Of a DNA stretch of 64,000 nucleotides, positions 1 to 64,000 are shown piece by piece. The DNA lies in assembly GCA_946902875.1 (NCBI GenBank), contig OX336341.1, positions 1,302,001 through 1,366,000 on the forward strand, read 5' to 3'. The DNA comes from Nematopogon swammerdamellus. Lineage: Eukaryota; Arthropoda; Insecta; Lepidoptera; Adelidae. Position numbers and translations under genes: made by a program. The notes below the pieces were generated by a model. The model ran no database searches and was not told the origin of the DNA. It was given only the letters and a program-made list of their open reading frames with translations. Each line of letters opens with the position of its first letter. Position 1 is the first letter of the stretch.

Positions 1-343
1 CGCGGTACGCGGCACTACACTTTGTACTCGCACTTGCGCTCCGATGTCGTCGCGACGCGTGACGTCGGCCAGCGCGGTAGGCGGCACTGTACGGTGTGCT
101 CGCACTTGCGCTCCGATGTCGTCGCGGCGCGTGACGTCGGCCAGCGCGGTAGGCGGCACTGTACGGTGTGCTCGCACTTGCGCTCCGGTGTCGTCGCGGC
201 GCATGACGTCGGCCAGCGCGGTAGGCGGCACTGCACTTTGTACACGCACTTGCGCTCCGATGTCGTCGCGGCGCGTGACGTCGGCCAGCGCAGTAGGCGG
301 CACTGCACTTTGCACTCGCACTTGCGCGTCTGTCGTAGCTAGC
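1..343. repeat. 72-bp GC-rich minisatellite, about 4.7 copies
   Basis: The word cacttgcgctcc recurs at 31, 103, 175, 247 and (diverged) 319, so the period is exactly 72 bp. Each unit carries a CRE-like gtgacgtcgg. Because 72 is a multiple of three, several frames stay open on both strands; these ORFs look like by-products. The array is cut by the window edge. Confidence 0.9.
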
Positions 344-1184
344 TCGTCTTCCGTTGTCGTTGTCCTTGGCTCGGTGTCCGATGTGTCGGGCGGCGATGTC
401 GCGAGCTCCGATGACGCGGACATCGTGCCGTCTGTCGGTGGCACACGCGGCGCGTCACGCGACGACTCTCCTCTCCGCAGCCTCGCGTTGGTCGACCGAG
501 TAATGGGCATCTTCTGGAGGTCTACTCGGAGTTGTAAAAACGATGCATCGTGCCATTTGTCGTGTCGTAACCTACTCTAATTGACATCGTTTCGATATAT
601 CGTTTTTAGAACTACATAATAAAAAAATGGCATTGTCATTGTCGTGTCGTAACCCTACTCTTAGGTTCAAATGTCAAAGAACGAACATTTGAATTTGACC
701 AATGAGCAAACGACAATTTTCGATAATTCCAACGACACCTCATGAGCTCTCGTTGAGATTGTCGTTTTGTTGCCAATAAAAAGAAGAGATTGTCGTTTTG
801 GTGTATGTATTGACTTACACACGATTTACGAGTACCTACCTATGTGTGCATTGGTGATTTGTTTTCGTTTTTTGTTTATTGTATAATTTCATCCATAAGT
901 ATTGCTACCTACGCTTGGAAAATATAAAAAAAATTAGAGGACTCAGCGCGATCGTCGCGGCGGTCATGAAGTCATGACATGACTGACTGACTGGGCTGAG
1001 TGACGGGCGGCGCGCGGCGGCTACGGCGCGGCGGCGAATGACTGGCGCGGTCGAGCCGGCCCGCGAGGTGCCGCGAGCGCGCGGCTCCGGCTCCGGTCGC
1101 TCGCCCCGCCTCGCCCCGTCGCGGACGACGGAGCGGCCGGCTACAGCCGGCTGCTCCGTCCGCCCCGCCTTCATCCCGGTGCGC
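344..1184. other. Spacer without a recognised gene
   Basis: The first part is moderately GC-rich, 590-960 is AT-rich, and 985-1184 is strongly CpG-rich. I see no splice-bounded coding exon or RNA gene. The CpG-rich end runs into the inverted repeat that starts at 1185. Confidence 0.5.
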
Positions 1185-1637
1185 CACCTGAAAGCCATTG
1201 TCGTGCCTGCTGTTCCTGCGATCCTGCGGAACCACTCCTTGAAGTGATAAATAAATGATGTTTTGGATGTTTAAAAAAAAAATAACCAGGGTTAATATAT
1301 AGAAGATGCGTCGCGTAGCCTAACCTAATTTTGAGGCGGTGCATGTCGTTTTTGTTACAAGTTTGTAATTCCGAAAATAATTCTTAGGTGGTTATAAAAA
1401 AAAACTGAACACCCTAAAACAATTCAAACACCGTAACATAAAGAAAAAAAAAGCAAAAAAAAACCAAAAAGATTTGGTGGAATTCGAACCCATGGTCCAA
1501 AAAATGCAAACCCTACATGCTTACCACTGAGCTAACAAGTTACTTAACCGACCAAACGAATATCGGCTTCTATTGGTTCGCTCCGGTCGAAGGAGTAGGA
1601 TCGCAGGAACAGCAGGCACGACAATGGCTTTCAGGTG
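1185..1637. repeat. 41-bp perfect inverted repeat around a 371-bp centre
   Basis: The 41 bases at 1185-1225 (starting cacctgaaagcc) are exactly reverse-complementary to 1597-1637. The interior is A-rich and contains the tRNA-like piece at 1472-1540. This could be a non-autonomous DNA element or an inverted duplication; no transposase or clear target duplication is visible. Confidence 0.7.
1472..1540 (-). tRNA. tRNA-like pseudogene or SINE head
   Basis: On the minus strand a D-arm-like segment (tagctcagtggtaagc) is followed about 35 nt later by a T-arm/B-box-like gggttcgaattcc. The acceptor ends do not pair and the T stem has mismatches, so a working tRNA is unlikely. It is either a decayed tRNA or a tRNA-derived SINE head inside the inverted repeat. 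Confidence 0.35.
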
Positions 1638-2214
1638 TCGTACGTCCTTCATCCATCCATCCACAGATTACCAATACAAAGAATATAATACTACTATACC
1701 AATATAATTATATGCTTTTGTATAAGGTGCGACACGGCGAGAACCACAAAAATATATATTTTTAATTACAACGACGACGCGACAACTTGCGCCGTCCGCC
1801 ATCTCTTTCCACTGCATCCATCCAATACACAAATTTGACCACAACAACTTTTATTTTGGTCTTGGACACAAATCGCTTGTCTATGATTGCGAGAAAAACA
1901 AAACTTTTTGTCTATGCTTTCAATATGCCACTTCTTCCGACCGACCGAACATTTGGTTAGAGTGGGATATTTGTATGAGTTAGACACATCCCGAGATACA
2001 TCCGATATATTCGGATCTATCCGAATATATCGCAATCGAAACTCCGAGTAGACCCCCTGATCCGGCGTCGACAGGGCCAATGTTCGAGATCGACGCTCAG
2101 GGAGCGGTGGACTGTAGTGTTTCTTGCAATCTGGATCGGCGAAGACACCCAAGTCACTCGGTCTGCGACTCGCGGAGAGGAAATAACGACGTGAAATAAA
2201 ACACCCGTGCTCTA

Positions 2215-2580
2215 TCAACTATAACGTGACGGCCCGCCACCGGGGCAACTCGGACTTGAACGACAGGGGGCTCAGTGAGCACAACGCGACGCGGAGAGAG
2301 AGGGACGGCGGTAGCGCAGTCGAGCTCGCTCTTGATGTCAACCGCTTCGGCGGGAAAGCTCTGGTGCTCGCTGCGCTTGTTGCTTGAGGTCCGCTCTCTA
2401 CCGCTGCTCGTAGTGTACTGGCGCGGGCGGCGGCTTAACGGCCCCCTTTTATAACCTGCCTGGGGACGCCGCGAGCAACAGAATGTTGCACCCACGCGCC
2501 GGGCAACAGAATGGTGCACCGCGGCGGCGGGGCGGCGGACCGTCGTACTATTGCGCTCGGCTTGGCTGTGACTCATATCT
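2215..2580 (-). promoter_or_regulatory. Candidate minus-strand TATA promoter in a GC-rich block
   Basis: The minus strand has TATAAAAG at 2453-2446, with an initiator-like CAGT at 2420-2417, about 34 nt downstream. The block is far more GC-rich than its surroundings. Two direct acaga-type words upstream (near 2478 and 2510) loosely resemble heat-shock elements. No recognised coding exon follows before 1766, so the gene it would serve is unknown, and chance occurrence is possible. Confidence 0.3.
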
Positions 2581-3319
2581 GTCGCTCTCGCCTTGAGTTA
2601 CTCCAGTAAAAGGCCGTCCAATAATATTATTTATTAAAATAACTTATGTCTAACCTATTCCATATTTTATCTATCTTATTTACTATAATCTATCGCTACG
2701 CCTATCTATCTATTTCCTAACCTAGTAGCTAATTTACGCACTAACTTAGCCTACGGTTTTTAAATATGTTTATTTCTTATATTTATCTTATAATTAGCCT
2801 ATATCTAAACTTATAAAACATATATATTTACACCTACTCTAAAAATGGAACTATGCTACACGCCGGCCGCTTCCTAGCTACATGCTACTCTAGCTAGACC
2901 GGACAGGACTGCAGGGCTTGTCGTCGTCCGTAACATTATTTATGCTTTATTTTAACATTATTTATGCTTTAGTACCTACTATTTTGATTATGGTTCTGTA
3001 TCCATACGAGTAAAACCACAGATTACTTGGTAAAACTCGCACTTGACCGATATTAGAGTTTCATACTTACGTACGGGACCCTATTACTAAGCCTACGGCG
3101 CTACGGCTAATGTTAGGGTCCATTAGAGATGAACAAATTGGGCTTATGCGTAGAAATAAAAATATATTCTTATACCTAGCTAGACTAAATATCAAGTAAA
3201 TTGATAGCTTATACTAATTCTGTAATTACCTGAGTTGTTGAAGCACAACACGGATTACTCTGCTTAGCCCGATTGTCGGAGTGTAGCGTGTGAGGTTGTG
3301 TCACTTATGTAACTATGTA
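2581..3319. other. AT-rich spacer with a short interspersed-repeat fragment
   Basis: No coding signal is visible. Positions 3236-3300 match the end of repeat family B (agcacaacacggattactctgc, then a gattgtcgg word), whose longer copies lie at 22.4, 23.2, 28.5 and 46.4 kb. Confidence 0.5.
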
Positions 3320-4255
3320 TTCAATTTAATTCAATTCAATTTATTCTCTTTAGGTAGCAAGGTTACACTTAGGTTCGTCAATATTCTATGTTTTGGTCCA
3401 CGGTCCAAGCAAGAAATAGGCCATCGCATCGTCAATCAACTAAACCAGGTACATTGAGATAACACAACTTCGGGGATTTTAAGTTTGTTATCACAATTTG
3501 AACAACATAAAAAAAAACATATTAAATTAATTTTCAGAATAGAAATTCAATAGCAATAACAGTTAAAATAAAGTCAAAGTCTAAAATTGTAAAAGATCTT
3601 AATTCTAATAATAAAATATTCGTCAAATATTGTAAATAATAAAGATTAAAATTAAATAAAATACAGGATATGAAAATTGTGAAATGATCTTGTCAAATAA
3701 TTATATAAATATAAATATGAAGACTATTAATAATCAACAATTCAAATCAGTTCTCAATATTTTTTTTTCATTGGAATATCATTTGTCAAAATATAAAATA
3801 TAAAAAAATTAAATTGAATTAAATAATAAAAGTCCTTCGTCCAAACTATTAGTAACTCATGGTTTTCACTTTGCTCTCAAACTCTTTATCGCTTAAATTT
3901 CGTACTTCAATCGGAAGTTTACTGAAAAATAAAATACTGTTGCAGAGGAAACTTTTTGGAAATTTCTATAGCCTATGTCCAATGCTCTGAATGTTAGCAC
4001 GGTTCCTTGTATTGTAGTTGTTTATTTCAGAGTTCGATGGAGTATTGCTTAATACACACTGTATTTAGAAACTTAAATAATATAAATTCTACACAAAATA
4101 TATTGTGCCTCGTGCATTGCAGGAGACAGAAATATTTTCCGGTGCAGTAAACTGTTTAGACCACCGAGAGTACACATTTTGAAAGTTCGAGGATTTCCAC
4201 AGTGTCTGCCTTCACCTGGACTACTTACATATAATGAATGCTTAAACTGTTTTAT
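3320..4255 (-). mobile_element. 5'-truncated LINE, 3' end only
   Basis: Reading leftwards, the minus strand encodes a typical non-LTR reverse-transcriptase C terminus near 3930-3850 (FSKLPIEVRNLSDKEF, then a stop). A long AT-rich 3' UTR follows to about 3320. The coding part further right is broken. No clear target duplication was found. Confidence 0.6.
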
Positions 4256-6629
4256 CATGGTTGACTCAAGGTTGACTACAGCTGTTGTTGGTCGGTGGTC
4301 CTGGTCCTTCTCTCGGGAAGGGCGTGAATAGTGTTTATTTAGGTCGGCGCGTCACGACTCACGACACACCACACACTATTACAACCTTACGTGTAACATT
4401 CATTACCCACCACGCTCATGATGTCAGCCAATCTTGATGAAATAGGTGCCATTTTTGGTTTTGTGGGCTACACCTCGTTAATTTATGAACATGTTGTTAT
4501 TGTCTTTTTTATTTCTGTAAATAGCCATGTAAATGTTGTAATAGGGTGGTTGATCGGCAGAGATTGCCTTAGACAATAAGTCCGCCATTTGTTGTATTAC
4601 TAAGATTCTTTAAAATAATGTTTTATTCTTATTTTTACCCAAGTAGGTACTGGCGATGATGGCAAAAGGAAGGGCTATACATGGAGATATCTCTTAAATG
4701 TTTGCCACAAGTAATTAAAGATTGTTGATGGGACAGTTTCTTTCAAAGCGGGACTCTGAAACACAATTAAAATATGAGGACAATCCCGTTCAGTCGCGAC
4801 CGTCTGGCAGCCCTAGCTGTAGCTCAATATGGCTTTTACTTACTTACTTACTTACATTAGTGCTTTTACTTAAGGCCCTGTCAACCCTATTCACCCGTAC
4901 AGCGGCGACTCCTGGTCCTGAATATTGGGTTGGCTCTGGCTAAGGAATTTTTTTTTTCATAATTTCATAACTTACGTATCTACGCGTTAATTTATTTCTA
5001 CCAAAATGAGTTCAAAAACTGAAAGACGATTACGATATAGATAGTTTATAATATTTAGTTTAAATGATTTATTTTTCTCACTTACGATTAATTTGTCTAG
5101 ATAGGTACCTACTGGTTGTGTCAAACCAGTCGAGTTGCAGCCGACAACAGCGACGTCTCCTCTGGCACGACGACGACGAGACAGGCATACAAGCTTGAAT
5201 TGTTACATTTTATTTGTACATGAAGTCCACTCTTCGTTCCACAGACAAGAAATTTTCGATGACTCGATCGTGAAAATCTTCTTTCTTCCTCAATTTTGTT
5301 AGCAACTCCTTTTCCACAGATAAGAGTGCCAAAATTACTGAGTCTCTCTTGTCCTTGAGTGCTCCGTAGATAGCTCGGTAGGAGTTTGCCATTATAATGA
5401 CCAATAAATCACTTTAATTTAACAACACTGCACAGGATTCATCCATACCTACATAACGGAATATATGCAGCTATCAACTCGCGAGCCAATGCGCACACAC
5501 ACGCGCACACAACACACCTAGCCTAGCTCGCTAGTCGCATCGCATTCGCAACCCACGTCGCACAACTCGTCGTGTGGTCGCAGCACGCACACACCCACAC
5601 ACGCAACACACACACCTAGCTCGCTCGCTAGTCGCTCTACGCACTCGCTACCGCGTCACTAAATGCACTCCCCGCTGCGCCAACTCGAAAGGCTGAGCAG
5701 CGGGTCCGCGCGGGACGGGGGGGGACATTCGGCCGCTTCCGCCTTGTATGGAATACGATGGCGCTTCAAAATGTAGCCAACCGGCCAATGAATGCCTTGA
5801 TGTGTCGTCATTCGTCGTCGCCCGCGTTTGACGCGCGCGAAATTTCAAATTATGTAACGGGTACGGGATTGACGTTTTATCTTATTAATCGTGGGTTATA
5901 TGATATAAATAATATAACTCCGATATTTTTTCACATTTATTTTAGCTTGATACTTTTGTAGTAATGGTGTCATTCATTTTATTTGGTTTGGCGGCGCCAA
6001 CCTCGCCAACTGAAAGGAGTCGCCACTGCACCCGTACTCCTCTTTAAAAGCGCCTCTTTCACTGGTTGGAGAAGGATGCAACTAAATCAATCAATTTTAG
6101 GGCAAGCGAAAATTAGGTTTTTATTTTTGTATTCCAAAACTACGGATCGAAACAAAAAAGTGAAAAACTACGGATTTAGATAAATATTCAACAAATAAAA
6201 TATTCTTTTTCCAAAGCCTTGATTTGGTCACGTTGCCTTAAATACGTCTTTGTAACTAAATTCAGAGGCATGTTCATGATTTTCTTTTATCAAATCGTAT
6301 TTTCAAAAAGCCTTCGATCTGCGCTGATGTGTGATGCGCTGGTAAGTTTTGAATAATATATTAAAAGTGAATCTGTCAGTTAAGTAATATTGGCGGTACA
6401 CTTCTTGAAATTCGAGTCAGACGCATTCTGACATCACCTTAAATAAGTTTTTTTATATTACTGAAGGCGTCAGCACGTGCATTCTTAAATTACCAATCCT
6501 GTGACAATCACCAGTAGAACCTCACATAAGTGCTGATTCTCACGGACACGTAGTGCGTGCAAGACGAACCAAATACTCTGTTGTTATAGCCAGTAATGAT
6601 ATAATCTTACGTTAGTCAGCTACACCGTC
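4256..6629. other. Spacer without a recognised gene
   Basis: Mostly AT-rich. A CA/CG-rich simple-sequence stretch lies at about 5490-5640 (cacaca and acgcgcac words), followed by a GC-richer block to 5860. The ORFs here are short and carry no motif I recognise. Confidence 0.5.
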
Positions 6630-6740
6630 AGTCAGTCAGGGTGTATGCGTCCACTGCTGGACATACGCCTCTGCAATTTTCCTCCAGTCCTTCCGGCCTT
6701 CAGCGGCACGGAAAGCAGTGGTATCCGTAGCGCTAAGGTG
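6630..6740 (+). mobile_element. LINE-like repeat fragment (ctgctggacatacgcctc family)
   Basis: Begins with tcagtcagtcagggtgtatg and then ctgctggacatacgcctc. A second copy lies at 29745-29890 in the same orientation, about 90% alike by eye. The sequence resembles widespread LINE pieces in insects; only a short part is present. Confidence 0.5.
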
Positions 6741-6757
6741 ATAAGGTTTCACCAGAT

Positions 6758-7169
6758 ATTTTTTTTTATGGAAACAGACACGGTCGGCTACATCACCTAC
6801 TACATCCGTGATGTCAGCCCATATAACACCTTGGTGAACTAGGTGCCATGTCAGTGCTTCCCTTCGGTCGTGCCGGCTACACTGAACTGGACGGAAGACA
6901 CGAGCTATTTAAATAGCCGTTCCAACCGACCTTTCATTCAGTGCGGTGGTATCAACCCGGGCAGATTAAATCCTACCACCTAGTAAGGAAGGATAAGAAG
7001 GGAAGGGACCTACAGTTTTACGTGGAATCCGAACCACGGTCAGCCTCCAACGGTCGAGCGGTCACCCATCCATCCTCCACTGACCACTCCCAGGAATCCA
7101 TGCTCCCAGGTATGCTTATGATCCGACCGACAGTCGGCTGACCGCACCACTGAGCTACCGAGACTGACA
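6758..7169 (-). mobile_element. SINE family A, near full-length
   Basis: The oligo-T start (tail) reads into tggaaacagacacggtcggc, and the element ends at gctaccgagactgacaa (head). The head contains tRNA-like boxes, but its 5S-like middle is rearranged compared with the other copies. It matches the copies at 23.8, 43.9, 46.0, 53.5 and 54.1 kb. Confidence 0.8.
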
Positions 7170-7366
7170 AACAAGGCTAATTCCTGCCAGAACAAGGTGC
7201 TATGGTGGTGCTATGCCAGTGCACACACACTGCATTCTAGTCCAACCATAATAAACCGAGTACTTTGTTTAGGATCAACTCTATAGAACCTTTGAACGGA
7301 GTGCCAGACTGTATTAGGAGACTAGGCCCTAGTATACTATATAGTCTGTGCAGCATACAGCATACA

Positions 7367-7399
7367 GCATGAACTCCCTAGTAACTAGGGAGTTCATGC
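7367..7399. repeat. Perfect 16-bp hairpin with a 1-nt spacer
   Basis: The arms gcatgaactccctagt (7367-7382) and its exact reverse complement (7384-7399) are separated by one base. Looser inverted ctagggc words lie outside it. It is probably the core of a small fold-back element. Confidence 0.75.
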
Positions 7400-7629
7400 T
7401 AGGGCGTATCATAAGCGTACAAGGGGTTCGATGACAATGTCAAGCTCGATGTCAGTCAAGTCAATTGTTACGTCAAATCCTATTTTCGTCTAATTGCAGT
7501 TTTAGTCTTTACCTTTTCGTCAACTACTTTAGTAGGTAGGTACCTAAAAATATTACATAATGTCAATCAGACGATTACTTTTCGTAATAATTATATTGAA
7601 CTGATTGCATTGCATACTAGGTATTTATT

Positions 7630-7875
7630 ACAAACTAGCTTTTGCCCGCGGCTTCGCTCGCGTGAAATTCGTGTTTAATAAAAAGAAGAAAGTACCATGT
7701 AAGCCCGCTACTGTACCTTTATTTAGGCGCTCGGAACAATATAATTATGGACCGGAACTGAATTTCATTTAGTCTATCGTTTCAAATTTTCAAATCAAAA
7801 CGTATTCCACTGTGTTAAATGTGATTGTGCTAAGTTTCATCGAATTCGGATGATCAGTTTAAGAGTTATGGAGGA
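7630..7875 (+). mobile_element. Interspersed repeat of the 'cccgcggcttcgc' type
   Basis: Starts with ctagcttttgcccgcggctt, a phrase very common in arthropod and especially lepidopteran genomes. It ends near ttaagagttatggaggagc. No intact ORF is present; it looks like the tail of a retroelement or a non-autonomous element. Confidence 0.55.
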
Positions 7876-8633
7876 GCATACATACCTACATACAGAAAAG
7901 ATTTCTAAAAATCGTCAATTTAGTTTTAGAACTAATAGATATAGTCTACAAAGGCAATATATCATAAAACAACGTAACTTACTCCATTACCATCCCTTAC
8001 ACATTTTTATTAGTACCTACTTACTTAAATTGATTAAATATATTGTCATTCAGCTTTTTCGAATATTTCGACTACCTACATATAAAATTCAAGTGCTCGT
8101 CACAGCACAAAAATCACTAATCACAACTTTAAAGTTTTCCAACTAACCTTTGAGGTATGTCTTCACATCTGGCACCTCATTGGACTGACAGAGGAAGGTT
8201 GCATTGACAGCGTCGTCCAGCATCCGAGACACTCTCTCCGTACCGACGTGCCTAGCTGTCAGGACACGCCCGCTATTGCTCGCCTCCCCTATTAGATCCA
8301 TGTTCAAACTCCTTTGTTGTTGAATTTACTAAACAATATTACGTTTTATTTTCACATTTTAAGTATCCTATTATGTGACGAATATAGGCTTCCACTCTCA
8401 ACTTTTTATTGAAAAAAAAAACTATAGGTTACCTATACCTTTTTCAAAATTATTATAAGAAATGCATTTTTATTTAGTCATACGTAGAAAACGCGACGCC
8501 TTCGATAAAATGAGTTTTTATTTTGTACACATTTTAAAAACCGCACGCGCGCGCTCGCGCCTTCTTTATTGGCGGGAAAACAAACGGTCGCGCGGTGTCG
8601 TTCGAAGTTCGAAACTGAGCGCGGCGCTAGCGG

Positions 8634-9397
8634 CAGTGTGACCAGATTAAATTTTACGAAAATACCGTTGCCACCTTGAAAAAATACTAAAATATACTTT
8701 CTATGACAGGTCAAATATACCAATAAAAATACCGATTTTCGTAACATGTTTTATTCATCATCATCACTATAAATGTTCGAATTTTACTTCAACATTATTT
8801 TCGAAGGATTAAAATGTATACAACATCCTTCATCTTGCTTTGTTTTTAAAACTGCCGATACATTTTTATTGATAGACCTGTTTCTTTGCTCGATTATTAT
8901 TAAATTGATCTTTGAGCATATGCGCTCGCATGCAGCTTTGGACACGGGTATAAATAACAAAGATTTACTAAATTAGCTATATTTTTAAAGTTCCATCACT
9001 GTTAGAAATTTTTCCAACTTCCACCCAAAATTGCTCACACACAAGAAAGGGGTGGGCCAGTTCTTGAGGATTGTAACAAATGATTTACTTTGCGATCAAG
9101 TTTTAGGGCTCTATAATCGATAACAAAGGATCGGGAACTTACCTGTGTTGCTCTATGACCACACAAAGTGAAACAATTTGCGGGAAATTCCCTCCCATAA
9201 TGCCGATGTTCGCGGCAGAAGATAGAAGCGAAGTTCGTGGGGACGATTGCGTCCAGTGTTTACCATGAAAATGTAATTTTATGCTAAATATACCAAAAAA
9301 TACTAACTTTCAGTAATATACCTATAAAAATACTGATGGTCAAAAAATCGTCAAAATATACTGAAAAAGTATTAAAATACTGAATATGGTCACACTG
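8634..9397. mobile_element. Non-autonomous DNA transposon, hAT/P-like (8-bp duplication)
   Basis: The termini are inverted: cagtgtgacca at 8634 and tggtcacactg ending at 9397. The flanks are gctagcgg (8626-8633) and gctggcgg (9398-9405), an 8-bp target duplication with one mismatch. Eight-base duplications suit hAT or P superfamilies. The subterminal regions share aaaatact/ataccaa words. No transposase ORF remains. Confidence 0.65.
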
Positions 9398-9405
9398 GCT
9401 GGCGG

Positions 9406-12386
9406 CGGGGCGGTCGATTCGAATGGCGGCTGTTGCGCGGTTCGTGGATACGGTGGATACTGTTCGCGGATTGGTCGACGGGCATGTCGTCACTGCCGCA
9501 TGCGCTTTGCGTTCACTTTCTTTGCAAGCAATGTGCCTTGGCTTCGCAATTCGCATTCGCAATAATCTGAGGTAAGAAATAAGTAGGTAAGTACATAGTT
9601 AAGTTTATTTTATCGATAGGTGACGTTCGTAGGTATACGGTTTGTGTTGTGATCGATCAATCGAAAATAGTACTTACAACGAATGAAGGACGGTGTAAAA
9701 ATGTAAATCGGAAACTGACATTAGTTACTATCCAAAAAGGTTGAGGGTTAGGACTTAGGAACTCCTGTCGACATAACTTATCATGATTCGTTGACATTTC
9801 ACCGCTTTTCTAAAATAGGTACTTATCGCAGTTTTCGCAGTGGAAAAGTTAGACTAGCTAGATCGCTTAAAGAAATAACATATTTTCACATCCATGTGGA
9901 TGCGGATGTGAAATTGATGGCACGTTGTTCTACCTTCCTGCTGACTAGATAAATAAATAGGGAGGTAGGTAGCTGGTATGTAAGTTGTGTAGGTAGGTAC
10001 TATCAAATGGAATGGACCTAAGTATGCACAATGAAATACTTACCTCAGTACCTTTACAATTTTGAAGTGTCGGCGCGGCGCGGCGGCGCGGCGCTTCAGT
10101 CGCATATTTTTTTACACTCTACTTTATAAATAATCCAATTTCTTCTATCTTAATAGATATGATATTATACATATTCGAGCTATAAATGACGAGCACGCTC
10201 CGGACGGAGGCGGCGGGCGCGCTGCGGTGGCTTCTTTCTTCAAGATAAACATTAATTTTATAACTAGTGACGTAACAATCATACCGCAGTGAGTGACCAA
10301 CTTGTAAAGTATTGAGGTTGGTCCGTGTTACATTACATAACGTAACCTATTTATTTATTGTCCGTGAAGGTGTGATAAGTACCTACCTTCCAGCTTCCTA
10401 ATTCTCCCTCGCCTCGGTTCTGTGGCATACCATACTACATAACGACCACTGAATGTAGGAATTTGGGTTAAACTATGACCAATTACTTAATTACTGCACT
10501 GTCGAATTAAAATACACGAAACACATTATGAACGAGAACGACTGTACCTAAAAACTATTGTGCTAAATGCACTAATATATTTCATCACGATATTTTGTCA
10601 AACGAACATAAACTTTATACCTACGTATGCTACACGTATGAGTAGGTATTTACACCAGGCTGGCAATAACATAATAATATAGTCATTTAATTTGTTGTAA
10701 AAATTTAAAAAAACACCCTACGATATTTTTGTCATAAGGGGTAGGTTAGAATAAAGTTTAAAATTGGCGCGGTCTTGCACTGTCAAAACAATCGAACCAC
10801 GCCAGCGGTGCGTTCACGAATCATTCGCGTTCGTTTGCAAGCATACGTTTTGTTCGCGTACGTGTGCAGCGGTCACATCTTATATTTAATCCAGTTTTGT
10901 CTACTCACTACTAGATGGCGCTAGTTTGAAATATATTGGCTTTCCTACTTATCTAAGCATCGGCAGATAGCCTAGTTAGTGTCGTGCCGCTATGTTTAGA
11001 GCGAAGGCCACTAACTAAAACCAGAACACATAATGTACACACACGATTTGAAGCATTTTATCCCCAGGCAACATTTACATAACCCTTTAGTTCCATGCTT
11101 TTGGTAGGTAGGTAGGTAGCTTACATAACTGTATATTTTTTGCCTGACCGTCACGTTATGGTCACGTGTACGCACCTTACCTTACCTCTCAAATTGAGGA
11201 CCCTACAGGTAGATTCATCGGAATTATAATTCGTGAAACCCCTAGTTCGTGAAACAATATTTAGGTAGGTAAGTACCTACCTACTACCTCCTATTAAGTA
11301 ATAGGAGGTAGTAGGTAGGTTTGTTACTGTAAAATGTTTTGGAGCAATAAGGTATTTCTATATATCTATCTAAGTGTCTACTTTTATTTGCCATTTGTTT
11401 ACATTAATAGGACGTTGTTGCTCTTTTCTTATATTTACCTTGTAATGTATTTCATAATTAAACTGTGACATACCCTCGGAAATACCTAAATAAGGAAAAC
11501 TAAGCATATGTATATGTTCCTAGTTATGTAAGTAAGTAGGTACCCACTCTACTATGTAGGTACCTAGGTAGTGAGGTACCTATATAAATTATTATGTATA
11601 TTTATAACTCCTACACTATCCCTTCTTATTAGTAATCGAAAGCAGTGCATCATTCATTAGTGCATTAAAAAATACACCTCATCGCTGCTGAAATGAGCAA
11701 AGTGAAAAAAAAATTTTTGACACTGTACTTTTATTTACCATCCCTGAAATCAGAAATACGTTATTTCTTCTAAAAAAAGTTGGCAACCCTAGTATGTGGG
11801 TATATAAGATCAAGGTAGATATATTTACACTATAGGTAATACTCGTATTACCTACACTCTCGTGCAATCAATAAATTCGATGACACATTAAGTAGGTATT
11901 TAGGTACACTTTTTATCGCCGGAATATAAATTACTATCAAAAAAATTTATCCAATTTTATTTCCGCACGGTGTGGATAGCGTTGATAGCATGTTACAGCT
12001 AACTAAATAAAATTAAGATTCATAAGGCAAAACAAAAATTCGAGTCGGCAGCACAATCGAGCGCAGTGCGCGCGTTTATATGGAGAATTTTGTAGTTTTT
12101 GTTTGTTTAAAAATTATTAGGATTTGTTTTTTTTTCAAATAATGCTGCTTTATTGTGTAGAAAATTAAATTCCCTATACAATGACGTAAACTTTATTCCA
12201 AAATAATTATCCAGTATGGAGCTAGCTCGACATAAGAAATTAAAATAGAAAAACCTGTAAATTTAAAGTGTTTAGTACTTACATATTATCTAGTTTAAAA
12301 AATAATTTTTTTTTTTCATATTATGAACTTAATAGAACAAAATTTTGGTTTGAAGTTTTAAAAAATATAACAATTTTCGTTGTTTT
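9406..12386. other. Long AT-rich spacer without a recognised gene
   Basis: Contains many GTAGGTA/TACCTAC words, a short GC-rich patch at 10065-10095 and another at about 10195-10225. Neither patch has a supported exon. A palindrome at 11275-11320 is listed separately. Confidence 0.5.
11275..11320. repeat. Perfect 22-bp palindrome of TACC/GGTA words
   Basis: Arms at 11275-11296 and 11299-11320 are exact reverse complements with two bases between. It is built from the acctac word common in this genome, so it may come from slippage and inversion of simple sequence. Confidence 0.75.
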
Positions 12387-12439
12387 GCCATATAAATCCT
12401 CTTAATTAACAAAACGTTAATTAAGAGGATTTATATGGC
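12387..12439. repeat. Perfect 24-bp hairpin with a 5-nt loop
   Basis: The arm at 12387-12410 (gccatataaatcctctt...) is repeated exactly in reverse complement at 12416-12439, with loop aaaac. Such a long perfect stem is unlike a typical animal pre-miRNA and suggests a recent palindrome or MITE remnant. Confidence 0.8.
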
Positions 12440-12486
12440 GAGACGGGTTAAACAAAACATTTTACTTTATTTTATCCTATGATCCT

Positions 12487-12668
12487 GTTTTTTTTATGGA
12501 AACTGACACGGTTGGCTATATCACCTAGAACATCCGTGATCTCAGCCCTTACCACCGGGTGAACTAGGTGCCATGTCAGTGCTTCCCTTCATTTTCATGT
12601 CGGCTACACTGAACTGGACGGAAAACACGAACTATTTACATAGCCGTTTCGACCGACGTTTCGGTCAG
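12487..12668 (-). mobile_element. SINE family A, tail half only
   Basis: Begins in an oligo-T run, then tatggaaactgacacggttg, and ends near cgaccgacgtttcggtcagt. The head with the pol III boxes is missing. Confidence 0.75.
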
Positions 12669-12785
12669 TTTATTCCTTTTTATCTACGCTATACGTATAA
12701 TTAGCTGTACATAATAGAAACCATCATGTAATCATGTAATAATCATGCCTTATACATTCTAACTTGAAGTATAAGTACGGGGAAA

Positions 12786-12903
12786 AGTTAAGAGCGCTCT
12801 GCGAAAAATGTGGGGGTAAGCTCGCCTGTGTCGGTGCGAGATAGACGCGTGCGTTAGACTATAGAAGAGATACTCCCACAATTTACGCCGAGCGCTCTTA
12901 ACT
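12786..12903. mobile_element. MITE-like element, 118 bp
   Basis: Terminal inverted repeats agttaagagcgctc (12786-12799) and its reverse complement (12890-12903) are perfect for 14 bp. They continue imperfectly for about 20 bp more (gcgaaaaatgtgggggta against gcgtaaattgtgggagta). Confidence 0.65.
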
Positions 12904-13319
12904 CGTGCCGCTACCTACATATATAAAATACCTACTGAGTGTGTGTGGTGTGGTGCATGTGTGGTGCTGTTAAACCACGCTCACGCCAACCACGTGGTAT
13001 CCAATCCAACGTCACAGAACTAAAAAAAATTGTTTAAAGACCAATTTGAACCCGATATCATTACTTGCAGAAGTTGAGATAGCACGACGATCGTCGTTGT
13101 CGCGGACTTTATAATGTCCTTGACTTGGCGTCGTTATTCTATCTGCCTGCATACATACATACATTTATTGCGCACACGTTTGTAATAATCAGTGAGACCT
13201 ATGTTTTTTTTCGGTACCGAGTACCTACTAAGTACCTGTACCTACAATACCTAGGTGCGAGTACCTTGACTTGAATGAATGGATGAAAACATTGGCAATC
13301 TACCTAGGTACTTTCTTAT

Positions 13320-13480
13320 GTAAAAAATCCGCCAAGTGCGATTCGGACTCGCGCACAGAGGGCTCCGTACCACACAACATATTTGTGCTAACTGCTAGGT
13401 ATGTACCTGTAGTATGTTTACCAAAATAATAGTGTTTTCGAAACTACAGCAATGCCTTGACTATCACGCAAACAATCGCT
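13320..13480 (+). mobile_element. Interspersed repeat of the 'gccaagtgcg...actcgcgc' type
   Basis: The phrase ccgccaagtgcgattcggac followed by tcgcgcac and ggctccgtac is a hallmark of a very abundant lepidopteran non-autonomous element. The right boundary is uncertain. Related heads occur at 31.8 kb and 46.8 kb. Confidence 0.55.
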
Positions 13481-13849
13481 CTTGTAGTTCAAATATAAAA
13501 AAAATTTTTTTTGCCACAACGGTTACTTTTTAGAAAAAAACTGCAGTTTTCCTGTAATATATGGCTTAATGCCTACCTACTAACCCTATTAAAATAAAAT
13601 AAATCGCTTTAGACCAAGGAGAACAGTCATTTTTTGCACATTTTTAGCTAAGTATATAAGACCATTAAGACCACTGAACGTAAAATGGTAAATATTTCAG
13701 AATCCTTTCAGATATCTTTTTCAAATACCCCACACGATATTTAAACTTTTTTTTATTGGTACCAAACTGAACCCCATATTAACCTAAAATAAATGTGTAT
13801 CTAGTTACTAACGATCATTTATCGGTCGGATCATGAGCGGTCATCACGA

Positions 13850-14224
13850 ACTATGATTATGACGGTATAAGCACACTATGAACGATCGAAATCCAACGTT
13901 CCTGGACACCTCCGTACTCAGGCAGTGCAGGACGCCCAGACTACCATCATGGTTGGGGACTTGACTGCCCTGGAAAGTATGTGGAAAGTAGGTAGCTTGG
14001 AGAGAAAACGGATCGGCCTTATTAGCCAAGGCCAAGACGCAAGCTTGCGTCTTGGCTACGTTGAAATTGACAAAGTACTCCTTCCCCCAAGAGGATACTT
14101 TTCCGAGAACTAGGTCAGCCTGAGCAAAAGTTTGGAATGTTGTATTTGCTGCTGAGGCTTCTCTACCCTTCCAGTCTTTGATGAACCCTTCGTGCACTAC
14201 ACTGTACTGTCGTCCGCGTAACAT
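13850..14224 (-). pseudogene. LINE reverse-transcriptase fragment (decayed)
   Basis: The minus strand encodes KEYFVNFNVAKTQACVLA, then HTFQGSQVP and GSLGVL, which match the region just after the RT active site in RTE/CR1-like LINEs (the 'VxFNxxKTQ ... LGV' segment). Only about 100 residues survive, with frame irregularities at both ends and no catalytic FADD motif. It is a dead fragment. Confidence 0.55.
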
Positions 14225-14239
14225 TGTATTTTGCCGAGC

Positions 14240-17200
14240 GAGAGCATGTCGTTGATAGATAAATAAAAAGAACAGATTGCCTACGACCTACGTACATGCA
14301 CAGAGGGTTGTGCACCCCATATATTAGCTACAATCATCATTGATAATAAAACCGGCTAGCTAGAATATAATGCATTATGGTATTAAGCTGGCCTCTTATG
14401 TGCCCGTATTTTGTATAAAACGTGGTGCACAATACAGAATATTAATAAGAATATAGGTAACATCATTGTCACGAATTGTGTGTGGCATACAATGGTGGCA
14501 TACATACATTTTAAATTTGTAAGCGACATCATTTGGCAAAGATTCAACATAAAAACGAAGGGACGACGAGACGCGACGGACGTTCGACGACGATGGTTGA
14601 ATGTCGGATATATCTACATTCTACACACAAGCAAGATTAGGAAAAATAACTTATCTAAGTGCCGATATGGATTCTTCCACGAGGCAGGGGTTATTCATCC
14701 TCTAACAAGTTCTAACTACGTCTGTCGCCAACTACATCGAAGTCCGCCATGTTTACAAATAAAGAAGCGTGGTCCGGTTCACAGGCGGTCAGGCAGGCCC
14801 GCTTGAGTCAACGACTTCTACCTGTCATGTTTCGGCTACAAAAAATCACATTAACGTCTTGTATCTACCTGTCTTACCGCGAACCTATTTGCCAGAAGAT
14901 TGTGTGTTATTCGGGTTCGACAAAACTTATATAAATATATAAATAATAGCCATCAAGTAGACGAATACGGCTTTGTTTGTTTATAGTTCACCACCTTGAT
15001 GATAATTCAATTGTACCAAGAATAGCTCTGGGGCACAACTCACGCGTTATCGGCTAGTACTACGTAGAAATCACTGACTCTTGTTTTTAATTACATGAAT
15101 ACCTTGTTTTATCCAATGTAGGTACTTTAATACAGTACGAGCAGCAATATTTCCACACATTGTATGTCTCATTTTAGTGTGATTTCATTTAATTATATTT
15201 GATTAATCAGTTCGATCGTACTTGAAAATTTTCCAGAGGTCACCTTCAATCTGTTCTGAAATTACAAGCGTTTACAATACGTGTAGTGTAGTAGGTATGT
15301 ACCACTGGTACCTAACCTACTACGTAGTGTTTATCGAAATCCTATTATTCGTTATTCGGGCTATAAATAATACTTAATTTTTCTTTTCTTTTTTTACTTA
15401 GGAAAACGTTTTATTTCAACTCAATAATAAAATAATTATCTTAAATCATAGATTTATCGTGAAATTTCAGTTAGATTTCATAGATTGAATACTCAATCTA
15501 CATAATAATTTCTCTTTCTGGTATTTTTCCGACAGACAGAAGCGGCCGACTGCCGAGTGCGGAGTGAGTCACTCAAAATGAGCTTACACGTAGATGAGGG
15601 AAAAACTGAAAAAGTCTACCACAGAACATGGTTCGCCAAAGTCTACCAGCTTGCACAAAATATACCGCATTTATTTTTATCAATCCCGCTAATCTTTCTT
15701 TAGTTCTACCAATATTCCAATTTTTTCTACTATTTGTATTAATGATAATTCTATTAATGTTGTAATAATGTCACATCATTATAATAGAATAAGTATATCT
15801 CTCCAAATCATACAAACGCCCGACCAGCCATGTGTTACCTACCTGCGGCTTGTGTTTCCTTCATTTGACGTACCTAATGCAATGTGAAAGTGCTTTCAAT
15901 AGCTAAGGTTTTTCGTTATAAATTGTTTTGTTAGCGGTTTTAAAGAAAAATAAGGAAAAGTATTAATTATTACAAACATCGAGGTATGCGTTATACACAT
16001 ATATTCTTATATACATTATACATGCATCAACAAATTCAGTAGATACCTAATGACTAGCACCAGGAAAATGTATTCATGTGAAGAAGCATATAGTTTTATT
16101 ATAGAAGGAAACAGTTTGTGCCGGGGAAGAGAAACGGTGTTATTTTAGCAACGAAAAACTTGGCAACGTTACTGAAAATCCACCCACGAACAAAGTCTAT
16201 TTCACTATACGTAGGTACGAAGAAAAGTAAATAAGTAGACAGCTACAGTTAAAATTAACAGTAAATGCTACGGTTTTACTTAAAGTGTGTTGAGAATTCG
16301 CTGTGTTTGTTTTTAATGTCGGTGAAAGTATTCGATCCACTTAAAAAATTGGTGATGAAATTTCGAAGTGTGTCTCTCTTCGCAGTTCGCAGTCTCACTC
16401 GCAGTGTGCTATTATCACCTTCAAACCGTTCTATTTAGAGTCGTTTCCCAATACTTAACTGCAAGGTATCTTTTTGTGCAGGATGTTGCAATCACTTTTG
16501 TGTTTCGTCTGTCACGGAACGAGGCCTTGACCGAAGCAGAAGAAACAAAACTTTTAGGTTTGTCTAAAAGTATGACTTAGTTACCAGCACAGTCTGTACA
16601 TTCGTAACAAATATGACCTAACTACCCCAGTAACCTATTTTTAGGTCGTAATATATATGCTTCTCTTTCTAATTTGCTTGGAAATCTGAAGATTATATGT
16701 CTTATAATGTCTCGATTATATACGTCTACCTATCTGTACTTCATTTTAAGAAACAACCACCCACCCACGTAAAGCCCCATGTTCCACACAGCAGGAAAAG
16801 ACCTAAGTAAGTACCTCCTGCCTGCCCGCTTACTTACATTGTGTTGTGAGGGCAACGGCCTGTTTTGTCCGTCGCATCCCAAACAAAACAGTGGTGTGAA
16901 GTGGAGCCTCACAAACACAAATGAGCACTCCACCTATAACTCCACACAAAATGATGATCGCTTGCTTGATAGGTACGTATGGATACGTCGGTAGTTAAGT
17001 GCTTGATTTATTAATTAGTGCGGTCAACTTCCTCGCCGTATCGTGGCATTGTGGAATGTTACACCTTGTGACTGTGTACCTACCTACCTATAACAATGGC
17101 CTTCGAAATCGACGCCATTCTCTATGGGTTCTTCGAACTTAATCCGTTGTGTGAGTCTGTCTCTTTCGTTTGACTTGAAATAATAAGGATAAAAATGCAA

Positions 17201-17990
17201 TACAAGCATCGCCGAAAATATTTGCTTATTCATTATGCCACTTGCCTACCTAGGCATCTATCTATAGTATAAAATTATGAGTAAGTTCTAGAAAAAATAC
17301 GAGTAGTTTGTTGACTCGTTGACTAGGTAGATACCTAACTTGGTAGGTATGTATGACTAATGGGAATATATTTTATTCGGCATCAACAAAACATCAAAAT
17401 AGAAGGAACATAATTCAAAACAAAGAAATTATCAAAGTTTTAATTTACCTATATGAGTTTGCTTCTTGTTAGCTTTTAGGGAAGGTTTGAAAAGTTCAAC
17501 TTCTAAATAGGTATTACGTTCCTTCCACACTGCACTACCAAGCTGCACTACCGGTAGTGCTCTATTAGGGAGGTGTACCTACCTACTAGATAAAGCTGGC
17601 AAAGTCTGATATTTTGTCAGCTTTATCTATATAAATAGTTATATATAAATGTCAGTTTAGTTTTATCATAAATTCATCATTCCTAATTACGATAAGAAAT
17701 AAGACATTTTACTCAAACAATGCTGTACTAACTATTAGTAGGTACTTACATGAATCGAAAATACCTATATGTATGTAGGTACATACCTACCTACATATTG
17801 AAAATACTTGCGCGGTTATCTTTATAAACATTAGCATTATAGAAGAATCTAAACCGAAGGCGTGGAGCTGGTAGGGTCAACCAGTTGCATAGAAAGAACA
17901 GGCAAAACTACCTATATTGATGAATGGAGCAACTTTTTCAAAGATTCTTACCATGCATACCTAGTTGCTCTGTACACAATGTACCTGATT
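14240..17990. other. Long AT-rich spacer without a recognised gene
   Basis: ORFs are all under 135 codons and lack motifs or splice context. A small imperfect hairpin (tagataaagctg...cagctttatcta) lies at about 17586-17629. Many tacctac words occur throughout. Confidence 0.5.
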
Positions 17991-17999
17991 CAAAGTATT

Positions 18000-18270
18000 T
18001 TCGACGAGAATGTTTGTTACACCCGATGGTTACACCTATACATTTTTCTGTTATAGGTAGGTACCTACAGGTGTAACATTTTAGGTTTTCAACGATAATG
18101 TTAACGTTACACGTATGTACGTTTTTGTGTTGTACCTACAGGTGTAACATTTTAGGTTTTCAACGAAAATGTTTATGTTACACCATACATTTTTGTGTTG
18201 TTGTACCTACAGGCACAGATTACCTACAGGTGTAACATTTTAGGTTTTCAACGAGAATGTCTATAGGTAC
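18000..18270. repeat. Tandem repeat of about 75 bp, three to four copies
   Basis: The unit contains caggtgtaacattttaggtt followed by ttcaacga.aatgt and a catttttgtgttgt segment. Good copies begin near 18065, 18135 and 18225, and a diverged one precedes them near 17998. The array ends at the edge of the CpG-rich block. Confidence 0.75.
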
Positions 18271-18289
18271 TTATACATTTTTGTGTTGT

Positions 18290-19210
18290 GTTTCAACGGC
18301 TTGCCTAGCCGTCTCGGGGATCTTGTCGTGGAAGAAAGAAAGGAGGCCGGAGGCAGTGGGGGGGTGGGGGATGGCGGCGGCGGAGGCGAGGCGGTCTCGA
18401 AGAACTTTAGCGGAGCAGCGGTCGTTCGTTTTCACAGGTCGGACCGTTTCCTCTTGAAGCTCTCCTGCTCACACTCGGGCGGCAGTTTCGCATACAGGCG
18501 CGACACCGAGACTCGCCGTCTGTTTATTTACGGCCACCGTATTGTTTGTATACAGAGCGGCGCGACTGCGCATAAACTGTCGACGTCACGCACACGAGAC
18601 GCCGCACTACTCTACCGTACGCACGCACGCCGCTCGTTCGCTCACTCATTCATTCGTCGACGTCCGACCGGGTGGCAGCTTCGCGGTGAACGCTAATTTC
18701 TCGCGTCCTCGATCGTTATCGCTGATTCAGCATGTTGAAGGAGAGCACCTGTTTCTCGAACAACAACGGCGCTAAGGAAAGCCGCGAGCGCGTTTCTCTC
18801 TCCAACTCGAGACTTCCGGCCGTGGAGGAGCTGACTCTGGGCCTCAAACAGAAGCTGCACCTACAGGCGCGAGCTCGCGCGGCACCTTACTACATCCGGA
18901 CCAAGACGGAGCCTGTGGATCTGGTGGACCGACTGTTGGAGGAGAGAGCTCTGGTGGCCGAGGCCGTGCGCCGACTGCAAGCCCTCCAGGCGCACTGCTC
19001 CGATGAAGACGCCAAAACCCGACGCCGATGTCCCGTCGATTCCTAGATCTTCGTTTGAGTAAATAAACAATAATATTTTTCTTCGTGAAAGTGTCGAACC
19101 GTATTGTGAAATTGCCTGTGTATACGAGACGTGTCGGATTACGATGGTGCTATACGCCGGAGCGAGTGTAAGAGCGAGACGGCGAACTGTGACGTGTCGT
19201 GAGTCACGAG
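18290..19210 (+). promoter_or_regulatory. CpG-rich block, possible promoter or first-exon region
   Basis: This is the longest GC- and CpG-rich stretch in the left third of the window, in strongly AT-rich surroundings. It contains the 104-codon ORF at 18732. It may be the promoter and transcribed start of that small gene, or a remote 5' exon of a larger one; PEPD, 3.6 kb downstream on the same strand, begins with an acceptor-like site and so may need an upstream exon. Confidence 0.35.
18732..19046 (+). CDS. Small hypothetical protein, 104 aa
   Basis: I do not recognise this protein. The ORF starts at ATG 18732 (context ttcagcATGt) and ends at TAG 19044-19046; an AATAAA polyadenylation signal follows within about 20 nt (taaataaacaataa). 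Visible features: an N-terminal Ser/Asn-rich part, a helix-prone middle (residues about 30-50, ELTLGLKQKLHLQARARA), an IRTKTEPVDLVDRLLEERAL segment at about 55-74 whose KTEP resembles a sumoylation motif of transcription factors, and a short Leu/Ala/Arg helix after it. Third-codon positions are GC-rich, as in the prolidase exons. It could be a single-exon gene or an isoform-specific exon. Function is unknown and coding status is only moderately supported. Confidence 0.45.
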   Translation: MLKESTCFSNNNGAKESRERVSLSNSRLPAVEELTLGLKQKLHLQARARAAPYYIRTKTEPVDLVDRLLEERALVAEAVRRLQALQAHCSDEDAKTRRRCPVDS

Positions 19211-19219
19211 AGCGAAACA

Positions 19220-21850
19220 AAATGGCCGACCAGACTCGACGATTATCATAATATTTATATGTATTTGTGACCTTTATGTGGACAGAGTCGAATGATGAAA
19301 CGTTGTTTTAGTTTATATTTTTTAAAACATTCAATAATTTGTTCATACTTTACAGAGTTCTGGCCTGAATTACCTATTATTTTAAAAATGAGTGAATGAC
19401 TTATTTTAGGACTTCGTTAAATAATTAATTTTGATAGGTAGGTACCTCCATGTAATTTATTCCAGAGTATTTTGTGAGCTTTAATAACATTACGACGATT
19501 TATAATGTCTGTCTTCAAACCAAAACTTTTCTCTATCTAATTGAATGAAGTGGATTTAAAATCTTAAGAGTAAATGTTTACCTAAAGCTGTCTTGTTTAT
19601 CTACATCAGGTATTCAAGCGTAACATTTAGCTGTTTAAAGTTATTAAATAAGTAAATGAAATAGGTAACTCTCAAACTATAAAATTTAAAAAAATTGCAA
19701 ATTCGTGTGAATTTTTTTTTGTAGTTGTAGTGTTAGATGTCACTATGAAAATTCTGAATGTCGCCGACCAATACTTGTGATTTTACAGTTAACTCGTAGG
19801 CATCTTACCTTACTGTGACTCTAGGTACAACAGGCTCTCATATAGGTACCTAGGTAGGTATAATAACGTCAATAGTTATTATAAAGCATATCTTCGTGCG
19901 GTGCGCTCAGGTGAAGTACCGTTAGCAAATAAATGATTTTAGGTATTATTAAATTAATTCAAATGTATTAGGTATACCAGTGTAGTATGTCATCAAACCT
20001 AGTATTTCTGCTTATTCTGAGATGAAATACTACGATTAATTACTATACTAGTTACTTCTGTGCATGATTTAGTGCATTTTTTGTGATTCCTAAATAGATT
20101 TAATTTATTGTCAACCTTGTGATTTAGATAATAAAGTATTAAAATTAAATCTTTAAACTATGCATTTAATTTTTTATTCTAATAAGTACCTTAAACTATT
20201 GAAAATTTAATTTTGCTTCGATAGATAAATTCACGGAACAGGATAAATTAATTGTGCCAAATTATATTATATATAACCCATTCGTTTTGCCCCGCTATTG
20301 AAAATAAACCTTGCAACTTTTTATGAAATCATTTTTGGTCGCATAGTTAAAATACCTACATAAATAATTTTGTATGTACCTAACACGTGGTAATACAAAT
20401 AATAATAAGAAGAAGACATTGTATACAAGTAAAAAGATACTATATTTCCCACCACATTATTGTGGCAAGTCTGCAAACATCAATCGATACAAAAGTCGCA
20501 AACAGACAAATCAAGTGCCGTCAGCAATAGTTTGCATAAACCCGTTGTTTTAGGTACCTACCTACGATACGAACGAAGCTTGTACGAGAATTTCGCAATC
20601 AATAACGGAACGGACCCAGTTTCGCGAACTTGCCCGAGGTGGGTCAAGCAAGCGCGAGCAGCAAGCGATAGTCGTCTCTTGAGTATTTTCCTCATTGGAA
20701 CATTTCAATAAACCATACGCCCAGAGACATCTATTTTTGAAAAGCTGATCTAAAATGATTTATTGAAAGTTCTCATAATATAATTGTATTTTGCAGATAA
20801 TTGTTTTGGTTCGCGTCTATAATCTTAATCACAGAGGGATTTAGTAAATTCCATTCCCCGCTCGGACTAATCCGACTTGAACGAAATTATTATTCGAGAT
20901 GTAAAATAATATTATATTTAACTCCATCTATGATCGAATAGTTGCAACTACGAGTAGATGTGTCCACATTTGTCATTTGAGCTGACTAATTTTGTGCAGC
21001 TAGCGAAATAAAAAAATAGGCTGTCAACTTGACACTTCATTCAAAACGTCAAAACACATATGTTTTGTACTGAGAATAAATAGCATTTTTGTGTAATCTA
21101 TGTGTCTCTCTTTCTAAGCTAACAAGAAGAAAGAAATACACTATTATAAATTTGAGTGACTGACAAAATTATGTCAGCATAAAGAAACACGTTTGTTTTG
21201 TATTTTTTTTTTCGCCAATAAGTTCGATTCGATTCATTTTCGGATTAGCAAAATTTTGGACCAGACAGAAGAAAGCTAATTTTACAAACAAAGAATATTA
21301 CAAAGTTTTAGAGTTGTAGCAAGTGTTATGATCAGCGCTTTTCATGCAAGGCATATCATATCTCGCGTTTTTCGCTTGATACCAACAAGTCCAACAACAG
21401 CGCAACCATTGCAGCTGATAAGAGGCAGCATTTCCAAAGACTTCGTTTGCGAGTTTCATTCAGCAGCTGCCGTGCGTTGCGCTCGCTCGGTTTCCTTCAC
21501 GCGAACGCGTTGCAACTATATAAGGTAAAATATATTCTGTAAAATTTACTTGAGAAAACCTAGTCATGCGCATACAACTTGAAGACAACTGACAATAACT
21601 CGTCCAGCAAGCCCATTACAAATGACACGGAGGCAACATTTATAATTTAAACTACACCTTGTCAATGCAATGCAAGTCATGTCTTTATCAACAAGTGTGT
21701 TAATGTACAGTGATCATCGTAGGTAGTGCTATTCCCGGGATTTGGGGACCGTTAGTGGATATTACACGTAAGTTACCTAGTCCACCTTAGATTTTGTTTC
21801 TGTGAACAAATGTTCAATCTTCTTCATATTTCACAACTTATTATAATAAA
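19220..21850. other. AT-rich spacer without a recognised gene
   Basis: No motif-bearing ORF is visible. The ORFs at about 20460-20711 and 21328-21528 are short and isolated. Nothing here can be called. Confidence 0.5.
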
Positions 21851-21851
21851 A

Positions 21852-21939
21852 CAGTTTTTTTTTATGGAAACTGACACGGTTGGCTACATCACCTACAACA
21901 TTCGTGATGTCAGCCCATAACACCGGGTGAACTAGGTGC
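21852..21939 (-). mobile_element. SINE family A, tail fragment
   Basis: Starts in oligo-T (ttttttttatggaaactgac) and stops abruptly after gtgaactaggtgcc, where a ccggatcccgggatc stretch begins. Confidence 0.75.
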
Positions 21940-22127
21940 CCCGGATCCCGGGATCATCAATCCCGGGGCATGTCCATATTAACATCATCAATCATGTTCA
22001 TTGACCCCAAATGGCACTACCTACGCCGATCACTGGTATGTATGAGTCCTCCCCTACATCATATTTATATTCTGTTCATCAAACAGCCATCAAATATTAA
22101 TTATTTTATTAAACATGGCATAGTTGT

Positions 22128-22392
22128 TTATGTCAACCCGCGATGTCAGTCGGTATAGCGCGGTTTTCTCAACCGTTCATTTTGAAAGAATGCGGCGCGT
22201 ACCCTCCGCTCTCCGCCTCCATCGTACTGACGGGCAATTGCGGTGGAGGCGGAGAGCGGAGGGTGCGTGCCGCATTCTGTCGAAGTGAACGGTTGAGAAA
22301 ACCGCGCTATATCACCTTGGCTAATACGGTGCCACGTCAGTTCTTCCCTTTGGTTTTGCTGGCTACACTGAACCGGACTTCTCAATAGCTCG
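22128..22392 (-). mobile_element. Diverged SINE family A piece, split by a MITE
   Basis: Left part cgatgtcagtcgg and right part tcaccttggctaatacggtg plus ccacgtcag line up with the continuous family A phrase tgatgtcagcccataacacc plus gggtgaactaggtgcc once the hairpin at 22154-22311 is removed. The remaining sequence ends near gctacactgaaccggac. Confidence 0.6.
22154..22311. mobile_element. 158-bp hairpin MITE flanked by TATA
   Basis: The arms are nearly perfect inverted repeats of about 70 bp (tatagcgcggttttctcaac ... at the left and its reverse complement at the right) around a short gacgggcaattg centre. The ends are TATA on both sides, consistent with insertion at TA. It sits inside a SINE family A copy, so it is younger than that copy. 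Confidence 0.8.
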
Positions 22393-22397
22393 GTGGT

Positions 22398-22735
22398 GTT
22401 CATATTTTCAGTGCAGCCGGTACGACTAAAAGCAAGCACCTTTGTTCTGGGCTGATAAGTTCCTGCATATCTCCCCGTGCATGTCGTAACAGGCGACTAA
22501 GGGATAAGGACAAGATGCCGTGCATAAGGGCAACAGGCTGGCCACCTCTCACCTTGGCACGGTCTTTCCACCGAGTCATGCAGCAAGTGGGCCTTCGTGC
22601 CTTACTTGCTGCCTGATAGTTATCTTGTCCGAATACGTGGTGGTTGGTGTTGTGCTGTAATCGACCTAAGTGCTTGCAGCACAACACCGATTACTCTGCT
22701 TACCCCGATTGTCGGGATATGGCGTGTGTTATGTG
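22398..22735 (+). mobile_element. Interspersed repeat family B
   Basis: Contains the family phrases ctccccgtgcatgtcgtaac, gcgactaagggataaggaca, accgagtcatgcagcaagtg and ttactctgcttaccccgatt. Homologous copies: 23219-23525 (-), 28492-28808 (+), 46388-46556 (+), fragment 3236-3300 (+). It ends about 60 bp before the prolidase start exon. Confidence 0.7.
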
Positions 22736-22802
22736 TGTGTGTGTAAGTTCCATGAAAAAACAATTCAACCATGTGATGTGCTCTCTCTGCAGAATCAGCA
22801 AG

Positions 22803-22973
22803 ATGTCTACTAGCTGGTCGATGGGTGCCGGCACGTGGGAGGTGCCGCTGTCGCTGTTCGCGGAGAACCGTTCCCGACTCGCTGCCCGCCTGTCTCCCGG
22901 TGGACTCGTCCTGCTCCAGGGTGGAGATGACATAAGCCTTTACGATACCGACGTCCAGTATGTGTTCAGACAG
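22803..22973 (+). CDS. PEPD: PEPD coding exon 1
   Basis: Encodes residues 1-57, including [15 protein letters not shown] and [15 protein letters not shown] of the N-terminal prolidase domain. The acceptor cag ends at 22792 and the donor is CAG|gttata, phase 0. Confidence 0.9.
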
Positions 22974-25900
22974 GTTATAGCTGCACCTATATTTTTTTTT
23001 ATTGTTTTCTTTCGTTGTTTAGTTTTTGCTGGAAACGCTTAATTTGTTTTCCACAGTCCAGTGTTCATTTCTGGCAGCAAGAGTACAAGACAGTATATTT
23101 TCTGATGATGACCAAAATGGTAGTGAAGTGCCTACAAAACTTGAAGATCTTTTGTCAAACACAAAATTTTATAAACCTTTATACAAATTCATTAAAAAAA
23201 TACATTGATACATACGCTGTATCCCGACAATCAGGGTAAGCAGAGTAATCGGTGTTGTGCTATAAGGACTCTGGTAAATTACAGCACAACACCGACCACC
23301 ACGTTTAGCACAGTATACGGACAAGACAACTATCAAGCAGCAAGTAAGACACGAAGAGCCCACCTGCTGCATGACTAGGTGGAAGGACTGCGCCAAGGTG
23401 AGAAGTGGCTAGCCTGTCGCCCTTTAGCGCAGTATCTTGTCCTTATCCCTTAGTCGCCTCTTACGACGTGCACGGGGAGAGATGCAGTGGGGCTATTCTT
23501 TTTAAGTACCGGCCCCACACGGTACTATATACTATATATATATCATTAAAAAAATCTATAGATAAAATATAAAGATAATAAAGAAATATTTAGGATTGGC
23601 TCCAAAGGACATGGCATCCAGAGACTTACAATTTTTAATAAAATAAAATCTTTTGTCAACAATTTATAGATTGTTATGCGACTCAAACCTGCCTGTTGAA
23701 AAAAGCTGAAAGTTGCCCCTAGGAAATATTCCTAGGAGCCATCAGCCATCAACTCACTTGCGAACTTGTTCGTGTCTTTTTTTTAAATTTTTTTTTTTTA
23801 TGGAAACTGACACGGTTGGCTACATCACCTTCAACGCCCGTGATGTCAGCCCATAACACCGGGTGAACTAGGTGCCATGTTAGTGCTTCCCCCTTCGATC
23901 GTGCCGGCTACACAGAACTGGTCGGAAAACACAAACTATTTACATAGCCGTTTCGACCGACGTTTCATTCAGTGCGGTGGTATCAACCCGGGCGGGTTAA
24001 ACCCTACCACCAAGTAAGATTAGGAGGGAAGGGACCTACAGTTTTACGAGGAATCCGAACCTCGGTCAGCCTCCAACGGTCAGCGGTCACCCATCCAAGT
24101 ACTGACCGCACCCAGCGTTGCTTAACATTCAATAGCGACAGTTTACTGTCTGCACCACTAAGCTATCGAGGCTGACATCTATCGTCGATCCAATTTTTGT
24201 ATGCCTCAAGTTCTGGTTTTCGCGTCCTCCGTTTAATAGTTGGTATCTCAATGTCCCGATGCAGTTGGTTATTGGTGACATACCACAGTGCGTTGACAAT
24301 CATACGGAGAATCTGGGATTGGAATCGATGTGGTATTTCAAGATTGAAATTGGCCGCAGTGCCTCATAGCTTAATCCCATAAGACCAAATTAGTTTAGGA
24401 CAATGTAGCTCATGAAAATAGCACGATCACCCAACTGCAGCACATGTGGGATAGAAGAGGACCTACTCCATATACTGTTGGAATGCGCCCGGAACCGAGA
24501 ACTGAGGCAGAAGCTATTGAGAGACTTAAGAACTGACAGACTCAACCTGTTTTTTAAAGTACATGAAGCCTTGGGGTGAGCTCAGGGGCAGGAGTTTGAA
24601 TCCATACTAAGTTTTTTTGTATAGTCACAGGCATTGATTCGTGTTGAAGTAGATTAAAATATCAATATAGTTACTATGGGGCTGGCATAGCCAGGAATGG
24701 CTAAAGCCTTAAACAAAGTAAATATAAAAGAAAAAAAGAATGAGATTATAATTTTTTTTTATGTATACCAGCCTGGGTAGCTGTGCCGAGGGGCCAATGG
24801 TGCAGTCGACAGAGCCAAAATCACCTCTCCTCGCGAAAACACGCTCAGTTAGGTGCCATGCCAGCAGATTTGCGGACTGTTCCAAGGCTGTCTAGCCCGT
24901 TAATACGATGCTTGAAGACACCCAGGTTAAAGTATTCAGGAAATACACTCGCCGGAAGACAGTGCCACACTCTTGCGGTGTGACAAAGAAACGATTTAGA
25001 GAACCGATGGGTTCTCAAAAGCCCAATGTCAACAACAAAAGGGTGCTGAGTCTCTCTGCGACGAGTCATGCGGAGATAGGACGGGTGGCAGGGAATAAGG
25101 GATGCTAGTTCCGCAGAGCAGCGTCCGTGATAGTATCTGTAAAACCGACTAAGCGAACCCACAAATTGTCTGTGACTCAGGGACTCCAGACCATCGGACG
25201 GAGATTAAGGATACACTTGTACAGGAGTAGTTTATTATTCATGAAGACTACAGATTCACGTTCCAGCAGCCAGTAGAGTTTGTTGGTTCAGTGATGAAAA
25301 TACATGGGCATGGAAATATAATGGCTTCATCATTCTGTCAGGAGTCGTACTTCACCTGGCTATGCGGTGTGCGCGAGCCGGGATGTTTCTTCGCCCTGGA
25401 CATCACGTCGGGGAAGGCGGTGCTGTTCGTGCCGCGTCTCCCCGAGGAGTACGAGGTGTGGATGGGGAAGCTACTCTCCTGTGATGACTTTAAGAAGATA
25501 TACGCTGTTGACGAAGTTTATTATGTCGATGAGGTGAGTTCGGTAATGTTTTTTTTTTATGTAGTCCGGTATGCGTGGCTGAGTCGGAGGGGCCAAAGCG
25601 GTATGCGTGGCTGAGTCGGAGGGGCCAAAGCGCATGCTCCGACCAGCCAATATCACCTCCGCGAAGGTAGGTGCCATACCGGAGACTTCCCTGGATTGCT
25701 GGCTATACTGGCTATAACGTACTGTATTGGAGTCTGGGGCGGCGCTGCAAAAACGTTTCTAGTAGAACTAGAGCGGGCACAACGGACCATTCTGAGAGTC
25801 CTATTTAAGAAACCGTTTCGTTATAGCACCCACGCTCTCCTCAGCGAGGTTGGCGTCTTATCAATAAGGCAACTATATATAAGCAAACTAATCTCAGGCC

Positions 25901-28900
25901 GCGACACAAGTAAAAATCCCGTAGAAGTAGAAACAGTACCATACCGCCCCCGGACAAGAAACTGCAACCAAACCCAACCACCGCAAATGAAAACCACATT
26001 CGGTCAGCGTTTCAGTCTGTTCCTCGCGCCATATTTATATAATAACAAAGCAAGACTGTCGTGTGACTTTACACATAAACAAGGGAAAAGGCGCAAGGAC
26101 GCGATTCGAACTTGGCTTATTACCCTTAACTACAAGCAGACTGAAGACCTACTTGCTATAATTGGATAGCCATACTTAAAAATACATCTTTTTCATAACA
26201 CTTATTTCACTCATCATGCATGACACACACACGCACACCCTCACGCACGCACACACACCCTCTCACACACACACAAACCCACTCACTCACTCACACTCAC
26301 TCACTCACTCACTCACTCACTCACTCACTCACTCACCCACTCACTCACCCACTCACTCACCCACCCACTCACACACTCACTCACTCACTCACCCTCTCAC
26401 TCACTCACTCAATCTATCACTCACTCACTCACTCACTCACACCCACAAAAACCCACACTCTTTCACACACACACAAAAGGCTAAGCTTGTATTTTATGTG
26501 AATTGTATATATATGGTTTATTGATGCACGACTGAAACATGTAAGAATTATTTTTAATATTTATATTGATTTTAATTAAGGGCTTGATATTGTTGTAAAT
26601 TTTTTTTTTTTTTTCCTTTTATAATTTTATTCTATTTTATTTCTATAGTGTTCACTTCATTGTTGTCTAGATAAGCGCACAAATGTCTGCCTTATACTGT
26701 CAATAACTGCCTCTGCGAGACAGATAATTCTAGTGCAGAGCATATGTATAACAAAAAATGTGTGTTTAAAAAAATGAATAAATAAATAAATAAAAAAAAT
26801 AAATAAAAAGAGGAGAACACAACCGAGGCTGCTATGCGGCCATCTTACATCCAGTACGATGGTACCAACCCAGGCGGCTACAATTTGAGCCTACCACCTA
26901 GTAAGGGTTATTTATAATGGCTTTCTCCACACTACGCGTACTGGGCAGTGGATGCACCCCTATTCAATCGACCTACCGATAACCGATACCGACCTACCAT
27001 ATAATCAAACAACCGGTTCTGTAGGTATTTTATTTAGAGAACCGGGAAAATGTGGAACGCACTCCCTGCCCATCTATTTCCTCCCAAGTACAGCCTGTGG
27101 TTTTTCAAAAGGGGCGTGAAAAGGCTCCTGTCAGGCCGGCATGGCATTCGCAATCCCCGTGCATCACAGAATGTCCATGGGCATCGTTAGACAGCTACTT
27201 GTAGGTGAAACAATGTCACATGTCGCGCTATCCGTAAAACAAAATGGCAATAGTTATCCGATAGTACCTATTTTTAATTTGGACCAAAAGTCATAAGAAA
27301 ATTGCTGAAAATGGCTTGGAGTGCTGGGAGTAACTGTTGATGTGTGAGCATCACTCGCGAGGGTCACGTGTAGGGTTACCATGCATCCGTATTTAATTAG
27401 ACATGTCTGGATTTTCAGACTTCCGTCCGGACATTGTCCGGCTTTTGAATTGGTCTGGATTTATGATTTGGAAAAATTAAGAACGTATGTTTGATTTTTC
27501 GCATTAAAATACTTAAAAATAAAACAAATATTAAATACACACGTGCGATTTCTTATTTAATTTTGTGACTAAAATCTCTGTCTTTTTTTTATATCCGGCT
27601 TTTTGTCAGGACTTTTTAAGTTTCGAATGTCACATGTGATGTGTCACTAAATCGACACTCCAGCCCAAAAAATCCTCAGAGTCCCAGTATGATGTTTAGA
27701 TGTGTAGATATAATAAAAAATAGGTATTCTTGTCTCTTGGAAAACTTTAGCCCCAGGGCAGGCCTCACGCACTCTATGTACTTGCGCGCGCTAATATACC
27801 TATCGCCCGACGGGCCGCCGGCGGTCTTTTTCAGTACAAATTCGTCAGCCGCGCGAAGTATACATAGACGCTCGCCCACGCAACTGCGCGCAGCTGCAAA
27901 ACAATAAACACTTTACACTCGATCGTTAAGGTACATTTTCGCACGCAGCGATTGGCGATGTGAAACAGTAGGCTATTAAAGCCCGAAGGTAGGAACATTT
28001 TCTATGGAGTGATTTATCTGTTACGAAGTAACTATTAAGTAATCTGTGCCCAGGGGTTGTTAGCTTTGGCTATTATTGATGTATTTTGTTACATTAAATT
28101 TTAAGTTCATATTTAATTTACAACGTTAATAATTTGTTTATGTTTAAATCATAGAGAAATAATATTAATATTCCTTTATACCTACGTCTATGGTTTAAAT
28201 GTATAAAATTGTTTCCAGCTGCTGAAAGTTCTCAAAGGTTTAAATCCAGAGAAGATTTTGACCTTGGTGAGTAATAATAATCCACTGTACTTACCTATTT
28301 ATCATTTCAACCAATAGTACAATATAAAATAAATCTAAGTATGATTCAAACATTTTGTGATGTGATTGAATATTTCAATAAACATACAGTCCGCGCGCGA
28401 GCTCCGAGGAATCGGTTTTTGTGGAAATTAATTTATTATAGAATTTGTATAGAATTTTAATATTATACATTTGTATAATATTAAAATTCCGTACCGTGTG
28501 GAGCCGGTACTTAAAAAGAATATCCCCACTGCATCTCTCCCCATGCATGTCGTAAAAGGCGACTAAGGGATAAGGACAAGATGCCGTGCTAAAGGGCGAC
28601 AGGGTCGCCACCTCTCACCTTGGCACGGTACTTCCACTGAGTCATGCAGCAGGTGGGTCTTCGTGCCTTACTTTCTGCTTGATCGATTTAATCTTGTTCG
28701 AATACTTTGCGAAACGTGGTGGTCGGTGTTGTGCTGTAATTGACCAGAGTTCTTGCAGCACAACACCGATTACTCTGCTTACCCCGATTGTCGGGATTCA
28801 GCGTGTGTGATATGTATGTATATGTATGTATAATATTACTCGCCTAGTATAGTATAATCATCACAAAATGTGAATCTTCATAAAAATTCTATACAAATTC

Positions 28901-31900
28901 TATAATAAATTAATTTCCGCAAATACCGATTCCTCGGAGCTCGCGCGCGGACTGTAGTTCTCATTTTGGCCATAGTAAATACCTCAGTAGATACTTAATT
29001 TATCAAACCCAGCTTGGTCTGGATGTGTGCACTAAACAAATTATTTAAAATCATCACTGATTCAAACATCAAAAATTGTTATTTGTGAAGTTTTTGCAGT
29101 ATTCTTAAAAATTTTTGATGCCCTTTTCAGAGTGGAGTGAACACGGATAGTGGCCTGACAGCTAAAGAAGCCAATTTTGATGGAATCCTAGAGTAAGTCT
29201 AATTTAGCATTAAAAAAAAAACTATAGTTTTAACATTAGACTTTTCAATATGTAATCAATCTTCTGGTATAAAACAAGATGAGGGTTTCCCAACCTGCCC
29301 TTCGTTGGAAAGAATCGAAGATTTTTTTTGTACTTTTCACCTGTCAATTTATGACTTATTGTATAGGTAGGTACCGGTAAATACAAAATATTATAATAAT
29401 TATTATTAATATTATAATATTATTTTAATATTATATTAAAGTAACATATTATAGAAATTACTACGCAACTCAGGGGAGGCGAAAACAATTTTAACAGGTT
29501 GAGGTAGCCATAGATAGTCTAAAAAGTTTGGGAACCCCTGCTTTACATAATCAAAGTTGTGTGTGAAAAATCTACATTTATGTCTTTTCCAGCTTCAAGA
29601 TTGACAATGAAACATTGTTTCCCATCATCGCTGAACTGTGAGTATTTTATTATCATCATCATAAGCAACAGATCACTTCGGTCCTCTGCCGGACATAGGC
29701 CTCTTCCAAGGTCTTCCACTAATCTCATCCATCCACCCCAGTGTCAGTCAGTCAGTTAGTCAGTCAGCGTGTAAGCGTCCACTGCTGGACATACGCCTCT
29801 CCAATTTTCCTCCAGTCCTCCCGGCCTTCAGCGGTACGGAACCACTGCTTTCCGCCGACGCACTTAATGTCGTCGTCCCACCTGTGTACCTATTTCAAAT
29901 ACACAACTACTGATGAATGTCAGCTTGCAGATAGATTGCAGTAATTAAAAAAAAAATATTAAATATGAAAATAATTATGTAAAGGTATTTATTGCTTTCT
30001 TATCAGTTTCAATTACTTTCTTATCGAACATTCTACAGGAGTATTTTATAGGTTTCCGTATCCCGTAACTAAGCCTCCGCTGTCTGTCTGTCCGTCCGTC
30101 CGTCCGTCTGTCTGTCCGAGGGCTGTATCTCTTGAACCGTAATAGGTAGCCCGTTGAAATTTTCACAGAATATGTGTTACTATGGCGGATATAACAACAA
30201 ATAATAAAAAAAAAGAAAATGTTAAAAATTAAGGGGGGCTCCCATACAACAAACGTGCGAAAAATGGATTAGTCACTCTACTGATTAATGGCGCCACAGG
30301 CTTCTATACATTGCATTGTTGAAGGACAAAAGATAGGCGGATGGAAACCTCCGTGCGCGAGTAAAACTCGCACTAAACAAATTTTTTTATGTTAGAACTG
30401 CATTGTGAATACTATTATGAGTTTATCGTTATGTTCCTACACAAGCTGTGAAAACTTTTACAATCAGACTTAGATATTTGTAATTGAACAGATAACACTG
30501 TTGTGTTCGATACATTGACAATTATTATACTTCTATAATGTGACACTTCGATAATAATATCATTCATTAGTGTAATCAGTTTTCCATAACAGAGTTTTTA
30601 AATTATCGGTTGTTAATACAATTTGTACAATATTAATTGTAAGACCCCAATCAAGATTGTGATGAAATTTTTTTCATACTTATGCTTTATTTCATAATTT
30701 TTACACGATTTTGTAACTTTGTCTTCGCCAGAGCCCAATTGATTTCAGATAGGTAGGTCCTTAGCGACAGGGTTATAAAAAGATAAATTACAAATGCAAA
30801 AAAGCCCTTACCCTTAAAAAGCCAAAAATAATTTTCCATTTACTTACTTAAAGGAGTCGGGGGACCGCTAAGTAAATACACGCAGCTCTGAGTTTTTTTA
30901 TTTTATTTACTTAGCCGTTCCCTGACTCCTTTATGTAGGTAAGTAAACGGTAAATATTTTTGGCTTTTTAAGGGTCGGGGTTTTTTAAATTTGTAATTTG
31001 ACTTTTATTTCATAGTTTTTTTTAAAAACAGCATGCAAATTGGTCCGCGTTTTAAGATAATTAATTTTTTGATTACTTAATTACTAGATTACAAACATAG
31101 CTAAGAACCATCGTGATTAAATTTATGATTTAAAAAAAAATGCATCCAAATCGGTCCATCCGTTTGGGAGCTACGATACTACAGACAGATGCACCCATAC
31201 ACACACACGCGTTAAACTTATAACACCCCTCTTTTTTGGTCGGGGGTTAAACATCAATGGTCTTTAGGAATATTTGAATATTGAGCTTTAATTTTTTTTT
31301 TTTTTTTTTATATTTTTTTTTTATTGCTACCGAACTGGTTGGCTCTGTCCGAGGTCGCAACCTCAGGCGCAGCCAATTTCACCCCCGAGGAGGTGCCAGT
31401 CCGGCTTGGAGGTGGACTAATGTTGCTGGGGAAAGGCTATTAACCCGCGATTTGAAGATCTGTGGATTATAGGAGTGGGGGAAGATATTTCCTGGGAGCC
31501 CGTTCCACACCACTGCAGTGCGGCACAAGAACGATTTAGAGAATCGTGCAGTTCGAAGAACTCTTCTGTCGACTACAAACGGGTGTTCCGCGAGAGTATG
31601 GCGGGTTTGGCGAAGGCGAACGGGGAGGAGGAGGGATAAGGGAAGCAAGTTCGTCAGAGCAGCGCCCATAGTAGTACCGATAAAACAGGCTCAATGACCC
31701 AACGATACGTCTGTGCTTTAGAGGTTGAAGGTCCTTTGTGAGTACGGAGTTTAATAAAACTTGTAATAAAGTTTCCCGCCTGCTTTGACTGCATACAAAT
31801 TACAATACAAAAAATCTGTTAAGTGCGAGTTTTACTCGCGCGCGGAGTTTTCCGTATCAATCTGCTATCAATAATATCCGCCTATCCGCTCAGGTGGCAT

Positions 31901-34900
31901 GGTCTTCGAATTTGAATTATCTGATATTTATTTATTTTACTATGTCATTGTTTTACACAGGTAAGGTCTCCATGTTTGCCCACTGACAGCTGTTACCATA
32001 GTAACGTCACTTTATTTTTTAAAAGTGATCTGTCAAACATCAAGCTTCTGAAAATTATTTTTTAGGAACGACCAAAAATTAAGAAGCGGCTATCTTTTAG
32101 AGAAGCCTCAATGAGGTCGATAGCACTTTACGGTGGGAAAATGACAGCACCTAACAATGCATGCAATGTATGAAAGCCGTTGGCGCCATCTGTTATTCAA
32201 TAGTGTGACTAATCTATTTTACAAAACGTTTCTTGTATGGGGGCCCCCCTTAATTTTTAACTTTATCTTATTTTTCTTATTTGTTGTTTCATCCGCCATA
32301 GTAACACATATTCTGTGAAAGTTTCAACCGGCTACCTATTACGGTTCAAGAGATACAGCCCTCGGACAGACGGACGGACGGACGGACGGACGACGGAGTC
32401 TTAGTAATAGGCTTCCGTCTGGTATACGGAAACCTAACAAATGTTTAGTTTTTTTTATTATTTTATTGTTTGATAAATAGTTTACTAATAGGGTTGATTG
32501 ACTTTCAGCCGAGTCACGAAAACGAAAGCTGAGCTCGACGTCTTGAGATACGTTGCCAAGGTGTCTTCGGACGCACACAAACAGGTGGGTATCCCACGGG
32601 GTTATTTTATTCTTTGTAGGGGCGTCTGTAGACTAGTATCTCCTAGTCTACAGGCATCCCTACAAAGAACTGAATAAAATATTTATTGAAAAGTCTAATG
32701 AAAAAGAAAAATTTGGGGTGGCATGCCGTACATGTAACTGGGGGATGAAAAAAAATATTCTATGCACATTGAATGAATGTTGCATGTGGGGTATCGTTGG
32801 ATAGGTCTTAAAAAATATAAATAAATTTAAAAATAACTTTTTGGTTTAAGTCAATATTTGGTGAGATAACCGCTTCTAAAGTCGTAAAAAGTGTGTTTTC
32901 TTGATTGACATCAGACACTGAGAGTATTATTACAGGGTATTATGGAGTTTTACAGAGTATTATAGAGTTTTACAGAGTATTATGGAGTTTTACAGAGTAT
33001 TATGAAGTTTTGCAGAGTATTATAGTGTTTTACAGAGTATTATGGAGTTTTACACAGTATTATAGAGTTTTGCAGAGTATTATGGAGTTTTACACAGTAT
33101 TATAGAGTTTTACAGAGTATTATGGAGTTTTACAGAGTATTATGAAGTTTTGCAGAGTATTATAGTGTTTTACAGAGTATTATGGAGTTTTACACAGTAT
33201 TATAGAGTTTTGCAGAGTATTATGGAGTTTTACACAGTATTATAGAGTTTTACAGAGTATTATGGAGTTTTACAGAGTATTATGAAGTTTTGCAGAGTAT
33301 TATAGTGTTTTACAGAGTATTATGGAGTTTTACACAGTATTATAGAGTTTTACAGAGTATTATGGAGTTTTACAGAGTATTATGAAGTTTTGCAGAGTAT
33401 TATAGTGTTTTACAGAGTATTATGGAGTTTTACACAGTATTATAGAGTTTTACAGAGTATTATGGAGTTTTACAGAGTATTATGAAGTTTTGCAGAGTAT
33501 TATAGTGTTTTACAGAGTATTATGGAGTTTTACACAGTATTATAGAGTTTTGCAGAGTATTATGGAGTTTTACACAGTATTATAGAGTTTTACAGAGTAT
33601 TATGGAGTTTTACAGAGTATTATGAAGTTTTGCAGAGTATTATAGTGTTTTACAGAGTATTATGGAGTTTTACACAGTATTATAGAGTTTTGCAGAGTAT
33701 TATGGAGTTTTACACAGTATTATAGAGTTTTACAGAGTATTATGGAGTTTTACAGAGTATTATGAAGTTTTGCAGAGTATTATAGTGTTTTACAGAGTAT
33801 TATGGAGTTTTACACAGTATTATAGAGTTTTGCAGAGTATTATGGAGTTTTACACAGTATTATAGAGTTTTACAGAGTATTATGGAGTTTTACAGAGTAT
33901 TATGAAGTTTTGCAGAGTATTATAGTGTTTTACAGAGTATTATGGAGTTTTACACAGTATTATAGAGTTTTGCAGAGTATTATGGAGTTTTACTGAGTAT
34001 TATGGAGTTTTACAGAGTTTTATGGAGTTTTACTGAGTATTATGGAGTTTTACAGAGTTTTATGGAGTTTTACAGAGTATTATGGAGTTTTACACAGTAT
34101 TATAGAGTTTTGCAGAGTATTATGGAGTTTTACTGAGTATTATGGAGTTTTACAGAGTTTTATGGAGTTTTACAGAGTATTATGGAGTTTTACACAGTAT
34201 TTTTTTTTAATTGTAAGCCCAACATATGGCCCCGAGGCACCCATGAGGTGTCTAACGGCGCCCATGGACATTCGGTCGTATTCGGGGGTTGCGAATGCCA
34301 TGCCGGCCTGACAGATGCCCCTCTTGAAGGACCCGAGACTGTACTTGGGGAATATATGAGCAGGGAGAGCGTTCCAAAGTTTACCGGTTCTGTAAAGGTT
34401 TGCAGAATCGATTGGTACGCATCCGCGCTAAGTCCAGCGTATAGGGATGCAATCCCTGCCCAGTGCGTGTGGTGCGGCGGTGGAAAGGGTACGGCGGGAT
34501 CGCGTTAAACAGCTCCTGTGAGCACTCCCCATGGAATAAGCGATAGAACACACTCAGGGAGCCGACATCCCTACGGTGTTGCAGTGGTTCTAGATCGCGG
34601 GATACTTCGGGTTCACCTACAAGTCGAGTTTTACAGAGTATTAATGAGTTTTACAGAGTATTATGGAGTTTTACAGAGTATTATGGATGTAGTAAGCTGA
34701 AATAAAAACATTAACAAAGTCCTATCAGAAAATGATCGAGCTACATCCCAACGAAGAATTTAATGAGAGACATGGAGATACCCCGGAGACTGAAAAGGAG
34801 GCTGCCGCAGGACAACCTTAACATCATTTAATGGAATTGTGACAGTGGTCACAAACCGTTCCGAGACAATAAAACAAAATCGACACAAAACATTTGGATA

Positions 34901-37900
34901 TCCCAACAAAGGGATAGGGGAATGAAATAGAGAAGTTTAAAAAAAAATGGATGTAGTAGATAGATAGAAATACTTTATTGCTCCAAAAAACCATTTTACA
35001 TAAACAAACAATAAGTAATTTACATGAGGGGCAAAGGCGGACTTATCCCTTACAGGCATTTCTCCCAATCAACCTTTGGATGTTTGAGAGTCGTATGTTG
35101 CGAGATATAAGTAGGTAGTAGCAAAAGACTTGAGTGTGGGGACCGTGTGTCTCAGTTAGGTGAAAGTGATTGTGCGTCTCAGGCAACGACATTCTACTTT
35201 CTGGACGGGCCCTCGTCATACATTTTACCGGTAGAAAGGTGCGATTGGAGTTCTTCTATATATTGCCAATATTTAAAACAGTGTAAGTGCGCGAGCGCCT
35301 CATACATCACGTTACGTTTCCGCTCTGTGAACGTCGATAGAGTAAGACGGTTAAATGGCAATTTGATGCGTATAAGGGAGACAACGATTGGAGAGTGTGC
35401 TGAATGCTCACAAATAGCGCGCCTCAATTCGGTGCGTTGTATGTCACTTCCCGATAATTTTTAATTCGTTGGTCTCAGGTGATGCTGTTCACGCGTCCGG
35501 GGAGGTCCGAGTACGAGTGCGAGTCTGTGTTCCTGGACCACTGCTACCGCGTCGGCGGCTGCCGTCACGTCTCCTACACCTGCATCTGCGGCTCCGGCCA
35601 CAACGGCGCGACACTACACTACGGGCACGCCGGAGCGCCTAACGTCAAGACTATACACGACGGTGACATGTGGTCAGTCTCGCGTCGATGCGATACAATT
35701 TTTTTTTTTTTTTTTTTATGGAAACTGACACGGTTGGTTACATCACCTACAACGTCCGTGATGTCAGCCCATAACACCGGGTGAACTAGGTGCCATGTCA
35801 GTGTGCTTCCCCCTTTGATCGTGCCGGCTACACTGAACTGGACGGAAAACACAAACTATTTACATAGCCGTTTCAACCGACGTTTCATTCAGTGCGGTGG
35901 TACCAACCCGGGCGGGTTAAACCCTACCACCCTACCACCTACCACAACTGTTGGTTTTCTTATTTCAGTAACTGGCTGCTTGTGCAATAGACGATAACGT
36001 CACGGTGATGGTAACATTGTCGCGTGAGTAGGCTAGGCAGCCAGCAACGGCCGGGGCCGGTACTTTAAAAGAATAGCCCCACTGCATCTCTCCCCGTGCA
36101 TGTCGTAAAAGGCGACTAAGGGATATGACTCCCTTCTTATATTACTAGGTGGTAGGGTTTAACCCGCCCGGGTTGTTACCACCGCACTGAATGAAAGAGG
36201 TTGAAAAACGACGACGACGTCGCTCGGCTTGCTTGTTGTGCGCAATTTGTGACAGGAAATTTTATTGTAATATTTAATAGTGTGTTATCGAGTGTTGTGT
36301 TTACCTATCATAGCGGAATGGGTGAGTTCGTTCCATTGTGCTTGCTGGCCTAGTTTGTCACGTATAATTATTATTATTATTTTTTTTTCTTGTTTCCGAA
36401 CTAGCTGGCTATGTGCGAGGTCGAAGCCTCAGGCGCAGCCAATATCACCCCCGAGGAGGTGCCAGTCCGGCTTGGAGCTGGACTAATGTCGCTGGGGAAA
36501 GGCTATTTACCCGCGATTTGAAGATCCGTGGATTGTAGGAGTGGCGAAAGATATTCCCCGGATGCCCGTTCCACACCTTTGCAGTGCGAGTGGCAACTGA
36601 CTGGTGGTCAAGCTTGTATACAAACAATATATTGTTTTATTTAAAGAATCGGAGTGGTGTGAAGGGAATACGTTTTGCTAGTTTCCCAAATGCATGATAG
36701 GTACATATCTTTTGTTTATTACACCCTGTCAAAGGAGGAATGGAAAGAACTGAGTAAAGAAGGCCACGTGATAATGAAAAAAGCAAAAGAGATCTACAAA
36801 AATCAAGAGGCAGAAATGGACTCAGAGACAAGTGAATCATCGGAGGGCACCAACGAACCAGACACAAGCAGCGAGCCGATCAGACGATGGTGCACCAGAA
36901 AACAGAAGAAAAGAAGAGAGAAGTTAATAACGCAGCAACGCTCATTCCAATCCCTATCCACATATTCCCATATTGGCTTCAGGCTGAAACATAAGCCGGT
37001 CGATTATTTCACTTTCTCACCCATCCTCGAGCGTGTCTTCCTAAAATCCTGAAAAATAAACACACCTCCTGGTGTCTTCGGTCTTACACCGTTGTGGGAG
37101 AACTCCCGGCTGGGAGGTGCTGCAAGTTCAATATTTAATAGTGTGTTATCTACTTACTTTCACGTTTACTTTTTGTACCGTGTGGGGCCGGTACTTTAAA
37201 AAGAATAGCCCCACTGCATCTCTCCCCGTGTATGTCGTAAAAGGCGACTAAGGGATATGACTCCCTTCTTATATTACTAGGTGGTAGGGTTTAACCAGCC
37301 CGGGTTGGTACCACCGCACTGAATGAAAGGTCGGTCGAAACGGCTATGTAAATAGTTTGTGTTTTCCGTCCAGTTCAGTGTAGCCGGCACTACCGAAGGG
37401 AAGGCTGACGTGGCACCAAGATCACCCGGTGTTATGGGCTGACATCACGGGTGATGTAGCCAACCGTGTCAGTTTCCATAAAAATAAAAAAACTTATTAT
37501 AAATAGGCATCAATGCAAGTAGGTAGGGTACACATTTTAGAAATGTAGACTTAATGTGGCCCGCGACTTGACAGCAAAACAATGATATGGCCCCTGGACC
37601 AAAAAGGTTGCCCATGCCTGTGTAATAGTGCCCTTTACAATGTACAGCTTGTTCGACATGGGCGGCAACTACGGTGGTTACGCGGCCGACATCACCTGCT
37701 CTTTCCCCGCCAACGGCAAGTTCACACCCGAGCAGAAGCTGGTGTACGAAGCTGTGCTCGCGGCCCGCAATGCTGTCATCAGGTATTTACTACGCCAGGT
37801 GTAATATGAAGGTCTGCCGAAGCAGCTTTATAGTCGGTTTATGGATGGCATTTGGCTTACCATGGTTTAAATTCGCGGTCACTGTGGCCGACGTTTCGGA

Positions 37901-40900
37901 CTGGCACGTGCATTCCATCATCAGGGCGAGTGCCTGGCTGCGGTCGGGCCCGCGGTTGACAGAACACTGCCTGTCAACCGCGAGCGGCTGCGAAGATTGT
38001 AGTTGCAGCTGTGGGTAGGCGCCAGTTCGGCTTGAGCTGCGTTCCGCACCTCCGTGGTAAGCCAAATACCATCCATAATATGGAATATCCATGGTGGACT
38101 AAAAGTATTTATAGTCGGTGTTTTCCGTCCAAGGGAACCGCTGACGTGGCACCTAGTGCCCACAGGAAACAAGGCGTGACGGGTATTATAGTAGGTGATG
38201 TAACCATACGCTAAAGTTAGATTGATTTTTATGTAATTCGGAGTCAGAGGCTAGGTCAGAGGGGCCAAAGCATATGCGACCAGCCAATAACACCTTATCA
38301 CCTCCGAGAAGGTAGGTGCCATAACAGTGGCTTCCTTTTGGATTGCTGGCTATACTGGACTAGAGGAGAACACAACCGAGGCTGCTATGCGGCCATCTTA
38401 CATTCAGTACGGCGATACCAACCCAGTCGGCTACAATTTGAGCCTACCACCTAGTAAGGGGCAAGGGAAGGGACCTACAGTTTTACACCGGTTCCGAACG
38501 GTGAAGCAGCAGGTGTAGGTATGCACGTCAATTATTCCATCAGAAAAAACTCATTTGGTACATGCCGACCGTATTCGAACCCCGGAGCTCTCGCAAGAGA
38601 AGCCGACGCCCAGACAACTCGGCCACTTACAACTTTTTTTTAGAAATACTCCACAAGATGTGGGTAGTTCATTTTTATTATTTTATTTTGCTGACCGGTG
38701 GTCACCGGTGGTATATTTTTTTATTATTATTGTATACTGATTTTAAATGTTTATTGTATTGTATTGTTTATTGATCATTCATATGGCAGTTAGACTGCGC
38801 TCGAACTTTTCACAATTTGTTCTATCCGGTTCGATTACACCCACGAAGACGAACCGACAAGAAACTTCGCAGTATTTAGTGACTAGCCACATAATAACGC
38901 CACCCATAGTCTATCGAAAACACAGCTTGAGAGCAAGATTAACAATTTTGCTGATAGTTGTGACTACAAAGACTTATTAATTAAGTGAATTAGGTGTAAA
39001 GAGCCTTTGTCAAACTTTGATACGTAATTTGTATCAACATAATTATGTTACTATATTAAACATACTACAATGTAGTATAATTTGTCATCTATATTGTTAT
39101 CTAGCGTGTTCTTTTATTATTTGTATTTATTTATTAACTTCTCGTCTTTGAATGAGTTTGTGGAGAGTACTTGGATGACATCATCGGGCAGTTCCTTCCA
39201 TTTGTCAACTATTCTGTTGCATAATAAGCGCTTTCGTGGATTTATTAAGCTTGAGGTTAAATTGACTCGAGTTGTGACCTCGGAGGTGACTATTTGCGTT
39301 CATTGTGAAGAGAGCTTTTAGTTCAGGACAATCATAGTGATGATTTTGTAGGTTTCTATTTTTTTTTATGGAAACTGACACGGTTGGCTACATCACCTAC
39401 ACCATCCGTGATGTCAGCCCATAACACCGGGTGAACTTGGTGCCACGTCAGTGCTTCCCTTCGGTCGTGCCGGCTACACTGAACTGGACGGAAAACACAA
39501 ACTATTTACATAGCCGTTTCGACCGACCTTACATTCAGTGCGGTGGTACCAACCCGGGCGGGTTAAACCCTACCACCTAGTAATATAAGAAAGGAGTCAT
39601 ATCCCTTAGTCGCCTTTTACGACATACACGGGGGGAGCTGCAGTGGGGCTGTTCTTTTAAAATACCGGCCCCACACGGTACATTTGAGCCTTTTATTTGA
39701 AAGTTGAATTATTACAGATTTCAGATTTCAGATTTATTTATTCATCTTTTGACACAAGGTGCCTCTCAGATAAGTCAATCAAACAAACAAAACATGGTAT
39801 AAATGAGACAAAATACAACAATACAAAAACAAACCATACAATTCTTAAAAAAGTTACAGATTCAACAAACAAAAATAACATATCATAAAATCAATTAAAT
39901 ACTTAAAGTAACAGTGAATCAATATTTTTTTTTGAGTATATGTAAATATTAACATTAATACAAAATTATTTATATGTGTCATTAAGGAATTCATCTATCG
40001 AGTAGTGAGAGTTTTTCATTAATAATTCTTTGATTCTGAATTGGAAAAAATTGTCACTATACTTTGAAAATGCAAGTGGAAGCTTGTTATAGAACTTAAC
40101 GCTCTGGCACAGGAATACTTCGGTCAATGCAGACTAACTTAAGAATGTGTTGTTGATAAAAGTGTGAGAGCCCCCCTTGTGTTGCAGCGCGGCGAAGCCT
40201 GGAGTGCTCTGGACTGATATGCACTTGACTGCAAATCGCGTGATGCTGACACACCTGCGGGGCGGAGGACTACTGAAGGGCGACGTGGAGGAGATGATTG
40301 AGGTTAGCGTTTACGAGTGTGTTAGCAGTTTACAAGTGTGTCAGCAGTTTACACAAGTGTGTTATCAGTTTACAAGTCTGTTAGCAGTTTACACAAGTGT
40401 GTTATCAGTTTACAAGTCTGTTAGCAGTTTACACAAGTGTGTTATCAGTTTACAAGTGTGTTAGCAGTTTACAAGTGTGTCAGAAGTTTACACAAGTGTG
40501 TTATCAGTTTACAAGTCTGTTAGCAGTTTACACAAGTGTGTTATCAGTTTACAAGTGTGTTAGCAGTTTACTCGGTAGTGAAAAGTGTGCCTGACTACCA
40601 AGTCAAGTCCATCAGTGTTTTTAATGGAAAATGTGATTTGCGGCATTGTTCCAACTACTCGAGTGACGCACGGGATTGCTAATGCCATGCTGGCATCAAA
40701 GGAGCCTTTTCTCTATGATTTTAAAAATCCCAGGTAGTACTCAAGAGGACCGCATTCTAGATTTTACTGATTTTGTTAATGATCTAATCTGAATGCTACC
40801 CATTATAGTTTGCCATCTTCTGCCTCCTGCAAGAAATATATTTGATTGGATTTATGTCAAAGAAAAGCTTTCTAAATTATGTTTTCATTCCAATATTACA

Positions 40901-43900
40901 TTAGGGGGACACCTGGGGTGGTTAGTCCACTTTAAAAATAGTTTGGTGTTCATCACAAGGCCGTCCCGCTTACATACACCCTGGCCGTTCTGTGGCCTTT
41001 GTGGGGGACATAGGCTGGCTGGGATAGCTGGAGCGTGTGCGCCGAGTCGAGTGAGCCGGTGCGTGAAGTCACAGATTACTTGATAGTTACTAAAATGTTG
41101 TGTCACCAGGCCGACATCCACGCGATCCTCCAGCCGCACGGTCTGGGACACTTCCTGGGGCTGGACGTGCACGACGTGGGCGGCTACCTGCCGAGCTGCC
41201 CGCCGCGGCCGGAGGCGCCCGGCCTGCACCGCCTGCGCACCGCGCGCCCCCTGCGCGCCAACATGGTACTCACTGTCGAGCCCGGCTGCTACTTCATAAC
41301 GCCCGTGAGTGCATACTTCCTAGGGCTGGACGTGCACGACGTGGGCGGCTGCACCCGCTGCGCACCGCGCGCCCCCTGCGCGCCAACATGGTACTCACAG
41401 TCGAGCCCGGCTGCTACTTCATAACGCGCGTGAGTACATACTTCCTGGGGCTGGACGTGCACGACGTGGGCGGCTACCTGCCGAGCTGCCCGCCGCGGCC
41501 GGAGGCGCCCGGGCTGCACCGCCTGCGCACCGCGCGCCCCCTGCGCGCCAACATGGTACTCACAGTCGAGCCCGGCTGCTACTTCATAACGCCCGTGAGT
41601 ACATACTTCCTGGGGCTGGACGTGCACGACGTGGGCGGCTACCTGCCGAGCTGCCCGCCGCGGCCGGAGGCGCCCGGCCTGCACCGCCTGCGCACCGCGC
41701 GCCCCTTGCGCGCCAACATGGTACTCACTGTCGAGCCCGGCTGCTACTTCATAACGCCCGTGAGTACATACTTCCTAGGGCTGAACGTGCACGACGTGGG
41801 CGGCTACCTGCCGCGGCCGGGGGCGCCCGGGCTGCACCCGCTGCGCACCGCGCGCCCCCTGCGCTCCAACATGGTACTCACAGTCGAGCCCGGCTGCTAC
41901 TTCATAACGCGCGTGAGTACATACTTCCTGGGGCTGGACGTGCACGACGTGGGCGGCTACCTGCCGAGCTGCCCGCCGCGGCCGGAGGCGCCCGGCCTGC
42001 ACCGCCTGCGCACCGCGCGCCCCCTGGCGCCAACATGGTACTCACAGTCGAGCCCGGCTGCTACTTCATAACGCCCGTGAGTACATACTTCCTAGGGCTG
42101 GAAGTGCACGACGTGGGCGGCTACCTGCCGAGCTGCCCGCCGCGGCCGGAGGCGCCCGGCCTGCACCGCCTGCGCACCGCGCGCCCCCTGCGCGCCAACA
42201 TGGTACTCACTGTCGAGCCCGGCTGATACTTCATAACGCCCGTGATTACATACTTCCTAGGGCTGGACGTGCACGACGTGGGCGGCTACCTGCCGCGGCC
42301 GGGGGCGCCCGGGCTGCACCCGCTGCGCACCGCGCGCCCCCTGCGCGCCAACATGGTACTCACAGTCGAGCCCGGCTGGTACTTCATAACGCGCGTGAGT
42401 ACATACTTCCTGGGGCTGGACGTGCACGACGTGGGCGGCTACCTGCCGAGCTGCCCGCCGCGGCCGGAGGCGCCCGGGCTGCACCGCCTGCGCACCGCGC
42501 GCCCCCTGCGCGCCAACATGGTACTCACAGTCGAGCCCGGCTGCTACTTCATAACGCGCGTGAGTACATACTTCCTGGGGCTGGACGTGCACGACGTGGG
42601 CGGCTACCTGCCGAGCTGCCCGCCGCGGCCGGAGGCGCCCGGGCTGCACCGCCTGCGCACCGCGCGCCCCCTGCGCGCCAACATGGTACTCACTGTCGAG
42701 CCCGGCTGCTACTTCATAACGCGCGTGAGTACATACTTCCTCGGGCTGGACGTGCACGACGTGGGCGGCTACCTGCCGAGCTGCCCGCCGCGGCCGGAGG
42801 CGCCCGGGCTGCACCGCCTGCGCACCGCGCGCCCCCTGCGCGCCAACATGGTACTCACTGTCGAGCCCGGCTGCTACTTCATAACGCGCGTGAGTACATA
42901 CTTCCTCGGGCTGGACGTGCACGACGTGGGCGGCTACCTGCCGAGCTGTCCGCTGCGGCCGGAGGCGCCCGGGCTGCACCGCCTGCGCACCGCGCGCCCC
43001 CTGCGCGCCAACATGGTACTCACAGTCGAGCCCGGCTGCTACTTCATAACGCGCGTGAGTACATACTTCCTCGGGCTGGACGTGCACGACGTGGGCGGCT
43101 ACCTGCCGAGCTGCCCGCCGCGGCCGGAGGCGCCCGGGCTGCACCGCCTGCGCACCGCGCGCCCCCTGCGCGCCAACATGGTACTCACTGTCGAGCCCGG
43201 CTGCTACTTCATAACACGCGTGAGTACATACTTCCTCGGGCTGGACGTGCACGACGTGGGCGGCTACCTGCCGAGCTGCCCGCCGCGGCCGGAGGCGCCC
43301 GGCCTGCACCGCCTGCGCACCGCGCGCCCCCTGCGCGCCAACATGGTACTCACAGTCGAGCCCGGCTGCTACTTCATAACGCGCGTGAGTACATACTTCC
43401 TCGGGCTGGACGTGCACGACGTGGGCGGCTACCTGCCGAGCTGCCCGCCGCGGCCGGAGGCGCCCGGGCTGCACCGCCTGCGCACCGCGCGCCCCCTGCG
43501 CGCCAACATGGTACTCACTGTCGAGCCCGGCTGCTACTTCATAACACGCGTGAGTACATACTTCCTCGGGCTGGACGTGCACGACGTGGGCGGCTACCTG
43601 CCGAGCTGCCCGCCGCGGCCGGAGGCGCCCGGGCTGCACCGCCTGCGCACCGCGCGCCCCCTGCGCGCCAACATGGTACTCACAGTCGAGCCCGGCTGCT
43701 ACTTCATAACGCCCGTGAGTACATACTTCCTGGGGCTGGACGTGCACGACGTGGGCGGCTACCTGCCGAGCTGCCCGCCGCGGCCGGAGGCGCCGGGCTG
43801 CACCGCCTGCGCACCGCGCGCCCCCTGCGCGCCAACATGGTACTCACTATCGAGCCCGGCTGCTACTTCATAACACGCGTGCATGACTACTAGGTTTTTT

Positions 43901-46900
43901 TTTTTTTGAAACTGACACGGTTGGCTACGTCACCTACAACGTCCGTGATGTCAGCCCATAACACCGGGTGAACTAGGTGCCATGTCAGTGCTTCCCCCTT
44001 TGCCGTGCCGGCTACACTCAACTGGTCGGAAAACACAAACTACATAGCCATTTCGACCGACGTCGTTTCATTCAGTGCGGTGGTATCAACCCGGGCGGGT
44101 TAAACCCTAGCACCAAGTAAGATTAGGACGGAAGGGACCTACAGTTTTATGAGGAATCCGAGCCTCGGTCAGCCTCCAATGGTCAGCGGTCACCCATCCA
44201 AGTACTGACCGCGCCCAGCGTTGCTTAACATTCAATATGCGACAGTTGACTGTCTGCAACACTAAGCTATCGAGGCCAGGTGCCCGGGATTTCCGGGATT
44301 GTCCCGGGCTAGGCTCCAATGTCCCGTGTCCCGGGTAAAGGAACATTTTGTCCCGGAGAGTGTAATTTGTCTCAGGAAGAAAAATATGTTTGTACACACG
44401 ACTTGACATCGCGCAAAGAAGCCGGCGAACAGAAGTCCAGATGCTGATAAATTACTCAAATTAGGATCACAAGAAATATGAATAATTAATGTAAAGAAAG
44501 ATTCTACTTTCATTTTCGTGTAGTGCAATAACTAAAGTTATTTGCTAGGAAGGTGTGGATCTAAGCTTGCGATGGCTTCACCGAACATATCCGGGCCCAT
44601 CGGCAGTAGAGGAGGGTGTTAATCGAGGTCGGGACTAGCGAGTGGCCACTCTAAATTTCCCGCGCATGCTTCACGTTTCAGCTCGCATCAAGCCCTCGTC
44701 AGCTAGTCTGCGTTGACTAGGACGCGGGGAAACCACCAGTCCCGCTCTCGACGTCCCTCTCTCTACCTATCCATATTCTGTAGGATGCTTCCAGTGACGT
44801 TTTCGAAGCTCTCTCCATATATGAGCTTAGCGTCGATCTTGGCAGCCCTAGATTCTTGAAGAGACTGTAGAGCGACTTCGCTGGTAGTCCTCTTGCTCCG
44901 ACTTCCACAGCGAAGAGATCAGTCTTGAATCCGTTTCTCACAATGCGGTCTACTAAGTTGCAGTACTTGTTAAGTTTGATGTTGTGGTCCTTCGGTATGT
45001 TACTTTCCCATGGAACTGTAAGTTCAACAAGTACTACATGCTTTGTCGCTTTTGAGAATATGAGTATATCCGGTCTTAATGCTGTGGTACAGATTTCCGA
45101 AGGCATTTGGCAATGCTTCTCATGTGTGTCCATCAAGAATTCCCACTAACAAAAAACACTAAAAGTTCGCCGTAAAAATTATAACAAAAAATATTGTCTT
45201 ATACATTTTTGCACCTTATTTGTGAAGGACTGCACTTAGTACATATGTCCCGGGAAGGCTAACATCAGATCTGGCAAGCCTAGTGAGTACACACTCACTG
45301 CTCGCTCGACAATCGATCAATCAGCCTCGATAGCTCAGCGGTGCAGACTGTCGGCTGTCGCTATTGATGGTTAAGCAACGCTGGGCGCGGTCAGTATTTG
45401 GATGGGTGACCGCTTCGACCGTTGGGAGGCTGACCGTGGTTCGTATTCTACGTAAAACTGTAGGTTCCTTCCCTTCCTACCTTACTCGGTGGTAGGGTTC
45501 AACCCGCCCGGATTGGTAAGTTCATGGACCACCATGCGGTCACAGTATCGTTGAATTCGTAGTGCTTTTAAATAAGAACCAACCTCACTGGCGATGGCGC
45601 TCTTGCCCGGGCCCAGGACCAAACTTTCGCTGACATTTTCTGTCTATTCTAATCTAACTAAACCTAGAACTACGTCTGTCCAGATATCCGGCTATCCGGC
45701 CCGCGTACAGGCCAGATATCCGGTATCCGGCCAATCCACTATCCGTTGCAACACTAGTAATAATACAAATGCAATGTGACTGCGCAGCTGCTGGACGCGG
45801 CGCTGGCGAGCCCGCGGCAGGCGCGCTTCTTCAACGTGGAGGCGCTCGCTCGCTACCGGGGGCTCGGCGGCGTGCGCATCGAGGACGACGTACTCATCAC
45901 CGAAGACGGCGTCGAGAACTTCACGTTCGTGCCGAGGACGTTAGTTATACCTCTCTCCAATACTTGTATTATCTTTTTTTTTTATGGACAACGACTCGGT
46001 TGTCTACATCACATACAACATCCGTGATGTCAGCCCATAACACCGGGTGTACTTGGTGCCATGTCAGTGCTTCCCTTCGGTCGTGCCGGCTACACTGAAC
46101 TGGACGGAAAACACAAACTATTTACGTAGCCGTTTCGACTGTCGTTTCATTCAGTGCGGTGGTACCAACCCGGGCGGGTTGCACCCTACCACCTAGTAAG
46201 GTAAGAAGGGAAGGGACCTACAGTTTTACGTGGAATCCGAACCACAGTCAGCCTCCAAAGGTCGAGGGGTCACCCATCCAAGTACTGACCGGGCCCAGCG
46301 TTGCTTAACAATCAATAGCGACAGTTGACTGTCTGCACCACTGAGCTATCGAGGCTGTACACATCCGAATGACCTTTTTTCCATTTATCCACCTCTCACC
46401 TTGGCGCGGTCCTTCCACCGAGTCATGCAGCAGCTGCCTCACTTGCTGCTTGATAGTTATCTTGTCCTAATACATTGCTAAACGTGGTGGTCGGTGTTGT
46501 GCTGTAATTCACAAGAGTACTTGCAGCACAACACTGATTACTCTGCTTACCCAGATAATAGATCTGTCCATTTTTAATCCTTGTCAAGCTGTGACAATTA
46601 GATAGGAACTGAACTGGAACATTAGATCTGAACGACGACGAGACGAAGACACAATGGGAGCATAGGGGAACACTGACAGACATGCATGGCACCTAGTCCC
46701 GACTGAATCAAGGTGTCGTGGGCTGACATTTGTATTAGGTCACGGATGTATTAGGTCATATTGTCTAACACTGTCAGGTACCATAAAAACATTAAAAAAA
46801 AACGGCCAAGCGAGTCGAACCCTCGGTTACGTATCGCCATGTCATTAGCGCCACTCACGCCATCTATGGCGTGTTTATGAAATGCTTCATATTAGTTAAA

Positions 46901-48670
46901 ATTCATGATTAGTTAAAATGCTTCATACTCTTTTCGGTAGATGGTGCGCGCTCCATCCACTTACACTTTTTAGTTTCTTCTATCTATGGGAAGGGAACCC
47001 TGTGAATTTTTTACTTTTTCTTATTTGTTGTTATATCGGCCATAATAACACATATTCTGTGAAAATTTCAACTGGCTACCTAATAAGCAGACATCGGAAT
47101 CCGCGGGGCACGAATACGACCTTGTTAGGGATTGACTACGGCGATCAATAAACAATCGACACTGTTATCGATACTCATATTTATTTGTTTATTTTATTTT
47201 ATTCATGTCATATTTCAGACCTGAATACTTATATACCTACAGTACTTATATAAACATGTATACTTTATGTTAACGATTAAGTAAACATAATACATATTTA
47301 TATAAGGTCTTTCAAAATTAGTTCATAGTACGCTAAGGGGGGGTTCTGTATCATATAGGGAGTAAAACCTATATAAAAATTTTTGGACCTTGGGCTTTTT
47401 TTAAGTAAAAAATTTTTTTATGTAGGTATTTAAATAAAAAAATAGCTGGTTGATTTTTATAACCTAATCGATTCAGTTTCATAACAGTAACAAAAAAGTC
47501 TTCATGACCATTATGACGTAACACGTGTAAGTTGGTAAAAAAAATTAAATTCTTTCTATTCCATACTAATAAAACTAAAATAGTGGTTTTTCACAATTTC
47601 TGAAAGAAAGAGATATACGTGTTAGAAGACTTTTTTGTTCCTAGCACGAAACCGAAACGATTAAGAAAAATTTTTTTTTTACATTTACCATTAAAAAAAA
47701 AAATTTTGTGAAAAAAAAATTCTTTGTTCCTCAAAAGTGATCTATTTCCGATACAGAACCCCCCCTTAGCTTACTATGAACTAATTTTGTAAGACCTATT
47801 TTTTTGGACCTTGGCCTTTTTTTTTTTATGTAAAATATTTTTTTATGTGTTTAAATAAAAAAATTGGTGGTTGATTTTTATAGCCTAATCGATTCAGTTT
47901 CATAACAGTAACAAAAAAGTCTTCAATATCATTATGATGTAACACGTGTAAGTTGGTAAAAAAAATCAAATTCTTTCTATTCCATACTAATAAAACTAAT
48001 ATTGTGGTTTGAACAGGTTTGTATTGTACCTACAAAGTAAATACAACACTTGTTTATTATATCTTATTTTCTATAGAAATACTCTTAGTTTTAATAATCG
48101 ACATTATTTCATATTATTCTAAAATAACGATCGATTTTCGATATTTGTGGATACATTGTCCCATCACTAAACAACCTTGAATCATTCGTGCCCCGCGGAT
48201 TCCGATGTATGCTAATAAGGTTCAAGAGATACAGCTCTCGGACAGACGGACGGACAGACAGACAGACAGACAGACGGCGTAGGCTTAGTAATAGGGTCCC
48301 GCACCAGATACGGAACCCCAAAAACATGGAATTTTATAATATTAGCATTTTTGAAAATAAAAACGACATAAAATTTTGTTTTTGTATTTATTCCATCAGT
48401 TTGAAATTTGTGGCAAAATAAAATTTTATTCTGAAGGGTTTATACATTTTCATGTAATAAATAATACATTGATAATGTTTTCTTAAACTATGTATGTTAT
48501 TCTGAGATCACAAATTCTTCTTAGATACTAAGAAAAAAAAAATCTACAAAACCGCAAAACTCTTGATCTTTGATTTTTGTAGATGTACATATTATATATT
48601 TTGCTTTCATTGCAGTGTAAAGGAGATCGAAGACTTCATGGCGAACGGCGCTAACTTCAAGAATAATTAA
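22803..48670 (+). CDS. PEPD: Prolidase (Xaa-Pro dipeptidase), whole gene
   Basis: Prolidase is a cytosolic M24 metallopeptidase that cleaves dipeptides with C-terminal proline or hydroxyproline. Twelve coding exons join in frame through GT-AG introns: 22803-22973, 25342-25533, 28219-28266, 29131-29192, 29593-29637, 32509-32584, 35479-35672, 37648-37782, 40188-40302, 41110-41304, 45788-45939, 48616-48670. They total 1440 nt and 479 residues; animal prolidases are about 490. All five metal ligands are visible: Asp266 (LFDMGG), Asp277 (ADIT), His356 (PHGLGH), Glu403 (TVEPG) and Glu443 (GVRIED). The start ATG (aagATGt) lies 10 nt after a good acceptor (ctctctctgcag), so a 5' non-coding exon upstream is likely; its position is unknown. 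AATAAA signals lie at 48744 and 48751. Introns are full of repeats, including arrays derived from the donors of exons 9 and 10. Confidence 0.95.
23219..23525 (-). mobile_element. Interspersed repeat family B, inverted copy
   Basis: Starts with the inverted terminus tcccgacaatcagggtaagc and ends with ccggccccacacggtac. It lies in PEPD intron 1, in opposite orientation to the copy just upstream of exon 1. Confidence 0.75.
23790..24176 (-). mobile_element. SINE family A, full-length
   Basis: Oligo-T, then tatggaaactgacacggttg, through tagtgcttcc and the accctaccaccaagtaag midpoint, to the head with the inverted 5S-like stretch (cacccatccaagtactgacc) and agctatcgaggctgac. Head-to-tail length is about 380 bp. 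Confidence 0.85.
24180..24395 (-). pseudogene. Jockey-like LINE RT fragment
   Basis: The minus strand reads [37 protein letters not shown], a segment typical of the region after the RT domain in jockey-type LINEs (SYGI..WGTA..SN...RFQSK.LR.I). It is short and bounded by other repeats. Confidence 0.55.
24418..24590 (+). pseudogene. LINE ORF2 C-terminal zinc-motif fragment
   Basis: Reads [20 protein letters not shown], the Cys-Cys-His-Cys motif that follows RNase H in I-group LINEs. It is in opposite orientation to the fragment at 24180. Dead piece. Confidence 0.5.
24745..25215 (-). pseudogene. CR1/jockey-like LINE 3' end fragment
   Basis: Minus strand encodes [38 protein letters not shown] and [20 protein letters not shown], the standard LINE ORF2 C terminus, leading to an oligo-A tail at the left end (seen as oligo-T at about 24750). 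Related tails lie at 31310, 34200 and 36375. Confidence 0.65.
25342..25533 (+). CDS. PEPD: PEPD coding exon 2
   Basis: Residues 58-121: [15 protein letters not shown] ... [15 protein letters not shown] ... [11 protein letters not shown], the conserved N-domain core. Acceptor ctgtcag, donor GAG|gtgagt, phase 0 at both ends. Confidence 0.95.
25712..26808 (+). mobile_element. 5'-truncated LINE inserted in repeat C
   Basis: Coding part 25714-26169 begins [20 protein letters not shown] and continues [34 protein letters not shown] to a stop at 26167. This is the C-terminal end of ORF2 in a CR1/Daphne-like LINE. The 3' UTR contains the long cact microsatellite and ends in aaataaataaa repeats. Only the last roughly 150 codons remain, so it cannot be active. 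Confidence 0.75.
26217..26480. repeat. CACT/CACA microsatellite
   Basis: Almost pure cactcactcact and cacacac words over about 260 bp, within the 3' UTR of the truncated LINE. It creates long but meaningless open frames. Confidence 0.9.
27000..27200 (+). pseudogene. LINE C-terminal fragment
   Basis: Plus strand reads [20 protein letters not shown] and [15 protein letters not shown], the usual WNxLP...FK motif of a LINE ORF2 C terminus, within PEPD intron 2. Confidence 0.5.
27378..28218. other. Intronic spacer, possible hAT remnant
   Basis: A stretch beginning agggttaccatgcatccgta with several tccgg words at 27378-27620 resembles hAT-type termini, but no partner end or duplication could be fixed. 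27750-27950 is a GC-rich patch with no exon. The rest is AT-rich up to the exon 3 acceptor. Confidence 0.35.
28219..28266 (+). CDS. PEPD: PEPD coding exon 3 (48-bp micro-exon)
   Basis: Residues 122-137, [16 protein letters not shown]. Acceptor gtttccag, donor TTG|gtgagt, phase 0. Length and position agree with the linker before GVNTDSG. Confidence 0.9.
28387..28954. mobile_element. TA-flanked MITE with long inverted repeats, split by repeat B
   Basis: The ends cagtccgcgcgcgagctccg (28387) and its reverse complement (to 28954) start arms of about 78 bp with few mismatches (28387-28465 and 28877-28954). TA lies on both sides (28385-28386 and 28955-28956), as expected for Tc1/mariner-type insertion. 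A family B copy occupies the loop. Confidence 0.8.
28492..28808 (+). mobile_element. Interspersed repeat family B inside a MITE
   Basis: Begins ccgtgtggagccggtactta and runs through cgtgccttactttctgcttg to cttaccccgattgtcgggat. It lies between the two arms of the 28387-28954 MITE, so it inserted later or was carried along. Confidence 0.75.
29131..29192 (+). CDS. PEPD: PEPD coding exon 4
   Basis: Encodes [20 protein letters not shown] plus two bases of the next codon. Acceptor cccttttcag, donor GA|gtaagt. Confidence 0.93.
29593..29637 (+). CDS. PEPD: PEPD coding exon 5 (45-bp micro-exon)
   Basis: Completes the split Asp codon, then encodes [14 protein letters not shown]. Acceptor tcttttccag, donor CT|gtgagt. 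Phases match the neighbouring exons. Confidence 0.9.
29745..29890 (+). mobile_element. LINE-like repeat fragment, second copy
   Basis: gtcagtcagcgtgtaagcgt then ctgctggacatacgcctctc, matching 6630-6740 and extending further right (ttccgccgacgcacttaatg). Just before it (29655-29740) is a related cggacataggcctcttccaa piece. Confidence 0.55.
29990..30390 (-). mobile_element. Interspersed repeat family X, inverted copy
   Basis: Contains the inverted phrases tctgtccgtccgtccgtccg, ggctgtatctcttgaaccgt, cacagaatatgtgttactat and ctccgtgcgcgagtaaaact. It is the reverse complement of parts of the copy at 31803-32440 in the same intron. Confidence 0.7.
30786..31010. repeat. Large imperfect hairpin, arms about 90-100 bp
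   Basis: The arm aagcccttacccttaaaaag ... ggagtcgggggaccgctaag is mirrored by cttagccgttccctgactcc ... ctttttaagggtcggggttt. It looks like a fold-back MITE lying between two inverted family X copies. Confidence 0.65.
31305..31745 (-). pseudogene. LINE ORF2 C-terminal fragment
   Basis: The minus strand carries [40 protein letters not shown] and [11 protein letters not shown], then an A-rich tail (oligo-T at 31291-31322). It is very similar to 36374-36600. It is 5'-truncated, as is usual for LINE copies. Confidence 0.7.
31803..32440 (+). mobile_element. Interspersed repeat family X, longest copy
   Basis: Begins aaaaaatctgttaagtgcga, gttttactcgcgcgcggag; includes tttcttgtatgggggccccc, gtttcaaccggctacctatt and acggttcaagagatacagcc; ends in a ggac microsatellite and tatacggaaacct. 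It is an uninterrupted reference for the copy split by the element at 47088-48211. Confidence 0.65.
32509..32584 (+). CDS. PEPD: PEPD coding exon 6
   Basis: Encodes [20 protein letters not shown] then DAHKQ, the start of the catalytic M24 domain. Acceptor actttcag, donor CAG|gtgggt. Confidence 0.93.
32921..34686. repeat. 20-bp minisatellite with 100/140-bp higher-order structure
   Basis: The monomer tatggagttttacagagtat varies at a few positions. Named by variant, the order is A B A C D E F (140 bp) or A C D E F (100 bp), repeated many times from about 33041 to 33960, then less regular. The array is broken by a LINE tail at 34200-34625 and resumes for about three monomers. It lies in PEPD intron 6. 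Confidence 0.92.
34200..34625 (-). pseudogene. LINE tail inserted in the minisatellite
   Basis: Oligo-T at the left end, then sequence whose minus strand reads [20 protein letters not shown] followed by [13 protein letters not shown], a typical LINE ORF2 C terminus. It separates the main array from its last monomers, so the insertion is younger than most of the array. Confidence 0.65.
34960..35075 (-). mobile_element. LINE 3' UTR fragment
   Basis: gatagatagaaatactttat then tgctccaaaaaaccatttta, ending near tcaacctttgga. Phrases like 'tactttattg ... caaaggcggacttat' are common LINE 3' ends in Lepidoptera; compare 49275-49400. Confidence 0.45.
35479..35672 (+). CDS. PEPD: PEPD coding exon 7
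   Basis: Encodes [38 protein letters not shown] and the IHDGDM motif before the first metal Asp. Acceptor ggtctcag, donor TG|gtcagt. Confidence 0.95.
35697..35936 (-). mobile_element. SINE family A without its head
   Basis: An oligo-T run starts 25 bp after the exon 7 donor. The body (tatggaaactgacacggttg ... gcgggttaaaccctaccacc) is complete, but the copy stops at the tail/head junction. Confidence 0.8.
36048..36200 (+). mobile_element. Chimeric SINE (B head, A tail), 3'-truncated
   Basis: The first part ggccggtactttaaaagaat ... aaaggcgactaagggat is the family B end. It is followed directly by the atgactcccttcttatatta linker and the family A tail (taggtggtagggtttaaccc ... actgaatgaaag). 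Same arrangement as 37170-37490 and 39360-39682. Confidence 0.75.
36374..36600 (-). pseudogene. LINE ORF2 C-terminal fragment
   Basis: Same family as 31305-31745: the minus strand reads [20 protein letters not shown] and [12 protein letters not shown]. It ends in oligo-T at the left. Confidence 0.65.
36660..37055 (+). other. Unrecognised 125-codon ORF between repeats
   Basis: An open frame from 36675 to 37052 encodes a Lys/Glu/Ser-rich, hydrophilic sequence ([20 protein letters not shown]). I recognise no domain. It lies inside PEPD intron 7 between two chimeric SINEs, has no splice context, and may be part of an unidentified mobile element. Confidence 0.2.
37170..37490 (+). mobile_element. 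Chimeric SINE (B head, A tail), full-length
   Basis: Starts taccgtgtggggccggtact, passes through ggcgactaagggatatgact into aggtggtagggtttaaccag, and ends gtcagtttccataaaaataa. The tail is the family A tail; the 5S-like head is absent. Confidence 0.85.
37648..37782 (+). CDS. PEPD: PEPD coding exon 8 (two metal-binding Asp)
   Basis: Encodes [20 protein letters not shown]; Asp266 and Asp277 are the expected dinuclear metal ligands, with the 11-residue spacing typical of prolidases. Acceptor tgtacag, donor AG|gtattt. Confidence 0.95.
38090..38220 (+). mobile_element. Diverged SINE family A tail
   Basis: Weak but ordered matches: gtgttttccgtccaagggaa, ctgacgtggcacctagtgcc, gtaggtgatgtaacca. An older copy than its neighbours. 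Confidence 0.45.
38228..38515 (-). mobile_element. Interspersed repeat family C, uninterrupted copy
   Basis: Runs from ttatgtaattcggagtcaga through gattgctggctatactggac and gaggagaacacaaccgaggc to ttacaccggttccgaacg. It serves as the empty-site version of the copy disrupted at 25712-26808. Confidence 0.7.
39105..39345 (-). pseudogene. LINE ORF2 C-terminal fragment
   Basis: The minus strand reads [32 protein letters not shown], stop; a WxxLPxxV...SFK ending typical of LINE ORF2. It is truncated on the 5' side. Confidence 0.55.
39360..39682 (-). mobile_element. Chimeric SINE (B head, A tail), inverted full copy
   Basis: Oligo-T, tatggaaactgacacggttg, through aaaccctaccacctagtaat, ataagaaaggagtcatatcc and cttagtcgccttttacgaca to ccggccccacacggta. 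Reverse complement of the 37170-37490 element. Confidence 0.85.
39705..40135 (-). pseudogene. LINE ORF2 C terminus plus 3' UTR
   Basis: The minus strand encodes [43 protein letters not shown] and a stop near 39975. An AT-rich 3' UTR continues to about 39712. It stops about 50 bp short of PEPD exon 9. Confidence 0.65.
40188..40302 (+). CDS. PEPD: PEPD coding exon 9
   Basis: Encodes [20 protein letters not shown] and [14 protein letters not shown]. Acceptor gttgcag. The donor GAG|gttagc is weak and is itself the first monomer of the intronic array that follows. Confidence 0.93.
40303..40575 (+). repeat. 19/21-bp array seeded at the exon 9 splice donor
   Basis: About 14 monomers. The first, gttagcgtttacgagtgt, is the 5' splice site of PEPD intron 9. 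Later ones read gttagcagtttacaagtgt (19 nt) or gttatcagtttacaagtct, with 21-nt forms containing ttacacaagtgt, giving a roughly 40-bp pair repeated several times. Each gttagc repeats the donor hexamer. Confidence 0.9.
41110..41304 (+). CDS. PEPD: PEPD coding exon 10 (metal-binding His and Glu)
   Basis: Encodes ADIHAILQP, then [17 protein letters not shown] and [14 protein letters not shown]; His356 and Glu403 are metal ligands. Acceptor tgtcaccag, donor CCC|gtgagt, phase 0. The last 153 bases plus the first 12 of the intron are the founder unit of the 17-copy array. Confidence 0.95.
41152..43890 (+). repeat. 17-copy array of partial exon 10 plus its splice donor
   Basis: Units begin (at ttcctNgggctgg) at 41152, 41317, 41442, 41607, 41772, 41925, 42089, 42254, 42407, 42572, 42737, 42902, 43067, 43232, 43397, 43562 and 43727. 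The standard length is 165 bp: 153 bp of exon 10 ([12 protein letters not shown] ... [10 protein letters not shown] plus one codon) and gtgagtacatac of the intron. Units 2, 5, 6 and 8 are 125, 153, 164 and 153 bp. Fifteen units keep GTGAGT; unit 7 has gtgatt and unit 17 gtgcat. Units 1-9 form three trimers in which the middle unit is always the short one; units 12-16 alternate as dimers. No unit carries the exon acceptor or the HGLGH codons. Confidence 0.95.
43892..44276 (-). mobile_element. SINE family A, full-length
   Basis: Begins at the last unit of the prolidase array (actaggtttttttttttgaa) and ends aagctatcgaggcc. The inverted 5S-like segment tcacccatccaagtactgac is intact. Confidence 0.85.
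44548..45136 (-). pseudogene. Retroelement C terminus with an endonuclease-like motif
   Basis: The minus-strand ORF from 45136 to 44717 (139 codons) contains [20 protein letters not shown] followed by LTVPWE, then [20 protein letters not shown]. The PD...(x13)...ELT pattern resembles a PD-(D/E)XK restriction-like nuclease fold, as in the C termini of some non-LTR elements. The end ([20 protein letters not shown], then a 3' tail to 44548) is shared with 50361-50655. No RT is present upstream, so it is 5'-truncated. Confidence 0.55.
45326..45514 (+). mobile_element. SINE family A, head with pol III boxes only
   Basis: Reads gcctcgatagctcagcggtg (A-box-like), gttaagcaacgctgggcgcg and tatttggatgggtgaccgct (5S-like), then gaccgtggttcgtattc (B-box-like). 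Truncated after acccgcccggattggtaa. Confidence 0.85.
45788..45939 (+). CDS. PEPD: PEPD coding exon 11 (last metal-binding Glu)
   Basis: Encodes [39 protein letters not shown] and FTFVPR; Glu443 in VRIED is the fifth ligand. Acceptor gcgcag, donor AC|gttagt. Joins YFITP to LLDAAL exactly where prolidases are continuous. Confidence 0.95.
45970..46358 (-). mobile_element. SINE family A, full-length
   Basis: Starts about 30 bp into PEPD intron 11 (oligo-T, tatggacaacgactcggttg) and ends tgagctatcgaggctg. All parts of the family are present in order. Confidence 0.85.
46388..46556 (+). mobile_element. Interspersed repeat family B, right half
   Basis: Begins ccacctctcaccttggcgcg, includes aaacgtggtggtcggtgttg and ends gattactctgcttacccaga. 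The left half of the family is missing. Confidence 0.7.
46680..46793 (+). mobile_element. Diverged SINE family A tail
   Basis: catgcatggcacctagtccc, tgtcgtgggctgacatttgt and aggtaccataaaaacattaa keep the order of the family A tail. It runs straight into family X. Confidence 0.5.
46794..48330 (+). mobile_element. Interspersed repeat family X, split by a hAT-like element
   Basis: Left part ggccaagcgagtcgaaccct ... actggctacctaataag (to 47087) and right part ggttcaagagatacagctct ... cagatacggaacccc (from 48220) become continuous when 47088-48211 and one copy of ctaataag are removed. That matches the uninterrupted copy at 32335. Confidence 0.7.
47088..48211. mobile_element. hAT-like non-autonomous element, 1124 bp
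   Basis: Terminal inverted repeats of 28 bp (cagacatcggaatccgcggg ... at the left; catacatcggaatccgcggg ... on the other strand at the right) differ at one base. The 8-bp duplication ctaataag flanks it at 47080-47087 and 48212-48219. Inside are two direct copies of about 200 bp (47380-47590, 47803-48008; gattttataacctaatcgat words) and a second inverted pair (47306-47355 against 47750-47803). No transposase is encoded. Confidence 0.82.
48616..48670 (+). CDS. PEPD: PEPD coding exon 12 and stop
   Basis: Encodes [17 protein letters not shown] and TAA. Acceptor cattgcag. Polyadenylation signals AATAAA follow at 48744 and 48751. Confidence 0.93.
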
Positions 48671-49164
48671 TGAAGATTGTGCCAAGATACAGAGAAAATT
48701 TATGTGAAATGAAATGAAAAGTATTTATTTGCTCCTTTATAAAAATAAAAAATAAAGAACCAACTCACAATTTTGCTGTAAATGTATGTAAATTAGTATT
48801 GTTAAGCTAAAGTGTATAAACATGAAATTATAAAGAAAATATATTAAATGCTCAATAATACCAATTTGTTTCACATAATATTTACTTATTATTATAGCAT
48901 AAATTATAGTAACATTTGTTATCAAATTATCAATCTCAATTACATAATAATATGAAATACATCATTGATCCACTTGTTTCAAGAGCTTCAATATCCCGTC
49001 ATGTCATTTCATGACAAAGGTGCAGTTTTTACGCTTTCGCAAAGCAATGCATGCTGAATACGCAACTAATTGCATTGATAGTGAAACTCTCAGCCAATCA
49101 GGTGTCTTAAATCAAATTGTTCTATCTCGCAGGTAATGTAATGTGTGGCGCGGTCCCTATAAAC

Positions 49165-49524
49165 CGTTCAGTTATTTTACCTCTAGCCATCAAGTTGGCT
49201 AGCCTGAGCTCTGTGTTGCCATAATTGGTTCGTACTATTTCCCTGTACGAAATATTTGAACATATTTTTAGAATAGAATAGAAACTCTTTATTGCACACA
49301 AATTGAAAGAAGAACAGTACACGACAACAAACATGAAATGAAGGAGTGCGCAAAGGTGGATTTATCACTACAAGTACAACAGGTACTTATACATAATTTC
49401 CACTACCACGGGTAAAATATTAATAGCAAGTAACCCTTTTTAGGACCGTAATACTAGTGACAGCAAGTGGTGCCACCCCAGCGGAAGATACAATGACATG
49501 TGTCAGAGGTAAAATAACTGAACG
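49165..49524. repeat. 20-bp inverted repeat around a LINE-like tail
   Basis: cgttcagttattttacctct at 49165-49184 recurs exactly inverted at 49505-49524. Between them (49275-49400) lies a gaatagaaactctttattgc stretch that looks like a minus-strand LINE 3' end. Confidence 0.5.
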
Positions 49525-49896
49525 ATCTGTATATGCATTCCACACTGTTCTGTTCTGCATATTACAGGGATAGTTCAACTAAAGTAAAATAATATCACAA
49601 TCTCATCTTATCTTCTTACTTCACTTAATCTTAATACATAATTTAATGGAAGAATTAAAAGAATTTGGTTGTGCATTGTTTAACATTTGAGTATATTATT
49701 CATTAGACTAGGTGTTGATACCGAGAGGCCACTCGTTGGTCTCGTGCTCAATTGAAACCTTCTCCCACTTGCAATGAGTTAGATATGTGCGGTGAAGTCA
49801 TTAAGTGCAAAGCTGAAAATATACACGCGGCTCGTACCACAAACCCATATTGAAATCATGGCTGGTGACGAATGTTTCTGTAGCAAAGTATAACGT

Positions 49897-50047
49897 TACC
49901 AAAACTTGTAGACCAATGGCATTAGTGTTAGTGATAACATGTACAAGTGTACGCGCTGAGTGCATCTGTCAGTGTGCCGAGCACCGCAGTGGCGTTCACG
50001 CACGCTAACTCACTAACACTAATGCCATTGGTCTAAAAGTTTTGGTA
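49897..50047. mobile_element. 151-bp MITE with 38-bp terminal inverted repeats
   Basis: taccaaaacttgtagaccaa ... at 49897-49934 and its reverse complement at 50010-50047 differ at one position. The short centre is GC-rich. It lies between the two convergent genes. Confidence 0.8.
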
Positions 50048-50270
50048 CATGCTGTACTCACATTAAAAATATACAGTAAATTTTATTCAACAGTCGCATG
50101 TCCCACGACTTAACCGCTCAGACGTTGCGCGGCACGCGACTTCCGACTTCATAATCCGTCGGAGATTATCGCAGTCGCAGTCATTTCAGTCAACTTTCAG
50201 TCCCATTCCAATTTTAGACCAGCGACGCTTGATCTACTGTGTGAGAGTCTACTACGGTACGGCACGTAGG

Positions 50271-50825
50271 ACTAAAGCCTTGCATGCACTAGGGGGCACA
50301 TATCGCGCGGTGTGTCCCTCAACTTCTACGGTGAACATCTCGGAACATGCCATGCGGATCCCAAGATCGACGCTAAGCTCATATATGGAGAGAGCTTCGA
50401 AAACGTCACTGGAAGCATCCTACAGAATATGGATAGGTAGAGAGAGGGAGGTCGAGAGCGGGACTGGTGGTTTCCCCGCGTCCTAGTCAACGCAGACTAG
50501 CTGACGAGGGCTTGACGCGAGCCGAAACGTGAAGCATGCGCGGGAAATTTACAGTGGCCACTCGCTAGTCCCGGCCTCGATTAATACCCTCCTCTACTGC
50601 CGATGGGCCCGGATATGTTCGGTGAAGCCATCGCATGCTTAGATCCACACCTTCCCTTCCTGTTCGCCAGTTCAGGTATCGCCTGTAACATGTCCCCACT
50701 GCATGTAAATGCCACCTTGTTGCCTGCAACATTGTCGCGACATTGCCACGGCGCGTAGACTCCATGTTGCGCTACCGCAGCATGTTGCAAGGGTACTTGC
50801 CCCCTAGTGTATCCAAGGCCTTTCT
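50271..50825. mobile_element. Inverted-repeat element carrying a LINE tail
   Basis: Ends aaagccttgcatgcactagg gggca (50274-50298) and tgccccctagtgtatccaag gccttt (50799-50823) are imperfect inverted repeats. Inside, 50361-50655 is the same 295-bp retroelement tail as 44548-44842, in the opposite orientation ([20 protein letters not shown]). Confidence 0.5.
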
Positions 50826-51091
50826 CATATAGCCGGCCAAATTGGTCATTAACACGGTCGAGGCTAAGAGCCTTTTTAAACCCACCATTTACGATTATTC
50901 ACACAACATGACAATTTTGAAGAAGTAGTAATGATTCCATATGTACTGTATGTACGTGTACAGGGTCTGAGTGTTTCCTAGTGGACCATGCCAAATTTCC
51001 ATTCTTTATGTTGTATGTAACCTCTGGTTTAACATTAATTTGAACTATATCTTGAAAATTGGATTGTTGAGATTCTAGACATCGTTCACTT

Positions 51092-51322
51092 CTAATGAGC
51101 ATACCTAATAAAATCTGTCAATGTTTTTGGTAACGGCAACATATTCAGATTTTCTAAATAATCTCTTGTCGTTTTGATGCCTCTTTCCCGAAGCAATTTT
51201 CTTATCTTCAAGCGACAAAGATGCTGCAGTGTCTGGACTGGAGAGGAACAAATTTTTTCTGCGCCCGTGTAGTTCATTATGTTCCGGAGCATATCCGTTG
51301 CATTGAAATTTTTCTCTTTTAC
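51092..51322 (-). CDS. ASB3: ASB3-like coding exon 3 (SOCS box) and stop
   Basis: 76 codons and TAA. Acceptor ctttctcag. Contains the SOCS box (PVQTLQHLCRLKIRKLL ... MLPLPKTLTDFIRY). No perfect AATAAA was seen close downstream; the 3' end is not fixed. Confidence 0.85.
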   Translation of the reverse strand, partial: VKEKNFNATDMLRNIMNYTGAEKICSSPVQTLQHLCRLKIRKLLRERGIKTTRDYLENLNMLPLPKTLTDFIRYAH

Positions 51323-54300
51323 CTGAGAAAGAAGTATTACACTCAATATTAAATAGAACTATCCATAATTATAATGTCACTATCTATACACACTCAGAAA
51401 TCATACATTTGATTATAAACACAATAGGTAAAATTTTATGTAAATAAAAAAAACATATAGGATTGGCTCCGAAGAACATTGCTTCCAGAGCCGTTAAATT
51501 ATTAAAAAAAAAATTATGAAAAAAAGAGTAGCACTGTGGATATGGACGGAAAAGATGGCGGCTGAACAAGTTTGTTTGCCGCATCGTCGTCGTAAATAAA
51601 AAGTATATATTTTTGAGATTCTCGCAATACGAGAAGAAAACAACAGACATTAGAAGTACAACAGAAAAGGCTGTATACTTTAATTAGTTTTGCCTGTCCC
51701 GGAAGGGGATAAATAAATATAAAAAAAAGTAGTACTGTGGTACTGTCAATTACAAACAAACTTTACTTATGCAATCCGGTATGAATGGCTCATCAGACGG
51801 GCGCATGCTCCGACCAGCCAATATCATTTCCGAGATGGTGGCATACTGGAGACTTCCCTTTAGATTTTACTAGAATGTGTAAAATATGGTCTTTCATACA
51901 GTAACTTTTCATATGATCATCGCACCATTGCCTATTTAAAAATTCAATGAACAAGCAAATTAAAAAAATTTGTTACGTGTTGATCATGGAATGAGTGGAA
52001 GCAAACGATGTGGTGAAAATATGTTCATAATGAAAAAAAAAACACACCTAAAGTTGAGACCGCACTACGAGGCCGCGGCGCTCCTGTCATCGGTAGGCAA
52101 GCGTGAGCGAGTAAGCGATAGCAACGTCGCAGTGGGGCTATGACGATGCAGCATGGCTTGGTCTCCGTAGAGGGAGACAATGATAGTCGGCTATGCCCAT
52201 ACAAACAGTGGCGGGGCATGAACTTAATTTGATGTGTGCAAGATACATTTTGCGATGCCCTCTCAATTTTGCCAATACTCGATACATTCAACAACATCAT
52301 CAAATCGCAATAATACAGCCACTGTATTATTGCAATATTCACTGCCTATGTCCTGCATTCCCATCTTGTGTCTAATAAAGACTTTATAGTTGAATCAAAG
52401 CTGCATGAACTTTCGAGGCGCGAGGCCCCTCGGGCCGCGAGGTCGTGGGCGGTCGCCCACACCTTGCGCTGCCTCTGCATACAAATTGCTTGCCGCACTG
52501 CGCCTGCCGCGTAGTGCGGTTTACTTCGTACAATTCGTACCACTGCAGTGTCGCGTGGTGCGGTCTCACCTTAACGAACTACGGGTTAATAAGCGCCATA
52601 CTCACTTCCGGACAGCCTACCACACGAGTGACAAGCCCGATCGCTTTGCTATACCGTCTGCGGTACAGCCGCGTATGCGCTTTCGATTGGAGGTACTGTA
52701 ACTGCACACACCTATTAAAATACTACGACTAGAATTTAAAACACACGTAAGGAATTGACCTTTTTAACCCGGTAGTGATTCCTCGAGTGTTAACTGACCC
52801 ACAAACAGGAATTATTAGAATAAATTTTGGATGAAGTTAGTAACTTCATCCTGACACCAGAAACTACAAAATGATTTTACGAAATTGAAGTATATTTGGT
52901 AGTTCGGCATAACCTTTTGTGTTAAGCAAAAGTTAAAAGGTGATTCCTCTAAGTTACACAATGTTTGAGCAGCTCACGGCTTTGTGCATACCTAATCACT
53001 TTTCGAGTTTGATATAAATGCATTCCTTGATTATGAGTTGCCCGCTCCATGGTTTGACTTCCACATAAACCTGTAGGTGACTTACCGTAACCTTAACTGA
53101 CTAGGTGCTGGGGTGTAACCTGGATTAATACCACCGCATCCAAAGGGTTATGAAAATAGTCCATGACCAGAGGGAAAGTGTTATGGGCTGACATCATGCG
53201 TGTAGTTGATTATGTAGCCACAACCATGTCATGTTCCATTAAAAAGAAGGTTACAACTTACACTAGGCATTATCATTTCCAATTTGTGAGTTCCGTTGTG
53301 TATTTTCATCAGATCGTCCGGCTCCACTGCCAAGCTGTACTGCAGCAAGTAGGACAGCCGGTTGCTATTGGTCGCCAGAGCGGCCAAAATTAAGTCGGGC
53401 GCTGGGTTTAACAGTACACTTTTGTAGTCAATGTTGCATCCCTGCCCGATCAGAATATTTATCACCTGCAATTATAAAATATTTGGTACTGTGAGCAGGT
53501 AATTAGTTATATAAAGTTTTCTTGACGTGCTATAGTTTTTTTTTATTGGAACTGGAAACTGACACCGTTGGCTACATAACCTACTACATCCGTGATGTTA
53601 GCCCATAACACCTTGGTGAAGTAGGTGCCATGTCAGTGCTTCGTTTCATTTCATGTCGGCTACACTGAACAGGACGGAAAACGTGAACTATTTAAATAGC
53701 CGTTTCAACTGACCTTTCATTAAGTGCGGTGGTACCAACCCGGGCCGATTAAACCCTACTACCTAGTAAGGTAAGAAGGGACCTACAGTTTTCCGTGGAA
53801 TCCGAACCGCAGTCAGCCTCCAACGGCCGAGCGGTCGACCCATCCATCCACTGACCGCTCCCAGGTGTGCTTATGATCCGACCGACTGCACCACTGAGTT
53901 ACCGAGGCTGACAAATATAGTGTTCATAAGTTGGCACAACAAACCTAAGTTTGTAGCGTGAAAATAAAGGTATCTGCTCTTTTAATTTGGTCTCTATCAC
54001 ATTTCACAGGTGATGTGATAACTTAACAGAAGTCAAAGCATTTATGTTATTTTCTCAAATTGTGGTCTTTTAGATAGCAGCATTGTGCCAAACAGGAAGT
54101 GTGGAGTAAGGAAGAAGTCAGCCTCGGTAGCTCAGTGGTGAGGACCGACTGTTGTTAAGCAACCCTGAGCGCGGTTAGTACTTGGATGGGTGACCGCTCG
54201 ACCGTTGGAGGCTGACCGTGGTTCGGATTCCACATTAAACTGTAGGTCCTTTCCTTTCTTAGCTTATTAGGTGGTAGGGTTTATCCCGCCCGGGTTGGTA

Positions 54301-55639
54301 CCACCGCACTGAATGAAACGTCGCTCGAAATGGCTATGAAAATAGTTTGTGTTTTCTGTCCAGTTCAGTGGAGCTGACATGACACCTAGTTCACCCGGTG
54401 TTATGGCCTGACATCACGAATGTTGTAAGTGATGTCGCCAACCGTGTCAAGTTTCCATAAAAAAAAAGTGATGCATACCTCAGTGAAACAGAAGGTATGG
54501 TCGCAGTACAGGAGGTAGACACACGGGGGACACTCGTCGGACGAGAGGGCGTCGACGGCGACCCCGCGCTGCAGCAGCAGGTAGAGCAGCTGCCGGAACT
54601 GCTCCGGCGACCGCGCGAACATGTAGTCCGCCACGTTCAGGAAGCAGTTCAGCGCGGAGCTCACGCGGTAGCCGGGCGTCAGCGCCGGCCCCTCCTCCGC
54701 CGCCCGCTCTGGATACGTCTCATAAACGTTGAAGAACTCCGGCCCCAAATCCGACTCCAGCAGCGACACTACGATGTCGAAGTTAAAATAGTGCGGCTTG
54801 CAAGCCATCATGAAAATGTCCCGCCCGATACGCTTGCGATCCGTCACTTTCAGTAGAACGCAGAACACTTGAGCGTTTTCGTGAACGAGCGCCGTCGTCA
54901 GAGCGTCCTTACCGACACAGTTGGACAAGTCTGGATCGGCGCCGTGGTCCAACAGATACTCGACTATCTCGAGGGAGCCCTTCAGGCTGGCGAGAATGAG
55001 CGGCGTGTCACCCACGTTGGTCGCCTTGTTTACGTCGGTGACGAACGGGTGCAAGTGCAGCACGGACCTCATACAGCCCTGCATACAAGCCATGTGGAAC
55101 GGCGTGTAACCCATGACGTTAAGCATCTCCGGCTCGGCGCCCGCGTGCAGGAGGATCGATACCGCTTCGTGTTTGGTCGCGAACGCAGCGTCGTGTAAAG
55201 GTGTGTCCCCGTCAAAGTCTTGCAGGTCGATAATGGAATTGTACCGTAGGAGAAGCTCCACTAGCTCCGTGTTTCCCTTCATGCAAGCCAAGTGAAGCGG
55301 CGACACCATTTCTGTACTCGCATATTGAGCTATGTCTTCCACGTTGTCTAAGAGGAGCTTAATGCAATCCAATGAGCATTTGTTCCGACACGCCAGGTAC
55401 AGCGCTGTGTGCCCTTCGAATGTCTCCGCCAGCGGTCGACAGTCCGGGTGGTTCAGGATTAACTTCACGCATTCATATTTGTCGTTTGCGGCCGCCTCGT
55501 GCAAGCAAGTCCAGCCCCTGTTGTCCACGCAATTGGGGTTGTTCTTCCGCAGCAGGCGCTCGAGGTGGACGATCTCATTATTGCGCGCTGCCATGTTGAG
55601 GGCGTTAGATGCCAGAGGGTTGAAAGCGCTGAAATCCAT
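51092..55639 (-). CDS. ASB3: Ankyrin-repeat and SOCS-box protein (ASB3-like), whole gene
   Basis: Three minus-strand coding exons join in phase 0: 55639-54479, 53465-53262 and 51322-51092, giving 531 residues; vertebrate ASB3 is about 518. The N terminus (MDF) is followed by seven or more ankyrin repeats at about residues 10-270 (NRGWTCLHEAAANDKYECVK, TPLHDAAFATKHEAVSILL). A diverged helical region follows, and a C-terminal SOCS box at about 482-531: BC box (LQHLCRLKIRKLL) and Cul5 box (LPLPKTL). Known role of the family: the SOCS box binds Elongin B/C and Cullin 5, and the ankyrin repeats recruit substrates for ubiquitination. Assignment to ASB3 rests on the MDF start, DNRGW...HEAA and TFEG motifs and overall length; another ASB member is possible. 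The gene is convergent with PEPD, and a full LINE lies about 310 bp upstream of its ATG. Confidence 0.85.
51765..51870 (-). mobile_element. Interspersed repeat family C fragment
   Basis: caatccggtatgaatggctc, gcgcatgctccgaccagcca and actggagacttccctttaga match the left half of the copy at 25548. It lies in ASB intron 2. Confidence 0.5.
51871..53099. other. ASB intron 2, no further exon recognised
   Basis: 52050-52160 and 52410-52700 are GC-richer patches with open frames on both strands, but none has splice sites plus a recognisable domain. The protein is continuous without them. The patches may be old transposon pieces. Confidence 0.4.
53100..53252 (+). mobile_element. Diverged SINE family A tail
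   Basis: gttatgggctgacatcatgc, gattatgtagccacaaccat and gttccattaaaaagaa follow the family A tail order. It ends 10 bp from the ASB exon 2 donor. Confidence 0.5.
53262..53465 (-). CDS. ASB3: ASB3-like coding exon 2
   Basis: 68 codons: VINILIGQGCNIDYKSVLLN, LSYLLQYSLAVEPDDLMKIH. Acceptor tgcag, donor AGT|gtaagt, phase 0. Joins FTE to VINIL. Confidence 0.8.
53534..53914 (-). mobile_element. SINE family A, near full-length
   Basis: Oligo-T, then gaaactgacaccgttggcta, through ccctactacctagtaaggta to accgaggctgac. As in the copy at 6758, the 5S-like block of the head is replaced by ccactgaccgctcccaggtg. Confidence 0.8.
54119..54470 (+). mobile_element. SINE family A, full-length reference copy
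   Basis: The head reads gcctcggtagctcagtggtg (tRNA-like A box), gttaagcaaccctgagcgcg and ttagtacttggatgggtgac (5S-like, 54154-54198), then accgtggttcggattccac (B-box-like). The body follows (taggtggtagggtttatccc ... actgaatgaaacg), then the tail (gtcaagtttccataaaaaaa). It ends 8 bp before the ASB exon 1 donor. Confidence 0.9.
54479..55639 (-). CDS. ASB3: ASB3-like coding exon 1 (ankyrin repeats)
   Basis: 387 codons from ATG at 55639-55637. GC-rich. The donor GAG|gtatgc is at 54478. Reading past the donor goes into a SINE tail and stops, so the splice is required. Confidence 0.88.
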
Positions 55640-55945
55640 ATTGTAGTTTGCCCAGAATTATTTTTGTTAGGTCATCTCTTGATCAGCTCATATTTGTTTT
55701 GCGTTGATTTTACCAAATAAATACCGTCCCGAACGACTCTTTAACGGGCTAATAACGGCCACGATTCACTCACATGGACACTTCATCAAATAACACTATC
55801 TTTACGACGAGTTAGTTATTGAAATTTATTGAATCGCAAATTAATTACCCGACTATTTCAAACTATTTTTGATGGGATGGTAACCAAACCAAAACCAAAC
55901 AAAGTATTGAATGAAATTGGCATTGTTTTATTGACTGACATGACA
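55640..55945 (-). promoter_or_regulatory. Upstream region of the ASB3-like gene
   Basis: 306 bp separate the ATG from the LINE target site. AT-rich, with no TATA box at a convincing distance and no clear upstream intron. It presumably contains the 5' UTR and core promoter; this is inferred from position only. Confidence 0.35.
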
Positions 55946-55960
55946 TCCCTGACAGACAAG
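55946..55960. repeat. Target-site duplication, left copy (15 bp)
   Basis: tccctgacagacaag, identical to 61087-61101 and directly abutting the oligo-T that represents the LINE poly(A) tail. Confidence 0.9.
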
Positions 55961-56113
55961 TTTTTTTTTTTTTTTCTTTTTTATCCTGACGGAAAGGCAA
56001 GGGTCGTTTGACCGTACAGCCAATTCTTGTGTTGTTCATTTGTTTCTTCGGTAAACTAAGTTATAGAATCCAGTAATTAAAATTTTCCAAGTCAGTAATT
56101 TCCAGTTCGTAAA

Positions 56114-59100
56114 TCATATATCTTCAATGGTATTACTTATAAATTCGTATATACATATGTAGGTCTCTTGATTTTTTAATAAGTCTTGAGTGGTGCGCGG
56201 GATATGTTCTGGTTTTTTAAAAATGTTGAGCAATTTATCTATGAACGATAGACGTTGAATATTGAAGGCCGAACATTCAAAAAACAAATGATCTAAGGTC
56301 TGGTCCATATTTTCTTCGCATTCTGTGCATATCGGAGATGGTATGATGCGCATACGATGTAGGTGCGCTTTAAAACGGCAATGGCCAAATCGTAAGCGCG
56401 ATATAGTGCTATAAAATTTCCTGCTATTGTAGGAGTGGGATTTTTTCGTAAATTTTCCCTTGTCAAACCATGATGAACTCTCTATGTCTTCTTGAATTTC
56501 ATGAAACCATTTTCCCTTCAGTTGGATGGATTGTGTCCACTGGTCAGACCATTCTTGTAGTAGTCGTTTCTTGAATACAGCAAACATGTCGGTGTGAGGT
56601 ATGGCAGCACTTGAAATCAGCTGACTGTCACTTGTCAAAATACTTTTGGCCAGAAAATCTGCATTTTCGTTTCCTTGTACGCCGATGTGAGATGGTGTCC
56701 AAATAAATTGAATAGAAAAACCTTTGGAGTTCAGTTCGAGAACTATCTCTCTGATGGTGTATATGGAGTATAGGGTTTTAGCATTAAGTTTCGTGTTTTC
56801 TATGGCTTTTAGAACGCTCATGCTGTCACTGACAATGATCCATAACTTCTGGTGCTGTTGATCTTGAATGTACTTCAATGCTTCGAGTATGGCTAATGCC
56901 TCGGCGGTGTATATAGATGCATTGCTATTTATTTTTATTCCAGATCCTCTCCTGGTTGCTTTATCGTATATCGCCAAGGAAACACCGTGGTCTTTCGATC
57001 CATCGGTGTAGATTTGTGAATAGTTGGTGAATTCTTCTAGTTTATAATATACATCTTCTTTTGTTTTCAGGCTGTGGTCTACATGTATCGGAATCTCCAG
57101 GAATTTGCTTGCATATGATCCTTTGTAACATGGTAACTTTTCGCTTATAAGTATCATATTATTCTGTGAATAGTCCATTATGTGTTGATAATTTTGACAT
57201 ATAAAAGGCATACTTTGATGCACTACTATATTTTTTATCTTTATCAAAAGTAAATTATTGGATATAGATGACAAAGTCAAAATAAATTTATTTCTAAGGT
57301 ATTGAAACCGAAGTTCCAGCGGAGATATGCTACATTCTACTTGTAACGAGTTTATCGGTGTAGTTTTCATGGCACCAGTAATGAGACGTAGATTACGATT
57401 TTGAATTTTTTCTAAATCTTGAATTAGTTTTTTACTGTGAGCAAAACATAAGAATCCATAATCAAAGTGACTACGCACTAAGGACTTGTATAGACATTTT
57501 AGAATTTTGGGATCGGCTCCCCAGGAGGTCGTAGCCAAAGACTTTAGAATGTTAGATGCTTTGTTTGCTCTATCAGATATAACATTAACATACATGTTCC
57601 ATGAAAGTGTGGGTGTAAATAATATTCCCAGGAAGTATGCGCTGTCTACAATGGGTAGGTTACGGCCATCATATTTAACTTGTGTCGTAGGTTTAAGTTT
57701 TTTCCCAAAGATCATGACTTTGCTTTTTTCTGTACTGATTTCTAGACCAAGGCTATTAAAATAATGTAGCAGTTTTTCAAGGACTTTATTAATAATTTCG
57801 ACTATAGAATTCAAATTGTTTCCTGATAGGTAGATGACGAGGTCATCGGCAAATTGAAGATTTGTAACGCTGGAACCTAATGTTAAATTGAGTTTCTGAA
57901 TAAGCAAGCAAAATAATAAAGGACTAAGAATACTACCTTGACATACTCCTTTGAATGAGTTGCGTGGACCATATATTTGATTGTTTAATTTAGTGTAAAC
58001 TTGCCGTCCATTTAAAAATTTAAATATCCAATTAACAAGTGTGTTAGGTACTCCTAGGTTGCTTAGAACTGTACAGAGACTGCAGTGATCAACATTATTG
58101 AAAGCTCCCACTATATCAAAAAACACACAAACAACATTTTTATGTTCACGTAAAGCTTTGAACACATCCAAATGGAGATGACTGAAGCTTTCACGACTAG
58201 ATTTACCTCGTCGTAAACCGAATTGGTTGCTTGGTAGAATATTATTTTTTTCTATGTAGAATTCCAAACGTTGTTTAATTAATTGTTCTACTATTTTGCC
58301 TACACAAGATGTTAAAGCTATTGGCCTGTATGAATTTGGATCTCCAGCCTTTTTATTTCGTTTTAGAATCGGTACCAGGCAGTCCGTTTTCCACTCTTGG
58401 GGAATTTCAGATTGCTTCCATAACAGGTTTAGTATATGCAAGAAAGTACTTAGCGATTGTGTGCTTAAATTTTTTATCATTTTGTAAGAAATCAAGTCTA
58501 GTCCGCAGGCCGTGTCTCGCCTTGATCTTATTGCTGATTTTAATTCTTGTAAAGTAAATTGATTAACTAAGTATTCATTGTTTGGTGTTTCAAGTACGGT
58601 GCTGAAGGTTAATCTGGGTTTATTCTCGACAGTATCCGGAGTGTATTTTTTCAAGAAATCCATTATCCAGGTGTCATTTTGAAAATTGGAATAGTTATAA
58701 GACTTATTAAATTTCCGCATCATGTTCCAGATACGGCTCATTGGAGTGTTTCTATTTATAGATTGGCAATATGTCTGCCACTCGATCTGTCTCTGTGTTT
58801 TGAGTGTGATTTTTTTCTGCGCTTGTAGTTTCTTAAAGTTAAGGAAATCTTCAAGACTGTATGATTGCTTAAATTTAATATATGCTTCTTTACATTTTTG
58901 AACTGCTTCTTGGCAGTGATGATTCCACCAGGGAACTGGTATATATTCTTTTTTCGATATATTATAGTGTGTCCGTGGTCGGTGTGAGTTTGTATTAGAA
59001 GAGCAAATTGTAGCACCTGTATCTAATATTTCAATAAAAGAATTATAAAGATTTATTACATCTGGTTCCTCGTTCAATATCATTAAATTATTTAAAGAGT

Positions 59101-59857
59101 CATCAACATGCTTGGTATAAAATTCCCAATTTATGTTTTTGAAATTACGTTTCTTTTGTGGGCCAATACTGTGAATGTTTGTGTTATCGTGATGTATTAA
59201 TATCTTAGTTAAAATTGGCAAATGATAACTACCAAGAGAATCGTCTTGTACTTGCCAGTCACTTAAAAGAGCTAGTGAAGGAGACACTATTGTGAGGTCT
59301 ATTGCGTTTGGCTTCCAGATATGAGAGCCCACAGTGGTGGGTTCACCATTGTTTAACAGAACAAGCGAATTGTCATCTATTATTTCTTGTATAATTTTGC
59401 CTCTAGTATTGTTTGAGTCGCAACCCCATTGAGTATGGTAAGCGTTGAAATCACCTGCCAATATAATAGGTTTTGGAATACTTTTAATTAATCTATCAAA
59501 TTTAATTTTATCAAAACTTGGGATACAATTTCCTGGACTATAAAAGCTAACTACAGAAATAGTTTTATCATAACATTGTATTTGTACAGCTATGTTTTGC
59601 AAGGAGTCATCACTATATGTTTGAATATGTTCATATTTAATAGAGTTATGTATTAATATTGCCACTCCATTGTGAGAATTACCAGAGTCTAATCTTTCTA
59701 TTGTATATCTTTTAATTTTGAAATTATGTTTATTTTGTAACCATGTTTCGCATATAAGAGCTATATGTATATTATTTTTATATAGAAATTGTATGAGTGT
59801 GTTCTGATTTGATGTGATACTTTGTGCGTTCCACTGCATAATATTTAACTGTTTCAT
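56114..59857 (-). CDS. LINE ORF2, endonuclease-RT-RNase H (1247 aa)
   Basis: Enzyme for target-primed reverse transcription. Domains in order: apurinic-type endonuclease at about 1-220 (MQWNAQ, ICETWL, GDFNAYHTQWG, IDLTIVSPS, SYHLPIL); reverse transcriptase at about 480-760 (SYRPIALTS, FFDIVGAFNNVDH, GSILSPLLF, catalytic FADD near 669); RNase H at about 945-1075 (YTDGSKDHG near 950, AEALAILEAL, VSDSM near 1011, HIGVQGNENADFLAK); C-terminal Cys/His motif at about 1175-1200 (CTECEENMDQTLDHLFFEC). All catalytic residues that I can place are present, and there is no stop or frameshift in 1247 codons. Its start overlaps the stop of ORF1. Confidence 0.95.
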   Translation of the reverse strand: MKQLNIMQWNAQSITSNQNTLIQFLYKNNIHIALICETWLQNKHNFKIKRYTIERLDSGNSHNGVAILIHNSIKYEHIQTYSDDSLQNIAVQIQCYDKTISVVSFYSPGNCIPSFDKIKFDRLIKSIPKPIILAGDFNAYHTQWGCDSNNTRGKIIQEIIDDNSLVLLNNGEPTTVGSHIWKPNAIDLTIVSPSLALLSDWQVQDDSLGSYHLPILTKILIHHDNTNIHSIGPQKKRNFKNINWEFYTKHVDDSLNNLMILNEEPDVINLYNSFIEILDTGATICSSNTNSHRPRTHYNISKKEYIPVPWWNHHCQEAVQKCKEAYIKFKQSYSLEDFLNFKKLQAQKKITLKTQRQIEWQTYCQSINRNTPMSRIWNMMRKFNKSYNYSNFQNDTWIMDFLKKYTPDTVENKPRLTFSTVLETPNNEYLVNQFTLQELKSAIRSRRDTACGLDLISYKMIKNLSTQSLSTFLHILNLLWKQSEIPQEWKTDCLVPILKRNKKAGDPNSYRPIALTSCVGKIVEQLIKQRLEFYIEKNNILPSNQFGLRRGKSSRESFSHLHLDVFKALREHKNVVCVFFDIVGAFNNVDHCSLCTVLSNLGVPNTLVNWIFKFLNGRQVYTKLNNQIYGPRNSFKGVCQGSILSPLLFCLLIQKLNLTLGSSVTNLQFADDLVIYLSGNNLNSIVEIINKVLEKLLHYFNSLGLEISTEKSKVMIFGKKLKPTTQVKYDGRNLPIVDSAYFLGILFTPTLSWNMYVNVISDRANKASNILKSLATTSWGADPKILKCLYKSLVRSHFDYGFLCFAHSKKLIQDLEKIQNRNLRLITGAMKTTPINSLQVECSISPLELRFQYLRNKFILTLSSISNNLLLIKIKNIVVHQSMPFICQNYQHIMDYSQNNMILISEKLPCYKGSYASKFLEIPIHVDHSLKTKEDVYYKLEEFTNYSQIYTDGSKDHGVSLAIYDKATRRGSGIKINSNASIYTAEALAILEALKYIQDQQHQKLWIIVSDSMSVLKAIENTKLNAKTLYSIYTIREIVLELNSKGFSIQFIWTPSHIGVQGNENADFLAKSILTSDSQLISSAAIPHTDMFAVFKKRLLQEWSDQWTQSIQLKGKWFHEIQEDIESSSWFDKGKFTKKSHSYNSRKFYSTISRLRFGHCRFKAHLHRMRIIPSPICTECEENMDQTLDHLFFECSAFNIQRLSFIDKLLNIFKKPEHIPRTTQDLLKNQETYICIYEFISNTIEDI

Positions 59858-60990
59858 TTTGGATTATTTTTATTTGATATATTCATATTTTGTTTTAGTG
59901 TTTCTATGGCTGTGTCTATAGAGGTAAACTTTTTAATATTGTCTATTATTACTTTTGCCAAGTTCTTCACAAATAAATCCGATTTCCATAAATTATTTAT
60001 TTCATCATCTGTCTTTGTTGTTTTTTTAACATAATGGACTTTCGTGGTGTTTGGCTGTGGAAGAGCCGGAAATGATTTTGCATTAAATATGTCAGCGAAA
60101 GTTACATTCTTTATTTTATTTTTATTTTCTTCTATTAGTTTTTGTTTGACCGGACAAGCCGATGATATAGATATGTGGTTGCCTTGACAATGATAGCACT
60201 TTGCATTCTTGGACTCCGTTTTGCACTCTTTAAAGTTATGTGGCTCGCAACAGATGCTACAGCGAACTTGATTTTTGCAAAACTTGGCGAGGTGGCCGAA
60301 GCGCATGCAGTTGTAGCACTGTTTCACAGGTGGAATATACCTCTGTACTGTGAAACTCCATAGATCTAGTTCAACAGTCCCCGGGAGGGTCCCTGAGGCA
60401 AATGTAAGAGTAATCGTTTTTGTCGGTGTAAGTGTGTATCCTTCGTCTGTTTTGGTTCGTCGCATAATGCGCCGTACTGATATTATTTTAGATATTGAAG
60501 TAATGTTCTCGAATATTTTTTTGTTGGTCAGATGAGTGGGTACATTGTTTATAGCTCCAGTGACTTGGGTGGCCGATGCCGGGATGGATGCTTTGAAACT
60601 GTGGCTATCCATAAAGCTTTCGTTTAGTAGCATAGCGTTCGCCAGGTTAGGTTTGTCGAAAATTACACCTATTTTATGTTTGTTTATCCGTTTAAAACGT
60701 TTGATGCCTTTTATACTCCTCTTAAATACATTGGACAGGTACATAATGTCTCTGTCACCAACAGGTTTTTCACTCGTAGACTCGATGAAAACGATAAATT
60801 CCAAATCGACGGCGTTCTCATTGTACAGCCTCTTATAGTTTTGATCATAGTAAGGTTTGTACTTATCAGTTTGGTCGATTTTTACTTCTTCATGCTCAGT
60901 GCCAGACTCGGATGACGACAAACTTCGCATTTCATCTGTCTTCTCATCACTCGTAACTTTTTTACGCTTTTTCTTGCTCGCACCTCCCAT
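59854..60990 (-). CDS. LINE ORF1, gag-like RNA-binding protein (378 aa)
   Basis: Nucleic-acid chaperone-type protein expected to coat LINE RNA. The N terminus is basic with a likely nuclear-localisation signal (KKKRKK at about residues 6-11), followed by an acidic Ser/Glu stretch. Three Cys/His knuckles lie at about residues 220-285: CYNCMRFGHLAKFC, CSICCEPHNFKEC and CYHCQGNH...C. The C terminus is Lys/Asn-rich. The frame is intact and ends at TGA 59856-59854, which overlaps the ATG of ORF2 by four bases (ATGA). It was chosen to start at 60990, the first ATG after the mapped 5' end of the element. Confidence 0.9.
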   Translation of the reverse strand: MGGASKKKRKKVTSDEKTDEMRSLSSSESGTEHEEVKIDQTDKYKPYYDQNYKRLYNENAVDLEFIVFIESTSEKPVGDRDIMYLSNVFKRSIKGIKRFKRINKHKIGVIFDKPNLANAMLLNESFMDSHSFKASIPASATQVTGAINNVPTHLTNKKIFENITSISKIISVRRIMRRTKTDEGYTLTPTKTITLTFASGTLPGTVELDLWSFTVQRYIPPVKQCYNCMRFGHLAKFCKNQVRCSICCEPHNFKECKTESKNAKCYHCQGNHISISSACPVKQKLIEENKNKIKNVTFADIFNAKSFPALPQPNTTKVHYVKKTTKTDDEINNLWKSDLFVKNLAKVIIDNIKKFTSIDTAIETLKQNMNISNKNNPK

Positions 60991-61086
60991 AGCTGAAGCA
61001 AGATTACTTTAAAATACAAGAAAACTGGATTTTTCTTTGTAGAGCAAAAACAAATTTACCGCCCTTTTTCCCTGCTTTCCCGCGCT

Positions 61087-61101
61087 TCCCTGACAGACAA
61101 G
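61087..61101. repeat. Target-site duplication, right copy (15 bp)
   Basis: tccctgacagacaag, identical to 55946-55960. The bases beyond it on both sides differ, which fixes the LINE boundaries. Confidence 0.9.
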
Positions 61102-62433
61102 ACAATGACATGTTCTATCACTGACACTGACACAAAATTTTTTTTTTAGTTCAGTGTAAGCAAGGGTCCATGACCATATACAGATTGTCTGATGTGCTAT
61201 TTTCACTACCGTATGGGTCCGCGGCAGGGTAGGCGGAGGCACTCAAAGCACACTCAAAGTACTCATCTTTTAGCGCTTTATGTTCCTCGTCTTTGCTGTG
61301 GAGTGGATGGAGACCAAAGAGTATAGTAATCACGACCAAAGAATATGAATGGACTATGGAGTGACGAGACGACCGACGCGTCACTTGGGCAAATTGCTCG
61401 TAGAGGCCACGGTCGACCGCCGCCGGACACCGACGTTTTTTCGCCAACGCGTGTCTCTAGCCATCTAGCGGGGGATCGCAGCATCCCTTCCGGAACTTGG
61501 AGCGGTATTAGAATGCGCATCGTCATATTCGTCATGCGCTCGGTGGCGGATGCGGCTCTGCTGAGATATTTCCAAAACGAGCGAAAATATTATAAAATAT
61601 TTAAGTTTATATATAGAAACAATGTTTAGGAAGGAAAAGCCATGCTCAACAAAATTAAAAATTAAATGAAAATAAATATATCAAGGGACAATGGCAACGG
61701 TCCGCGTGATATTTCATTTATATTACTTAGGATATATTTATGTACTTTATCTTATTGTATACATTTATTTACACATTTCTTTTTATATATTTTACATTAA
61801 AAAATAATATATATAAAAACAAACGGAGTTTCCACCACCGGCGTCGTAGCGGGGCTAGCCCAGGCTACCGATGGTCGGCGGGTCCCAAAGAGAGAAACCT
61901 CCGGACTATACGCGCAGTGTCGAGGGGCTGCCTTCTGCCTTGTATATATTAATGTAATGTTAATATAGTTAATATAGTTAATAAATAGTTAATATAATGT
62001 TAATAACTAATCAGGTAGGTACTAAAACAAAAACGTTTGTTTTGTTTAATTTATTCTTGCTATCATTAGCAACTTTCACAATCAAAAAATCTACAAGAAA
62101 GTCATTAACTTTATTACATAGTGTACACAGATAAACACCAAACCAGGCTATGGTTAATGCCTCCTGCACTTTTCCCGCCCCAGCAGAAGTGAGAAGAAGA
62201 AAATGACGTTCAGAGTTAAATGACGCTCGTGAGTGCTGATGTAGAACTACATTTGCTAGGAGATGTCATGTGCGCGGGCCCGGGGTGCTGCGAGCGCGAG
62301 CGCGGCGTCCGAGGAACAGTGCGAGCGTGGCTGCGCAGGTCTTCAGTGCTGCGAAACGAAGCTATGCTACGCCGACTCATAGGAGTGACGGTGGAGTCTT
62401 GGAGGAGACATCTGGAAAACGTTCAAATGAAAG
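61102..62433. other. Spacer without a recognised gene
   Basis: GC-richer patches at 61370-61560, 61830-61930 and 62260-62400 have short open frames on both strands but no domain or splice pattern I recognise. The rest is AT-rich. Confidence 0.45.
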
Positions 62434-62434
62434 T

Positions 62435-62789
62435 ATACAGGGTGTTTGATGACTATCTATAGGTCATAAAGCAAACCAGGTACTCCTGAGTCTATTTGGA
62501 GCAAAAAAGTTAGATGACATTTTGTTCTACGGTGAGCCTATTTGGACCAAAAAAGTTAGATGACATTTTGTTCTACGGTGAGCCTATTTGGACCAAAAAA
62601 GTTAGATGACATTTTGTTCTACGGTGAACTTTGTTTTTTCCATACTAAACTAAATAAAATTATTTCATTTAGTATAGAAAAAAAAAGTTCACCGTTGAAC
62701 AAAATGTCATCTAACTTTTTTGCTCCAAATAGATTCAGGAGTACCTGGTTTGCTTTATGACCTATAGTCATCAAACACGGCCCTGTATA
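62435..62789. mobile_element. Fold-back element with an internal triplication
   Basis: The ends atacagggtgtttgatgact (left) and its near reverse complement tcatcaaacacggccctgta (right) are terminal inverted repeats. The left arm contains about 55 bp in three tandem copies (ttagatgacattttgttcta cggtgag), the right arm only one. The arms meet at an AT-rich turn near 62650. No coding capacity. Confidence 0.8.
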
Positions 62790-62869
62790 TTGGCACAGCC
62801 AAAGAGGTTGAATGTTGTCGCTACATCTATGGGCACAACGCTCTGTCAGTTTCGAATATAAGAAGACTA

Positions 62870-63010
62870 TAAGAAGATTGTAGGTCCCTTCCCTTACCTT
62901 ACTAGCTAGCAAGGCATAAAACCCCTTCAGGATTGAAATCACCGCACTGAATGAAGGTCGATCGAAGTCAAAACGGTTATGTAAATAGGCAACGAAATGA
63001 AATGAAAATA
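62870..63010 (+). mobile_element. Diverged SINE family A middle part
   Basis: ttgtaggtcccttcccttac, aaccccttcaggattgaaat and caccgcactgaatgaaggtc follow the family A order, heavily diverged. Confidence 0.45.
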
Positions 63011-63213
63011 TACTAAGTATTTATTGTTCATTAATAGTATGTAAAAGGGTCACGAAATGTGAGTTTAATGTCTTGCGGCATTCTTTACAAAGTAACCTTA
63101 AGTGTTGTGGAAAACGCGTAACGTAAATAGTCCGTATTTATTTTTCTAAAGGCAAGCAAGCACTGTTCCATAAAAAAATTCACACACGAAATCGACAGTC
63201 CATATCCTAAACA

Positions 63214-63540
63214 ATGAAAGAGCAAAAGACACACGGACAAGGAAACAAGGCGGCCAAGACATACTTCTCGAAGTCAGTGAAGTGTTTTGGTGTGGATGCG
63301 GCCGAGGGGCACCGGCGGTTGAGGCTCGCGCGCCGATGCTTCAGCATCTGTTGTGTGACTAGTGGCGGCGCCGACTGCTGGCTCAGCTTCGGCGCTATCG
63401 GATTGTCCTGTAATCAGCAGGTCTATTCTTGTAAATTCTGTTGTGGCGCTGAGAGCCACTTACTTACATCAGCGCTGATTCCGCTGTCAGGATTTACAAG
63501 AATAGACCTGCTGTTGTACTGTAAGTAAGTATCAGAGTAT
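63214..63540. repeat. Hairpin with 22-bp perfect arms
   Basis: cagcaggtctattcttgtaa at, 63415-63436, is exactly inverted at 63492-63513. A 104-codon open frame (63214-63528) spans the hairpin, but its C-terminal part is made by the palindrome and it has no known domain. Confidence 0.6.
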
Positions 63541-63695
63541 AAGGTGGTATAAGTGGCTAACAGTCGGCTCGGCTGGGTTCTCCTCTATTCCATTGTAGCA
63601 ATCCAAACCATCAATCTAATGGCAACTCTCCTGATTGCTGGTCTCCGAGGAGATGTTGGCTGGTTGGGGTATGCGCTCTGGCCTCTCTAATATAT
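63540..63695 (+). mobile_element. Interspersed repeat family C, diverged copy
   Basis: Inverted relative to 25548: gctgggttctcctctattcc, gattgctggtctccgaggag and tatgcgctctggcctctc. The last 300 bp of the window after it are AT-rich with no feature I can name. Confidence 0.45.
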
Positions 63696-64000
63696 ATATA
63701 AATAAATAATTTTTACTTACAGTAAGTCTTATGTACATGTTAGTATTTAATTTTTATTTATTTATTAGGTTAATTTTATTTAATTAGTATTAACTAATAG
63801 GTTTTATTGTGTTTTGGAAAATCAATAATGTTCCACATAATTATGTAAATAGAGGAATAAATAACAATCCCACCAAAACAGCTCGTAGGACTAGGAAAGT
63901 GTGAAGTAATAAAGAATAAGCTTTAAATATATTTCTATTAAGGTAATAGAACCTTGTCACACACAGCGCGTCATACGTACTCCTCCGTGTGTGTATGTAC

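Follow-up and report, generated by a model that had tools for sequence, protein, structure and literature searches.

The prolidase exon 10 of Nematopogon swammerdamellus is followed directly by further copies of its own 3′ end, each carrying the position of the 5′ splice site. This locus raises the question of which donor is joined to the next exon, and whether the extra donors bear on the output of the enzyme. A preliminary description of the window (the whole 64,000-nt stretch of DNA analysed here) had read the copies as a row of competing 5′ splice sites, with donor choice as a possible dose switch.

The prolidase gene and the array behind exon 10

The window carries a gene that had been described as prolidase (PEPD), and this identity was borne out by homology and by an intact 12-exon model. 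The features of the gene are as follows.

22803..48670, plus strand: coding region of prolidase (PEPD, Xaa-Pro dipeptidase), 12 coding exons, 479 aa, ATG to TAA, frame intact
22803-22973, 25342-25533, 28219-28266 and 29131-29192, plus strand: coding exons 1–4, AG/GT borders
29593-29637, 32509-32584, 35479-35672 and 37648-37782, plus strand: coding exons 5–8, AG/GT borders
40188..40302, plus strand: coding exon 9, placed by homology and splice joining
41110..41304, plus strand: coding exon 10, 195 bp, phase 0 at both ends, placed by homology, splice sites and phase
45788..45939, plus strand: coding exon 11, with the acceptor common to all donors
48616-48670, plus strand: coding exon 12, stop codon included

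The 12 joined exons gave 479 aa without an inner stop. When a version of prolidase lacking two exons then unplaced was used as the query, the best 36 database matches among the 120 listed of 5270 were lepidopteran where named and showed 70–76% identity. Protein matches at E ≤ 0.01 in the assembly numbered at least 26, and all lay inside the prolidase gene (28 candidates were scored for protein and one for unit DNA). The unit DNA, searched for in the 39 contigs of the 699-Mb assembly, matched at this place alone (at least 18 matches; very common words were skipped). Neither a second prolidase nor dispersed copies of the unit were found in the 699-Mb assembly, the counts being lower bounds. With a single prolidase found, this copy is presumably the one on which the insect relies, and donor 1 must be chosen sufficiently often.

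Directly 3′ of exon 10, the following features were assigned to the array.

41152, 41317, 41442, 41607, 41772, 41925, 42089, 42254 and 42407, plus strand: starts of units 1–9
42572, 42737, 42902, 43067, 43232, 43397, 43562 and 43727, plus strand: starts of units 10–17
41305..41316, plus strand: intron part of unit 1, with the live 5′ splice site CCC/GTGAGTGC and 12 intron bases
41317..41441, plus strand: unit 2, with a frame-shifting 40-bp deletion, a stop at 41422-41424 and a donor at 41430
41442..43726, plus strand: units 3–16, from the alignment of the array units
41595, 41760, 41913, 42077, 42242 (broken, GTGATT), 42395 and 42560, plus strand: donors of units 3–9
42725, 42890, 43055, 43220, 43385, 43550 and 43715, plus strand: donors of units 10–16
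43727..43886, plus strand: unit 17, with a 1-bp deletion, GTGCAT at the donor position and the end of the array

Unit alignment and TRF confirmed the head-to-tail row that had been described. It consists of 17 units between 41152 and ca. 43886, each made up, as claimed, of the 3′-terminal 153 bp of coding exon 10 and the first 12 bp of the intron. TRF reported a single row of period 165 at 41347-43881 (15.5 copies, 95% matches, score 4580), far above chance. The 17 units thus share one period and high identity, as those of a minisatellite do. The counts of 17 units and 15 GTGAGT donors given before also stood, with the qualification that both totals include the live exon and its donor; unit 1 is the live exon, and the extra copies number 16. 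Unit length is 165 bp in 12 of units 1–16, and the shorter units are unit 2 (125 bp, −40), units 5 and 8 (153 bp, −12 each) and unit 6 (164 bp, −1). In unit 17, the exon part is one base short and the end is unrelated intron. GTGAGT is intact in 15 of the 17 units, the live donor included, and is replaced by GTGATT in unit 7 and by GTGCAT in unit 17. The live donor reads gtgagtGcatac, and units 2–16 carry gtgagtAcatac except for unit 7 (gtgattacatac). By eye, a T-rich stretch adjoining the end of the array at unit 17 looks like another at ca. 45970.

Products, strength and surroundings of the donors

Each of the 17 donors was joined in silico to the acceptor at 45788. Donor 1 (41305) gave the 479-aa prolidase, while donors 2–17 all gave 450 aa without the residues contributed by exons 11 and 12. 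The endpoint of reading for donors 2–17 was the TAA at 41422-41424. This confirmed both that only donor 1 yields prolidase and that the 40-bp deletion of unit 2 leads into a stop ahead of that unit's donor. The predicted stop precedes the last exon junction by 157 to 2606 nt, so that use of any of donors 2–17 would place an early stop upstream of a junction, as at a poison site. A full-length unit is frame-neutral (165 bp, or 55 codons, with the donor in phase 0), and only the 40-bp deletion in unit 2 and the single-base deletions in units 6 and 17 break the frame.

The strength of the donors was estimated from U1 pairing. The 14 intact extra donors paired at −7.2 kcal/mol and donor 1 at −6.9, with the two broken donors at −1.8 and −0.6. 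As 14 of the 16 extra copies thus equal or surpass donor 1 in U1 pairing, the donors could in principle compete. The part of the earlier reading that spoke of competing sites therefore agrees with the near-equal strengths, whereas the regulatory dose switch built on it is unsupported, as set out below.

The window holds 4,038 GT sites, of which 4.3% pair as well as or better than donor 1. Fifteen such sites, donor 1 among them, fall in the stretch 41305-43886, compared with 5, 3, 6, 5, 18, 9, 8 and 5 in eight other 2.58-kb stretches of the gene, which are mostly intron, in some cases include an exon or a real donor, and form two overlapping neighbouring pairs. The donor count of the array is at the high end yet inside the range of the gene, and exceeds seven of the eight other stretches. 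What distinguishes the array donors above all is their copied exon context. The GC content of the array (0.706) is close to that of exon 10 (0.728), and there is no downstream GC contrast to mark the exon end.

We scored the 179 AG sites in 41305-45786 with a profile built from the 12 acceptors of the gene itself and hence biased towards them. A single array AG, at 42261 in unit 8, passed the weakest real acceptor (5.8 vs 5.5), and the next array sites reached 3.8. The claim that the units lack the acceptor thus held against the acceptor profile, save for this marginal site. Five AG sites 3′ of the array, within 44376-45684, scored like real acceptors (5.5–14.1), namely 44682 at 8.7 and 44703, 45057, 44795 and 45684 at 5.5–6.3. 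Judged by these scores, cryptic acceptors between the array and exon 11 could compete too. They are not part of the unit, which therefore does not bring the pair of donor and acceptor expected of intron gain. Nor are the copies complete exons with acceptors of their own, as mutually exclusive exons would be; the units hold 153 of the 195 exon bases, and the original acceptor is absent.

TTCCTAG occurs in four units (2, 5, 7 and 8) and CACAG in nine. Cassette exons formed from units were considered and rejected: array AGs other than 42261 score under the weakest real acceptor, and by length arithmetic exons of either type would shift the frame. A coding repeat protein was likewise rejected. Long open frames, such as that of 548 aa at 42227-43873, are not confined to one frame or one strand (658 aa on the plus and 528 aa on the minus strand), as GC-rich DNA would give. 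A search with the 548-aa frame returned 467 proteins, and the 120 listed were prolidase-like (best 85 bits, 9–29% query coverage). Among these listed matches, with candidates limited to 0.55–1.75 times the query length, there was no sign of a many-copy relative of the frame.

Variation among the units and growth of the array

To compare units, we counted substitutions in the first 156 columns plus one difference per large deletion, and ran 20 lag tests with uncorrected P values. Units three apart were more alike than expected from shuffled order. With the live exon counted, the mean difference at lag three was 2.71 against 5.11 in units 1–10 (P = 0.009) and 3.21 against 4.63 in units 1–17 (P = 0.003). 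With unit 1 left out, it was 3.00 against 5.30 in units 2–10 (P = 0.022), and units 2–17 gave P = 0.006. A weaker two-unit period was seen at the right of the array (lag two, units 10–17, 2.00 against 2.74, P = 0.036). The live exon differs from units 4 and 6 by one substitution each in the first 156 columns and by two over the whole unit. In the four-gamete test, 7 of 28 informative site pairs failed, as expected from exchange between units. None of these failures depended on unit 1, and the test does not show exchange or conversion from the array to the live exon. The pattern fits repeated unequal exchange in blocks of two and of three units, in which the live exon stands first.

GC-biased conversion of exon 10 was rejected as an account of its composition: its GC3 is 0.92, but exon 11, which is free of an array, has 0.94. 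Faster evolution of exon 10 was rejected as well, its mean identity to nine Lepidoptera (74%) being not unusual beside that of the other exons (61–86%). At positions that do not vary among the same nine Lepidoptera, however, exon 10 has more departures than any other exon (5 of 45).

The exon parts of the units carry 18 distinct substitutions, of which 8 were synonymous against 6.2 expected (P = 0.25) with a unit-9-like reference. The variation among units is thus of the unconstrained kind expected in a minisatellite, in a small sample. In the donor core, one change was found in units 1–16, as read off the variant table, against 0.7 expected; unit 17 was excluded from this count because the array ends inside it, and with this terminal unit the changes number three. 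No sign of constraint on the reading frame or the donor core was seen among the 17 units and 18 differences, numbers at which weak selection could be missed.

As a base rate, TRF was run on the 10-kb stretch at 3.00–3.01 Mb in 18 large contigs. In 11 of these 18 samples it reported rows with a period of at least 100, some of these rows being multiples of a shorter unit and four stretches carrying one common repeat family. Two arrays with such a period had at least 10 copies (L022 and L029). Tandem amplification of such size is common in this genome, and one array starting at an exon end would therefore be unsurprising as a mutational event. A unit of ca. 68 bp (GAAGAAAGTAAGTAACTAAGGGCGAGGCCG...) was arrayed in four of the 18 stretches (L017, L021, L025 and L026; consensus matched by eye), and it includes the donor-like word GTAAGTAA.

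Donor choice, related systems and neighbouring features

We consider it likely that the row is a tolerated, neutral array of minisatellite or satellite type, and that exon definition favours donor 1. A chance tandem duplication spanning the 3′ end of exon 10 and its donor would have seeded it, and block-wise expansion, in which the live exon took part, would have followed. At an early stage, full-length copies would have left the frame undisturbed with any choice of donor, and this may have eased the establishment of the array. The spliceosome would pair the exon 10 acceptor with the nearest downstream donor, donor 1, and the 14 other intact donors would mostly be removed as intron, with at worst a low-level leak of premature-stop transcripts. 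The choice of donor 1 by exon definition is expected because both introns flanking exon 10 are long (807 and 4,483 nt) and the exon is then 195 nt, whereas splicing from donor 2 would lengthen it to 320 nt and from later donors further still.

The upstream-donor rule applied here derives from human data. In that study, near-equal donors between long introns (>250 nt) show a preference for the upstream site; the preference among near-equal donors is 60% overall. Five minigenes built with two identical strong donors all used the upstream one alone (PMC9225289). The same study gives ca. 60% of human events as favouring the downstream donor when no strength filter is applied, and reports that weak donors in large exons lead to exon skipping (PMC9225289). 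Further observations count against the neutral array with donor 1 chosen by exon definition. The array donors pair slightly better than donor 1 with nearly identical upstream exon context, and the array is as exonic in GC as exon 10, with its 15 well-pairing GTs topping seven of the eight stretches.

A rival reading is an unregulated leak, in which splicing from several donors at low to moderate rates would make the array a slight burden and reduce prolidase output. Near-equal donor strengths, nearly identical exon context and exon-like GC throughout the array speak for it. We nevertheless regard such a leak as unlikely, given that the sole prolidase gene found presumably must stay expressed and that the exon-definition rule points to donor 1 (PMC9225289).

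It is improbable, though conceivable, that the live exon is the first unit of an evolving satellite and shares its variants, that donor 1 competes with 14 equal donors, and that the functional fraction of the mRNA tracks array length. If true, the locus would be a natural copy-number-tunable splicing system.

Donor choice as a dose switch, in which use of donors 2–16 gives early-stop mRNAs in a proportion that sets the prolidase level, appears highly improbable. Each of the 16 alternative donors does lead to the stop at 41422 and to a 450-aa product without the part from exons 11 and 12, 14 of them match donor 1 in U1 pairing, and the major non-functional isoform of TERT reportedly needs nine or more copies of an intronic 38-bp tandem repeat (PMC3948165). 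However, the variation among units looks neutral and, within the low power of the test, neither the donor core nor the units show conservation beyond expectation. In units 7 and 17 the donor is broken. Equally well-pairing GTs lie elsewhere in the gene, mostly in smaller numbers and in one stretch in larger, and the upstream rule favours donor 1 (PMC9225289).

Inflation of the copy number by misassembly is very unlikely, considering that the window contains no N, that 18 of the 20 contigs inspected measure 21.9–31.2 Mb (two are small), which makes the assembly chromosome-scale, that the array spans merely 2.7 kb, that units 13 and 15 are the sole pair without a mutual substitution difference, and that the three-unit pattern is regular.

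Minisatellite and satellite arrays with higher-order structure consist of head-to-tail units, grow in blocks and show exchange-like site patterns. The prolidase array shares all three features. What sets it apart is that its unit derives from part of a conserved enzyme exon, with the functional exon counted among the units. A satellite-like array can thus take in a conserved exon end and keep that end as a unit.

Tandem duplication across a splice border is already known, as in the potato RdRp gene, where splicing signals were copied together with exon sequence (PMC4974935). The potato duplication spans the boundary between intron 1 and exon 2, and it supplied an acceptor and so a new intron (PMC4974935). 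The prolidase array, by contrast, lies on the donor side, has 16 extra copies and holds no original acceptor in its unit. The intron 6 VNTR of TERT is similar in being an array within an intron of a gene whose splicing may be affected. Its repeats lie more than 1 kb from the exon borders and act by RNA pairing (PMC3948165); the prolidase units copy an exon end, and any effect of theirs would be that of donors. The minigenes with two identical donors resemble the present locus in identical donors, one acceptor and an exon-defined context (PMC9225289), but the prolidase case differs in being natural, in having ca. 15 donors rather than two, and in carrying C instead of G at position −1. The locus therefore offers a natural test of donor choice, with ca. 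15 donors in near-identical exon context facing one acceptor, against two engineered sites in the minigenes. Among the open-licence papers listed by word-match searches, no title or abstract opening reported an array of an exon end plus its donor.

A second array begins at the first intron base after exon 9.

40303..40571, plus strand: array of 19–20 bp units (GTTAGCAGTTTACAAGTGT), found by TRF

The unit holds no exon sequence, and the 13 additional donor-like copies are accordingly weak partners of U1 (−0.6 to −1.7, vs −5.7 for the real site). Two neighbouring prolidase introns, 9 and 10, thus begin with arrays at their donors. No known RNA family reached the gathering score at 38000-49000.

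In intron 10, a 142-aa open frame lies at 44717-45145 on the minus strand, and its last ca. 40 residues recur with one change at the end of an open frame at 50067-50486 on the plus strand. This shared tail is probably an interspersed repeat. Downstream of prolidase on the minus strand, a 418-aa open frame at 54401-55657 has what we take, by eye, to be ankyrin-like repeats, and open frames of 1249 and 384 aa at 56114-61008, also on the minus strand, presumably correspond to ORF2 and ORF1 of a non-LTR retrotransposon, which they resemble. Intron 6 carries a further array at 32930-34201, with a 20-bp unit (TTACAGAGTATTATGGAGTT) and a higher-order period of 140 bp by TRF.
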